This document shows positions 1 through 64,000 of a DNA stretch of 64,000 nucleotides, in pieces; the first letter of the stretch is position 1; each line of letters opens with the position of its first letter. The position numbers and the translations under genes are program-made. The notes under the pieces are model-generated. The model made no database searches. It worked only from the letters and a program-made list of their open reading frames with translations, and was not told the origin of the DNA. Source of the stretch: Sabellastarte sp. h YS-2021 (lineage: Eukaryota; Annelida; Polychaeta; Sabellida; Sabellidae). The stretch covers positions 61,059,028 through 61,123,027 of the forward strand of contig OZ024936.1 of NCBI GenBank assembly GCA_964017235.1. Direction: 5' to 3'.

Positions 1-483
1 CAGTACCGGGCTCTGGGTGTATGTATAAACTCGTGCTATTTTTTTTTTACAAATATTGCAGTTGTTGCATTTTATTCAGTAATGTACTAAAATAAATGCC
101 TATATTTTATTTGTAACTAGGTGTAACTTTACAATGATGCTAAAACGTACTCTTAAAGTAACTTTATAATGATGCTAAAATGTACTCTTAAAAGTCTAGT
201 AGATAATAAATGTTAGTATTTTCCGAACTATTCTGTTTGTTGGGCTTGGGTTAGCCGGGGAATGTGGGAGGTGTATCAGCCCCTTCACCAAATATTTCAT
301 ACAACTTTTTCAAATATGAATCAAAAGAAACAATGTTGCCACTATTACTGAAAGTCAATAATTTTGTGAAGAGCCATATATTACTTAGAAATACAAATGT
401 AGATTCACAAAGAACTTGTATATTAATTACGTGAAAATCTATACAGCACAGGCAGATTGTCTCAAGCACATCAATCGTCAGTC
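1..483. other. Intergenic, nothing recognised
   Basis: AT-rich DNA with a short near-duplication: two similar stretches reading CTTTA(C/T)AATGATGCTAAAA at about 126-145 and 165-180. The minus-strand frame at 251-469 has no recognisable domain and is probably chance. Confidence 0.5.
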
Positions 484-1490
484 TTCTTTCTCTTTCCGTA
501 GTTTGTCACAAAAAGGCCATTGGTAGGCGAGGTTTTACAATGGCTTCCCCCACAGAATGGACCAGACTCCCACAATCATTTAGAGTTTCCTTAAGTCCTT
601 TTGTCTTCGGTATTTTTTTATTTGTTCTCGTATATACAACATAAATATTATTAATACACTGTCAATTGTTATAAACACAGAGGTAAAAAATATTTATAGG
701 TACACGTAAGTGAAAAGCATACAAAAATACATATCTAAATGAACCTGTCTAAATACAGAAATATTATAAGCTTGCTAAGCTTATTTTAAGAACTTCAAGC
801 TGTACACATTGTCAATAAAATTGTGTTAATTTCATGTAGCTTGAAAAATAAGTAATTATAACTTTCTCTACAATGCAACATATCTTTTATGATTTCAGTA
901 ATAACGAGTGTAGAATCAGCAGGTTGAACAGAGTTATTTATCTTATGACACCACATGAGAGGCTTTGTACAAAATAAATCATACTTACAAATATTATATT
1001 TATGACTATGACTACAAATATTATATTTATGACTATTTATGACTGAAATTAATTGTGTTACACATACATGATTGACTTCCATTAATGGCTAACTGTAAAC
1101 TTATAATATGAGGACTGAATGACTTTTTGGCCGGAATGTGGAGCCGACAAATTTCATCCCTCAGTAATTTCCCCACCCATCATGATGGGTTTATAATGAT
1201 TCCATGTGTGTCAGATTTGTTAGAATAAGAAATACAAAGACTTGGAGCAAGTTTAACAATCACTATGATCATAAAACACAATAACAGGTTTCCGAAGCCA
1301 GCTAAAGCCCTATTTGTTCAGACTAACCTATCCTCCACCATAGTACATCTCCCCGGTGGGCGCTAATTTGGATCTCGACCTGATACGTCCCTGGACTTTC
1401 CCTTTTTGAGTTCGAGAGCATAAGAGGATGTTGCATCAATTTTGCGCTCTATAAATGTTTCTATTTTATTCTATTCTGTTCTAGTCTATA
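484..1490 (+). mobile_element. L2/CR1-like LINE, 3' end, split by an insertion
   Basis: Two plus-strand pieces match the 3' part of the LINE on the minus strand at 59.5-60.7 kb. Piece one (about 484-590) translates to CHKKAIGRRGF and RLPQSFR, the same peptide run as in that copy. Piece two (about 1272-1490) continues with NTITGFRSQLKPYLF and RLTYPPP followed by a stop, then a shared 3' untranslated region ending in a TTCTA-type tail. Both peptide runs are adjacent in the other copy, so about 680 bases (591-1271) separate them here. The copy is 5'-truncated and dead. Confidence 0.8.
591..1271. other. Insert that splits the LINE fragment
   Basis: About 680 bases of AT-rich sequence lie between two adjacent parts of one LINE. 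A 22-base motif starting TACAAATATTATATTTATG is present twice at 986-1007 and 1013-1034 (spacing 27). I see no terminal inverted repeats and no convincing coding sequence, so its nature is unknown. Confidence 0.5.
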
Positions 1491-1696
1491 ACTTTAATAG
1501 ACTGACAACTGAAGAGTAAATTTTTCTCTTCATTAACAAAATCAGTGAAATCTCCAGTGAATGGAGCAGATTTTCTTTGCAATTCAATTCATAAACACCC
1601 ACACTTCATAATAATCACAACCGTTAATGATACCAAACTGCGTTGACACATTTTAAGCACTTTTACTAGATCACACACTTTAAGATATAAATATAA

Positions 1697-1950
1697 CATA
1701 TTTCACCGTATAAACACCCCAGGGGCGATGCATCTTTCAAAAGGTGGGGTGACTATTACAGGCAAAAAACAACTTAAGTGTTGATTGTCAGCACGTATAA
1801 TGGTGAAAGACCTTAAAATAAACTGCTATGTTTTATTGTTATCTTCGTTTCCTGTTCGCAGTTAGTCAATTAGGAACATACCAAAATGCAACTGTTTTCA
1901 GAATTTGGAAACCAAAGTGGAGAGGGGGTGTTTATATATGGTGAAATATG
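1697..1950. mobile_element. MITE with ATATTTCACC-type inverted repeats
   Basis: The left end reads CATATTTCACCGTATAAACA then CCCC (1697-1720). The right end (1925-1950) is its near-perfect inverse, GGGGTGTTTATATATGGTGA then AATATG. The element is 254 bases long and has no coding capacity, which fits a non-autonomous DNA transposon. No clear target duplication is visible, so I leave the superfamily open. Confidence 0.7.
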
Positions 1951-2414
1951 GTAGTTGTCAATACTAGCATATGAGATCAGTCTATGACAGACTGGCTCAT
2001 CCTGTCCAGGTTTATAAAAATGCTTCGTCTCTCCATGCCAAGAAACTATAAATAAACAATATGGGCCACTTGAACTAACACCAGATTGCTTCCCAAGCTC
2101 CCGATCATGCGACCAGTAATCTTGTTCCTTGAGAAGATTCTTCACAGGCATCTGCCAGTTTCTCTTCTCTGCTTCCCAAGAATGATATTGGCTGTGTGCT
2201 ACAATTCATCTTCATGAAGCATAGAAGCTGGAAACAGCTGGTTGTAAGACCAGTCTTATAGGTCGTACAACTTTTTAGCCACTCGAGATATATCATGTAC
2301 AGTCTTCCTACCCTTTTTGACAAAACGAATTGTTGCAGGCATCTGAGTGTAAAATCGGTTAGATCATATGACATCTCTTAGAATGGACCTGACATATCAG
2401 AGAATGGCTTTACC
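1951..2414. other. Downstream flank and probable 3' UTR of the TRIM-like gene
   Basis: No coding signal is recognised. The minus-strand open frames at 1870-2151 and 2105-2374 overlap each other, lack domains and have ordinary AT-rich composition. Part of the stretch is presumably the 3' untranslated region of the gene that ends at 2415. Confidence 0.4.
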
Positions 2415-4154
2415 TTATAGGATTACACACACAGAAGAATCAGGTTGTTGTCTTTTATGTCCAGTGGTTTGACTTCTGGCTGATCTTGCACCCTGATATC
2501 TGTCATCTCTGGGAACTAAATCAGGTCTCCTGTCCATCATGGATTCACCAACATTTGGCCCTTCTGTTGGAGCACTAGGCTTGCTGGTATTACCAACTCC
2601 ATAGCTTCCATAGGCTGGATGGCTTACATCGGATCTGTCTGGCTTTTTTGTTCCCTTACCAGTGTCCAAAGGAGGGAGAGAACCTTTACCTCTTCTTGGA
2701 GCTAGGAAGTTAATAGAGTCAATACTCGCTCGCAAAGAATATAGTTGTTGTGTAGTTTCTTCATCCAATGTAACACTGTTAGAAGATGATGCTGAAGACA
2801 GATACTGGTAAATATGAATCTGTGAAAAATCAACACCTTCCACCCCCTTTAAGAGGATGACTAAATGCCTTTGCGTAGTTATAGCAACATCTTGCGGACG
2901 AATGTCCAAACTATCCCTACAAGAGTTTCTGATAATGTGTGTCATAAAGGCACCTTTAGGATCAAACATTTCCACTCTGTGATTGTCTCTATCACAAACA
3001 AATATACTGCCATCTTGATCTGCACATAATCCAACTGGATGCAATAGTTCCCCATCTGCATTTCCCATGGTCCCGAATTTTAGCTTGAACTTACCCCTAC
3101 TGTCAAACATTTTGATGCAATGGTTACCATAGTCAGATACTATGACTTCATCATTTGGTCCAATTGTAACATGAAAGGGGTATTTAAACTGAGTGTTTTT
3201 ACTCCCCCTCTTGCCAAATTGCTTCACCATGTCATATTCTGGGTTAAAGATATATACACAATGTCTCCCTGCATCTGTCACCACGATGTTGTTGTTCTTC
3301 ATCACTGCAATACCATAAGGTTCAGAATCTTTAGGATTACCCATTCTGGCATTGCAAACTGCCACTTCACGATTTGCAAAAGACTCTAAAACACAGACCT
3401 GGGCTGAAGATGATGTCCTGTCTTTTCGCATTGCAACAGCAATGTATCCTTCAGCAGTCAGTGTTGCACATTTACTTGGAAGACAATTTTTCTCGAGGCC
3501 ATAGAATAAATTCTGGTTGATGGATTTCTTGTAATCGCCTACTATGGAGAACACTGACACTGTGTTGTTGTCATTCGATACAATAATGTCGTTAGCACTG
3601 TTTACATCAACAGATATAGGGTTACATAGACTGTCCCCATAATGTCCGAATCTCGCGAGCAGTCTCACAAGTAACTGCCCGCCACTTTTCTTTTGGGCAC
3701 TGTTGTAGATATCACGCATGCTTGTGATCTTCATTACCAGGTGGTCACGTGTCAACCTGGTCCGTTTGTGGCTTCTCGAACATTCGTCGCACAGAAAGTC
3801 CTCACATCGGATGCACACATATGAGGCTGGTGCACTTTTCCCATCCTCGCTGCAAAGGTCACAGTTTTTGGTCGTGTGAGAATGAAGAGTATCCAATAGG
3901 CTGCCAAGTAAGTGATTATCTTGCAGACCATCTGCTGTGTTCCTCGGCAGGTCACATACCTGTCTGCAAGTGGGGCAAAAGACACAATAAGTCCCATCTC
4001 CTGCTTGAACTTTATGTCTATTGATATGCTCGACCAGACAACCTTTGCAGAAGGTGTGCAGGCAGGGCAGAGCTTTGGGATCACTGAATGTGTTGTTACA
4101 TAGCTTGCAAGTCAGAAAGTCGTCTTTAATTTCATTGACTAATTTCTCAGCCAT
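2415..4154 (-). CDS. TRIM-like RING/B-box/NHL protein with a C-terminal CaaX box
   Basis: A 579-residue single-exon protein starting at the ATG at 4154 (MAEKLVNEIKDDF); the in-frame GTG two codons upstream is not a likely start. A C3HC4 RING finger uses C16, C19, C31, H33, C36, C39, C60 and C63. A B-box-like zinc site follows (C98, C101, C114, C117, C122, C125, H129, H138). The usual TRIM coiled coil is missing. From about residue 160 to 430 come NHL beta-propeller repeats, for example PYGIAVMKNNNIVVTDAG and HPVGLCADQDGSIFVCD. The tail (about 430-575) is Ser/Pro/Arg-rich and probably disordered. The protein ends CVIL, a CaaX box whose final Leu favours geranylgeranylation. Known family role: RING E3 ubiquitin ligase with a substrate- or RNA-binding propeller. 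The lipid anchor suggests (inference) that it acts at membranes. Substrate and pathway are unknown. Confidence 0.9.
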   Translation of the reverse strand: MAEKLVNEIKDDFLTCKLCNNTFSDPKALPCLHTFCKGCLVEHINRHKVQAGDGTYCVFCPTCRQVCDLPRNTADGLQDNHLLGSLLDTLHSHTTKNCDLCSEDGKSAPASYVCIRCEDFLCDECSRSHKRTRLTRDHLVMKITSMRDIYNSAQKKSGGQLLVRLLARFGHYGDSLCNPISVDVNSANDIIVSNDNNTVSVFSIVGDYKKSINQNLFYGLEKNCLPSKCATLTAEGYIAVAMRKDRTSSSAQVCVLESFANREVAVCNARMGNPKDSEPYGIAVMKNNNIVVTDAGRHCVYIFNPEYDMVKQFGKRGSKNTQFKYPFHVTIGPNDEVIVSDYGNHCIKMFDSRGKFKLKFGTMGNADGELLHPVGLCADQDGSIFVCDRDNHRVEMFDPKGAFMTHIIRNSCRDSLDIRPQDVAITTQRHLVILLKGVEGVDFSQIHIYQYLSSASSSNSVTLDEETTQQLYSLRASIDSINFLAPRRGKGSLPPLDTGKGTKKPDRSDVSHPAYGSYGVGNTSKPSAPTEGPNVGESMMDRRPDLVPRDDRYQGARSARSQTTGHKRQQPDSSVCVIL

Positions 4155-4236
4155 TGCCACTAATTGATGTTTTTTTTAACTTAAGCAAATATAAAAGTAT
4201 CATGTACTCTTATTGTTCTTCATCTGTGTCTGTGAT

Positions 4237-4250
4237 CTGCAAATAGAAAC
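4237..4250 (-). other. Probable 3' splice site of a 5' UTR intron
   Basis: On the minus strand the sequence reads GTTTCTATTTGCAG and then ATCACAGACACAG, a good acceptor about 80 bases upstream of the TRIM-like ATG. The coding part is therefore probably one exon, preceded by a spliced non-coding exon further right. Confidence 0.4.
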
Positions 4251-4549
4251 GGAAGTTGAAAGTCATTACTGAGATTAAAAGTAAATTTAGTGATATCAGA
4301 AGATATGCTTGCTGGGTTTTTTCCCCATTTGTTCTTTTACACTAAATTTTAACTAGAAATCTGTGAAGTTTTAAAATGAGATCACCAGTATGTGGTGGTA
4401 ATTTATCCGGAGAAAGGTACGTGTTGCATGTTGACTTCTTCAAGAATAAATTAAATGGGAGGATGTTGCACTATTACATCTTGAACACCGTACACATTTA
4501 TAACCACTTGCCTCGAGTAGTAAATTTGTGGGCCACATAAAAAAAATTA

Positions 4550-4985
4550 TTTATTTTGATCATATTTTAAATTTGTTGTTACCATGTACTAGTAGGTTGG
4601 CATTTATCATTAGTTGACCTTGTATAAAGTGAAGGAATTTCAAGAGATTTTGTTTGATGTTAGCATACAGAGGACAAGTGATGAAAAAATGGCCAGGATC
4701 TTCCTTTAGAAATCCATAGAGGCAACACTCACATTCTCTTACATACATATTTTTAAAGGTGAATCCAGGCTACTGTAACCCCACCTGAGACAAGTATGGG
4801 TAATATTGGTAGCCCTATAACTCAAATCATATAGTTTTATAAGGTTTGTAGAGAAAGTGGTGGATATACCTTGCAAAATTTGAGTAGATCGTTTGAGAAA
4901 GAACCTAGACATGGCTGATTCCTAATATGGGTGGGAATTTTGTACCATAATCTAGCCTCATAATCCTTACTGTATGATTGCTACA
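4550..4985 (-). mobile_element. Degraded LINE remnant (end of ORF2)
   Basis: Minus-strand translation gives, in two adjacent frames, LWYKIPTHIRNQPCLGSFSN and then HTCLRWGYSSLDSPL followed by RECECCLYGFLKEDPGHFFI and TCPLYANIKQNLLKFL. The second block is the Cys-Cys...His...Cys knuckle found at the end of many CR1/L2/RTE-type reverse transcriptases. The frame is interrupted and no upstream RT motif remains, so this is an old 5'-truncated fragment. The clade cannot be settled from this piece. Confidence 0.65.
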
Positions 4986-7288
4986 AAAATCTATATTTAA
5001 TACCTTTCAAATTTAATACATATTTTGTACTAGTGTACAAATCAGTGAAAACATTATGGAGACGCCCCCAAAAATAGATCCCAACAAGACATGACATACA
5101 CAGACAATGACTGACTGGAAATTTATGAAAAAAAAACATAATTGGCGGCGATACATAAACATACTTATGTATGACTGCATAATAGGTTCTAACTATTATC
5201 AAATTTACTAAAATGTTATGAAAATAATGAAAAAGAAAACAAAACAAATTCTACTCACTGTTCAGCGTTTGAGTCTGCAGGAATTACATTTTACCAGTGA
5301 AAGAACAAGAGAGACAGTACACGTCTGAACACAGGAATGTTCTATCCAGATAATCCCCATTAAAACAAAAGGTATTATATAGATGGACTTCCTCATGACA
5401 AAGCCATAATTGGCATATTATACTCCAGGTTCATTGTACTTGTACATTGTGTATGGATTCACACAATATTGTGTATCAATATTAAAAGTACAAAGGCATA
5501 ATATTGATCCACATTCATTTTGTTTTCTATCTGCACACAATATTATAAATCCATTGACATGTGTCACTGTTACCGGTTTGAATAGATCCCTATTTGGGAC
5601 TCAATCCAGATATTGGCAATCAATACCTCTACCTTGTGGGTTGAATAAAAGTTTGTATAATCCAGTCCTATATCTATGGTAGCCTTGAATAAGGCTTATT
5701 AAATATATATCCAAAACTGCCAATTAAACTTATTGTGCTCTACTTAAAATTTGTAATAATTTATATTCGAATGTAAGTTATCTTTCATTCATTTTCTTAA
5801 ATAGAAATTTATGAGCCTTAAATTGCATCAAAACAGATCAAGGGAAACAATACGCCTCCCTTATACATAAATACTGCAAAATGTGTGTTTATTGTGACCT
5901 TCCTGTTTCTGCTTATTTAGAGTGAGTACCATTTTTCTTTTCAAAAATTATAAGTTCAATGTCCAGGGTCTGGATTTCCAAAGTCTCTTTAAATTGAATG
6001 TCACATAAAATGTCATCTAAAATCATCATTTAATGAAGATTTGTCTCACAAAGCATGCTTCCACAATCTTCAGGGAAAAGATGGGTACACCTTATTATAC
6101 CATTGAAAACACTGTTCAACTGAAGTTGTTGCGTTGTGCCAGTTCTTTCAACTAAAATACGTAGATTGCTCCTTCCTTAAGTTCTAAGTAAAATAGAATT
6201 CAACAGGAATTCAAAGGGGACTAACACAAAAGCAGGGAGTACACATTGCTTTATTAAAACCCATTACCAGCCTTTTACACTGAAGTTAAAACGCATGTTT
6301 TGCTTGTATCTTTTTGTCCCTGGCTTACAATTGCAGTAAGCTCACCTATTTGTCTTACCATTTTATGAAGTGAAACCCTTTTATTTGAACTGAAAGCGGT
6401 TTTTTTTTCTAATTACAAAGAAACATTGAGGTTTTAGAAAGGCTAGTTCCCTACAAATCAGTCGAATGTGTGACATATGTATGTGAAATAGATGAATAGT
6501 ACCATACTATTAAAGGTTAGTACTATTGTGTACTGTCCAGATTTGTATATTGGCAAATTAATCATATATTAGACTTCACAAACAAATGGACAAACCGGGG
6601 TGTAAATTTGATTTAGTCTCACTTGTTTTGTGTTTAATTAATTAGTCATGGCTATCAACTGGGACGTACAAACACAGGTATCACGACAGTACAAAGAAAA
6701 TGGTTTGGTTTGCTATGAAGGTGTGTATTCAGAATTTTTTAATTATGCCCAAGTTCATTCAGACTGATAGTACAGTGCATCAGCAACATATTCATAATAT
6801 TTTTAATTCCCCAATACTTAATTACCTTATTATCAAATAATGAACTTTAACTAAATCAGACTGCACTTGTATTTTATTTTAGCAGTTCCACCATCTGTGT
6901 ATCACATGACATTTCCAACCTCCCACTTTCACAAACATGAAAAGTCCACCAAGGAAGGAGATGACATGTATTTATGAAAACTCCCATAAACCAAAGTTAT
7001 CCAATGAACTAATCATGTCAATCAAAATGAGGTAATTACTTATTGTCTGTTGTATTGACAAATACTCACACCCACACAAAAACCATAAACACCATCTACA
7101 TTTTCGGCCCAAATTGAAACATTACATCTTTTCTTTCATTTTAATAGGCTGATGTCTGTATAATATTAAAGTATCAATATCAGGAAAGTGAAATTAGCAC
7201 GTTTAATATCTGAATATACACATTTATAGGAAGTACTACAGTTGTATTTTATATATTTAAACTTGATACAATTGCAAAACTATAAACC
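4986..7288. other. Intergenic, nothing recognised
   Basis: AT-rich single-copy-looking DNA. The frames at 4981-5247 and 5410-5682 lack domains, and the second falls in a stretch with several CACAATATT-like repeats. No RNA gene or transposon terminus is seen. Confidence 0.5.
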
Positions 7289-7530
7289 ACTCCTAAAGCA
7301 CAGACCTCTGCCAACGTAGGCAAGTATATTCCTGCATAACATAAATTCAGCACTTTTTTGTGTCCAAACCATGATCACAATCTTTCCCCAATTTTTTCAC
7401 TGTTTCCTTTGGGTAGGCACAATGCACATAAAATAAATTTATAAATATTCATTCATCAGTTTTGGAGTAGTCAGGAACACAGACAAATAAAGACAAAGGA
7501 ATGCACATAAAAACATACTGAAAATTGCCA
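7289..7530. repeat. Possible copy of a 'cctccgccaaggagg' type interspersed repeat
   Basis: The left end AGCACAGACCTCTGCCAACG resembles the inverse of the usual right end of this widespread marine repeat type. The right end runs ACACAGACAAATAAAGACAA, like the inverse of its TTTGTTTGTCTGT-rich left end. The match is from memory of the repeat's look and is weak. Confidence 0.3.
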
Positions 7531-8400
7531 GTAGACTGAAGCAATAATATGTGATGTAACCATATATTACATATTGTTTGATTTAATCTTTGCTCCTTTG
7601 CATGTTTTTTCTGTGTTCAATTATTTACTCTACCAAGCCTAGCAGAGAAGGTTAGGTGATCGTGGTATTTTGTGTGTTAACAAAACTTACATAAAAAAAT
7701 AAAAAAAAAATAGAAAAAAATACTGTACGGATTAACATTTTTGATTTGATCAGTGGGTTGCTCGTGACAAGAAATATTAGATTAATTTGAGGAATGATCC
7801 GCAACAAATTCCGGATTATGAGGAACTACACTGTGGAATATTTTGTTCAGGGCATAGTGGCTTACTGCATTTGAACATCGACAGCTGACTACACTGTTAG
7901 ATTCAAAACAGATTAAATGATGTCTGCCCTGACATTTTTTTCTTGCCTTCATCCACACGCTGTTTTGACCAAGAATATCTTTTTTGTACCATCTTTATAG
8001 CCTTTTTTACTTGTACCTTTAGCACAGGATTTCTTTATCCGTGTATCACTTGAGGTATTGCCAAAGTAGTGGAGGATAATGTCAATATGACTGTCTTTAC
8101 TTCCCATCCATTCTATAGCAGTAAAATTCCAAATAATAAAGCTTACCCACATGGTACTACCCTTTCTAATTGTTTTTAATAGGGCACAGGAATGTTATTA
8201 TTAAATTCTATGGCACTGACAAACACATTTTCCCTATCCAAATCCATATGGCCTCCATACCCCAGCCCACTTTTACTCTAAATCATTACTACCTTCTACA
8301 TTGCTAGCTATTATTTGTATTTCAGCCACATTTCAATTTGGCAAGACAAAAATAAATTTCTTCTATATTTTATTAGACAATAATTTGTACAAAATGCTCT
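7531..8400. other. Intergenic, nothing recognised
   Basis: Contains an A-rich patch at about 7690-7725. The minus-strand frame at 7949-8152 and the plus frame at 8301-8501 have no recognisable features. Confidence 0.45.
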
Positions 8401-8608
8401 GTTTCAGTGGGGTCATTTATGTCCCCAGGAGTAATTACCATATTCTTTTGTGCACATCTTATACATTAATTTGTTTCTCTTGGTTTGTAAAATATTGGTA
8501 AAAGAGTAACAAATTCATGAAATATCATAAAGAAATTTGAATGTATTAAAATTTTATTAAGTATTTTTGGTGTACGGGGTCACAAAAGACCCCACAGGTA
8601 TGAATAGG
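8400..8608. mobile_element. Possible piggyBac-like MITE
   Basis: The right end reads GGGGTCACAAAAGACCCC followed by ACAGGTATGAATAGGGTTAA. That is a small GGGGTC/GACCCC hairpin, then a CCCTATTCATA-type terminus abutting TTAA, the piggyBac target. A diverged inverse (TGGGGTCATTTATGTCCCC) lies at about 8408-8426 and may be the left end, but no clean left TTAA is visible. Confidence 0.35.
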
Positions 8609-9048
8609 GTTAACTATTGGTATATTCTACTGTGTAGTACATGAACTCATAATGACGTGCTTAAATGCTGGCATATTCTGACAGTATCTTATATGAGCAC
8701 ATAATGTCCATTCACACAAAGAATTTGTACAAACACTGAAATGTCGATATACATGTATTTAGATTTGCCACGCAAGAGACATATTTACTTTCCACAGTTT
8801 CAATTTTTAACGTAGGTTTAAGGAAAAAATAAGGTAATAGTGTTATTCCCAGGGGCTCCTTACAATAGATACTTCCTGTTTCTAATGTGTAAACAAGTAC
8901 CAATGTTTTGTGTTTTAATAACATATACAATATTCCCACCGTTGAAAAGGCATTTATTACAAACTTGCACTTAAATCCATGCAGAAATGGCGGACAAACA
9001 TTTCTCACATTCACATTATTTTTACTTTATACACATAAATATATCCTT

Positions 9049-9275
9049 GTTACCTCCACCAAGAAGGATATGTTTTGCGTTTTGTTTGTTTGTCTGTCTG
9101 TTTGCTATATAATTTGAAAAAAGTTATGAACAGAATTTTATGAAATGTTCTAGCAATGTTTGGCCCAAGGAACAGACGATTACATTTTGGTGGGGATCTG
9201 TCATCGTCTGTATTCAGGAAATTTTTAAAGGATCTTTTATCTGTGCGAGATAGGGCCATTTTCAATATATGAGAA
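9049..9275. repeat. Interspersed repeat, left part
   Basis: Begins TACCTCCACCAAGAAGGATA, then a TTTGTTTGTCTGTCTG run, TTATGAACAGAATTTTATGA and ATTACATTTTGGTGGGGATC. This is the order of blocks in a short non-coding repeat common in fish and marine invertebrate genomes. A second copy that keeps the opposite end lies at 62440-62715. There is no coding capacity and the class is uncertain. Confidence 0.55.
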
Positions 9276-10008
9276 AAGACACAAGGGCACTACAGGCATC
9301 ACGAGTGCAGTAAGGGGCCAGTTACACTTTCATGGATCCCCCACGGATACAGGCCACGGTTAAATATGTGGAAAGTGCCAAGGATCCCATGCGGATTGTG
9401 GGGTTTGGGGGGGAAATGTTGAAAAAGTGAATGATTTACGGATGCGGCATGAATCTCTCTCCAGATGATAGGGATCCCACAAGGACGTCAGGGATGCCTT
9501 CCGTTGCTTGCGGATGATCTTCAGATACACATCCGTGGCCACCCGCAGTGCGGCGGAAGCACCCCAGGACACACCAGTACAATATAGGGATGCATCAGGA
9601 CGTCGCAAGGACACCCCAGATGGGTATATGGATCTTGAGGAGACTCACGGATGGGGTTTATGGATCTTTACTTCTCTCGCGGATGTTAGCTTATTGATTA
9701 GGGATTTTTATGATAACATTAAGCTGTCACTGGATACCTGGATCCAAATACCTATAAAAAGGGTAAGGGTAAGGCCACTGGCCAGATAGAATTAAGAAGT
9801 CAGAATGGACAGACTTAATAGAGATCTTATGCAAATTCAGCTCTTAATATTACAAATGGAGAGGCAGTTAGTCATCATTACAGATATGATAGACTGGCTG
9901 AGAAGGAGATGCGGTCTACGATGAGGACCGTGAAGACAAAGAAGATATTGGCTCAAGCCATGGCTAAGTCAGGCAGAGCGTGAAGAAGAGGGTCAGAACA
10001 CCTGACTG

Positions 10009-10983
10009 ATGCTGATGCTTGAGTTAGATGACCCTATGGCATACCGAAACTTCATCCGGATGCCACCAGAGCTTTTTCAAGAGCTGGAGCAGAGACTAGG
10101 GAGAGGACCTGGATGAGAGACCCCCAGAGTCCAGGACTGAAGTTGGCGGTCACCCTGAGATACTTGGCCAGTGGAGACAGCTACCTAACTCTGCAGTTTG
10201 CTTTCAGGGTGTCGAGGTCGACCATAAATAAGTTTGTGCCTGAGGTCTGCGACGCCATCATCAGGGCCTATCGAGATGAGGTGATGACATGCTCCACAAG
10301 CCCTGAAGACTTTTTGGAGGTTGAGTCCATTTTCCATCGGAGGTGGAACATCCCACATGCCCTGGGTGCCCTGGATGGAAAGCATATTCCCATCAGATGT
10401 CCACGACAGGGTGGCAGCCTCTACCACAACTACAAGGGCTTCCATTCTAATGTACTCCTGGCCTTGGTGGATGGAGACTACAAGTTCCTGTGGGTGGACT
10501 TGGGGGCAGCCGGGTCAAGCTCTGATGCACAGATTTTCAAGCACTCAGATTTGAGGCCCAAAATAGAGGATGGCACCATCGGCTTCCCAGAGAGTGAATC
10601 GCTTGTTGATGATGGGCCAAAGGTGAACTATTTTATCCTTGGGGACAATGCTTTTCCCCTCAAGCTTTGGCTTATGAAGCCCTACTCAAGACATGGTATG
10701 GACTTGAACCAGAAGGTGTTTAACTACAGGCTCAGTGGGGGAAGAAGGGTGGAGGAGAACGCCTTCGGGATACTAACATCCCGCTTTCAGATATTCCAGT
10801 ACTCCACAACCTGCTGAGGATGCAATACCCACACATCAACAGGACGATTTTGGGGCAGATGGCCAGTCTCCAATAGTGCTGGAGGGCAATGATATTCCAA
10901 ATGAGGGGCGAAACCCACTGGAGGCAGCCAAGGCACAGAGGAATATTCTGTGGGATTATTTCATGACTGATGGGCAGGTTTAA
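10009..10983 (+). pseudogene. Harbinger DDE transposase, disrupted
   Basis: HARBI1-type nuclease that cuts and joins Harbinger ends. The original start is the ATG at 10009 (MLMLELDDPMAYRNFIRM, matching copy 2). The long open part (10113-10817) carries the catalytic triad: D in ALDGKHI, D in ILGDNAFPL and E in RRVEENAFGIL. Compared with copy 2, this copy lacks the bases for PEIQKD near 10100, which shifts the frame. It also lacks about 70 bases after FQIFQ near 10800. The C-terminal tail remains readable in another frame up to a stop at 10981-10983 (WDYFMTDGQV). The gene is disrupted but keeps the active-site core. It faces the MADF-BESS-like gene on the other strand. Confidence 0.9.
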
Positions 10984-12062
10984 TTTAGACTTTATGTAAA
11001 TAAAATAAATAATTGTGTGCATTTAAATACTGTGATACAGTGACTTTCTCAATGTAAATACTAAATACTGCAATGGTACACTAAAATGTATGTGCTACCT
11101 CTAGGACTACATTATTTTACTGCAGTTTTACATGGACACTTGTTGATAAACTGAAGTATTAATTGTGTATTTTTGTCAAACATTATTGTCCTTTTTGTTA
11201 TGTTATAATGTGTGCATTTTACACTTCTTAAATAAAATCCTTGATTTCTTATACTTATTATTGTGTTTTTAATATTGCCACTGAAAAATTCATCTATTTG
11301 GTAAATGTTGACATTGTTCAATACCTTAACATACAAACTTTGATCTGCAGTCATTTGAAACTTTACAATGGTGATGCAATTGAAAGCAGTTGACACCTAT
11401 TGTTGAAATGGCCAACAATGCATTTCACTTCCTCTGCTTATGTACACCAATATGTGTCACCACCACTGAGTGGTGACAAAATGGAAGGGTTCAAAGGAAG
11501 GACATACACTTGGAACAATAGACAATCAAGTAATGAGCATACAAGCCCTCCTCAAAGTCACCAGTACTGAGAGAAAACATACCTTCCCCTACCTGAAAGA
11601 AGCAAGTGACAGGAGAAATGTGTATATTGGTGGGACATTGGAGGGATAATAGGTTCAAGTACCCCTTCACCTCCTGTTTCTGAGTTGTGGGGGTGGCTTT
11701 GGTGTCTCTTACTTAAGGTCTTGTATGTTTTTTTTTTAAATTGTTTTGGGGGGGATGTTTATGTTTGTCTCCTCTGACTTAACCTGGAGGGGGTTCTGGC
11801 TGAATACAAATTTCATTAACTGTCTTGCTGGATAGTACAATTACGGTTATATTTACATTCACTTAATCATTGTCTATTGTTATTTGCTGTTTCCATTTTT
11901 ATAATGGGGTATGTTGTATGGGGAATTTTTATTTCATTTGTTGGTGGGTTCCTTTAAATGTATATATAGCAAGAGCATTGCTCAAATAATTGTTTTGGGA
12001 AGATTTGGCGGCCCTTAAAAGAGCATTTTAAAAGTATCAGCTTTTGCTGAGTTATCAGCTGG
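10984..12062. other. Non-coding middle of Harbinger 1
   Basis: Convergent 3' flanks of the two transposon genes. It includes AATAAA-like signals just after the transposase stop (about 10998-11010) and GT/TG-rich patches. The minus-strand frame at 11112-11396 has no domain. Confidence 0.6.
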
Positions 12063-13772
12063 CTATTGCTCCCCTGCATCTGGGTGGTCTATTGGGGTGG
12101 TGGATATTTCATCAACTAGCTGGAACTGAGGTGTGTGGATGGCCTCAAAGCTGGCATCTTGTGATGTGTTCGGTTTGTTGTTGAAGTACGGGCTGTTCAC
12201 TGATTGTGGATTTGGTGGTGGTGAGAAACCGATTCTAGCTGGTGTGCTGGTAAGTGGTATTGGGCTGCTCTCCCTCCTAGTGTCTGTGACTGGTGGCGCA
12301 ATGACCCGCAGCTGGGAGGAATTTGCGCTGTGTGATACTTGCTGTTGTGCAGTTTGTTGGCTGCTTTGTTGCGTGTGCAGCTGCTCTGAACCTGGGACAG
12401 TTTGTTGTATGGGTTGCGGATGCTGTTGTTGTATGGGCTTCTGCTGCTGCTGTTGTATGGGCTGCTGCTGCTGTGGTTGTATGGGCTGCTCTGAAAACAT
12501 TCTTAGGAACTGCTGTTGCGCCAGTGCATGTGGCTGTGTAAATGTCTGTTGGAAGTGCTGCTGTGAATGTTGTAAATGCTGCTGATGTGGCTGTCCTTGT
12601 GGAACTTGTGTAAATGTCTGCGGCATCTGTTACTGTGAGGCCTGCATCCGGGTGTGAGACAATGGGTACTGGTTTGAGGCCTGGCTGTACGCGGCGGTAC
12701 TCATGCCCATTCCGTGGTGGTACTCCTTGTCACTCCGTTTAAGTCTCATCAATAAGTTAAACATCTATAGTTGAAACTCGTCATAGGAGTCACTGGTTAG
12801 TTGTACCACCTCCACCTTTAGAAAGTCACAGAAGCCCAGTCGTGGGTTATCAGCCTTGTCATCGGTCAATTTCTTGGCCACAATGTCTTGCAACTCGGTT
12901 ATTCCCCTCCGGGATTCCACGAGAGCTGATTAGAGGTCAGAATCTGCTAAGCTTGAAGTCATGCTGATGCCACATGATCTAGGAGTAGGCATATGTGTAT
13001 CGAGGTGCGACATGTCTGATGGGTCATATGTGGATTCTGGATGAGAAGTATCCTGGAACGGTTCCATGTGCACAGTCTCCCTTCTGGAAGCTGACCCCTT
13101 TGGAGCTCTGAATTCACTTTTTCCTTTAAGATGGCACACGATGTGGTCCATCAGGAAGTCAAAATTGTCTCCCAGGACCGACTTCATGTGATTGACCTTT
13201 CTGAAGAGTGTGTGCTGGCTCTGGAACCACTTTTGGCAGGCATCTTTTTCCAAGTTGTTCTCCTCACAAAACTTGTCCCACACAGCCTCCCTCTTGGACC
13301 TATCTTTGCAGTCCTGTAAACGCTTGTTGTAGAGAATGTCATTGTCACGCACAAAGTCCACTAATTTCTGCTCATTGTCAGCATTGAACAGAGCAGTGGC
13401 TTTCTTGACTCTTTTGTCAGCCTTCTCTTCTGATACATATTGCCCCTCCCTTGTCATTGACTTGCCCTTGCCTTTGCCCTTGCCCTTGTGTGTCCCCCAG
13501 CAGCCTGTGTGTCCTGTGTGTCAGCAATGTCCTCATCACTTGAATCCGAATCCTGCTGTGTCTCAGGCACAATGTCACCCTGTTCTTTATCCGACATCTG
13601 CAGAGGATCCTCAACTCCCACCACCGCCTCCTCCACCCAAGCTGCCTGCTGGCTCTGCTGAGTCTCTGGAACAGAAGTCAACTCATGCAACTCTGGACTC
13701 CGTACCTGGACCTGTGTGGACATCCTCTCCATCTCCTGACTACCTCTCCTCTTCATTCTTTTTTTGTGGCAT
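12063..13772 (-). pseudogene. MADF-BESS-like DNA-binding protein of Harbinger, with a Gln-rich tail
   Basis: The accessory Myb/SANT-type protein of Harbinger elements, thought to bind the element ends and recruit the nuclease. The start is the ATG at 13772 (copy 2 reads MPPKKRMKRRGS; this copy has lost a base here). An acidic, Gln/Ser-rich N-terminus is followed by a MADF-like trihelix (LVDFVRDNDILYNKRL to WFQSQHTLFRKV, about 13170-13390). Further on, at about 12760-12890, is FCDFLKVEVVQL...MFNLLM, which resembles a BESS motif, MADF's usual partner. The last 190 residues (12063-12626) are very Gln-rich (QPIQQQQQKPIQQQ). Frameshifts lie near 13490 and at the start, and stops separate the BESS-like and Gln-rich parts. 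Copy 2 has lost the BESS-like and Gln-rich parts altogether. Confidence 0.75.
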
Positions 13773-14514
13773 TTTACAGAAATATTAACCAAACTCCCTG
13801 TTTTAAAAAAAAATAAAATCTGAAATATTTTTGGAAGTTATATGCCAGCAAAATCTATCCTCAAACAATTAACGTGTAAATTGTTAATAAAAGTGCCAAA
13901 AATTGATGTTTTCACATCGAATTGCAGAATGTGTCTATTGGCCAAAGCCAACGCAAGTGGCCCTTATATAGGCTTTCGTGCATGACAAAGCATCATTCTG
14001 TAAGTTCCCGAGTGTTGTGTGAAACTGAAAATGTATCCGTAAACCCCATCCTTATTGTCCTTGATGTGTCCTTATCATCCGTAAACCCTGTCCCTATTGT
14101 CCTTATACACCTCCGTGAATATCCATGTATATCCGCAGACAAATTTCATATCCTTGACCTTCTTCAAGGGCCATCCCTATTGATCCCACACTCCAGGGAT
14201 ATCCGTATAAAGTTTCCGAATATTAATTGACACGGTTGAGTCATGGATGTTGCGGATGCCACAAAGAAACATACGGGTGCTGTAAGGACGTTACGGACAA
14301 CTTACGGATTACATACGGATCCGATATGGATATTAATTACACCTTGGATCAGCAAGTTTGATTTTTCCGTGGCATCCCCACAGACACTTCACATCCGTGG
14401 TGGATGCCACAAGGATATTACGAATGGCACGAATGTGTTCATGGATGAAAAATATCATCCGTAAACCACTCACAATTTTCAATATTTCGTAACCTGCCGC
14501 TAACTGGGGTCTAA

Positions 14515-15101
14515 GGAAGCGCTATCTATCACAGGTTTTGTCTACTGTCAAACAGTTATGTTGGGAAGTCTAGAATATATATAAAATCACATGTACATGA
14601 CTTCCTTTCTAACACACTGTAAAACGTGCAGTTCTACACTCATATGATTATATTGTGTGATGAAATAGTACAGATAATCAAGCCAACTTTTTTTTGTTTC
14701 ATAAAGAAAATCCTGATAAGTTTCAGGAATTTTGGAGGCTTGTCATATTATTATTATCTGAAGGGTGATAATTTATGTATGAGTTCACAAAACAGTAATT
14801 ATGTTTTTCATGGAATATATTTAAAGTTAATATGTGTGTAATTAAAACAGTCCAATACTCCAGAGATGAACATTTCATCAGTGAATTGACTTGCAATTAA
14901 CAAGGGATCGCGCCCCCCAGAGTGTAGGGTTTTGAAGGTAGGCCAGTGATGTACCAGCTGTAACTTGGCAGTGTAAGGAGATGGTTGTCTACTCTAAGTA
15001 TATGTATAATATTTCTATAATTAATTGTCTGTGCCTGACAAAAAATAAATAAACAGGAGCCACCCACACTGCGGATTCTAGCATTTTTCTAGTTTTACTA
15101 G
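14515..15101. other. Flank between Harbinger 1 and the first LINE
   Basis: No coding feature is seen. Just before 15102 the sequence is T-rich and ends in CTAGTTTTACTAG, which could be a splice acceptor or only the 5' truncation junction of the LINE. I found no matching target duplication after the LINE poly-A. Confidence 0.45.
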
Positions 15102-15620
15102 ATGCGAAGCCTACGTGAGCAACACAAAAATGACATTAGTTATAAGGTGCAACTATCAAAAGACAAACTCTTTGAGAATAATTCTCCAGTAGCGAGTACT
15201 TTTAAAGTTAACCCACTGCCAGATGAGATGTCAACACCAGTTAGTTACGACACTCTGCTGCATACTGATGTTCTAGAACACGCAAAAAGTTACTTTCAAG
15301 GTCACCTTATGCAAGTGAAATCGATCCAGGAAGCTAAAGCTGCATACTCTGCCTTACTGCAAAACCACAGTGTATCAAAGGCACATCATATCATGTATGC
15401 TTACTCTGTTGCTGGGGATTCTCCAAATCGGTTTATCCAAGGAAATGATGACGATGGTGAATATGGAGGCAGCGAGATTCTAAGGGATACTCTTAACAAA
15501 CACTCCTTGACAGGCTGCTTTATTGCTGTATCCAGACTCCACAATGGGCCAAACATCGGTAGAAAAAGGTTTCAACTTATTGAATCTTGTGCACAATTGG
15601 CAATTGATAAACTTTCGTAG
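15102..15620 (+). CDS. LINE ORF1 C-terminal domain fused to an IMPACT/UPF0029 domain
   Basis: A 172-residue open frame. Residues about 1-30 (REQHKNDISYKVQLSKDKLF) match the last block of L1-type ORF1 proteins (a basic stretch ending in DKL) and align with RQDRLLIGQEIF of copy 2. From about residue 65 it reads as an IMPACT/YigZ domain: FQGHLMQVKSIQEAKAAY, HHIMYAYSV, NDDDGEYGGSEIL and AVSRLHNGPNIGRKRFQLI, the block usually written SRWYGG..LGPDRFKHI. IMPACT proteins are known as small regulators of GCN2, and YigZ-like folds may bind nucleic acid. A role in LINE RNA binding or in blunting the stress response would be inference. The ATG at 15102 follows an in-frame stop directly, so it may not be the native start. 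Confidence 0.75.
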   Translation: MRSLREQHKNDISYKVQLSKDKLFENNSPVASTFKVNPLPDEMSTPVSYDTLLHTDVLEHAKSYFQGHLMQVKSIQEAKAAYSALLQNHSVSKAHHIMYAYSVAGDSPNRFIQGNDDDGEYGGSEILRDTLNKHSLTGCFIAVSRLHNGPNIGRKRFQLIESCAQLAIDKLS

Positions 15621-18600
15621 ACACTGATAAATTAAACTAACGCTGCCATTCTAAAGATCAAAAACTGTGGTTAAGGTGGAATAAAATATAAATTACCATT
15701 AATGGATCACATTATTGCTGCAATAAAAGTTAAAATTTGCAATAAGTTGTGAACATAAATGTTGTTATGAAAGTTAAAAGTAAACAATAATAAGTAAACT
15801 TAAACAGAACTTTAATTAATGATGTAGAGAACATATCGTTTCAATAAATAAAAGCCAAAACAAATGTCAAACTTAAAGTTATTGAAAATATTATTTTAAT
15901 TTATTTATTTTGACATAAGCTAAATCCTAACTGAGTATCACTAAAAGGGCGATGGGCCCTTGTAATGTCATGTAATGACTGCAGGTTGAAAATATACGTA
16001 TTTTAGAAATATAATGCCGTGATATAAGTTAGAAAAATGTTAATGATTTGTACACATTAAGGCTGCAATAGAATTTAAAAGTGTGAAATAACTATTCATT
16101 ATTCATCAGTAATAATATGCAAATATGAAAGAAGCAATTAAGGCTAAAATTTTGCAATAACGCTTAAACAAAAATGCTGCAATTAAAGTAAAATACATTC
16201 AATACGGAAAGATAAATGCTGTTAGTGTTTGAAATAAGTACTCTTTACTCATTAGTATTGTTGAAAAGGCAATAGCCACATGTGTTTAGTGGCTGTGAAG
16301 ATTTAATCTGGAGTAGTGTTGTACATATTTTCTACAAGTTCCACAAGGACATGTGGCAATAAGTACTCGTGACTCATTAGTATTCTTAAAAAGGTAATTG
16401 CCACATTTGCTTTAGTGACTGTAAAGTTTTACTTTTGACTTCCTTAAGTTTGTAATCTTGACATGTGGTATGTAGCCATTGTTCCATGACATAATCCAAA
16501 CTTTAACCCTCATTGTATGGTAAAAATATACAATAATATGTAATGTAATGCTACAATAAGGGTTAAAAGCATGTGATAATAAGTGAATTTAATTAAAGGT
16601 GTAGTAGAACAAAAGCATAATTGGTACATTGTTCTAGTTAATGGTGTTGATAGAAAGGTAATAGACACAAATGTGTAGAGACTAAATTTTTTTAACTGTT
16701 TTTGACATGTGGCAAGTTACCTTGTTTTATATGATTTAACTAAAACTTTACCTAACAATATGTGGTAAAAATTTGGCAAGTAAAAAAAAAACAAAAAAAA
16801 CCTTGTTATATATGATGACTAATTTTTTTTTAACTGTTTTTGACATGTGGCAAGTTACCTTGTTTTTATATGATTTAACTAAAACTTTACCTAACAGTAT
16901 GTGGTAAAAATTTGGCAAGTAAAAAAAACAAAACCTTGTTATATATGATTTTATATGATTGAACGAAAACTTTAACTAATAGTATGTGATAAAAATATGC
17001 AATAAAACGTAAACTGTAATACTGTAATACAGGTTAAAAGTATGTAACATCTAACCAACATCTAAATCATGCAGCTAAAATGTGTAGTGAATGTCAGATA
17101 TTGGATATAGTAAGAATATAAAACAGTTAAGATATTGGTAAAATATATTATAATATGTAACCGTAAAAGCAATCTTAAAGGCTTTATACACAAAGTACGC
17201 AATAATTAGTAAATGTAATAAGTGCTATAATAATTTTTGTTATTGGTGCTGATTTAAAAGTTACTGTTACTGTGTAGTAACTAAAGCTTAAATTCTGTGT
17301 ACAGTTATTGAGATTTTTGTCAGGAAATCTTTTCATACATGTTATTCATCTAGTTTTTGATAATCTATCACATAGTAAAATTTCAAAGCTGTTGCACATT
17401 GGATAGCTGAATAATAGAGACTTTGACATTCTTACTACTGAGTAAATCCATTGTAGCTCCAAAACTATTGCAGTTACAGTATTTTCCTATAATACATTGT
17501 TCAGCTACTGTGTCCTTAGCTATAAGATGGCACATACTTTGGAGTTCCATTGCATGCCATAAGTGAGTAATAGCTATTTTCCTAATTGTAGCAAAATAAT
17601 GACAAAAGTAAATGTCAAATACCTTCAAAATTATTAAAGTTAGGGAAATCTTTTCATATGTCATTCATCTTGTATTTTGATAAGCTATCACATAGTAAAA
17701 TTTCAGACCTGTTGCACATTGGATAGCTGAATAATAGAGACTTTGACATTCTTACTACTGAGTAAATCCATTGTAACTCCAAAACTATTGCAGTTACAGT
17801 ATTTTCCTATAATACATTGTTCAGCTACTGTGTCCCTAGCTATAAGATGGCACATACTTTGGAGTTCCATTGCATGCCATAAGTGAGTAATAGCTATTTT
17901 CCTAATTGTAGCAAAATAATGACAAAAGTAAATGTCAAATACCTTCAAAATTATTAAAGTTAGGGAAATCTTTTCATATGTCATTCATCTTGTATTTTGA
18001 TAAGCCATCACATAGTAAAATTTCAGACCTGTTGCACATTGGATAGCTGAGCAATAGCTACTTTGAAATTCGAACTGTTGAGTAAATCTCTTTTGTAATT
18101 CCAAAACTACTGCAGTTACAGTATTTCTAAAATATGTTCTCCAGCTACTTTGTCATTAACTATAAGATGGCATATAGCTTGTGGTGTCATTGTATGCCAT
18201 AATAGCTATTTTCTTATTTGTAGCAAAATAATAACAGAATTAAATGTCAAATATCTTCAAAAGTATTAATTTATAAAAGTTAGGAAAATTATTTCATATA
18301 TGTCGCTTATCTCGTTTTTGATAAGCTATCACATAGTAAAGTTGCCCTTAACTATAAGATGGCATATAGCTTGGGGTTCCATTGCATGCCATAAGTGAGT
18401 AATAACTATTTCCTTATTTGAAGCAAAATAATGAGAGAAGTAAATGTCAAATATCTTCCAAAGTATTAAAGTTAGGGAAATCTTTTCATACATGTCATTC
18501 ATCTCGTTTTTGATAAGCTATCACATAGTAAAGTTTCAGACCTGTTGCACATTGGATAGCTGAGCAATAGCCACTTTGACATTCAGACTGTTGAGTAAAT

Positions 18601-19859
18601 CTATTTTGTAACTCCAAAATGTCTGCAGTTAAGACATTCTCCTAAATTATGTTCTCCAGCTACTTTGTCCTTAACTATAAGAGGACATCTAGCTTGGGGT
18701 TCCAGTAAATGTAAAATATCCTCAAAAGACCATATAAAGTAAGAAATAATAAGTAGATTAGCACTATAATAAAGGTAAAGTGAACTTAAGATACAAGGTA
18801 AAGTTATATTCTGTGTACCTTTTTGACACTTTTGACGTGTGGCAAATAGCCTTTTTGCTATGGTAAAATTGATAACTTTAGCTATTAGTATGTGGTAAGA
18901 ATATGCAATAAAATATAAATGTAGTGGCTATATAATAAAGAAGAATTTTAAGAATACGCAATAAAATATAAACGTAATTGCTATAATAAGGATTAAACAT
19001 TTGTAATAATTCAATTGGTGCAGTTATAAAAGCAAAATGAACTTCAAATATCAGATATAGTGAACATATGCACAGTACCTATGTGGTGAAAACATATAAT
19101 ATGTAACCATAAATGCTGTAATAAAGACCATGTGAAGTGTGTGGTAAGAATATGGAACAAAATGTAAACTTAATTGCTGTAATAAAGGTTAAAATTATGA
19201 AACATTTTAACTGGTGCAGTTACAAAGGTGAAGTGAACATTAAATATCAGATATAGCAAACATATGCACAGTAAGTATGTGTAAAGTTTGAAATAATTAG
19301 TAATATTAATTAGCACTATAAATGTGAAGTGAACTCAAGTTATATGTTGAATATTGGTTAAAATTAACAATGTATTAGGCCATGGCCTCTTGGTGTATTA
19401 CAATACCATAACAAAGACGAAAAGATTTTCAGAGGATAAGTAAAGACAAATGCTGTAATAAAGTTAGGTTGTAAGGATGATGGAGTCCAAACTACACTGC
19501 TTTTGATGAAAAAATTCCTTACTATGATAAAGTTGATAATATTTAAAGGCTATTACAACTTCATCTTTGAAACTAAAAGTTACTGTTGTTACAAGCAACA
19601 AATACAATGTACATAATGTATAATATGTTATCCACTTTTTTAAAGTGTGTGATCTTTTTGTTACAAGCAGCAAATATAATGCACATGTTGTTTAATTTGT
19701 TGCCCAATTTTTTAAAGTGTGCGAACTCAATTTTGAATAATCAATGTTTTGTGTCTTGCTGTGTTCTTAAAGGGATGCATATTGTCTTAATAGATTCACC
19801 TGCTTTGCCATATTTATTTGAAACAAAAAATGTCTGCAAGAACTTTAGAATGGTAAAAG
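15621..19859. repeat. Repetitive spacer between LINE ORF1 and ORF2
   Basis: 4.2 kb, AT-rich and non-coding. A degenerate motif near GCTGTAATAAAGGTTAAAA recurs dozens of times (for example near 15718, 16550, 18960, 19120 and 19180), mixed with TATGTGGTAAAAATAT-like blocks. A pair of longer near-copies at about 16690-16800 and 16830-16940 share GTTTTTGACATGTGGCAAGT. A 320-base satellite (separate entry) sits inside. The short minus-strand frames at 17383-17664 and 17703-17984 are repeats of one another and not genes. Confidence 0.7.
17345..18740. repeat. About 320-bp tandem satellite, 4-5 units
   Basis: Each unit starts near TTTGATAAGCTATCACATAG. Units begin at about 17345, 17664, 17984, 18304 and 18496. 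Units 1 and 2 are nearly identical over 320 bases, unit 3 is diverged, unit 4 has lost its middle, and unit 5 fades out near 18740. The graded similarity suggests recent duplication at the left end of an older array. Confidence 0.85.
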
Positions 19860-22800
19860 ATGCCTGACACATCAAGTATTAAAGTGTTATCTGCAAATTG
19901 CCAGGGTCTTCGCAATATGGAAAAAAGGACAGATGTCCTTTCTTATTTTAAGGAAACTGGTGCTTCAATCATTTGTCTGCAAGACACACATCTGTTACCG
20001 AAAGATGTAGGTTCTGTTAAAAAATTATGGCCTGATTGTTATTTAAATGGTTCAAAAACCAATTCACGTGGGGTAGCTGTACTGCTAAATAATAACTTTG
20101 ATTACCAAGTCTCTAAATGCAATGCAGACCGTAATGGCAACTACATACAGCTTCTATTAACTTGTAGCTCTCTAAAAATTAATCTTATTACAATCTATGC
20201 ACCAAATCATGATGACCCAAACTTTTTTGAAGAAATAAAAGACTTAGCAAATAATGATGAAACAGATTATGTCATAATCTGTGGAGATTTCAATTTGGTA
20301 ATAGACCCACAAAAAGACTCTCACAACTATGTAAAATTAAATAATCCAAAATCAAGATCAATTGTCCTAGACACTGTAAATGACCTTGATTTGATAGACA
20401 TTTACAGAACTCTTAATCCACAAACTAAACGTTATACATGGAGAAGAAAAAATCCACTGAAACAGGCAAGATTGGATTTATTTTTGATATCAAACTCAAT
20501 GTGTGACTTAATTTCAAAATGTGAGATCCAGTCAAGCTACAGATCAGATCATTCTGTCCTTGAACTTAATATATCACTTCATAACTTTAAGGTGGGTAAA
20601 GGAATTTGGAAATTCAACAATAGTCTACTTAAAAATAAGGATTATTTAGATACCATTAACAAGTGCATTGAGGAAGAAAAAATGAAATATGCTGTTCCAA
20701 TTTATAATCTTTATTACTTAATGAACAACCAGGGTACTATTGAATCGACAATTGAAAAAAATATGTTTTTAGAAATGCTCTTTATGCGTATAAGAGGCGA
20801 AAGAATAAAATTTGCTACAACTCTCAAAAAAGAAAATAAAATTAGAGAAAAAACTCTGTTGGAAGATATCGATCACTTAGAAAGAATTCAGGATGAGACT
20901 GGAACAAACTCAAAATTAATGGAAGATAAAAAGCTAGAACTGCAAAAATTACGTGAAAACAGAATAAAAGGTCAAATGGTAAGATCACATTTACAATGGC
21001 TAGATCAGGGGGAAAAGCCTACAAATTTTTTTTGCAAATTGGAAACCAAAAATTTTGTTGATAAGACCATTAAAAAAGTACAAACAGCAGACGGTTCTGT
21101 TATAACCGAACAACACCAGATATTAAAAGAAGTGCAAAAATTCTATAGTAATCTTTTTAAAAGTAAGGATAATTCACTCGGTACATCAGATATTTCTGAA
21201 ATGCCTGAATTACAGAACATTAAGAAGATCTCCCAACCAAACCTGGGCAGAGAAATGTCAACTAATGAACTAGGAAATGTATTAAAAAAGATGAAAAACA
21301 ATAAATCACCAGGTATTGATGGGCTTTCAGCTGACGTTCTGAAAGTATTTTGGGGAAAACTGAAAAACCACATTACAGATGCAATAAATGTCTCTTACAA
21401 CAAAGGTATATTACCAGTATCATGGCGACAAAGTATTATAACTTGCTTGCCAAAAGGTGACAAGACCAGACAATTTTTGAAGAACTGGAGGCCAATATCT
21501 CTCCTATGTGCAGTGTATAAGTTAGCATCTGGTGTCTTAGCTGAAAGAATGAAGCCCTATCTTAATAATTTAATCTCAAAAACACAAACTGGCTACATCA
21601 AAGGACGATATATAGGGGAAAGTATTCGCACAGTCTATGACTTAATGAATTTTACAGAAAAGTATAACATTCCAGGGATGATCATGTTAATAGATTTTGA
21701 AAAAGCGTTTGACTCTGTGTCATGGAAATTTTTATACTCAACTTTAGCTCTGTTTGGTTTTGATAAAGCTTTTATTGACTGGATAAAATTATTTAATAAT
21801 AATGCTACTACGTTTGTTTTACAATGCGGCGTTCTTTCAGATCCTATTCATATTGGGCGTGGATGTAGGCAAGGAGATCCAATCTCACCTTATCTTTTCT
21901 TACTTGTGGCAGAAATCTTAAATATAATGATTGAGAACAATATCAGCATAAAAGGAATTTGTGTTGGTACTCAAGCTTTAAAAATGACACAATTTGCAGA
22001 TGACACTACATTACTACTTGATGGAAGTCAAAGTTCCTTGCAGACAGCTTTAAATATTATGGAGCTTTTTGGTTCACTATCAGGTCTCAAAATGAACACC
22101 GAAAAAACTAAAATAATATGGATAGGTAGCAAGAAGCACAGCAAAACTACATTGGGGAGATACAGAATTCAAGTAGCAAGAAGCACAGCAAAACTACATT
22201 GGGGAGATACAGAATTCTCATTTTTGGGTATTGATTTTTCAGTGCATCTAGAAAATATACCTGAGCTAAATTTCAGAAGAGCAATGAACAAAGCAAAAAA
22301 AGTACTTAATTGTTGGAAGAATAGGTTTCTAACTCCTATTGGGAGAATAACAGTGATAAAAACCATGATCCTGTCTAAATTTAATCATTTATTCATGTCT
22401 ATTGTGACACCTAAAAAAATCCTAGATGATTTAAACAGAATGTTATTTTCTTATCTATGGGGAGGAAAAACACACAAAATTAAAAGGATAAATGTCTGTG
22501 CTGATTATTTAAAAGGTGGACTACGTATGGTAGATATTTATAAATTTGAAAAATCTTTAAAACTTGGGTGGATGAAACATATTTTGTCAAAGCCAGAGTC
22601 GCCATGGAACTTATTACTACAAGAAAGCTGTAAAAGCATATTCAAAATGTTTTATGTTGGGCCAGAGTGGTTTCAACAACAACTTCCAAATCTTAATCTC
22701 TTCTGGTGTAATGTATTTGAAAACTGGATAACATTCTGTAGAAATCAAAAAGTCGAAACAGGTAAAGACCTCTTAAGTAGTAGCATTTGGTACAATAGAC

Positions 22801-23677
22801 ACATATCTCCAGAAAGTCTGTTTTATGGAACCTGGTTTAAAAAAGGTATATTGATTGTGTCAGACCTACTTAACTCAGATGGAACCATTTTTGGCCCAGA
22901 TGAACTAAAAATAAAGCATAAGCTCAATTTGAATATATTACATTACTACAGAATAAAACATCTGATAACTAAATTCATAGAGAGGAAAAATGTTTTTTCT
23001 AAAGTTAAATTGGAAAGACCACATGTTCCATTTCATATAAATGTTCTGCTAAATCCTGAAAAGGGAAGTAAACAGTTCTACACAATACTTTGTTGTGATG
23101 ATTTTGAACAACCGAACAATGAAAAAAATGGCCACTTGAATTAAATGCACAACTACATAGTGAATTTTGGAGAACCTCTTACAAGATATGTTTTAAAGCA
23201 GTTTTGGATAACTCATATATATGGTTTCAGTACAGAACATTGCATAGAATACTTGGTACACAGGACCATTTACATAAATTGAATCTCAGTGAATCATTTA
23301 CCTGTGGAATATGTGGTCAGCAACGTGAAAACATTACCCATTTATTTGCCAGATGTCAAATTGTGCTTGATCTTTGGAAAAACATAACAAAATGGTTTGA
23401 ATTGAAACTTTCCATTAAAATAAAGCTTAATGAGTTGGACTTCATATTTGGGTATCAGAAGCATGATGAAAATTTTTGGTTGTTAAACTTTATACTTTTG
23501 ATTACTCGAAGCTATATATTTCATTGCTCAAAATACAAACATGATGTTAATATATACCATCTGCAAAATCTTATAAAAGAAAAGTACTTAGAACAACATA
23601 CTCTCTCCAAATTAAACAACACACAACACATATTTAGCAAAAAATGGTTGACCTGGAAAATATTATTTGAGGAATAG
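19860..23677 (+). pseudogene. LINE ORF2: endonuclease and reverse transcriptase, one frameshift
   Basis: The protein nicks target DNA and copies LINE RNA into it. Start MPDTSSIKVLSANCQGLRN. Residues 1-235 form an APE-type endonuclease (CLQDTHLL, IYAPNHDD, IICGDFNLV, YRSDHSVLEL). From about 410 the reverse transcriptase follows: NNKSPGIDGLSADV, LKNWRPISLL, MLIDFEKAFDSVSW, GCRQGDPISPYLF and the catalytic FADDTTLLLDG. The style is L1/Tx1. The open frame ends at 23144; one base shift in an A-run near 23125 moves reading to the frame 23204-23677, which holds the C-terminal knuckle CGICGQQRENITHLFARC. Full length would be about 1270 residues. A 47-bp tandem duplication lies at 22126-22219. Confidence 0.92.
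22126..22219 (+). repeat. 47-bp tandem duplication inside ORF2
   Basis: GTAGCAAGAAGCACAGCAAA and the bases after it occur at 22126-22172 and again at 22173-22219, almost unchanged. 47 is not a multiple of three, so the two copies are read in different frames (SKKHSKTTLGRYRIQ, then ARSTAKLHWGDTEF). The overall frame nonetheless stays open, implying a compensating indel. Confidence 0.9.
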
Positions 23678-24086
23678 GAATGTGTTATTTGTAGTGTATT
23701 ATTAGTTTTCTATGGTCCTTTCATTGTGGTTGTTATACACTTCCTATATTGGTGTTCAGAGTAGAAGTACTGAGATAGTAAAGTGGATTCTTTTTTAATT
23801 AAAAACGACTGAAAATATTGTATTGTACACAGAATATATTGATTGTATTGTATGTCTGACAATGTTGTCACACTTTTGTAAATGTAAATATCTGTATAAT
23901 AATAAAAAAAAAAAAAAATTATTCAAGCAAAATGGAGGATGGTAACAGTAAAAAAATCCTGAATAATCATAACAGATATTTTTGGTCAAAAATCAGTTCT
24001 TGCGAATCTCTATTGTTTTGTAACTTCCCTTTTATCTGTAACATCTAAGTTTGTGCACTCTTCCAAAAACATGGAGCTGTGTTATC
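23678..24086. other. LINE 3' UTR and short flank
   Basis: About 225 bases of 3' UTR end in the poly-A at 23904-23918, followed by about 170 bases of unique DNA up to the second Harbinger. No features are seen in the flank. Confidence 0.6.
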
Positions 24087-24853
24087 TTAGACCCCAGTTA
24101 CACATGGCCAGATGCACCGCCAGATCACGTCAGGTTACCAAATATGGAAAATTTTGAGTGATTTACGGATCATATTTTTCGTCCTTGAACACATCCATAT
24201 GTGATGTGTCCATTGGAGACACCACAGAAAAATCAAACTGGTTGAACTTTCCACAAAAGGTTTGCGGATCCTAGGTGTAATTAATATCTGTATCACATCC
24301 ATATGTTATCGATAAAGCGTCCGTAACATCCTTACAGCTTCCGTACATGTCCTTGGCTCATCTGTACCAATTAAAATTCGGAAAAAGTATGCGGTTGTCC
24401 ACAGAGGGTGTTCAGAGGCTGTAAGGACACTACCGGCACTTTACGGACAATGCCAGAAACCACAAAGATCAATAGGGATGCTCGTTGGAGAAGGTCATAG
24501 ATATGAAATTAGATATTCCTGGAGGTGTATACGGACAATAGGAATGGGGTTTACGGATGGTAAGGACGTCTCAAGGACAATAAGCACAGGGTTTACGGAT
24601 ATATTTTCAGTTTCACACAGCATTTGGGAACTTACGGAAAGGCACTTTGTCATGGACAAAACCGTATATAAGGGCCGCTTGGCTAGGCTTTTGCTAATAT
24701 ACTTTTTCGGCAATTTGATGTGAAAACATCAACTTTTGGAACTTTTACAGTTGATACTGTATATGTTTGAGAATATATTTTGTTGGCATTCTTATTACCC
24801 CAAAATATTTCCGACTTTTCAAAATAGGGAGTTTGGCGAATATTTCTGTAAAA

Positions 24854-25815
24854 TGCCACCAAAGAAAAGAATGAAGAGGAGAGGTAGTCAGGAGATGGAG
24901 AGGATGTCCACACAGGTCCAGGCAAGGAGTACAGAGATGGATGATTTGACTTGTGTTCCAGAGACTCAGCAGAGACAGCAGGCAGCTGGGGTGGAGGAGG
25001 TGGTGGTGTGGGTTGAGGACCCTCGGATACGGAACAGGGTACAGAATACAGAAAATAACGGATACAGAAATCAGATTCAAGTGCTGAGGACATTGCTGAC
25101 ACACAGGACACACATGCTGCTGGGGGGACACAGAAGGGCAAGGGCAAAAAGGATGACAAAAGGGGCAAGAAAACCACTGTTGTGTTCAGTGATGAGAATG
25201 AGCAGAAATTAGTGGACTTTTTGTGTGACAATGAAATTCCCTACAACAAGAACTACAAGGATAGGTCCAAGAGGGAGGTTGTCTGTATTTTGTGAGGAGC
25301 ACAACTTGGACAAAGATGTCTGCCAAGAGTGGTTCCAGAGCCAGCGCACACCTTTTGGGAAGGTGACACACATGAAGTCTGTCCTGGGGGGACCATAGCA
25401 GCGAAATGGACCGGAGACAATTTCCAGTTCCTGAGGGGCCATATGTTGTGCCATGTTAAAGGAAAAAGTGAATTCAGGCTGTCAAAGGGGTCAGCTTCCC
25501 AAGCCAGTGCACCAGCGGGCTCAGCATCCAAAAGGGAGACAGTGCACATGGAACCATTCCAGGATACTTCTCCTCCAGAATCCACATATGACTCAGCAGA
25601 CATTTCACACCTAGACACACATACGCCTACTCCTAGATCGCGAGGCATCAGCGTCACTTCGAGCTTTGCAGATTCTAACTTCCAGTCAGCTCTCATGGAA
25701 TCCTGAAGAGGGGTAACCGAGTTGAAAGACATTGTGGCCAAGAAATTCACTGATGACAAGGCTGACAAGGCTGATAACCCACGACTTCTCCCCAAACCCC
25801 AAACCAGGAGGTAAA
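24854..25815 (+). pseudogene. MADF-like protein of Harbinger 2, disrupted and truncated
   Basis: The start ATG at 24854 gives MPPKKRMKRRGSQEMERMST, so this copy preserves the native N-terminus. The trihelix block is spread over changing frames (ENEQKLVDFLCDNE near 25197, then EWFQSQRTPFGKVTHMKS near 25325-25385). A region around 25020-25200 is out of frame. The downstream Ser/Thr-rich part (ETVHMEPFQDTSPPESTYDS) is intact in frame 25329-25706. Sequence homologous to copy 1 stops near 25795 (DNPRL), before the BESS-like motif. It probably bound the ACGGAT-rich ends in life (inference). Confidence 0.75.
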
Positions 25816-26490
25816 GGGGTACTTGGACCAACGTCCAGTTAGCTGGGGTTGAATGGGTATCTCTTCAATGTCCCACCAACATAAACATTTCTCCTGTCAC
25901 TTGCTTCTTTCAGGGGGGAGGTACATTTGCCCTTAGTACTGGCGCCTTTGAGGAGGTCTTGTATACTTAATTACTTGATTGTCTATTTTTCCCAGTCAAT
26001 GTATGTCCTCCCTTTGAACCCTTCCTTTTGTCATCACACAGTTGTCGTGTCACATATTTGTGTACCTAAGCAGAGGAAAGAAATGCATTTTTGGCCATTT
26101 CCAAAATATAAAATTTTCATCTGCTGTTAATTGCTTCACCAATGTAAAGTTTCTAATGACTGCAGATCAAAGTTTGTAGGATAAGCTATTGAACAATGGC
26201 AACATTTGCCAGATAAATGCATTTTTCAGTGGCCATATTAAAATGAAAATAAGAAGAATAAGAAAATCAGGCATTTTATTGCAAAAAGTGTAAAATGCAC
26301 ACATTACAACATAACAAAAAGGACAATAATGTTTGATCTAATCAATAAGTGTCCATGTAAAACTGTATTAAAATCATATAGTTCATGAGGTAGCACATAC
26401 ATTTTAGTGTTCCATTGCAGTATTTAGTATTTACATTGAGAAAGTCACTGTATCACAGTATTTAAATGTACACAATTATTTCTGTTTATT
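25816..26490. other. Non-coding middle of Harbinger 2
   Basis: Convergent 3' flanks homologous to parts of 11.0-11.7 kb of copy 1, for example CACATTTCTCCTGTCACTTG-like and TGCACACATTACAACATAAC-like blocks. No gene is seen. Confidence 0.55.
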
Positions 26491-27549
26491 TTAAATTATG
26501 TCCATTTGCCAAGGGACCTGTCCATCAGTCATGAAATAGTCCCTCAGAATATTCCTCTGTGTCTTTGCTGCCTCCATTGCGTTTCAGCCCTCATGTGGAA
26601 TGTCATTGTCCTCCAGCACTATTGGGGGCTGGACCTCTGCCCCAAAGTCATCCTGTTGACCTGTGGGATATTGCATCCTCAGCAGGTTGGGGAGTACTAG
26701 GCAGGCCATGACCACCCTGGCTACCACGGGAGGATCCTGCTGCATTGTCCTCTGGAATATGCGGAAGCCTGACGTCAGTATCCCGAAGGCATTCTCTACC
26801 ACCCTTCTTCCCCGGCTGAGCCTGTAGTTAAACACCCTCTGGTTCAAGTCCATGCCACGTCTTGAGTAGGGCTTCATGAGCCAAAGCTTGAGGGGGAAAG
26901 CATCATCCCCAAGGATAAAATAGTTCACCTTCGGCCCATCATCAACAAGCGATTCACTCTCTGGGAAGCCAATGGTGCCATCCTCTATTTTGTGCCTCAA
27001 ATCTGAGTGCTTGAATATCTGTGCATCAAAGCTTGACCCGGCTGCACCCAAGTCCACCCACAGGAACTTACAATCTCCATCCACCAAGGCCAAGAGAACA
27101 ATTCGAATGGAAGCCCTTGTAGTTGTGGTAGAGGCTGCCACCTCATCGTGGACATCAGATTGGAATGTGCTTTCCATCCAGGGCATCCAGGGAATGTGGG
27201 ATGTTCCACCTCCGATGAAAAACGGACTCGACCTCTTGGGGCTTGTGGGGCATGTCATCACCTCATTTTGATAGGCCCTGATGATAGTGTTGCAGACCTC
27301 TGGCACAAACCTATTGATGGTTGACCGTGCCACCCTGAAAGCATATTGAAGGGTTGGGTAGCTGTCTCCACTGGCCAAGTGTCTCAGGGTGACCGCCAAC
27401 TTTAGTCCTGGACACTGGGGGTCTCTCATCCAGGTCCTGTCTTTCTGGATCTCAGGGCCGAGTCTCTGCTCCAGCTCTTGAAACAGCTCTGGTGGCATCC
27501 GGATGAAGTTTCGGTATGCCATAGGGTCATCTAACTCAAGCATTGGCAT
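26491..27549 (-). pseudogene. Harbinger DDE transposase, copy 2, disrupted
   Basis: The start ATG at 27549 gives MPMLELDDPMAYRNFIRMPP. The N-terminal part is intact and keeps PEIQKDRTWMRD, which copy 1 lacks. From about 27260 to 27110 the reading is shifted: the peptide RSSPFFIGGGTSHIPWMPWM is what copy 1 encodes in a different frame. The first catalytic Asp (DGKH block) is therefore lost, although the frame recovers at VLLALVDGDCKFLW. The second Asp (ILGDDAFPL) and Glu (RRVVENAFGIL) are present. The open frame ends at 26584 where copy 1 reads EGRNPLEAAK, so this is an early stop. The original end is near 26491. Confidence 0.9.
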
Positions 27550-28269
27550 CAGTCTGGTGTACTGACCCTCTTCTTCACATTCTGCTTGGCTTAACCTTGA
27601 CCTGACAGAATATCTTCTGGGTCTTTACTGTCCTAGTTGTACACCCCATCTCCTTATCAGCCAGTCTATCATAGCTGTAATGATGGCTAACTGTCTATCC
27701 ATTTGTAATATTAAGAGTTGAATTTGCATAAGATCTCTGTTCCGTCTGTTCTTTCTGGCTTCTTAATTCTATCTGGCCAGTGGCCTTACCCTCACCCATT
27801 TTATAGGCATTTGGATCCAGGTATCCAGTGGTCAATGTTTCCCACCAGGACAGCTTAATGTAATCATAAAAATCCCTAACTGATAAACTGACATCCGCGA
27901 GAGAAATAAAGATCTGTAAACCCCATTTGCTAATCTCTGTGAGTCTCCGCAAGATCCGTATACCCATCTGGGGTGTCCTTTAGACGTCCTGATGCATCCC
28001 TATGTCATCCTGGCATGTCTTGGGATGTTTCCGCCATACTGCGGGTGGTCACGGATGTGTATCCAGAGGTCATGCGCAAGCAATGGAAAGCGTTCCTAAC
28101 ATCTTTGTGGCATCCGTACCATCCGTGGAGTTACCAGTGTCACAGCCGTAAATTACTCACTTTTCAAACATTCCCCCTCCCCAAACCCCTGCCATCTACA
28201 ATTTCCATATATGGAACTGTGGCCTATATCCGTGGGGGATCCACGAAAGTATAACTGGCCCCTTAGTAA

Positions 28270-28854
28270 GGTAGCAGTTACACATCCAAGGATGGCCCGC
28301 CGGATCATGCCAGGTTTCCTAATATGGAAAAGGTTAAGTGATTTATGGATCATCCGTAACATCCGTAATGTCCTTGTGAGATCTGTAGTGGCATACTGTG
28401 ATCCGAAGTGACATGCCAAGGATCAGATAAGATCCCTAGGACGTTACGGAAAAATCAAAACTGTTTGATTTTTCTGTAAAGTCCATACAGACCTTAGTAT
28501 CCATAGCCCTTCCGTATCTCATCCATAGCTCATCCGTTAGTGTCCTTATTGTCCCTAAACCCATCCTGGATTTCCTTGTGGCATCCCTTTCATCCTTGAC
28601 ACTTCTGTGGCAATAAATATCTGTAAAAACATTGCCAGATCTAACCGGATCTGCTATGGACTGACACAGAAAGGGTTAGCGGATTAGAAAACAGTCATAA
28701 GACCAATCTTTTGTGAAATCTCTTCATCCGCAAACCTCTCTGTGGCGGTCGGTAGCAGATCCGTGGCAGTTCCGTAAATCTTTTACACGACCCACCCTCA
28801 TCCCATGGAACCGTGGCATATATCCATGGGGTATTCTTGGATGTGTAACTGGAG
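28270..28854. mobile_element. Harbinger MITE next to copy 2
   Basis: 585 bases. The left end reads GGTAGCAGTTACACATCCAA and the right end inverted reads CTCCAGTTACACATCCAAG. TAA flanks both sides (28267-28269 and 28855-28857). The interior is non-coding and packed with ATCCGTAA-type motifs, as in the two large copies. It lies only a few bases from the right end of Harbinger 2. Confidence 0.8.
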
Positions 28855-28857
28855 TAA

Positions 28858-29489
28858 GAATAGAGTCGTACTAGTCTCCGAAATATTGTACAGAAGTTAT
28901 CAACGCCTTTTGTCATGAGTTATGTCCATGAATTGTTGCAGTCAGAAGAAGATCGCAAGGCCATTTTTTCTTTCATCTGAGTTATCTTTACAAAGGAGTT
29001 ATCTACAAGTCGGGGAATTAGAAAGAATTAAGCAAATATGAACAAACCACCCAAATCATTTATGCACATTGATATCTACATGGAAATGCGGACTTACAGG
29101 AAACCATAACACAAAACATAACCTTTTTATAAGTTCTTGTTGTATGTCTAACATTTTTGTAGATTTGAAAAAAAACAAACAAACATAAGCTAATTATAAG
29201 GGATACAAAGGGAATAAATGGGACAACAAAAGTAGAAATGCACTTGTCAGACAAGGAAGGGAAACCATCTGAATAAATGCATATATAGCTCTTGCATTTT
29301 ACAAAAGAACTATATAGGTATATGACTTCCTTGTATTGCTTTTCTTTTGATATATTAATTGTAAGTGACAGGCATATATGTCTCAGAACTGTTGATAGGT
29401 GAATTACTGTTTCGTTTTGTTGATTTCGTTTTCTGGGCACAATAGAAATAAGATAGAGAAGAGTGTACAAGATATAATTTTTACACTAT
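28858..29489. other. Intergenic, nothing recognised
   Basis: The minus-strand frame at 29060-29470 (136 codons) is hydrophobic and AT-rich, with no domain and no orthologue I recognise. I treat it as chance. Confidence 0.4.
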
Positions 29490-29595
29490 AAAGGTTAGCT
29501 GTTTCACCACAAAAATTAGTTGTTACACCATGAGATTAGTTGTTACACCATGAGGATTAGTTAGTAACAAAAATATTAATTATCATACCACAAAA
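29490..29595. repeat. Minisatellite, left part
   Basis: Degenerate units near ATTAGTTGTTACACCATGA, spacing about 20-26. The array stops at the LINE poly-T (29596) and resumes at 36605. Confidence 0.8.
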
Positions 29596-29915
29596 TTTTT
29601 TTTTTGTAGACAACCCCCCCATCAGGGTTAAATACAAAAATACTCATACACAGTATGAGTGCCAGTACACCTTTTAAACAAAAATATCAAACAATATCAG
29701 CCTCATAAACTTTAATTACATATTAATATTATCTTTAACCATGCAGCACTACTTAGGTCCGCATAAATATTTATCAACCAAACATTAACATGTTGGATTA
29801 CTATCAAGTACCACTCAGCCTTGTTAGAATAGAGTATTTTTTGATAAATTTGTTAAAATACATTTCAGTTCTCGCCAACGCAAGTTGTTCATTATATATT
29901 TTGGTCAAATAACTT

Positions 29916-32900
29916 TCATACTAAAAAAAACTGCTTTTTCAATCTTGCACATTTTAAGATATAGAATTTACAAGTCATTGTAATAGTATTTATTGACATG
30001 TTAGACACAGTAGCTCCCCAATATCCAAATATTATAGTTGCTGGGTAATAATTAATACCATAATTTGCCTTTTTGGATATCCAAGATTTTACATCCATCC
30101 AAAGATTAATACTTTTTGACATGAAACAAATAAGTGAACAAGAGTTTCTTCATATTCATTACATAGCCGGTAAAAAGGTGTTTCAGAGAGTCCAACTTTA
30201 TACAGATATGTGTTAGTAGCAGTTAAACGATGGATTAATTTATATTGAAACCAAATGAGACCGTTGTCTTGTATAGAGAAAAAGCAATTTCTGAAAATAT
30301 TTTTGTGACATGCTGAATTGAAAGATATATCCAAATCTTCTTTCCATTTTTTAAAATAATTATCTTGAGTATTACCCTTTTTTATCAATACATTGTAAAA
30401 GTCTCTAGTTCCTTTTTTTGACTTTGACAGTAATTGGACTTGAATTAGAAAAACTGGTCGCTGGTAGGTCTGAGGTTTCAGGTTATAGGTTTGTATATAT
30501 TTTTTTAAGCACAAGTATAGTTGATGATATGACAAGAAGTCTAAAGAAGAATGGTAGTACCGAGCAAGTTCATCCCGAGACATTATGTGACAATTGTTAT
30601 TCACAAGATCAAGTGGGCAAAGCACACCTTTCTTTTAGATCCTGGATATGTCCAGATCTGGTAAAACAAATTCTGGGTTGTACCACAGTGGTACACACAT
30701 TTTACTTTGATATGAATCTGAACTGGTCAAGATCAATAATGTGTCACTCCATGCAAGTAAAACATCCTTCCAAAAGTTATTACTGGTATTTTGGGCGGTT
30801 TGTCTGATCCCAAGAAGACTATTTTGTCAAGTTGGCCAATGATGTGTGTGGCTAATTGTGACCAGGGAGCCTCGGGTTTTATATATATTTGACGAATCCA
30901 AGACATTTTGAGCGCTTTGATAAAACAGTTTATATTTATCATCCTCAAACCTCCATCCAAGTAACTCAGACACAACTGATTACGATTAATTTTATCTGGC
31001 TTTCCTTCCCAAATAAATTTATAACATGCTTATAATCTCTTGCATAGTGAAGGAGTCAGGATTTGGTAAAGAAACAAAAACATGATTTAATTTTGGAAGT
31101 ATAAGTGTTTTCAAAACTGTTATTTTACCAAGAGGAGTTAAATATCGTTTTTCCCAATTTCTCAGATCGCTTTTTATTTTGTTTTTCATTCTAGCATAAT
31201 TGGTGTATATACCATGCTGCCCAAATCAACTGAGAAAGTTAATCCCAGCAAGTCGAATTCAGTGTTCATAAGCTTGGTTTTGTCAGTATTTATTTTTAGC
31301 CCTGAATAAGACCCATATATTTCTAATGTGTTAAGAGCTGCCAACAGAGACACAGATGTACCATCTAATATTAGGGTAGTGTCATCAGCAAATTGTGTAA
31401 TTTTGTAGATGGCTCTTCCAATTTTTATTCCACCAATGCATTCGTTCTTTTCCACCAAAAGATGAAGTATTTGTGCACTAATGATAAAAAGATAAGCTGC
31501 AATGGGATCACCTTGTCTGCATCCCTTTTCAATGTTAATGAATTCAGATAAAAAGCCACTTTAAAAAGCCCATATTTTGATTAAATGTCTGTACCCAACT
31601 TAAAATACTTGGCCCGAACCCCAAAAATTTCAGAATGGAATAAAGGAAACTCCAAGAGATAGAATCAAATGCTTTTTCAAAGTCCACGAGCATTAAGAGG
31701 CCAGGAATATTCTGTTTCTCAGTATAATACATAATATCGTATATCAGCCTGGTACCATGTCCAATATAACGTCCCGATACAAAACCAGATTGACTCGGAG
31801 ATATAATTTTGTCAAGATATTTCTTAATTCTATTAGCAATAGCACTGGAGCCTATCTTATATATGACTGATAACAAAGAAATTGGTCGCCAATTCTTTAG
31901 AAAATGCCTAGGTTTGTTTCCTTTTGGAAGGCAATTGATGATACATTGCCGCAACGATATTGACATTTTGCCTATTTCATATGCATAATTTAAGGCCCTT
32001 AATATAAAGTACTTTAATTTACCCCAAAATAACTTTAAGAATTCAGAAGGAAAACCATCTATGGCAGGGCATTTCCCATTTTTCATCACTCTCAGTGCAT
32101 CACTCAGTTCATTTATTCTTAAAGGTCTTTCCAATTCCATAGACTCTTGCGGTGTTAATTTTGTTACATTTTCCGGAAATAGCTCATTAAGTCTATCTAC
32201 AGTCAGTTCGCTTAAGACATCATCATTGTTTTTGAACAGCTCTTGATAGAAGTCGTTCACTTCTGAAAGGATATCTTCTTGTTTTGTTAATATGTCCCCA
32301 TTACTTTTGTGAATTCTTTTTATTGTCTTTTCTAGATAATTTCGTCGCTCTAAAGAGCAAAAAATTTTTGAAGGTTTTTCACCTTCTCTAAGCCACTGGA
32401 CTCTTGACCTAAAGTAGCTGCCTTTTATTTTTTCCTCTCTTAATTCTTGAAGTTCATTTTTTTTGTCCTCTAACAAGTTTATATTATGAATGCTTCCAGA
32501 ATTTTCTAATGTTTCAATATCTGCCATAATTTGGGCCTCCCTATTGCACTGATTCTTTTTTTAATAGATGAATACTTAATGTTTTCACCTCTTATCTTCA
32601 GGGGTAAAATTTCAAGAAACTGACTGTCAGAGACTGTTAAATGTATCTCATTGTTCAAAATTGTTGCCAAACTATGCAAATTATAAACTGGTACCGAATA
32701 TTCTTGCTTTACAGATTCTATTATATTGTTAACCATTTCGATATACTTTTTATCTTGTAAGAGTGAACAATTTAGCTTCCATATTCCCTTTCCTCTTTTG
32801 AATGAAGACAGATTGATTTTCATCTCTACTATTGAGTGATCGGAACAATAACCAGGTATTATGTTACAGCTGTTTATAATATTCAAGATGCTGTTTGATG

Positions 32901-33535
32901 AAATAATATAATCTAGTCGTGCTTGTTGTACTGGATTTTTTCTGCGTCATGTATATCGCCTAGTTTTCTGGTGAAAGTATCGGAATGTGTCTATTAAATT
33001 GTGGTCATTTAAGATATTGACTAATAATGCGCGCGATTTTGGATTGTTAATCGCTTTATAGTTATTAACATCAAATGAAGGATCAAGAGCCAAGTTAAAA
33101 TCTCCACAGATAATAACATGATCCTCCTGAGAGTTGGCAATTAAGTCAGATATGTTATCAAAAAAATAGGAGTATCTTTATTAGGAGCATATACATTTAT
33201 TAATTTCAGGGTGCAATCACTAAGTGATATATTTGCTCCCATAAGATTTCCATTGTCATCAGCAAAGGTTAAGACAATTTTGTATTCAAAGTTTCCTGTA
33301 AAAAGAATTGCGACACCTCTAGAATTTGATTTCTTACCATTTAGGAGACAATCTCCTTTCCAGATTTGTTTTATTGATGGAATGTCAGAATCAAGCCAGT
33401 GGGTGTCCTGTAAACAAAAAATCCCTGCACCTAGTTTTTCCAGATAGGTCAAGACATCTTGTTTTTTCTGCATACCCTGTAAGCCCTGGCAATTCACTGG
33501 CAATTCACTGATAACACTTTTATACTGTTAGTCAT
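29916..33535 (-). pseudogene. LINE ORF2, multiply disrupted
   Basis: Same architecture as copy 1. The endonuclease shows NCQGLQGMQKKQDVLTYL and LQDTHWLDSD. The reverse transcriptase shows NWRPISLLSVIYK, MLVDFEKAFDSISWSFLY and FADDTTLILDG. The terminal part shows LIHRLTATNTYLYKVGLSE and LCNEYEETLVHLFVSCQ. The original start is the ATG at 33535 (MTNSIKVLSVNCQ). An 11-base tandem duplication of CAATTCACTGG right after it breaks the frame. Frame changes follow near 33140, 32890, 32520, 31500, 31180, 30730 and 30100, several with sequence missing. It is diverged from copy 1, so the two are different lineages within one family. Confidence 0.88.
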
Positions 33536-34886
33536 TATTTGGACCTTCTGTTATCTCTGTTGATAGCACATCTAATACATATCTATCTTCATCTTTCTTA
33601 ATGCAGGCAAATTGAAGCTTAGGAATGTACCAGCAACTACATATACAAACATGAAACAATATTTGAGAGCACATAAAGTAAGTACAAACAAAAAACACAG
33701 AAAAAAGAAATAACATGACTATATACATATGAGACGTCAAAAGAGAGAAAAAAATGAATTTCAAAGAAAAAAAAGAGACAGGAAGGGCATTACAGATACA
33801 ATCTGTAATGGTGTTTATAATTAAAATAAGAAAACTTAACTAAGAACCACTGTTTTTGGTGTTTTTATAAACAAAGACATAAGACAATTTGTTACATTCC
33901 TTTAAAACAGTGGTAGTACAAGTACATCTTGCTTTAGTTATATTTCTCATAACAAACTTCTATAGATTATCAATTGTGCTTATGATTTGCAGCCTGCCTA
34001 ATAAAAAAACGATGTCACATTTTGAGATTATTTTAAGTCTTCGCATATTAAAAAACACCACACTGACACTAAGTCTACTTGTTTTTTACTCGATAGATTC
34101 TAAATTGTGCTTATTTCTTACAGCAAAGATCAAAGTCACATTGAGATTAGTACTTTCATCCACACCATAACTAAACAAGTAAAAACCAAAGCAGTTACTA
34201 AAGTTTAATTTTTCATGAGAGTAAACACAAAATTAGTGGAAAAATTGAATGATACTAGCCAAAGTAAAGTTGTTCACATTTTTTATCATATTAATCATCA
34301 ATTAGCTGTGGTGTAACCATTTTTATAGCTATAATAAAATCAATTTTTTAATAACCGTATCATATCTTATATAAAATGATTATGTATGATATTAACACCA
34401 TTATCACATCGAGAAGTATCATGAGCATGGTTACTAAATAATCATATCATATTCCAGATTAATGTGTCCATTTAAAGACTCCATCTATAATATATCTATT
34501 TCTAATGACTGTATCATATCTTATGTTAAAGATTGTTCTTGTTATTTAACAATGTCACCACATATAGAAGTAGTATGAGCATAGCTACTAAATAATCATA
34601 TCATATTCCAGATTAATATGTCAATTTAAATAACCCCATGTAGTTACTGAATTAATGCTCACAATATTCAATCATTTCTCTTAAGCAACAACTGGCTGGA
34701 GTAAAATTTATTTAATTTAGTTAATGTCATTATGAAAATCCCACTTGACTACCATTAGCTGTGAATGATTTTATGACTTCCATTTGATTCTTTTAAAATA
34801 CAATTGTTTCAAAATACCTAGCTTTACTGTCAATGATTTTATAACTTCCATTTGATTCTACAAAAACTGTTTCAATTTTCCTAGCT
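33536..34886. repeat. Repetitive spacer between IMPACT domain and ORF2 of LINE 2
   Basis: 1.35 kb, non-coding. A block of about 145 bases ending in AAATAATCATATCATATTCC occurs twice (about 34350-34480 and 34500-34630). A block of about 75 bases with GATTTTATGACTTCCATTTG occurs twice near 34768 and 34832. The sequences differ from the copy 1 spacer, but the style is the same. Confidence 0.7.
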
Positions 34887-35264
34887 TTACTTTGTCAGTA
34901 CCGCAGCTGCAGCTTCAGTAATCAACTGAAACCTTTTTTATCCGAAGTATGTTCCACCAAACCAGCGTGTGACCACTAATAGTTTGTTCTTTATTCCTTT
35001 CTCCTTTAGGACTGACAAAAGTCTTTTTCCCGCACCCCACTCGCGATCATCATTGAAATGTTTCACACATGAGTTGCCTCTATCCACACGGTAGGCATAT
35101 ATATTGTGATCTGCCTGTCCGACTCTTGTGTCCATGGAAATAGCCTTCAATGCTGTGATGACATCATCCTGTGAATTTATATCTACAACATGACCTTGGA
35201 AAGTACTACAATTGTAGGTATGTGGTGGAGCAGATGCCACATTAAAGCTCGGTCAAGGACACAT
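34887..35264 (-). pseudogene. IMPACT/UPF0029 domain of LINE 2 ORF1
   Basis: Minus-strand frame: CSTFQGHVVDINSQDDVITA, ADHNIYAYRVDRG, FNDDREWGAGKRLLSVLKEK and KLLVVTRWFGGTYFG. After one in-frame stop come KRFQLITEAAAAVL and a final stop at 34887-34889. The order and spacing match copy 1 and the IMPACT family (AYR, DDGE..AG..L, VVxRWFGGxxLGxxRF). It lies 30-40 codons behind the ORF1 C-terminal domain, but in another frame, so this copy has a frameshift or stop between them. The first listed residue is encoded by GTG and is not a real start. Confidence 0.78.
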
Positions 35265-35296
35265 ATATTGATATCCTGTACCTTGTCGTTTTCGGG

Positions 35297-36211
35297 CTAA
35301 AAAATTTCTTGGCCTATCAACAGCCTGTCCTGTCTCCACTTTGGTTTCTGCTGCTTTTTTCGAGCTTCTTGAAATTTAGGCATCAGCGTTTTCTTTCTGC
35401 TCCTCATTTCATCTGGGATTTGCTCACTAACACCAAATTTTTTCCTTTTATCTAAATTTTTTAGGTGACTAAGAACAATCTCCTTTCTTTTGTAAGGATT
35501 GAACTTTGCAACTATAGGTCTCGTCTTGTGAAGTCTTTGTTTTCCAAGCCTATGGACTATATCAAAAGTAACAGTTGATACTGTGTCCTCAGCAATTTTT
35601 AGCTCATCCTTCATAAATGCTTTTAAGAGTGTTTTGGTGACCTCACTTGATTCATTAGGAGCTTCTTTGATGTTGTAAAAGATCAAATTACCCATCATGG
35701 ATTTTGCCTGAAGTTCTATAACATCACCCTTCAGGTACTGAATGTCTTTCTCATTTTTTGCGATTTGGCCTGCTTGTATTTGACATTTTCGTGCCAAGTC
35801 ATACTTTTCTTTTTTAAGTTCCTCAATCTCTTTGGCATGTTGCTCCTGAGATAATTCTGCCTGGGTTAGCTGTTCCTGAACAACTTGTAATTTATTACTC
35901 AGTTGCTCATTTTGCTCATCAATGACACCAAGGATGTCCTTCTTGAACTTATCCATGCTAACAGATACTTTCTCCTTGACCAAAATAGCACTTCTATTCA
36001 TCACTGGATAGTCTTTTGATTCGGGATCACTGTCCAAGTCCACAGCAGCTGTTACTGGAAAAATCATCTTCCCATCATTAGTAGTGTTGGGTGTTGTGTC
36101 AAGTACTTTGAAAAAATTACTTATTCTATGTTGTTTTACTTCCAACATGGATGCAGGTGAACTTTCCTGCAAAAGCAGTGAATCATCATGTTTTTGCTCC
36201 TTTTTTGACAT
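35297..36211 (-). CDS. LINE ORF1 protein: coiled coil, RRM and C-terminal domain
   Basis: 304 residues from the ATG at 36211 (MSKKEQKHDDSLLLQ). Residues about 80-165 form a long coiled coil (DEQNEQLSNKLQVVQEQLTQ, EIEELKKEKYDLA). An RRM-like domain follows (NLIFYNIKEAPNES to VHRLGKQRLHKTRPIVAKFN). Last is the basic C-terminal domain ending RQDRLLIGQEIF. This is the L1 ORF1p layout: a trimeric RNA-binding chaperone that packages LINE RNA. The frame stops at 35297, but ORF1 homology continues into the IMPACT domain beyond, as copy 1 shows. Confidence 0.88.
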   Translation of the reverse strand: MSKKEQKHDDSLLLQESSPASMLEVKQHRISNFFKVLDTTPNTTNDGKMIFPVTAAVDLDSDPESKDYPVMNRSAILVKEKVSVSMDKFKKDILGVIDEQNEQLSNKLQVVQEQLTQAELSQEQHAKEIEELKKEKYDLARKCQIQAGQIAKNEKDIQYLKGDVIELQAKSMMGNLIFYNIKEAPNESSEVTKTLLKAFMKDELKIAEDTVSTVTFDIVHRLGKQRLHKTRPIVAKFNPYKRKEIVLSHLKNLDKRKKFGVSEQIPDEMRSRKKTLMPKFQEARKKQQKPKWRQDRLLIGQEIF

Positions 36212-36604
36212 TACTGCAGTAAAGGCTGAATGATCACTGTTTAAGTCTGTGTAATATAGATCAATTATTCTTTCACACTATTTGGTAGGACTGTCAATAG
36301 AGTCAGTGTTCATTCCTGTCCTCTATAATGGTGTCACAAAGTACACCTTTTATATTTAACACACCTGTCAATCATGCATGTATACATCTTTTCATATTAA
36401 ATGCCTCATTTCAAAAGTTAAAACTGCAGATTTTACACTTTTCACCTAGTTTAAAAGTTATTCACTCTCATCATCATAATCTACAGACTTTTAACTGCCA
36501 AATGGTTATATTTCCATTAGTGATATCCACAGTATTCCACTGTAATAATACAATTATTCCACACCAAAAACAATGTGCTTCTACCTACTAAACACTTTCA
36601 TGAA
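36212..36604 (-). promoter_or_regulatory. 5' UTR of LINE 2
   Basis: About 390 non-coding bases between the 5' target duplication and the ORF1 ATG. By position this holds the internal promoter, but I recognise no motif. Confidence 0.45.
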
Positions 36605-37245
36605 ATACCACAAAAATTAGTAGTTACACCAGGAAGATTACTTGCTATTTAGTAAAGATTAGTTGTTTTACCACAAACATTAATTGCTACACCATGAAGA
36701 CTATATGCTATATCATAAAGATTAGTTGCTATAAAACAAAGGCTAGTTTATACTAATGAAAATTAGCTGTTATACCACAAAGATTAGTTGGGGGCCACGG
36801 TGGCAGAGTGGTAACACTGTCGCCTCTCACCTCTGAGGCCGGGGTTCGATCCCCAGCATGGCCTCAAGTGGGAAAGCTGGTAGTTGATTGCCGTTGGTCG
36901 GCAGTTTACAGTACAGAACCCTAACAAACTGTATATACTGGTTTCCTCTGCCCTTCCAACTACCCATCGTGATATGACCTGTACAGTGTTGAAAGCGACG
37001 TAAAAACCCCAAATAAATAAATAAAATAAAATAAATAAAAAAACAAAGATTAGTTATGACAAGACCATGAATAGCTGTTATGCCATGAAGAATAGTTGCT
37101 ACACCATAAAGATTAGTTGTTACACCATGACGAGGAGTTATTTGCACCACAAAGATTATTTGTTTTAACCCACAGGGATCAGTTGTTACACCATAAAGAT
37201 AACTCACATCACCACAAATACAAGATATCAATGGCATGACTGAAA
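36605..37245. repeat. Minisatellite, right part (interrupted by a SINE)
   Basis: Units near AAAGATTAGTTGTTACACCA continue the array seen at 29490-29595. The array is broken at 36790-37042 by a SINE. Unit length is about 24 with much drift. Confidence 0.8.
36790..37042 (+). mobile_element. tRNA-derived SINE, copy 1
   Basis: RNA polymerase III A box TGGCAGAGTGG (about 36800) and B box GGTTCGATCC (about 36843) lie within a tRNA-like head. A non-tRNA body (GTATATACTGGTTTCCTCTG) and an AAATAAATAAA-type tail follow. A 13-base duplication ACAAAGATTAGTT flanks it (36777-36789 and 37043-37055). The duplication lies in a tandem array, so its length could be partly coincidental. Confidence 0.88.
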
Positions 37246-39220
37246 ACATCAGCCATTACTACTTAGGACAGAAATGGTTATTTGTAAAATGGGATGGCAG
37301 TCTTAAATGAATATGGTTATGTTCCTGAATTATGTGAGGGAAAATATGTCGTACAACAAATGCCACTACATTATTGTGGCAGTAAAAATGCAAACTCTCA
37401 AGAGTGAACATTTGGTATAAGTATTTTTTGTATGTTATCATCTAGTTTTGTTTTTCAGTAACTGTCATGCTTACACGTTTTTAAAAATCAAAAGACTATT
37501 GCAGTTAATATCATGGATTTTCTACAGAATTTAAATGCTTCTATCAATTACGTCACTGATAGTTGTATAGCAAAATCTAGAAATGTATCCAATTTATTAT
37601 CATTCAGGTAATGATTAAACAAACCAAATTAAGCATATGCTATCTTGCTTCATGCAAATTGTGTTAAAGCCTGCATTTTAGCAAGGAAAGTATTTAATAA
37701 CAGTCTTTGATCTGGTTAATATCACTTTATTAATTTAGACTTTTATACCCTTTTCAATTATTTCATCTCCTATTTCACGTTTTCGTCTCTTCCGTAACAT
37801 GTCAGGGTCGAGCTCTCTTATTTACTCATCAGGTAATTAAACTACAGGAAACATCTTGTAAGGCGCTGATTATCATACAAGGGATAATCCAATATTTGTG
37901 TAGAAATAATTGGACAACAGATATTATATAATCCCAGTACAGTAAGGGTGCACATACAAGTTTAATATCCAAATAACATGAAAGTTCTATATCCAAAAAC
38001 AAAACACATAAAAGTTCTATATTAAAAATAAATCACACTAATAAACACTACACTTTTTTATGTTCTTGGAAAAGTTTTTTAATTTCTTAACACAAGTGTG
38101 AACACCAAGAAAGCAGGATGTAAAGTGAAGCCAGTTAGTGGGATGTTATCTCATGAAATTCCAGAGTGACAGATTGATGTGAGTTAGAATCCAATAGCAA
38201 GAAGGAGCTCAACACTAAGAAAAGTATACACCACGGGAAGAAATGGCTATGATGGTGTGGTCAGCTAGCTCCTGGGGTTTCACCTAGTTTTGACTTGCGT
38301 CAACCAAGGCGTCATTTATATGTGGGTTTCTAATTGGTCAGGCCCTTAGAATTTACATAATTTACATTGAATATTGTTGTTGACAGGCATACAACAGAAC
38401 TTTTGCTTTGAGCAAGAGCATTTTATGTATAGATAGTTTTTATTTTAGATTCAATCTATCATAGTCACTACAACACATGCCATAGAAACAGGCAATATAA
38501 TCTCCATCTTCGTGCTGGGAAGGCAGATACAGTAAAGATATCTGTTAGGCTTTACCTCCACGAGGATCAGTCCTAAGCCATGGGTTCGAGCCATCCACAT
38601 GATCAATATCTGGTTTCTGTTTGATAAACATCGAGTAATTTTTGATGAACTGTTACATAATAATGATTCAGATTGCGATGAGGTGGGCCAAAGGAGTGGT
38701 TCTAGTATAAGCTATGATAGATTCAAACAGATAGTGCAATGCTAGTGGGATAATTAAAGGAGGGCCTTCTGTCCTAGAGGTGACCAATAGGAAGTCTTTT
38801 CACAGCTCGCCAGCATTGTCAAGCTGCTAGAGAAAAAAAACATTGAAAATAAAATGAAAGGTTGTGCCACAAGAACAGAGATAAAGTAGGTTTCTACTAA
38901 TGCTTCGGCCATATTTAGTAGAAATTGAGCCTCTGTTGGCACTGTTGGTATTGCATAGTAATCCTTTTCTTGGGAGCTTGAAAGAACTTGCAGAGTTGTC
39001 ACAAGGTACTGAGTTTGAAGTAGGTACAAATGTCAATAAAAATGGACATTTGAAAAATAAATGTAAAATAAAAGTGCATGTTACCTCTTTCTTTTCTACT
39101 GCCTTTGGTTGTGTGTGTGGGGGGAAGGGGTCCCTGGGGAATGGGAAGGCAAGTGTACACAGATGAGTCTTTAGTTTATTTCTGAGAGAAGCCATAATCG
39201 TTTGTTACCTGACTACAATT
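37246..39220. other. Intergenic, nothing recognised
   Basis: AT-rich DNA. A small repeat of AACATAAAAGTTCTATAT type occurs near 37975-38025. Overlapping frames around 38754-39195 lack domains and lie on both strands of the same stretch. Confidence 0.45.
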
Positions 39221-39458
39221 GGCTCTCGGGATCACAGTAGCACAGTGGTAACACACTTGCCTCCTACTTCTCAGGTCTGCTGTTCAAACCCCAGACCCTC
39301 TGTGGAAAGATGGTAGTTTCTTATCGATGGTCTGCAGTGTACATCACAGGACCTTGACCAACTGTATGTACTGGTTTCCTCTGCCCATAAAACTACCCAT
39401 CATGATATGATCTATAAATTGTTGAAAACGACATGAAAACCCAAATAAATAAATAAAT
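39221..39458 (+). mobile_element. tRNA-derived SINE, copy 2 (older)
   Basis: Same order of blocks as copy 1: CACAGTGGTAACACACTTGC, a decayed B box (GTTCAAACCCC), GTATGTACTGGTTTCCTCTG, CTACCCATCATGATATGATC and an AAATAAATAAATAAA tail. Many substitutions make it older than the 36.8 kb copy. Confidence 0.85.
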
Positions 39459-40570
39459 GTAAGTGTCAATCCACTTCATTCTGATCTTTTGTGGAAGGTT
39501 GTACTGTCACTTTAATACAAGAAAGACAAAATAAGATGAAACTCCAAGTGTTTTATTTTGCATCAACTTTATAAAATCACAACATATAATAACAAAAGCA
39601 ATACATCATATCACATACATTTCTATCGATGTCCAATAATCCGATACATAATAATTGCAGAATTTAACAAAGTTTCTCTGTATCTACCTATTGTATTTTT
39701 ATCGACCCTCTTCACGTATGAATTTGTTGGCCCTGGAAAAGTTAATGTGAACCAACAAAAACATTGATTGCTCTTTACTTTATCAAAAAGAATATTGACA
39801 ATTCACAGAAATCACAACAAATAAACATGTCAAGAAGCTATTAATGGTACAAAACTAAAATTGCTAATCACGGTAATAGGTCATGTTGTTACTCAAGAAA
39901 AACTATTTGAATATACGTATTACTGCATTTAATAACCCATAGCACATACATATACCTAAAAACTACTGATAATATCATCATACATCAGATTCTATCATTT
40001 TAAATTACTCTAAAACTCAGTATATTATTTATGACTATAAATTAAACAACATGCCTTTTAATAAGTACATGGGATATTTACATAGACCTGTGAGTGATTT
40101 CGAACCCCCTGAACCCACACTGGATCTGCTAGTGTTCATATCTTATTCTGTTCATACAGTTAAAGTATTCTATTTGAATTCCAACCGTATTATACCTACA
40201 CTCCACTGTTCCATGCTGCACTCATGAGCAACAGATAAGCTTAAAATATTTGACTTCTTGGGGCTCACTTCTAGCTTGATGCAGTTCGTGTTTTAGTAGT
40301 ATCCACAAGGTTACCTAAGTTGAGAGTCTTATTTAGGTAGGGCAGCAGACATCCATTTTAACATGTAGTGGATTTTTATAAATATTTTGCGAAACCTGTC
40401 ACTAGATATCATGGGATAAGTTAAATTGTATCATTTATGAAACATTAAAGACAAGTGGATGAAGCAAATTTCAAATACTAGTCCCTGCAACTCTCTCTAC
40501 AGTGTGAATGGGACATTAAAGGATAGTGTCCTATCACCTTGTATCCTACAGTCCTCAGTGTGAACACACC
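39459..40570. other. Intergenic, nothing recognised
   Basis: AT-rich DNA with no coding or repeat signal seen. Confidence 0.45.
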
Positions 40571-41850
40571 TTAAGCCTCTCTTGAGCTTCCCTTACATCC
40601 CATCGTAAGTGTATACACACGCAAGTGTGCTATACATATTGTTGAAAACTGGGAGCATAGCCTGGTAGTAGAGATTTGCACGTGCAAACAAGGTGTATTC
40701 TTCCAACAGCAGTGTCACTACTTGAATATCAAAGAACATACTGGGTGCACACAAGGAATAATGTGCATGGCAATTTTCATTGTGAGTCTCTGTTACCATG
40801 ATATTCTGTTATAAAATCGCACGTGTACATGCATGTACGATGGGATGTAAAGAGAAACTTAACATCCCATCGTACGTGCACGTACGTCCTGGTTACAGAG
40901 AAAAACCAGCTAATTTGCAAGGGACACCTAAGCTACACATACAATTTAAAATAGAATGTTGAGGTTGCAGAGATCCCATAATGAAAATTGTCATGCACAT
41001 TACTCTCTGCATGCACACATTATGGCTATAAACTCATCCATGTCTAAAGCCTCTCTTACATCCCATCGTACGTGCACGTACGTCCTGGTTACAGAGAGAA
41101 ATCGGCTGATTTGCAAGGGATCCTCAAGGTACACTTGCGATTTTATGACAGAATATGAAGGTCGCACAGACCCCGCAATGAAAACTGGCATGCATATTAT
41201 TCTCTGTGTGCATGCAGTATGTCTACAAACGCATCCATGCCTCAAGGGTAACTTACGGGAGACTTAGGCATGTGCATTCTCCTTGCAGGTGCTGTAGGTT
41301 CTCCCCATTTACTTACATTGTTTACACATGCTGTAAGATACACTCAGGTGTACCTTGCATGTACATAAATCCACTGTACGACCTGTATCTAGTTGCACTC
41401 TGTTCTTTGATCTTCAAGTTGTGACACTGTTCTTTGGATAACACACCCTGTTTGCACGTGCAAACCTCATATTTTTCAACAATATTTGCAGCACACTTAT
41501 GTGTCTATACACGTATGGTGAGATGTAAGAGAAGCTTCAATAAAAATGTTTTAGAGGCTTGAGCACATGCATTTTCCTTGTTAGTATTGCAGGTGCTCCC
41601 CATTCACTTACAGGGTTTGCACTTGTCGTATGATACACTCAGGTATATAAACTCACTGTGTGGCTTGTAGCTAGTCGCAGTCTATTCTTGGATATTCAAG
41701 TATTGACACTGTTGTTGGAAGAATACCCCTTGTTTGCACCTGCAAATCTCTACTACCCCACTACCAGGCTACCTCAAATTTTTCAACAATAACCACAGCA
41801 CACTCGCGTGCATATACATGTACTGCATCATGTAAGAGAGGCTTTAAGTC
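40571..41850. mobile_element. Palindrome-rich MITE-like element, possibly nested
   Basis: The outer ends are inverted: TTAAGCCTCTCTTGAGC at left and AGAGAGGCTTTAA at right, suggesting a TTAA target. Longer inverted arms share TTTGCACGTGCAAAC/TTTGCACCTGCAAAT and TATTGTTGAAAA/TTTTTCAACAATA. In the middle, a unit of about 195 bases beginning ACATCCCATCGTACGTGCAC is repeated at about 40863 and 41058. Each unit has the perfect palindrome CGTACGTGCACGTACG. Internal copies of the end sequence (CTAAAGCCTCTCTTACATCC near 41044) point to nested or rearranged insertions. There is no coding capacity. Confidence 0.65.
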
Positions 41851-41873
41851 AGTGGATGTTATTAGTGGATGTT

Positions 41874-41952
41874 AGTAGTTAAGTCTGAGTTGATCAATGG
41901 TCGTGTATCGATTATATTGATGATAAATGAAGCAAATAATAAGCATTATGTT
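41874..41952 (+). repeat. Polinton left terminal inverted repeat
   Basis: 79 bases that match the inverse of 61391-61462, apart from a 6-base insertion and a few single differences. Weak similarity continues inward for another 40 bases. Confidence 0.93.
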
Positions 41953-42712
41953 CATATACAATTTCTGAGTAATCAAGCATATTTTTGATAATGTAAATGA
42001 TAACAAATCTGCTCATCCTTCCAATCCCCTCAATAGGAAATAATATAGGATAGATATTTGATTTTATAGATTGACTGTAATCAATTAATCAATCTATAAT
42101 CAACTGTCAATCATATTGATTGTCTATCATCAATTATATTCAATCAACTGTCATAAAGCAAGATTTGTTTTTTCTTTCCAATAATATATTTTCAAGTTTT
42201 CTATTTTACTGTAATATATATAATTTTTTTCATCTACATATATCTAATGCAATGTGTACTCAAATATATTAGCTAATCATCTACATATTTGTAGATGTAA
42301 ACAATTTTTTCAATTACATATTTTAAATATATATAATTTTTTTTTCAAACTGAATATCTAAGTGAACTCATCTGTATTAGCTAGATGTAAACAAATTTTT
42401 TCAATTACATTGAATGACACATCATCCTTAAATTTAAATACATGTCATTATTATATCATGTTAAGACACGTCAGTTAAAGACACGTCAGATGTAAGTTAG
42501 AAAATGGATAAATATGACTTTTAATGATCATATTAAAGACACGTCAGATATAAGTTAACCTATTTTATCTAATCACAATGAACTTACAGAACTCTATAAT
42601 CAAATATGAATTTTCACCGTACATTATTTTTTTTGTTCTTTTTGCTGAATAAACATAAAATATATGTATATATAAGCTATATCTATACTCATATTTATAA
42701 TGATCAATCAAC
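41953..42712. other. Polinton left subterminal region
   Basis: About 750 bases with many ATCAAT/ATTGAT repeats near 42065-42150 and AT-rich runs. Three copies of AAGACACGTCAG lie just before the first gene (separate entry). No gene is seen. Confidence 0.6.
42463..42547 (+). promoter_or_regulatory. Three AAGACACGTCAG repeats upstream of the BIR gene
   Basis: The 12-mer occurs at 42463-42474, 42478-42489 and 42536-42547. Each contains ACGTCA, the half-site of a cAMP-response-type element. The last two share a longer unit (TTAAAGACACGTCAGAT, then TAAGTTA). They lie 165-250 bases before the ATG at 42713, so an upstream control element is plausible. Confidence 0.4.
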
Positions 42713-43273
42713 ATGTTTGCCAATCAACCTAAAGAATCATTTAAATTTGAGGATGAGGTTTTACTACCAGCCTCTAGTTTACAGAAGAAAAGTTTACCTG
42801 ACAAACAAGATTTAGTTCAATCGGCATCTACTCAAGATAAGTCATCATCTAAAGATATATTTGATTCAACTCGATCAATCGAATCAACTAGATCAACCAC
42901 CGGATTGACCTTATCAAATCAACCAATTCAGAAGCCATATTTTGGAGGATTTGCATTATCAACAAAAAAGGCATCATGTGAATCTTGTTATAAGATAGAA
43001 TATCTAAATCTAGCAAGTCAATGGCCGCCAAGTGTATATCAGAAATATGATCAAAGAATTTTAACATTTAATACCTGGCCCAAATCTCATCCTATTCATC
43101 CAGGAACTATTCCAAAAGGTGGATTTATCTATACTGGAAGAGGAGATAAAGTATATTGTCCTTGGTGTCAGATATCATTAGTGGAATGGGAAACATTCGA
43201 CATACCTATGGACGAACATAGGAGATATTCGCCTAATTGTGAATTTATTCTATTACTTTATCCTAAAGTATGA
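42713..43273 (+). CDS. Polinton accessory protein with a BIR (IAP-type) domain
   Basis: 186 residues. The first 75 are Ser-rich and low in complexity. The C-terminal 80 form one BIR domain: RILTFNTWP, PKGGFIYTGRGDKVYCPWC, then a zinc site of spacing C-x2-C-x16-H-x6-C (CPWC, EHRRYSPNCEF). BIR proteins of viruses and hosts are known to block caspases. A death-suppressing role for the ancestral virus-like element is inferred. It could have been captured from the host or shared with other Polintons. The frame is open. Confidence 0.85.
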   Translation: MFANQPKESFKFEDEVLLPASSLQKKSLPDKQDLVQSASTQDKSSSKDIFDSTRSIESTRSTTGLTLSNQPIQKPYFGGFALSTKKASCESCYKIEYLNLASQWPPSVYQKYDQRILTFNTWPKSHPIHPGTIPKGGFIYTGRGDKVYCPWCQISLVEWETFDIPMDEHRRYSPNCEFILLLYPKV

Positions 43274-43655
43274 TTGTAATGTAGGAAATGTAAGGTAATA
43301 AAAATTTGTTTGAAAGGAAAAAAAATTGTTTTTCTCTTAGATTAAATCACCATATGGTACCATATAGATCAATCAGTGGACTGTAAATAAATGAAATACA
43401 TATGTTTGGTATTAAATATTCATAATCATAATATGCTTAGGTAATAGATTTTTACATTAGAATCAAGTCTATTTAAACCCAAAAATCAGATAAACTAAAA
43501 TCATAAGATTGTTAGAACAATAAATCTTAAACCGAATATAATGGCTGAGGCATATGTCAATAGTAAAGTAACCTCTACCAAAAAGAGGAAAAATGATAGC
43601 AATAACACCGGTAAAAATAAGAAGATAAGTTAAGGAAGATCCAAGAAAATCTGTA

Positions 43656-44294
43656 ATGAAACCAGGAACTAGTAAACAATCAGAAACTGGCATAATCAAT
43701 CTGGAAACAAATAATGATCGAATTCTACAAGACAAGGATATTGAGATGATTGACCTGAAGGCACCCTTTAAGAGAACCTTTCATATTGGAGGAAATAAAT
43801 ACATAATATTTACAGCTGATAAGGGTCTCATCCAGCAGATACAGATTAAGGAATGAGATGGTCAGAAAGTTATTAAAAAAGGAGTGAAATTGAATATTTC
43901 TAAACTTATGATGATAATGCATTATGGTCAGTTAATAACCAGTGAGATAGGAAATATTGCTAATGGTGAACAAGATATAGATGTTAAGAAACATGTAGGA
44001 GAAGGATATTATTTATCATGCGCCTCTCCTTTCAAATCTGTTGGGATTAGGCTATGGAAAATAGGATCAGTAAAAATGTTTCCAACCAATGAAGGTATCA
44101 ATCTTAAGATTAACGAATGGATGGAATTAATTGATGTTATCAACGACATGTATGTTGAAAGATTAGATCTATTTCATTGTGTATCATGTCTGCTGCAGCC
44201 AAATCAACCGGGTCATAATCCGAATACATGTAAGGAATGTAAGCAAAATACAGATCTTTCAAAAGGTGAGGTGTATGTAGACATTCCATTGTAA
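43656..44294 (+). pseudogene. Polinton PC4-like single-strand-binding protein (part)
   Basis: The second half reads VGIRLWKIGSVKMFPTNEGI then NLKINEWMELIDVI, close to the PC4 (p15) pattern 'V-D-I-R-x-Y...P-x-x-K-G-I-x-L-x-x-x-x-W'. The end has two CxxC pairs (CVSC, CKEC). Upstream is FKRTFHIGGNKYIIFTADKG, which may be a second such fold. PC4 proteins bind single-stranded DNA and act in transcription and replication. Here it could have served element replication or late transcription (inference). The family call is moderate. Confidence 0.55.
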
Positions 44295-44399
44295 AAGAAG
44301 TTTAGATCAGCTCCATATGGATGATAACACACATTGACTTACTTAATATTTGTAATATATAGAAATAATCACACTAATAAACTTTATTTTATCTGAAAA

Positions 44400-45558
44400 T
44401 TGGGGGAAAAAACAAGAAGTATGGAAGATCCTAATGCATTCCTTGGATGGAGAATTAATGGATATGTACCATCAATGATAATGTCTGCTGTTGTTACTAT
44501 TTGCGAATTGATCTCAATGATAGAGCAGAAGAAATTTCGATCAGCATTTACTTGTTATATGATGTTCAAAGAGGTTCTACCAGTGTACATACAGTAAGTT
44601 GTTTTGTTTTTTTTTTTGTTTAATTTTTTGTCACTTTTTTCACCTGTTCAAAATTCCCAACTATGAGGTGCTTACCTTGCGGTTCGAAATTCTGTTTGTG
44701 AGTTTTTCTTCGAGTATATTATATCGTTCAAAATCCCCAACTATGAGGTGCCTACCTTGAGGTCCGAAATTCTGTTTGTGAGGTTTTCCTCGACAATATA
44801 ATAAAATCAGCACTCTCGGTATCTAAGACCAATCTAATCCTAATAATATATTTATATTTATTTTTCTTTTGGCAGACAAAAATACCCAGATTTCGTGAAG
44901 TATGCCTTTGATGAGGTTTTAACTGCCAAGTGTTGCTGTTGTCAAGATACATTATTGATGGATGACATTTTGATGACTGTTCCATGCTGTCATTTTATAT
45001 GTGGACAATGTGCATGTAATTTCTTAAAATATGGTCTGATAATCCAGAGTATAATAAGAAATGTCCAATGTGTCGTAGTTTATTGATGGACCAAATTTTT
45101 GCCAAATCAATTCAATACAATATGACCTCTCTGACGCAAAGTACCTTTTTTATGGATACCAAGCTTTATTTATATTGGGAAAAATTTGAATCAGCTCATA
45201 ATAGATTCTTTACAGCAAAATAAATATGATGAAGCCTTTAGATACACCTTCCTGTTACATAGAGGTCCGAATGATACGGAAAAATTTTTGGATAAGAATT
45301 GGGCTGACATTTATGAAAAAACAGGAAAAATTATACTGTTCTTCATGTAGATCATTTCTATCTATTGATAAAGCATTCAGTGCTACATGTAACCATTTCT
45401 TTTGTTCCGTTTGTTCTACCTACATATTAGAAAAGAGAGGCAAAGATATATTGAAATGTCCACAATGTAATCATGATATAGAGGATTCAAACACTGAAAT
45501 TATTTTTTTAGACCACTTTGGGATCCCAAATTCAGAATATCGAGAAATCAAATACTGA
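44400..45558 (+). pseudogene. Polinton RING-finger protein (two RING-like sites)
   Basis: Zinc-binding blocks CCCCQDTLLMDD...PCCHFICGQC and CSSCRSFLSIDKA...CNHFFCSVCSTY...CPQCNHDI resemble RING fingers, the second a clear C3HC4. A non-coding stretch in the first third (about 44597-44878) has a GT start and AG end and reads like an intron. RING proteins are ubiquitin ligases. Beside a BIR protein this recalls IAPs, which carry BIR and RING in one chain; here they are on separate genes. The region is part of a broken element. Confidence 0.7.
44634..44800 (+). repeat. 81-bp tandem motif, left arm of Polinton
   Basis: Two copies of a motif with CAACTATGAGGTGC, GAAATTCTGTTTGTGAG and TTCGAGTAT-like blocks, starting near 44647 and 44728. 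It occurs inverted, again twice, at 60770-60915. Confidence 0.88.
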
Positions 45559-46112
45559 AATCATACCCTTGAGATCGAAAAAGCATTTTCTATATGCATG
45601 TATTTTTATTAAAACATTCATACATTTCAAATCTCTATGCAGGTATTTTTATTAAAACATTCTTACATTTCAAAATTCAAAAGCAGTCTATTTAAAAATG
45701 CTGATTTTAACAAATATTAACATGATATATATTGTATTCATTACGTTCTAGTTAAAACAAAATATTAATCATAACGTCCTAAGTACTACTTGTATGTAAT
45801 CAGATCATAATGTACTAAGGTAAAATAACGACTCACTGCTAACAGTCCTTTTATCTGGTTTAAATCTTACCAATCTTAAATTCTATTTTGCTTTATCTAT
45901 CTAATTATTATAATAATATTAAAAAATTAACATAATAATTACTGTATTAAACACTCCTTGGTCAATAAAAATCCAATATACGTATAATGTAACTATTCCT
46001 TACAACAAGCAAACTCTCTCGTCTAATACAATGAAAAGTTACAGTATAATTGTAAATTCGTTTTTTCTTTAAAATGTTGATTCAATAAACTCTTCTAATA
46101 CATAATGTTGTT
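45559..46112. other. Non-coding stretch between convergent Polinton genes
   Basis: Very AT-rich. The 47-base block GTATTTTTATTAAAACATTC... occurs twice near 45600 and 45647. Confidence 0.6.
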
Positions 46113-47255
46113 TTATTTCTTATACTTTGTCCCAGATCTTGTAAGTGATGGGTCACTATCACCTAAATTTGGCTCCTTAATGTTAATGTAAATAATATCC
46201 TCTTCAGCAAGACTGGACCCTCTACTACCATCTGATGAATCAAATTTTCTGTCCTCAAGGTCAATACTTGGTAGTGAGGTTTGGATCTCTTTGTCTGAAA
46301 ACTGTGTAGTTGCATAACTTGAGGTCTGGGACGTGTTGTAGCCACTGAAATCTCTTGGATACAGAATGATAGGTGGAGTAGCAGTACTTTGAGATCCATA
46401 ACTGTCATTTTCATCACCATGTCCATCACTGTTATTTAAAAAAAAATTATAATTCTCACTATCCCATGACACTGATATCTCTTCAGCAAATATGTGAAAA
46501 TTGAGAACACTATTCCCAAAAATGGAACTGCTAATAATCCATGTAGATTGTTGTAGTCGTATCCGTTGTTTGTAACATATTTAATCTCATCCTCAAATCT
46601 AATATCTGATTCATCTGATTTATCAATCCGATTCCTGTCAATCTGTTGATCATCTGAATCAGGCATTACTGTGACCATCTTCCGAGCTGAAAAAATTGAG
46701 AACATTTGTTAGAAAAATGTTCACAAAAAACGGAAAAAAATAGAACAATCAAAGGACACAAGAAAAATTTGTGAATTAATGTTATTATTATTTCAATAGC
46801 AATCAAATATATCTATTACTTGATTAAAAAGCAATTACCCACAATATGATTTGATTTGATTCTCCTCAAAATCCTCATATATGTGATCCTCACTGAAACT
46901 ACTACCTGAAGATAAATAAAATAATCATATATTTACCTTTTTCACATCCGATAACGTCTACATGTACGTTTGATTCAATCACAAAACAATAACCCTTACA
47001 GTCCCAATATAATGTCCTCAACTTTGGGAAATGTTGTTTAATTCTTGTAATATTAAGTCCTATTGATCCTATAGCACATTTCATATACTTTAAGACAACA
47101 GTACTCTCATCCCCGCATTGATCCTCATATTGACGGAAAATGTTAAGTCCTGCAATTCCTTCAATATTTTTTTCAATCCCATTTCTACTGCAAGTCACAC
47201 TTTGCGAAGCTACACAATCACTTAAGATAACTACCAACACTATTACGAGATTCAT
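46113..47255 (-). pseudogene. Polinton membrane-protein gene B
   Basis: The first segment begins with a signal peptide (MNLVIVLVVILSDCVASQS) followed by a Cys-containing ectodomain (KQHFPKLRTLYWDCKGYC) with a leucine-rich-repeat feel. A later segment has one membrane span (LLAVPFLGIVFSIFTYLL) and an acidic Ser/Thr-rich tail. Segments are separated by non-coding stretches with splice-like borders, so the gene was probably spliced. It resembles gene A (47624-48664) in plan. Role unknown; a surface receptor or envelope-associated protein is possible. Confidence 0.5.
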
Positions 47256-47623
47256 GTTTACTATTTTAGAAATTTTTAGAAGCTCGATCTATCTTTCTTG
47301 ACTTTGTTTACATAGTGAAAGAAAGATATTCATTCATACATTCAGAAATGTCATCAATGACGTATTAATCTGATGATCTCACAAAATGTGGTTTGTGACG
47401 TCACAACATAAAATTATATATATGTAGGAAATGTAAAATTAACAATAATACCTAGGAAGATAGAGTTGTCGTCTATTTCCTGTTCCATCATATGATCAGA
47501 GCAACATCTGGGTTCAAGATAGTTGCTAGAAATTGATATATAGAAGAGAAAAAACATATTTTATGATATGAAGTTATATGTGATTGATTTAAATTTCATT
47601 CTGGAAAAAATAAGTACACTTTT

Positions 47624-48664
47624 TTACCTTTCAGGACTTGGCATATACTGCTCATTGATCACACTTGACATTTCAATCATCCCACTGTCTCTCACAATTC
47701 TACCTTGTCTACTCAATAATCTTTGTTTTTTTATAAATTTTTTGCATTTGATGAGTAAATAAAATAGAACTAAGCACACCAGAATAGCGGATGGGATAGA
47801 CACTAATGAAACCATAAAACCTGGAATTTCCTTAACTATTACTTGATTTGGAGTAAATGTAATCTGATAGGAGGAAGGACTTGTTTTTGTTTTGAAAATT
47901 TGGCTTTTTGTGGTTTTTTGTTCCATTTCAGTTTCAATCAAATTAGTTTTTGGTTTCATTTCAGTAAATTGACTTGTACTGGTGTCAAACTTCTTTGTAT
48001 AAATTGAGGTAGAATATCTGTCATCTTTCTTCGAAGAAATAATTTCGTATAACCTATTGGTTGTGAGAGTAACTTGAGTAAGGGTATGCAATCTTCTTGT
48101 CACAGGGTCAACAGTTGTGATTTTTCTCATTTCTGTAAAAGGAGTAACTTGAGCAGGGGTATGCAATCTTGTTGTCAAAGGGTCAACAGTTGTAGATTTC
48201 CTCATTTCTGTAAAAAGGAGAACGAGAGACAATTATTTCACTGCATTTAGTGATAACACATATAAATTTTTAAGAAAAAACAAAACAAAAAAAACTTACC
48301 CGTGGTCGATCTTTCTGTGATTTTAGTTTCAGCAACAGTCTTACTAAGAGTACTTTCCAAACACATATCAGTTACTACAGTCACTGAGGGGGATCTCTTT
48401 CAGCCATATACAGCTAAAGTATATCATATTTTTCAATGTTATGTAATGTAAATTTGGAAAGGCAGGCATAATATCCTTCATATTATCCACCTGAACATTT
48501 TCGAAATATAGAATTGTTATGTAAGGTCTGTAATAAAAATTAGGAAAATTAACTCCCACACATGAAACAATTCCATCCATACACAAACACATTTGTTTGT
48601 CACAACTGGTTGTATGTAATTGTACACATAAATTAAAAATAACAAACAGCCTCAGAAACTCCAT
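47624..48664 (-). pseudogene. Polinton membrane-protein gene A
   Basis: Begins with a signal peptide (MEFLRLFVIFNLCVQLHTTS) and a Cys-rich cap like an LRR N-terminus (CDKQMCLCMDGIVSCVGVNF), then FPNLHYITLKNM. The stalk is Thr-rich with a repeated block (EMRKSTTVDPLTTRLHT, then EMRKITTVDPVTRRLHT) from a 75-90-base tandem duplication. One membrane span follows (MVSLVSIPSAILVCLVLFYL) with a basic stop-transfer (KCKKFIKKQ). The layout is that of a type I membrane glycoprotein; splice-like borders separate the cap from the stalk. I do not recognise the family. Confidence 0.55.
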
Positions 48665-48963
48665 GTTTTCAGTAGGAAATCTAATCTACAATGTTAACCT
48701 GTTATCATGTGAGTCAGATCTCTGTACATGGTATAAATACTTGCTAATAAAGCTAAAATCTGGAGAACAGATAACAAGAGTGATATATTTGGCTATTAAT
48801 GTGTTTATTTTGGAGCACTGCAAACAGAGAGATTCACATACAGAGACTCTGAATAATCTCAGTAGATATTTATGTATTTACATTGGCATAAATCGAAAAT
48901 ATACTGCATTATTGCCTGATAAGATGAAGAAGAAATAATTGTTTTATTGAATCTAAGATAACA
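48665..48963. promoter_or_regulatory. Divergent promoter region between membrane-protein gene A and ATPase
   Basis: About 300 bases between a minus-strand and a plus-strand gene. The plus-strand frame at 48597-48938 overlaps the signal-peptide exon in antisense and has no domain. No core promoter motif is certain. Confidence 0.35.
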
Positions 48964-49590
48964 ATGAGCGTAATTCCGTTTAACTCGCCAACGACTGCTA
49001 TTATCTCTGGTCCTACTGGATCTGGGAAGTCGACGTTTATATTTAGATTAATTGAAAATGTCTCTGTTATGTTTAAAGAAAAAGTTTATAAAATATATTA
49101 TTTTTATACAGTTTGGCAACCCTTATTTGAAAGGTTTCAAAACAATAATGTTTCGTTTATAAAAGGATTACCAAATGAGGATATAATACAGAAAATAAGT
49201 GATTCAAATCATAATCTACTTATCTTAGATGACATGCAAATGACTGCATTAAATAGTTCTTTTATTGCCAATTTATTTAGTAGAGAATCTCATCATTAAA
49301 ACCTAACTGTCTTTCTAGTCTTACAGAATTTTTTCCATCAAGGAAAATATGGACGAGATATTTCACTAAATTCACATTATCTTATTTTATTTAGAAATAA
49401 AAGAGACAAAAATATCATTGAAATTTTAGGTACACAGATCGGATTAGGAAAAGAACTTGAAAACGTATATTTAGATGCGACTAATGAAGCATACGGGTAC
49501 ATTATGATAGACTTAACTCCATCTGGTGATTCAACCTATATGCTGAGGTCGCATATTTTTCCAGATGAATATCTTATCGTATATAAATAG
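48964..49590 (+). pseudogene. Polinton genome-packaging ATPase (FtsK/HerA type)
   Basis: Walker A GPTGSGKSTF near the N-terminus and Walker B NLLILDDMQ follow the family spacing, and the C-terminal part reads SHYLILFRNKRDKN. Such ATPases pump DNA into capsids in Polintons and related viruses. The length (about 200 residues) is usual. Part of a broken element. Confidence 0.9.
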
Positions 49591-49608
49591 ACGATTGTTA
49601 AGGTAAAT

Positions 49609-49932
49609 ATGAAGGAAACAGAAATGTCTCAGAATTTAAAAAAATCAAAACATATTATTAAAGTGATATTAGATAATAATCATAGATTAAACAGATATAT
49701 GTTTCGCTATATCACTGAAAATCATATAAAAGCTATTACAGAACTGATATATAACATATGGCATCTACCCTTAAATAAAAAGAGGAAGTCTGAAATAAAA
49801 AATCATATTAAGTTATTGAAACAGTTTATTCATAATAAACATAGGAGACGAGAACTATTAGGAAAGCATTATAAAATTTTTTCTGATTTACTTCATAGTC
49901 TAAAAAAATATATTAATATAATAATAGAATGA
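49609..49932 (+). CDS. Small basic Polinton protein
   Basis: 107 residues, Lys/Arg/His-rich and helical (HLPLNKKRKSEIKNHIKLLK, NKHRRRELLGK). Polintons often have a small basic protein of this style near the ATPase, perhaps a virion DNA-binding protein (inference). Family not recognised with certainty. It overlaps the next frame by four bases. Confidence 0.5.
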   Translation: MKETEMSQNLKKSKHIIKVILDNNHRLNRYMFRYITENHIKAITELIYNIWHLPLNKKRKSEIKNHIKLLKQFIHNKHRRRELLGKHYKIFSDLLHSLKKYINIIIE

Positions 49933-50195
49933 ATAAATTCGTATTAATTCCCTATGATCAGTATCACTCTTTTAAATCTTATCTTATGGAAAAAAATCAT
50001 GGTACTTCTTCGGATAAAGAAGAGAGGGAAGTTATCACTGATAGTGATGATGCTGATAAACATGAAATGAATGATAAAGTAAATATTTCTATAAAATCAG
50101 AAACAGAAACTTTGAATAAAAATGATTTGTCTGGGGATATATTAGACAAAAAAAAGACAAAAAAGAAGATAACGTTAATGATAATCGATCAGTAG
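49929..50195 (+). CDS. Small Polinton protein with an IPYDQY start
   Basis: 88 residues beginning MNKFVLIPYDQYHSFKSYLM, followed by an acidic then Lys-rich tail. The KFVLIPYDxY opening recurs, as I remember it, in small Polinton proteins near the integrase. Function unknown. Confidence 0.4.
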   Translation: MNKFVLIPYDQYHSFKSYLMEKNHGTSSDKEEREVITDSDDADKHEMNDKVNISIKSETETLNKNDLSGDILDKKKTKKKITLMIIDQ

Positions 50196-50259
50196 ATAGA
50201 CTCCTACCTCTGCCTGGTATACCAGTAAAGACTAAAAAAAACAAAAAAAATATTCAAAT

Positions 50260-51407
50260 ATGGAATCAGAGATGGACAAGAGGGTGGCGGAACAAAAACA
50301 GAACCAAAATGGGTTAAAAAATGGCAAAGAAAAATCAGCTGAGAATGAATCGTATTTACAAGAAATATATTATGATACGAGACATCCTGCATCTTTTAGT
50401 AGTATTAAAAAATTATATAACTATATAAAATTTAATAGTAATAAAAAGATTTCTAGGAAAGATATTAAAATATGGTTAAGTAAACAAGAATGATACACAG
50501 CACATCGTCCTGTGAGACGAAGATTTAAAAGACCTCGTGTGCTTGCCTTCTATAAGAACTATCAATGGGATACGGATACGGCTAATATGACAAAATATAA
50601 AAAACAAAATGATGGATATGGATATTTTGCTGTTTTCATTGATATTTTTACACGATTTTTATATACTCAAGCGATGAAATCACTTACAGGTCATGAAATG
50701 GTTACTGTTATGGAAAATTTTTTTGAAAGATCACAAGATCAACCTTATATTCTTAGAAGTGATCAAGGAAGTGAATATGTTAATAGAGAGGTTGGGATTT
50801 TTTTAAAAAAGGAAAAGGTTAAACATGTTTATACTTTTTATGAAACTAAAGCAAATTATGCAGAAAGAGTAATTAAAACTATAAAATTAAAGATAATAAA
50901 ATATTTGACCGCTAATGAAACCTTCAGATGGATAGATGAATTAGATAATTTAACCTATAGTTACAATAACAGCAAACATAGATCTATAGGAATGACACCC
51001 TTTGAAGCAAGTAAAGAATAAAAAAAATATGATTTATGGAAAACCCAGTATGGGACTGAAAGAAAAAAGGAGAAATTTATTCAAAGTAGTAAAAATCTTA
51101 ACATTAAAGGGACTACTTCTAGAAGATAAGTTTAAATTAGGTGACAGGGTTAAAATAAGTTATCTAAAAAATGAATCAAACTATTCCTATGTATCAACTT
51201 AAAGATTATAATAATGATATAATTCATTCATATTTTTATGAACCTGAACTTCAATTAGCATTTTTGGATGAGAATACTATATATAAAATCGAAAAAATTG
51301 AATCTAAAAGAAAAAGAAAGGGAATTCGTGAGGTATTAGTAAAGTGGAAAGGGTGGCCAAAGAGATTTAATTCTTGGATACCAGAAGCAAATATTACTGA
51401 CATATAG
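50260..51407 (+). pseudogene. Polinton retroviral-type integrase with chromodomain
   Basis: The N-terminal block is IYYDTRHPASFSSIKKLYNY with ISRKDIKIWLSKQE. The catalytic core has D (NYQWDTDTANM), D (LRSDQGSEYVN) and E (NYAERVIKT). The C-terminal chromodomain reads EVLVKWKGWPKRFNSWIPE. Integrases of this type join the element ends to target DNA with a 6-bp stagger, as the GATGTT duplication shows. The chromodomain may guide insertion to marked chromatin. Part of a broken element. Confidence 0.92.
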
Positions 51408-51425
51408 AGTGAAAAATAAGTAAAA

Positions 51426-51836
51426 ATGGATACTTATATGTATTTCTTCTTAAGTTCTAGTGATTCTCTGTTATTTCATCCTGATAATAACAGTTATAAT
51501 TTTATAATAGAATTGCCAGAAAGAATTCATTTAGAGGGTGAATGGGTAATAGGTTTATGTGATTTTTATCATAGTTCAAACCTGTTAGAAACTATATTTG
51601 TGTTATGCTATATATGTGATAACAGTTATATTGGGGATTCTTTAAAACCTATATTAAGAATGATTTATCCTAATAACAAGCAAATTTATTTCAATTATAA
51701 AGAAATTTATTATGTTAAAGTTAAAAATTATTGCCTTAATCGCTTGAAGGTATATATAAGAGATGAAAATTTTAAAATTCCACCGAGTATTACTGGAACA
51801 AGTAGATTGACACTACATTTGAAAAAAATAAAATGA
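51426..51836 (+). pseudogene. Polinton minor capsid (penton-like) protein
   Basis: The start MDTYMYFFLSSSDSLLFHPD and the block YNFIIELPERIHLEGEWVIG fit the opening of Polinton minor capsid proteins, which have a single jelly-roll fold and form capsid vertices. It lies between integrase and major capsid, the usual place. Confidence 0.75.
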
Positions 51837-52193
51837 CAAATTATGAGGATTTTTGTAAAAAGTGTATTCAAGGAAAAATCGGTTTTAAACCAGATTTTTA
51901 CATAATAGAAAAAAACATAAGGATAATACAGATATTCCTAAAGAAAATATTGACGTCACAATTGTAAGTCCTACTAAAGCTGCTGTAGAACAAGCCAAGA
52001 GTGAATTAAAGCAAGAAAATGCTATAAATAGGGATGAAAAAAATACACATGTTCAAAGTGGAGGCAAAGAGCAGATCCAACGAGTTAAAAAGAGAAAAAA
52101 TCAGTATAAAGTTAAAGGAACATCCAAGAGTCTCAATAAAAAGGGAAAAGAAAAAAAGGGGGAAAGAAATAAGAAAAATTTAACTTACAAATC
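51837..52193 (+). pseudogene. Lys-rich stretch between the capsid genes
   Basis: Coding-like remains that are strongly basic (RVKKRKNQYKVKG, KKGKEKKGERNKKN) in front of the major capsid. Possibly the end of the minor capsid gene or a separate core protein; I cannot decide. Confidence 0.4.
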
Positions 52194-52196
52194 ATT

Positions 52197-53505
52197 ATGG
52201 AAGTAGTACAAAATTCCTTATCTATTTTTGTTCCACCACCAATCGATAATTCGATTCAAAGAGAATATTGGGTAGAATTCAATCCTATTGCAGCAATTTC
52301 AGAGAGTGGAGCTATAGAATTTAGCATCCCAGGAACATCAGTAGATTATATAAATTTAAGTAAAACAAAATTACATATAAAATATGTTATAACCAGAGAA
52401 AATGGGGATCCGATTCATGATGAGAGAGGGTTAAATGGTCAACCAACTGCTGATAGTGATCAAGTAGGACCTGTTAATTTTCCTTTACATAGCATCTTCA
52501 GACAAATTGACTTATCGTTTAACCAAAAAATTGTATCACCGGATATTGGAGTTAACTACCCTTATAAAGCACTTATGGATATTTTATTAACCTCTAATAA
52601 TGAAATGATAGAATCTCAGGGTTATGCAGCACTTTTTTTAAAAGATCAACCTGGTGAAATGGATTCTAATACTTATATCAGTAGCAATACGGCTTTTACA
52701 GAAAGAACAAGACCAACAAAAGATGGAGGAACAGCTAGTATTGAGGGTTGTCTATATATAGATTTTGGAAAGGATAAAAAAAAAATCAATTTTAAATGGA
52801 GTTTCTGTCAATTTAAAATTTTTTCAATCAAGTAATGACTTCAGATTGTTGAGACCAGGGGCAGAAAATTATAAATTAAAAATAACATCTGTGATAATAA
52901 AAGTTTGTTTTGTGAGTTTGCACCCAAGTGTGATTGTAGCTCATAATGAGGCTTTAAAAATTAGTCCAGCATTATACCCATTCTGGCGAAGTGATATTAA
53001 GAGTTTTAGTGTAGCAGGAGGATCACATACATTTATGGCAGATAATATATTCCATGGACAAGTACCAAGTAAAATAATAATTGGTATGGTTTCTAATTCA
53101 GCATATTCTGGAGATTATGAAAAAAATCCTTTTAATTTTATGAATATGGGAGTGAATTACCTAGAAATTAATGTAGATGGACAACCAGTACCAAGTCGTC
53201 CTTTCAGACCAAATTTTGATGAAAATGATTATGTTTCGTCATATCTAAGTTTATTAGACAGTGACTTAGATTCAAAAAGTGGATTAATTATAAAACCGAC
53301 AGATTATCCAGATGGATATGCCTTATATTTATTTGATATACAAAGCTTTTTAACAGGAAGTGTTATGTCAAAATCTCCAAGGGGGCGAGTTAGATTAAGT
53401 GTTAGATTTTCAAAGGCATTAGCAGAAACTATAAATATCATTGTTTATGCTAAATTTCCGGAGATAATGACAATTGATCAAGCTAGAAATGTTAATATAA
53501 GTTAA
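52197..53505 (+). pseudogene. Polinton major capsid protein (double jelly roll)
   Basis: Begins MEVVQNSLSIFVPPPIDNSI and includes REYWVEFNPIAAIS, FSIPGTSVDYINLSKTKLHI, LHSIFRQIDLSFNQKIVSPD and, late on, GNLFPSxxx-like FNFMNMGVNYLEINVDGQPV with PRGRVRLSVRFSKAL. These blocks, order and a length near 430 residues fit Polinton hexon-like capsids. Part of a broken element. Confidence 0.88.
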
Positions 53506-53521
53506 AAAAATCAGGAAAAAA

Positions 53522-53971
53522 ATGAATTCCATTCAAATAAGTAAGTTCATGAACCAAGATAAGTTTATTAGAAATCGATTCAAGGGAGTTTACCCAAAAG
53601 ATCTTATTCCTGGAGATTTAACTCCTCCATCAATTATTGTAGTGAACCTAGATAGATCTTACGAAAAAGGAAGTCACTGGATTGTATTACACTACAATGA
53701 TATCGAGTGGGCTGAACATTTCGATTCGTTAGGAAATAAACCAGATGAAGTTTTACAAAATTTATTGACAGATCAAAAAATTTCATATAAATATAACAAT
53801 AAAAGACTTCAAAACTACTTCACAGATACATGTGGACTCTTTTGTTTATACTACAGTTATTATTCATGCAGAGGATGGACATTGGGAAAGATACTGGATA
53901 CTTTATCACATGATCTTAAAAACAATGAAGAAATAGTTAAAGACTTTGTATTTACCAATTTTTATGTATAA
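53522..53971 (+). CDS. Polinton adenovirus-type cysteine protease
   Basis: 149 residues. The His block is GSHWIVLHYND, the acidic block EHFDSLGNKP, and the Cys block DTCGLFCLYYSYY, the H...D/E...C order of adenain/Ulp1-like (C5/C48) proteases. These trim capsid precursors during virion maturation. It follows the major capsid directly. The frame is open. Confidence 0.9.
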   Translation: MNSIQISKFMNQDKFIRNRFKGVYPKDLIPGDLTPPSIIVVNLDRSYEKGSHWIVLHYNDIEWAEHFDSLGNKPDEVLQNLLTDQKISYKYNNKRLQNYFTDTCGLFCLYYSYYSCRGWTLGKILDTLSHDLKNNEEIVKDFVFTNFYV

Positions 53972-54018
53972 AGAATAAAAACACAGTCAATAAACTAAGT
54001 TATAACAAAAATTGCTTT

Positions 54019-57000
54019 TTATTTTTCATACTTTAATAAATCCATCAATATTTTACCCACTACATTTTCACCTGAAACATCTTCTGATGGCAATACCTCC
54101 AGTAAACTAGATTTGGATATAACTCCAAGATATCCAGCTAGGTCTCTCTTAAGATTTACCTGTTTATAATATATTAATGATCCCGCCATTTTTGATAATT
54201 TATCATAAAATAAAGAACATTGTTTAAATTTTATTAGAATAGAAAATCTCATTGTTCTTTCAATAATAGCATAGTCTTTATTTAGATCTACTCCTTTATC
54301 CGAAATGAACTTGTGTAGTTCTGTAGGATCTAATATTTTTAAAATTTCGGCAGCAATATTATGATAATTGAACTGTACACATAGAATGTAGATGAAAATG
54401 TGTTCTGAGGAAGGAAAAATAATATTATTATACAATAAATTACAGGGATATAGATTAGATAACGGATCTTGTACCTTTTCGATTATTTCGATATGAGTTG
54501 ACCATGGACATAATTCAATATCTAACGGCACTGTACTTATACCATCCTCTAAAACCTTTCTTTTACAGTAAAAGTAATTAAATCCTATCTTTTCCTGTGA
54601 ATAAGTAAAAATATTGTTGTTTTTCAATCTAAAACCCATATTTTTGGCGGAAATAATAGTACGGTTGTTTAACGTGTTTTCAAATTTTGTCATAGGGTCT
54701 GATAAATTTTTCTTCTAAATTCCTTTGCAGGATATCTTTTGCTTTCCTTTTTTGTTTTGAATAATGTATGACTTTGAACATAAACTTATCATCTTATCTC
54801 CCAGGAATTCTTCCTTAAAGATTCCAGTAAATCTCCTATCTAAAGCAATATGATTATCACAGCATTTTCTAGGAAACCAAACGGCTTGATCGTGAACATT
54901 ACATTGTTTATAAATTTGTTTATAGTAGGTCTCATAATATTCTTCTTTCATACATTTAGCCAAGGTAACCTCATTTAAAGCCATATAAATGCTATCGGTA
55001 TCAGTTTCGGTTAATTCAAAAGAATTTGTTTTTAAATATTTTTCTAAACAGTCATAATAAAATTCTAACATACGTAATTTAGCATATTGTAAAATAAAAA
55101 ATCCAATCTGTATAGGATTGTCCATCTTAATCTGGTTCTTATACATTTCGACCTCGTAAACTGAATTTGTGATAATGTCTAAATTTTTAAAATTAGAAGA
55201 ATTGATCAGCTTTTCCTTTATTATCTATATATTTTATATTACAATGCTTTGTTTTATTAATTAAAACTGATCCGTATGCACTATTGCTTAATAATTTGTA
55301 CGTATCACCTATAATTGACTTATCTTTATGTCTATCACCTAATATCATGTTCTCTGTTACTGTTTCAATAAAGGAGGTAAAAGACTTTTTAGGTTGAAAT
55401 TCTATGACCCGATAAATTCTCTTAATATTACAGTTATGATTCAAATACCATTTCAATAATAGAGTTGCTAAAAGGATTTTTTTGGCTTTAGTACCACTTA
55501 TCAAGAGTTTTCTATTTTTAAAGGTAATATCATTATTTTTACAAAAATTGGACATATGATCACCAATAACATTCATTGGAACGTCACATGTACAAAAAAG
55601 GAGGATACTCTTTAAAATAATCATATAAATTAGCATTAATTGCTATACTTACTTCAACGGCACCAAATAACAAACCTTTTTGTATATCCTCGATTATTTG
55701 AGATTCAGATAGAGTTGATCTATTCTTTTGATAATAAGTAGGTAAATAATTATTATATAGTGACAGTGTTTTAGGTTTCACCTTTCTCATATAATCACAT
55801 TCCTGTATAGAAACATACTTCAAACCTTGTGTTAATAGAAAATTTTTCTTGATGTCATCTTTCTCTTGTGTTTTCTCAAGCTTTTTAAGCCATTTTTTAT
55901 TTTTAATTCCTTTAAAAATGAAACAGTTATGGGGACATTTGTGATAATAACATCCATTGTATTCATATACAGTTTTCGTAGAAACGCAATAACCATCTAC
56001 TAAATAATTTCCAAATCGTATTTCTTTACCATTATTTAATTTATGTAAAATTTTTATATTTTCAGTCAGCATTAAATAATCCATCCAAACATAAGAATCA
56101 ATATATCTTTCACTCACTTCCGGTCTAAAACCATTTTCTTTATGACGTGTGATGTATAGTCCTGTAGGCATTTCCTGTCTTATTGCATATGAATATAACC
56201 CATTACAATCGTATCCAACTACTGATTGGCATTTATTATTAGGAATATTTTTAATATCAGTGACACCCTTTTCTTGATAATGAGAAAATATTATACTAGG
56301 TCCACCTACAATATTTTGTTTAAAGGTATAATAAAGATTAGCGTTTTCTGAATTAAAAAGTGAAAATTTACTATTTGATGAATTATATAACATTCTACGA
56401 GCAACACCTGGTAATGTAATATAATCTTTAAAAATATCTACCCCCTCATCATAATAAACCTTAACCATATTCCCTAATGCAATAACAAATGGACCAGTGT
56501 CGAGGTTGTTATAATATATTAGGTAGTCCTCAAATCTTGTCATAGCCTTATCCTCCCAAATTTTTTGTAGTTTCTTATAATCACTATCGGATTTTATTGG
56601 ATTATCTTTCTTAATTTTTAAATAAAAATCCTCAGGTTCTGGAAGTTTGGGATAATTCAATTTTTCAAAAGAATCAAACCATTCGTATGGAAAAATTCCT
56701 TTAGGTTGATCACATCGATAGGCTTTCAAAAATTGAGAATAGGAACATCCAGCAGCTAAATAATTTGAAATATCTATAAATTTCATATCAACAGTAGAAA
56801 TAGATAAATACGAATTTTCCTTTTTAATTGTATGAATATCTTGTTCCTCATAATTTTGAACAATATATGACATTATATATTTCTTTATTAAGTTTAGATC
56901 ATATTTGCCAGAATTAAATCCAATAACAGGTATTTGTGAAACATATCTATCCAAATCTTTCTTTATGTTATTTAAGGATTTAAAAAAATGGGATTTGATT

Positions 57001-58739
57001 TTTGATTGATGATTTGATTTACATGATTCGGGATTGTTATGATATTGTGATATAAGCTCATTCAGCTGATGGTATACTTCAGAATATTTTTCCATCATGA
57101 TTTCTTTGTTATACAAACTAATTTCAGATATATAACTCATCATTTCATCGATTAGTTGAATAGCGTTTGAATTAACAAAACATTCAGATTCCTGAAAATT
57201 TTCTACATTGGAGGCAATACTTACACTGATTGGATGATGTTGAGATATCCATGTTAGTTTTTCTGTTTTATTTACATTTGATTTAAGTAATATCACTTAA
57301 ATATCCCATACTATAAATTTATCATAAAATTGACAATCTAAGGGTACATGAATGTTAAGTGATTTTAATTTATCAAATAATGTAGTGGAATTAGAATAAA
57401 AACCACCTGGAAATGAGTACTTAGTTCTATCGTAACAGTTAGCATAGTGTCTTTTCAAATTCCATTGACGTTTAAATAATTTCAGACATTTATCACATTG
57501 AAACCTTTTAACAAGTTTTTCGAAATTTGTTATATAACTAAAGTGATTATCATACAGGTTCAGATACATAACATTATCATTATCACTTAGTGAATTATAA
57601 ATTAGACTAACAGTTCCGTTACTATTCAAACAATATACCATAATTTTAACATTAAAACAGATTTCTAGTTCACTGATGTCATCCATCCTTACGCCAGGAA
57701 AAGATATTTCATTCGAAATATTTCTTTTCTTCTTCCATATATCCACATATTCTTTAACTTTTTAAATATTTCCTCTATGATGTTTTACACATCGAAAAAA
57801 GCAAAAATTATCATTATGAGGTTTTGCTGAGTACTTATTATAATACATTGACTTTATATAGGCGTTCTTTAGAATATATCCAGGTAATGAAGTTGCATTT
57901 CCTAGAGGAAAATCTGTCAAAAATATAACATATTGGATGTTAGTAATAAATGCAAGAGTCCATACAGTGGATGGGCGCACAGCTCTGGCTTGTTCTATGA
58001 TATCTATTCCTGTAATTTTATGCACAAAAAATCTAATACTATTTCTATTAGTAATTGTATAGGGATGTGTCAATATTTTATTATTAAAATGAGGAACAAA
58101 ATATCTATATTCTCCAGTCTCATTATTGAAGAGTATCATTCCAAATGCAAAATTCACTCTAAATGTCTGATTTTGATTGTTATATATCTGATTAATATGT
58201 CCTCTTATCTCCCTATAACCTCCATGAAGGTTATTTGTTTGAAAGTTGTATGTCTTCTTGAGATCGCCATGGTCATCTGCAGCCAATATGTGTTCGCGGT
58301 TTGTAATGTATGTCTGTTTTAATTCTTCATTATCATGGTGAACTATATATGGTGGGATAAAATTAAGGTTATCATTCCCTCCATGCTGGTTCATTCTATG
58401 AACATAAAGATCCTTTCTTGTGAGGCATAATTTATTACATAATGAGCATTTATAATGTTTTTCCTTATCATTTGAGCTACGAAAATGTTCAATATGATAG
58501 TTCAAAGCTTTAGGATGAATAAAAGGCACATTACATTCATAGCACATAAATCTTCCACATGTTAATAAATGTTCAGTAAGATCCTTTAATGTGGCGAGGT
58601 ATGTATCACATTTTCCACAGAAATTATTCCTTGATTTATAATCAGTTCCACACATTTTTTGATGAGCATCTAAATTCCTCTGATTAATTAGATTTCTGTG
58701 GCATTTAGAACACTCAAACTGTTGAATATTTCCATCCAT
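54019..58739 (-). pseudogene. Polinton protein-primed DNA polymerase B with zinc fingers and a NADAR-like end
   Basis: The start (MDGNIQQFECSKCHRN) leads into four C2H2 fingers, with another further on (FQCDKCLKLFKRQWNLKRHY). A block DNFCFFRCVKHHRGN is usual upstream of Polinton polymerases. The exonuclease part shows GFNSGKYDLNLIKKY. Polymerase motifs follow: A (GYDCNGLYSYAIRQEMPTG), B (KLLSNSAYGSVL) and C (TETDTDSIYMAL). At the C-terminus (about 54020-54600), DPLSNLYPCNLLYNNIIFPS and SEHIFIYIL followed by MRFSILIKFKQC look like a NADAR (YbiA) domain. The enzyme copies the linear element from a protein primer. Part of a broken element. Confidence 0.9.
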
Positions 58740-58763
58740 TGTTAAATTACTACATTGAAGAAA

Positions 58764-59232
58764 TTATATTGATTTCACAAATAAAGGATGAGCATTTGAC
58801 TGGTTTTTAAAATAAACTTTCCAGATGATTTGACACAGCATATTGTTCTTAATCAATTCATATGTTATGGACTGATTCATCATCTGAGTGATCATGTGAT
58901 TCCATAGATTGACTTCTTTCCATAGTTGCTCTATATCTCCTTGCAACTTCCTGGGCATATGGCGAGTATGTATTCATTCTATGCCACCACATTTTAATAG
59001 ATTTAGTTATTTTATCCTTATACACTTTGCCTGCTGCATACATTATGACAAAAGTATGTCTTGGATAATGCCATATGAAACAGGAAACATAAAAAATTGA
59101 GACTCCAAATGATTCAGCAGAGGATATAGAAAGATGAGGCAATGCTAATGCCAGAAAAATATGAGTATGTTTCAGGTTCATTCGTCTCACTTGGATGTAT
59201 AAATCCCTGTATGTAATTCTTCCATCCTCCAT
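58764..59232 (-). pseudogene. Unknown Polinton gene upstream of the polymerase
   Basis: Reads MEDGRITYRDLYIQVRRMNL, then a hydrophobic middle (IFLALALPHLSI, FGVSIFYVSCFIWHY) and a polar tail (HDHSDDES). It could be a small membrane protein. I recognise no family, and parts appear in overlapping frames. Confidence 0.35.
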
Positions 59233-59504
59233 ATTTTTTTCTGATTTTTCAATATAATATACATGAAATGAATCATAAGGAAATATAGATATACAGTTTT
59301 GTTTAGGTGGAGTTTAAATAGGATTTAAGATTTGTTTACTAATCAATTTTTGATTAAAAAAACAAAACATGTACAGACTTGTTTGTGATTTTGATCTATA
59401 TCTTACTTATTGTAGATCAGATTTATGATGTAGAGTATTAATAAATAGTACAAATTATATTTTTGTTTGGTATTGATATTTGAAAAAACATGTATAGACT
59501 TGTA
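59233..59504. other. Polinton right arm, non-coding
   Basis: AT-rich. AAACATGTA(C/T)AGACTTGT occurs twice, at about 59367 and 59487. No gene is seen. Confidence 0.5.
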
Positions 59505-60690
59505 TATAGAATAGAATAGAATAGAATAGAAACATTTATATAGCGCAAAATTGATGCAACATCCTCTAATGCGCTTGAAATCAAAAAGGGAAAGTCGAGG
59601 GACGTTCGAGGTCATGATCCAAGGTTAGCGCCCGCCAGGTAGATGTACTATGGTGGAGGATATGCTAATCTAAACAAGTAGGTCTTTAGCTGGCTACGGA
59701 AACCTGTTATTGTTTGTTGTGATCGTACTGATTGTGGGAGTCTGTTCCATTCTATGGGGGAAGCCACTGCAAAACCTCTCCTACCGATGGCCTTTTTGTG
59801 AGAGGCTGAGGAAAGAGAAAGACGATTTCCACGTGTTAGACAACTGGTTTTGATCAAGGATGATAGGTATGTGGGTTGAGAGAAATTTATAGCCTTGAAA
59901 GTAATTAGATTGTACTTAAACAATATACGGTAAGTGATAGGAAGCCAGTGTAGTTTTTGAAGAAAAGGAGTGACATGGCTAGTTCTATCAAGTCTAAAAA
60001 CAATTCTACAAAGGGCATTTTGTATCTTTTGGAGTTTAGCAACATTGTACTTACTGATGCCATAAAGTAGGGAATTGCAGTAGTCAAGTCGACTACTGAT
60101 CATTGAGTTTGCAAGCAAGGCTGCAGTTTCCATACTGAGGTATTTACGGATACGTCTTAGGTCCTTAAGGTGGTAGTAGCAGGCTCGACACGTATTAGTT
60201 ATGTGGTTGGAAAAGGTGTTTCCAGAGTCAAAAATTACACCCAGGTTCTTGACTGTATCAGTAGGGGAAATAGAATTTCCGAGAAGTTGAGTAGGGAATT
60301 TATTTATGAGGGACTCTCTGGCTTGTCTATCACCTATTATAATAAATTCAGTTTTCTCGGGATTGAGTTTCAATTTCACGCCAGCCATCCAGTTTTGGAT
60401 ACATGTGAGACACTCTGTAAGCTCAGCGAAACTGGAATCAAAATTCCTATTGTCCAATGCTAGATATATTTGGGTGTCATCAGCATATAGATGGTGGGTG
60501 ACATTGAAATTGGAAACGATATTACTGAGAGGGGTTGTGTAAAGGGTAAAAAGGAGGGGGCCCAGGACAGAGCCCTGAGGCACACCATACGGAAGTGAGA
60601 ACACATCTGAAAAGCTATTTCCTAATTTAACCTTCTGTTTCCGGTTTGAGAGATAGGATCTGATATATGGATTGAATATGTAAACCAATC
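59505..60690 (-). mobile_element. L2/CR1-like LINE, 5'-truncated, nested in the Polinton
   Basis: A 346-codon open frame (59648-60688) covers the second half of the reverse transcriptase and the C-terminus: VPQGSVLGPLLFTLYT, HHLYADDTQIYLAL (catalytic YADD), DYCNSLLYGISKYNVAKLQK and LHWLPITYRILFKYNL, ending FRLAYPPP. The 3' UTR (59532-59647) ends in an ATAGA repeat tail (about 59506-59531), as expected for 3'-repeat-tailed LINEs of this group. The frame is fully open, so insertion is fairly young, and it postdates the Polinton. Homologous pieces lie at 484-1490. Confidence 0.9.
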
Positions 60691-60769
60691 AATAATTCAT
60701 TATATGCATCATTGAAATATATTTGATAAATAACCCTATGCGATTTTGTCATCAAAATTATTCAATACT

Positions 60770-60915
60770 CGAGTAAAATTTCAAAAACAGAATTTCGGAC
60801 TGCAAGGTAAGCACATCACAGTTGGGAATTTTGAACGGGTGAAAAAATCTCTCGCAAATTTCACAAACAGAAATTCGGACCGCAAGGAAAGCACATCTTA
60901 GTTGGGATTTTTGAA
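60770..60915 (-). repeat. 81-bp motif, right arm of Polinton (inverted)
   Basis: Two copies in inverse orientation to 44634-44800: GAATTTCGGACTGCAAGG with CACAGTTGGGAATTTTGAAC, and GAAATTCGGACCGCAAGG with CTTAGTTGGGATTTTTGAA. By eye about four bases in five match the left-arm copies. Confidence 0.88.
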
Positions 60916-60949
60916 GACAGTGTTTCATATTGCTAGATTTTGAAAATGT

Positions 60950-61390
60950 AGTAAATTAAAAGCCATCATAAGTTATCATATGCTACATCATTATATATCA
61001 TGGTGGTGTTTCATCCTAACAAACAGACAAACATAAATGAATGTAATATTTCTCATAGTGGTATTAAACCATTACAGTATTGATAATATGCAAGACTTAA
61101 AAACATATGCTCAAATTTGCCATCAGCAGTTATGTGATCCACATATCATTACAGTACTTACAATATAAAGCCTAAGTACATATGCTTCATTAAATATGTA
61201 TCATATGCTTATTATCAATATGTAAGATATAAAGCCAAAGTATATATGCCTCATTAAATCAAAATTGCTATGTAATTATGTTTATGTATCATGTGCTTAT
61301 CATTAGAGTACTTGCAATATAAATCCTAAGAGCGTATGTAATATATATAATCCTAAGAGTATATGCTTGATTAAATCAAAATTGCTATTG
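60950..61390. repeat. Polinton right subterminal repeats
   Basis: Degenerate tandem blocks with TATAAAGCC(T/A)AAGTA, ATATGCTTCATTAAAT and AAAATTGCTATGTAATTATG, repeating at roughly 75-130 bases. AT-rich and non-coding. Confidence 0.7.
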
Positions 61391-61462
61391 CAACATAATG
61401 CTATTATTTGCTTCATTTATCATCAATATACACGACCATTGATCAACTCAGACTTAACTACT
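61391..61462 (-). repeat. Polinton right terminal inverted repeat
   Basis: 72 bases, the inverse of 41874-41952. The outer end is ...AACTACT, directly followed by the duplicated GATGTT (61463-61468). Confidence 0.93.
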
Positions 61463-61494
61463 GATGTTCTCCCAACCATGATATATGTTAAAAC

Positions 61495-61690
61495 AAATTA
61501 TCAGTATTTTACCATTGTTATAACACAGTACATAACTAGACATAACAAGTTTTATAGGTATGCAAACATATCTTATTTCAAGTAGTATGGTGTATTTTAA
61601 TATTATCAGTACTTTACCATTGTTATAACACAGTACATAACCAGACATAACAAGTTTCATAGGTATGCATAGTATAATGTATAATGTGGT
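61495..61690. repeat. Two-copy tandem repeat of about 105 bp
   Basis: TATCAGTATTTTACCATTGT and about 85 further bases recur near 61498 and 61603 with few changes. It lies just outside the Polinton. Confidence 0.85.
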
Positions 61691-62439
61691 GTATTTGAAT
61701 TACCTGTCCCTTTGACTAAAATATCTGGATAAACAGTCTGGACAGTAATGTTTTTCACTTACATCTATTCTCACCTACAGTGGATTCATTTACTGGTTGA
61801 TGCTTCATAATCTACTACAACCATATGGTAATGTGGATACAGACACAAGAGTTTACTTCTTACATCTATTTGTTACAATAGCATTTCAGTATAACTTTAA
61901 AAACTTTAACTGAATCAAACATATAAATAAATTATACATAATATATAATGATAAAAAAGAGCAATTTACACAGAAATATACCTTTAAGGTTCCAAGAATA
62001 TTGATAAATCAACTGTCAAGTACTTTCACAAACGCACAATTCTAGTTAAATACATTTAATAAACATCCATCCAGTATTAATGACCAGTTTAATGTATATG
62101 TTAATGTAACGTTAATTTAGTTTAATTACTATAACTTAATGTTTTATTTCCTAACACATTTCCCTCAAGAATCAACACAGTATTTCAGTATTTGGGCCAT
62201 AGGCTTTGTTTTGCTTATTTTACACAGGTGAAGAAAAAAATGATCAATCTGACTGAAAATATAAAGTTCTGCGTAACAAGGAAATAAGTAAATTTAAAAC
62301 TGTGAAATAAAATCATATTTTTTACCGTAAGAACAGTGCAAGTCGGCCCCTATATTGCAGAGTTATTTTCTCTTTCTTATTTCTCTTAGATCTAATTCCG
62401 TATATTTACAAACAGCTATGCAGTTGCAAGTGCAAATTT
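61691..62439. other. Intergenic, nothing recognised
   Basis: AT-rich. No coding, RNA or repeat signal seen. Confidence 0.45.
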
Positions 62440-62715
62440 ATCACCCGCGACAAAGAGGTATTATTTTCATGACCTTTTATCTTTTATCTGTTTGTCCATT
62501 TGTTTGTTATCTGCATTACTATGAGTTGGATGTTCATGAAAAAAAAAACAGAAAGTGGGTCTTTGGCCAACATAGACCCCATTAAATATTGCGAGTGATT
62601 TTGATGACAGTCTGGATACAAAAAAATATCAAAGATCCAGATATTCCAATTTACTTATTATTATGTGTCTTGGCTGAGATCTGTACTCTCCGAGATTTCT
62701 TTTTGTAGGTATTGT
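62440..62715. repeat. Interspersed repeat, second copy
   Basis: CACCCGCGACAAAGAGGTAT, a TTTGTCCATTTGTTTG run, GATGTTCATGAAAAAAA, GGTCTTTGGCCAACATAGAC and a right end CTGAGATCTGTACTCTCCGA. Same block order as the repeat at 9049-9275, with the right end preserved. Confidence 0.5.
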
Positions 62716-63567
62716 ACATACTTTCTACAAAAAAAATTAGTTCTTAACCATGTAAAAGTACTATGCTTTTGTTTATAACCATTTAGTGTTTTTTATTTCA
62801 TTCACCCATATGGTTTTATTGTATGACACTTATACTGAATTGAATGACACTGAATTGTCATTATCATATCTCTCAAGTTTGTTGTATCATTTCAATACAC
62901 ATTTCTCTTTTTAGCTGATTTATATAAAGGCACACAAATTGTAGAGCTGTATTGACGTTTTGTTTATTCATTGTTGTAAAATCGTTATGCACAAACTAAA
63001 ATAAAAATAAATCGATTTATAAATGGAAACCTACTACCCATCCCAGCTTACCAGCTTCCACGAAAATAAAGTATTTATTACGTTGCTAAAGTATATTACA
63101 TTAAGTAACTCAAGATGTAATAGAAATACATTAAATATTTAAAATGTTTTTTTTTTTCTTTTTTCGAGAAAAAGATCCTGATCTTGTCCAAAATATATAA
63201 TCACCGTTTCCTGTGTAAAGAAAGAAAGATAGACAGATAGGCAAATGAACAAAAAGCAAAATACATAGGCTCTTAGTGGATGTCATAAAACATATATATG
63301 TAAAAGATATTTCAACAAGATATTTCGTGTTCCAGAGGAATTGATTGCTGTTTGTCCCATAAATTGACATAACTTATAGAATCGATGAATAAATCCATAA
63401 AATTAAAAGAGTATACCCTTTGAAAAAAAAATCAATATCACACTTCTTTTGCCGGTCTATTATCCTACAAGTTCAATAAACCACAAAAAATGGTTAGTTC
63501 TTCGTCCTCAGTAATAGGAATGTCAACATGTTTCAGCTAAGCATAAACGTGATGTTTAATGGAAAAC
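62716..63567. other. Intergenic and 3' flank of the ChaC gene
   Basis: The stretch 63150-63260, read inverted, has CTATCTGTCTATCTTTCTTT and TATATATTTTGGACAAGATC, perhaps another worn copy of the 9.05 kb repeat. Otherwise nothing is recognised. The 3' UTR of the ChaC gene should occupy the right end. Confidence 0.4.
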
Positions 63568-64000
63568 TCATTTTATGTCATACACTTGAATCTTCCCTGA
63601 GCACTTTTGACATGCAGTAAATGTTTCATCTTCTGGTATGGCTCGCTTTACATACTGATTTATGTCCTCTCCCCTCTGTTTTGCAATGATTTCTAGATTA
63701 GATTTGAGAGCTTTCATATGGTTATCTAAGCCACATGGCATATACTTCAGAAGGTACTGATACAAGAGCATCACATACTCAATATTGTACCCTGCTGGAC
63801 CTTTGCTATCGTAAATCTGATTGGCCATTTCATCCTCGGGACTTTCTCCCATATAGAGGTCACATTCTGGGGTTGCTCTGAAGGTCAGCACTTCTTCAGG
63901 AGGACAGCTGCAATCCTTGGTGTAAAACGGAACCACTTCAACCCTGTAACCACCACTTTTACACTCTCTGTTGAATAAGGAGTTCCAGGCGTCCCTGACA
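63568..64000 (-). CDS. ChaC-type gamma-glutamylcyclotransferase, 3' part (runs off the window)
   Basis: The frame is open from the window edge to a stop at 63568. It covers about 144 C-terminal residues: NRECKSGGYRVEVVPFYTKD (the family's 'REx..GGY...V.FYP' block), TPECDLYMGESPEDEMANQI (usual 'P.YLGPAPEEEIA.QI') and SKGPAGYNIEYVMLLYQYLL (usual 'G.SGHN.EYLL.L'). ChaC enzymes act in the cytosol and split gamma-glutamyl residues from glutathione, giving 5-oxoproline and Cys-Gly. The substrate Glu and the N-terminal YGSL loop would lie outside the window. The C-terminal extension has a CQKC pair not typical of CHAC1 or CHAC2. A GT/AG border before 64000 cannot be excluded. Confidence 0.85.
   Translation of the reverse strand, partial: VRDAWNSLFNRECKSGGYRVEVVPFYTKDCSCPPEEVLTFRATPECDLYMGESPEDEMANQIYDSKGPAGYNIEYVMLLYQYLLKYMPCGLDNHMKALKSNLEIIAKQRGEDINQYVKRAIPEDETFTACQKCSGKIQVYDIK

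What the first reader, a model, noticed from the sequence alone, without database searches (positions are those of the whole stretch)
15102..15620. LINE ORF1 fused in frame to an IMPACT (UPF0029) domain
One open frame joins the end of an L1-type ORF1 C-terminal domain (KVQLSKDKLF) to a full IMPACT-like domain (DDGEYGG, SRLHNGPNIGRKRFQLI). The second, diverged LINE of this window has the same domain directly behind a complete ORF1. Two independent copies in the same order argue for a real LINE protein architecture. I know of no described LINE with this domain. IMPACT proteins restrain GCN2, so the LINE might damp the stress response or use the fold to bind RNA (inference).
Basis: partly seen in the sequence, partly recalled or inferred. 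Interest (0 to 1): 0.88.

Follow-up and report, generated by a model that had tools for sequence, protein, structure and literature searches.

The report
Retrotransposon protein carrying an IMPACT domain
An L1-like jumping gene in this genome has joined the ancient part of a stress-regulator protein (IMPACT) to its RNA-packaging protein and keeps it under selection, and relatives with the same fusion turn up in other public sequences.

Summary
Window 15102-15617 is the end of an L1-type ORF1 fused in frame to a full UPF0029/IMPACT "ancient" domain (Pfam 2.4e-17), in a 5'-truncated LINE with ORF2 and poly(A). A second, broken LINE has the same order. Genome-wide, 150 of 150 scored UPF0029 matches (481 candidates) pass the cut-off. 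The 20 long loci fetched, and both window copies, have a LINE ORF2 downstream. Five copies, 99.9% identical, are intact in both ORFs. Profile and fold searches hit both human L1 ORF1p and yeast YIH1/bacterial YigZ. Of 143 database proteins, 118 carry RRM-CTD then IMPACT. IMPACT is the segment with fewest amino-acid-changing differences in 8 of 9 deep comparisons. Residues shared with fungi are mostly kept, others often lost. No RWD domain was seen, so GCN2 inhibition is unlikely. I favour use of the universal site in a translation-linked step of the LINE particle (inference). No description in print was found in an open-licence library.

The parts
15102..23918 (+). LINE copy 1: 5'-truncated L1-like element, ORF1 tail + IMPACT, long spacer, ORF2, poly(A) end
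15102..15620 (+). open frame: end of ORF1 C-terminal domain fused to IMPACT
15285..15605 (+). UPF0029/IMPACT ancient domain (aa 62-168 of the frame)
   Evidence: Pfam 2.4e-17
15621..19856 (+). inter-ORF spacer of 4.2 kb, 29% GC, with tandem repeats (320 bp x 3.2 at 17323-18340)
19857..23677 (+). ORF2 (endonuclease + reverse transcriptase), frame broken near 23123-23144
23904..23918 (+). poly(A) end of copy 1
35297..36277 (-). LINE copy 2 ORF1 frame (RRM-CTD aligns to P0001 and L047; coiled-coil-like part before it)
34890..35207 (-). LINE copy 2 IMPACT domain, shifted frame and one TAA
29828..33512 (-). LINE copy 2 ORF2 (endonuclease + reverse transcriptase), broken into several frames

Best explanation
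An L1-like LINE lineage carries, at the end of ORF1, the C-terminal 'ancient' (UPF0029) domain of IMPACT without the RWD domain, moves with it, and keeps it under purifying selection (shown by sequence). That it was captured once is not rejected, not proven; that the donor was an animal-type IMPACT is inferred from shared motifs (FQGH, ATHNxYAYR) and was not tested by a tree. ORF1p should be a coiled-coil trimer that binds RNA, like human L1 ORF1p, with one IMPACT domain per subunit (inferred from fold matches). The residues that IMPACT proteins of animals and fungi share, most of them also found in a bacterial relative, are mostly kept, so I infer that the LINE uses the universal ancient-domain contact. 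YIH1 is found with ribosomes, so I guess that this contact helps the LINE particle at a translation-linked step, such as holding ORF1p on its own translated RNA or helping ORF2 expression across the long spacer. Confidence about 0.97 in the fusion and its mobility, about 0.3 in the translation-linked role.
Against: No assay and no expression data. The Yih1 region sufficient for ribosome binding overlaps the RWD-linker part. Pfam's L1 ORF1 models gave no match at E 0.1 to the eight ORF1 frames scanned, and coiled-coil proteins such as tropomyosin rank among the L1 ORF1p hits in the profile search. Five of 24 residues shared by animals and fungi fall below 0.6 in the fusions, V234 to 0.07. In L047/L045 IMPACT is no better conserved than RRM or CTD. 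Five database ORF1s without IMPACT look complete (P0033, P0034, P0037, P0038, P0141), so related ORF1s work without it. The RT tree and ORF1 trees differ on L021 and L034. The spacer is only about 0.3 kb in L039, so a link of IMPACT to long spacers is weak.
Confidence: 0.6

Rival explanations
1. The domain lets the LINE damp GCN2 and the integrated stress response by mimicking IMPACT.
For: Homology to YIH1/IMPACT is clear, and IMPACT inhibits GCN2 (abstract starts listed).
Against: Overexpressed RWD domain alone inhibits the response, and RWD residues are needed for Gcn1 binding (passages). No RWD in copy 1 or in eight ORF1 frames scanned, nor among the precomputed Pfam domains of the fused proteins listed.
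Confidence: 0.1
2. The domain is a plain extra nucleic-acid-binding or structural module of ORF1p; only the fold matters.
For: It follows an RRM-CTD at a near-constant distance.
Against: Conservation is concentrated in residues shared across IMPACT relatives: A365, D382, D383, H361 and R421 at 92-100% of 115-118 rows, which looks like a specific site.
Confidence: 0.3
3. The domain tethers the LINE particle to another host partner (actin, CDK) for transport or nuclear entry.
For: Yih1 binds actin and Cdc28, and a Yih1 fragment 133-258, which holds the ancient domain, bound Cdc28 (passages).
Against: The main binding regions map to the RWD-linker; no data for the LINE protein.
Confidence: 0.12
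4. Artefact: a host IMPACT exon or pseudogene next to LINE debris.
For: Copy 1 is truncated and copy 2 is broken.
Against: Near-identical complete copies on different contigs, single 545-aa frames, ORF2 behind in 22 of 22 loci examined, the same fusion in 118 of 143 database proteins.
Confidence: 0.01

Closest known systems
L1-type (type II) ORF1p, human LINE-1 (2yko, 2ldy)
   Same: coiled coil, one RRM, CTD; upstream of an EN-RT ORF2; poly(A) tail
   Different: an extra C-terminal IMPACT domain and, in most of the long loci read here, an inter-ORF spacer of 1.3-4.3 kb
YIH1/IMPACT (6bqi; P0131-P0136)
   Same: UPF0029 domain with most of the residues shared by animals and fungi; FQGH and ATHNxYAYR motifs as in the arthropod IMPACT proteins
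   Different: no RWD domain; fused to a retrotransposon RNA-binding protein
Bacterial YigZ family (1vi7, 2cve)
   Different: sequence nearer to YIH1 than to 2cve (1.4e-25 against 2.3e-6)
Other LINEs with acquired domains: CR1/L2 esterase ORF1 (PMC3905857), TRAS helicase (PMC5563155); search listing and start of abstract only
   Same: a foreign domain built into a LINE protein
   Different: other domains, and for TRAS another ORF

Membership tests
L1-like LINE | ORF1 with coiled coil, RRM and CTD | tested here: met
   profile hits to L1 ORF1p; folds. Pfam's own L1 ORF1 models did not match at E 0.1.
L1-like LINE | ORF2 with APE-type endonuclease and RT | tested here: met
   L1 ORF2p match 1.2e-82 over 5-1187 of 1284
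L1-like LINE | poly(A) tail and target-site duplication | tested here: met
   poly(A) in L026-L032; flanking repeats clear in L026 and L029, 8-11 bp by eye in L027, L028, L032, none seen in L031; L030 is 5' truncated and L025 is interrupted
L1-like LINE | RT placed in the L1 clade of a reference tree | not tested
   no reference clades were held; in PDB the nearest is L1 ORF2p, then R2
L1-like LINE | ORF1p trimer | not testable with these tools
   inferred from the long predicted coiled coil only
IMPACT/YIH1 protein | UPF0029 ancient domain | tested here: met
IMPACT/YIH1 protein | N-terminal RWD domain that binds GCN1 | tested here: not met
   no RWD in Pfam scans of copy 1 (E 1) and of eight ORF1 frames (E 0.1)
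ORF1 types I-V as listed in PMC4120745 | a listed type that includes a UPF0029 domain | tested here: not met
   passages seen: types by RRM/CCHC, CC-RRM-CTD, PHD, esterase, unclassified; 'UPF0029' and 'IMPACT' occur 0 times in the main text

The most novel reading that the evidence does not exclude
A new ORF1 class (coiled coil-RRM-CTD-IMPACT) defines a large, old lineage of L1-like LINEs spread over many animals (hosts of the database copies are unnamed, so the spread is a guess). The universal UPF0029 site is a required retrotransposition function, making these elements a natural genetic system for finding what this domain, conserved from bacteria to humans, does.
Probability: 0.45. Interest if true: 0.88.

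Novelty: new variant of a known kind. Interest (0 to 1): 0.78.

Why it matters
The UPF0029 domain is conserved from bacteria to eukaryotes and its function is called unknown in the papers seen. A LINE that carries this domain without RWD, and keeps most of its shared residues across 93 representatives under 70% identity, separates that function from GCN2 control and offers a selectable read-out. It also adds a class to the known LINE ORF1 architectures.

Tried and rejected
Chance or host-exon origin: rejected. Four small loci that I took for possible host IMPACT exons (L041-L044) read as LINE copies by eye. The host IMPACT gene of this genome was not found: RWD gave 6 matches, none of which I linked to UPF0029, and a search with P0134 did not complete. 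The organism was not determined. Viral contigs: 62 pattern matches, none a relative. Rfam: 0 matches in window, L026, L021. Codon-model runs gave trees but no printed omega. In the database, 10 of 143 proteins matched RRM-CTD without IMPACT: by eye P0030, P0031, P0032, P0130 and P0137 are cut short or frameshifted, while P0033, P0034 (named Patella caerulea), P0037, P0038 and P0141 look complete, so ORF1s without the domain exist.

Whether copies of the window's ORF2 elsewhere follow an ORF1-IMPACT did not complete either.

Full report
Observation. The frame 15102-15620 (172 aa) ends an ORF1 C-terminal domain and continues into a complete UPF0029/IMPACT domain (Pfam 2.4e-17). It is the 5'-truncated start of a LINE copy: the sequence upstream of 15102 is mostly mismatched, with two stops, against the longer relative P0001, ORF2 with endonuclease and RT follows at 19857-23677, and the copy ends in poly(A) at 23904-23918. 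The minus-strand LINE at about 36277-29828 has ORF1, then IMPACT in another frame with one TAA, then a broken ORF2.

In the genome. The organism was not determined. A search of the window's own 1.79-Gb genome for UPF0029 gave 481 first-look candidates; 150 were scored and all 150 pass the curated cut-off; 136 of 150 have no in-frame stop, and open frames reach 560 aa. These are the best-scoring 150, so the share of intact frames is biased upward, and copy 1 is not among them. I fetched 20 loci of 9.9 kb, chosen mainly for high score or long frames. In 20 of 20, and in both window copies, tblastn with one ORF2 finds ORF2 sequence downstream on the same strand; in L040 it starts only at residue 319 of the query. 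Five copies (L026, L027, L028, L031, L032) have an uninterrupted 545-aa ORF1 frame and an uninterrupted 1284-aa ORF2 frame. L025 and L027-L032 are 99.7-99.9% identical to L026 over their aligned lengths and lie on other contigs. L026-L032 end in poly(A); flanking direct repeats are clear for L026 (93 bp) and L029 (12 bp), shorter by eye for L027, L028 and L032, not seen for L031. This is recent movement of an element that carries the domain. L021-L024 form a second subfamily, near-identical among themselves over more than 8 kb and about 66-67% identical to L026 in the aligned parts.

Beyond this genome. Two profile searches of 5.8 billion proteins gave 35 and 106 hits. Of all 143 proteins collected from three searches, 118 have RRM-CTD followed by IMPACT, 118 of 118 in that order with 24-49 aa between; 10 have RRM-CTD only, of which five look complete by eye; 15 have IMPACT only. 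The profiles contained both domains, so this share is not a frequency in nature. Sources are ENA, JGI, LGN and NCBI records, mostly without names, so the host range is unknown; some (P0001, P0005) are nearly identical to copies of this genome. Taking representatives under 70% RRM-CTD identity, and leaving out rows with a short domain, 93 remain; pairwise identities of the two halves correlate (Mantel r 0.83; 0 of 1000 permutations as high), and IMPACT is the better-conserved half in 76% of 4278 pairs. A tree of 134 LINE rows (118 fusions, 11 loci, both window copies, and the fragments P0002-P0004, which I counted as LINE although they show no RRM-CTD) and 14 non-LINE IMPACT domains does not reject one LINE clade (the held tree is 11.8 lnL better than the free one; p-AU 0.655; few columns, long branches). 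Trees of RRM, CTD and IMPACT among 11 loci agree in the main split, while L033, L036 and L039 shift; the RT tree differs for L021 and L034.

Selection. Between copy 1 and L047 the IMPACT domain has dN 0.149 and dS 1.44 (ratio 0.10); the CTD part compared has 0.34 and the linker 0.13. In nine deeper pairs, synonymous differences in IMPACT are near saturation (pS 0.68-0.88) and IMPACT has the lowest pN of all segments in 8 of 9; the exception is L047/L045, where RRM and CTD are slightly lower. In the three closest pairs (L034/L035, L033/L020, L026/L018) few changes exist and the IMPACT ratio is 0.27-0.35.

What the domain keeps. I compared the 118 fusions with seven IMPACT proteins taken as animal-type (four named arthropods P0131, P0133, P0134, P0136; P0036, P0132, P0135 unnamed), six taken as fungal (YIH1, P0139 and P0143 named; three unnamed) and one bacterial segment. 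Forty-one columns are invariant in the seven. Of these, 24 are also shared by all or all but one of the fungal rows: 19 of 24 are kept by at least 60% of the fusions (F157 0.86, H188 0.92, A192 1.00, D209 0.98, G211 0.94, E212 0.86, R237 0.83, G245 0.95, R248 0.95; P0134 numbering), and 2 of 24 fall under 30% (V164, V234). Of the other 17, 11 fall under 30% (K154, A162, K182, N189, D206, C207, D208, R218, L222, N253, R257), although K154, A162 and N189 are also found in the bacterial segment. G240 (0.59) and Y239 (0.36) are partly lost. I read this as retention of the widely shared site rather than of animal-specific contacts. Overexpressed YIH1 RWD domain alone inhibits the starvation response, and the function of the ancient domain is called unknown (PMC7140605 and PMC4503747, passages). 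The LINE has the opposite half, so GCN2 damping is unlikely. A role at the ribosome or in translation is my guess, from the association of Yih1 and IMPACT with ribosomes and from the suggestion, mentioned in PMC6822775, that PF01205 helps counter translation inhibition under starvation (passage).

In print. Searches for UPF0029 with retrotransposon, IMPACT domain with LINE and ORF1, UPF0029 with transposable element, PF01205 with reverse transcriptase, and UPF0029 alone (0, 0, 0, 1, 4 papers) found no paper that, by its title and the start of its abstract or the passages seen, describes this; broader searches listed none by title either. Term searches inside PMC4120745 (UPF0029, IMPACT), PMC11203168 (UPF0029, IMPACT) and PMC10294476 (UPF0029, PF01205, RWD) found none. 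The library holds open-licence papers only; Repbase and Dfam were not available.

Noticed in passing
L026 477-569 and 8670-8762: A 93-bp exact direct repeat flanks this intact LINE, far longer than usual L1 target-site duplications (recalled as 7-20 bp).
   Followed up: partly
L026 2731-4640, L021 2733-7062, window 15621-19856: Inter-ORF spacers of 1.9-4.3 kb, AT-rich (29-30% GC), with tandem repeats of 72-400 bp in L021 and window copy 1; only about 0.3 kb in L039. How ORF2 is translated across them is unexplained.
   Followed up: partly
window 22126-22217: Exact 47-bp tandem duplication inside the ORF2 of copy 1.
   Followed up: no
window 50494-58763: Cluster of ORFs that look (recalled, not searched) like a Polinton/Maverick element: integrase-like, capsid-like, protease-like and B-family DNA polymerase-like frames.
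   Followed up: no
window 10032-13520 and 24683-27624: Two related ORF sets, in opposite orientation, that look (recalled, not searched) like Harbinger-type transposase plus a partner protein.
   Followed up: no
window 59648-60688: A further RT-like frame on the minus strand, of another LINE type by eye.
   Followed up: no
P0035 (842 aa): Very diverged ORF1-UPF0029 fusion with a long N-terminal part and about 140 residues behind the domain.
   Followed up: no
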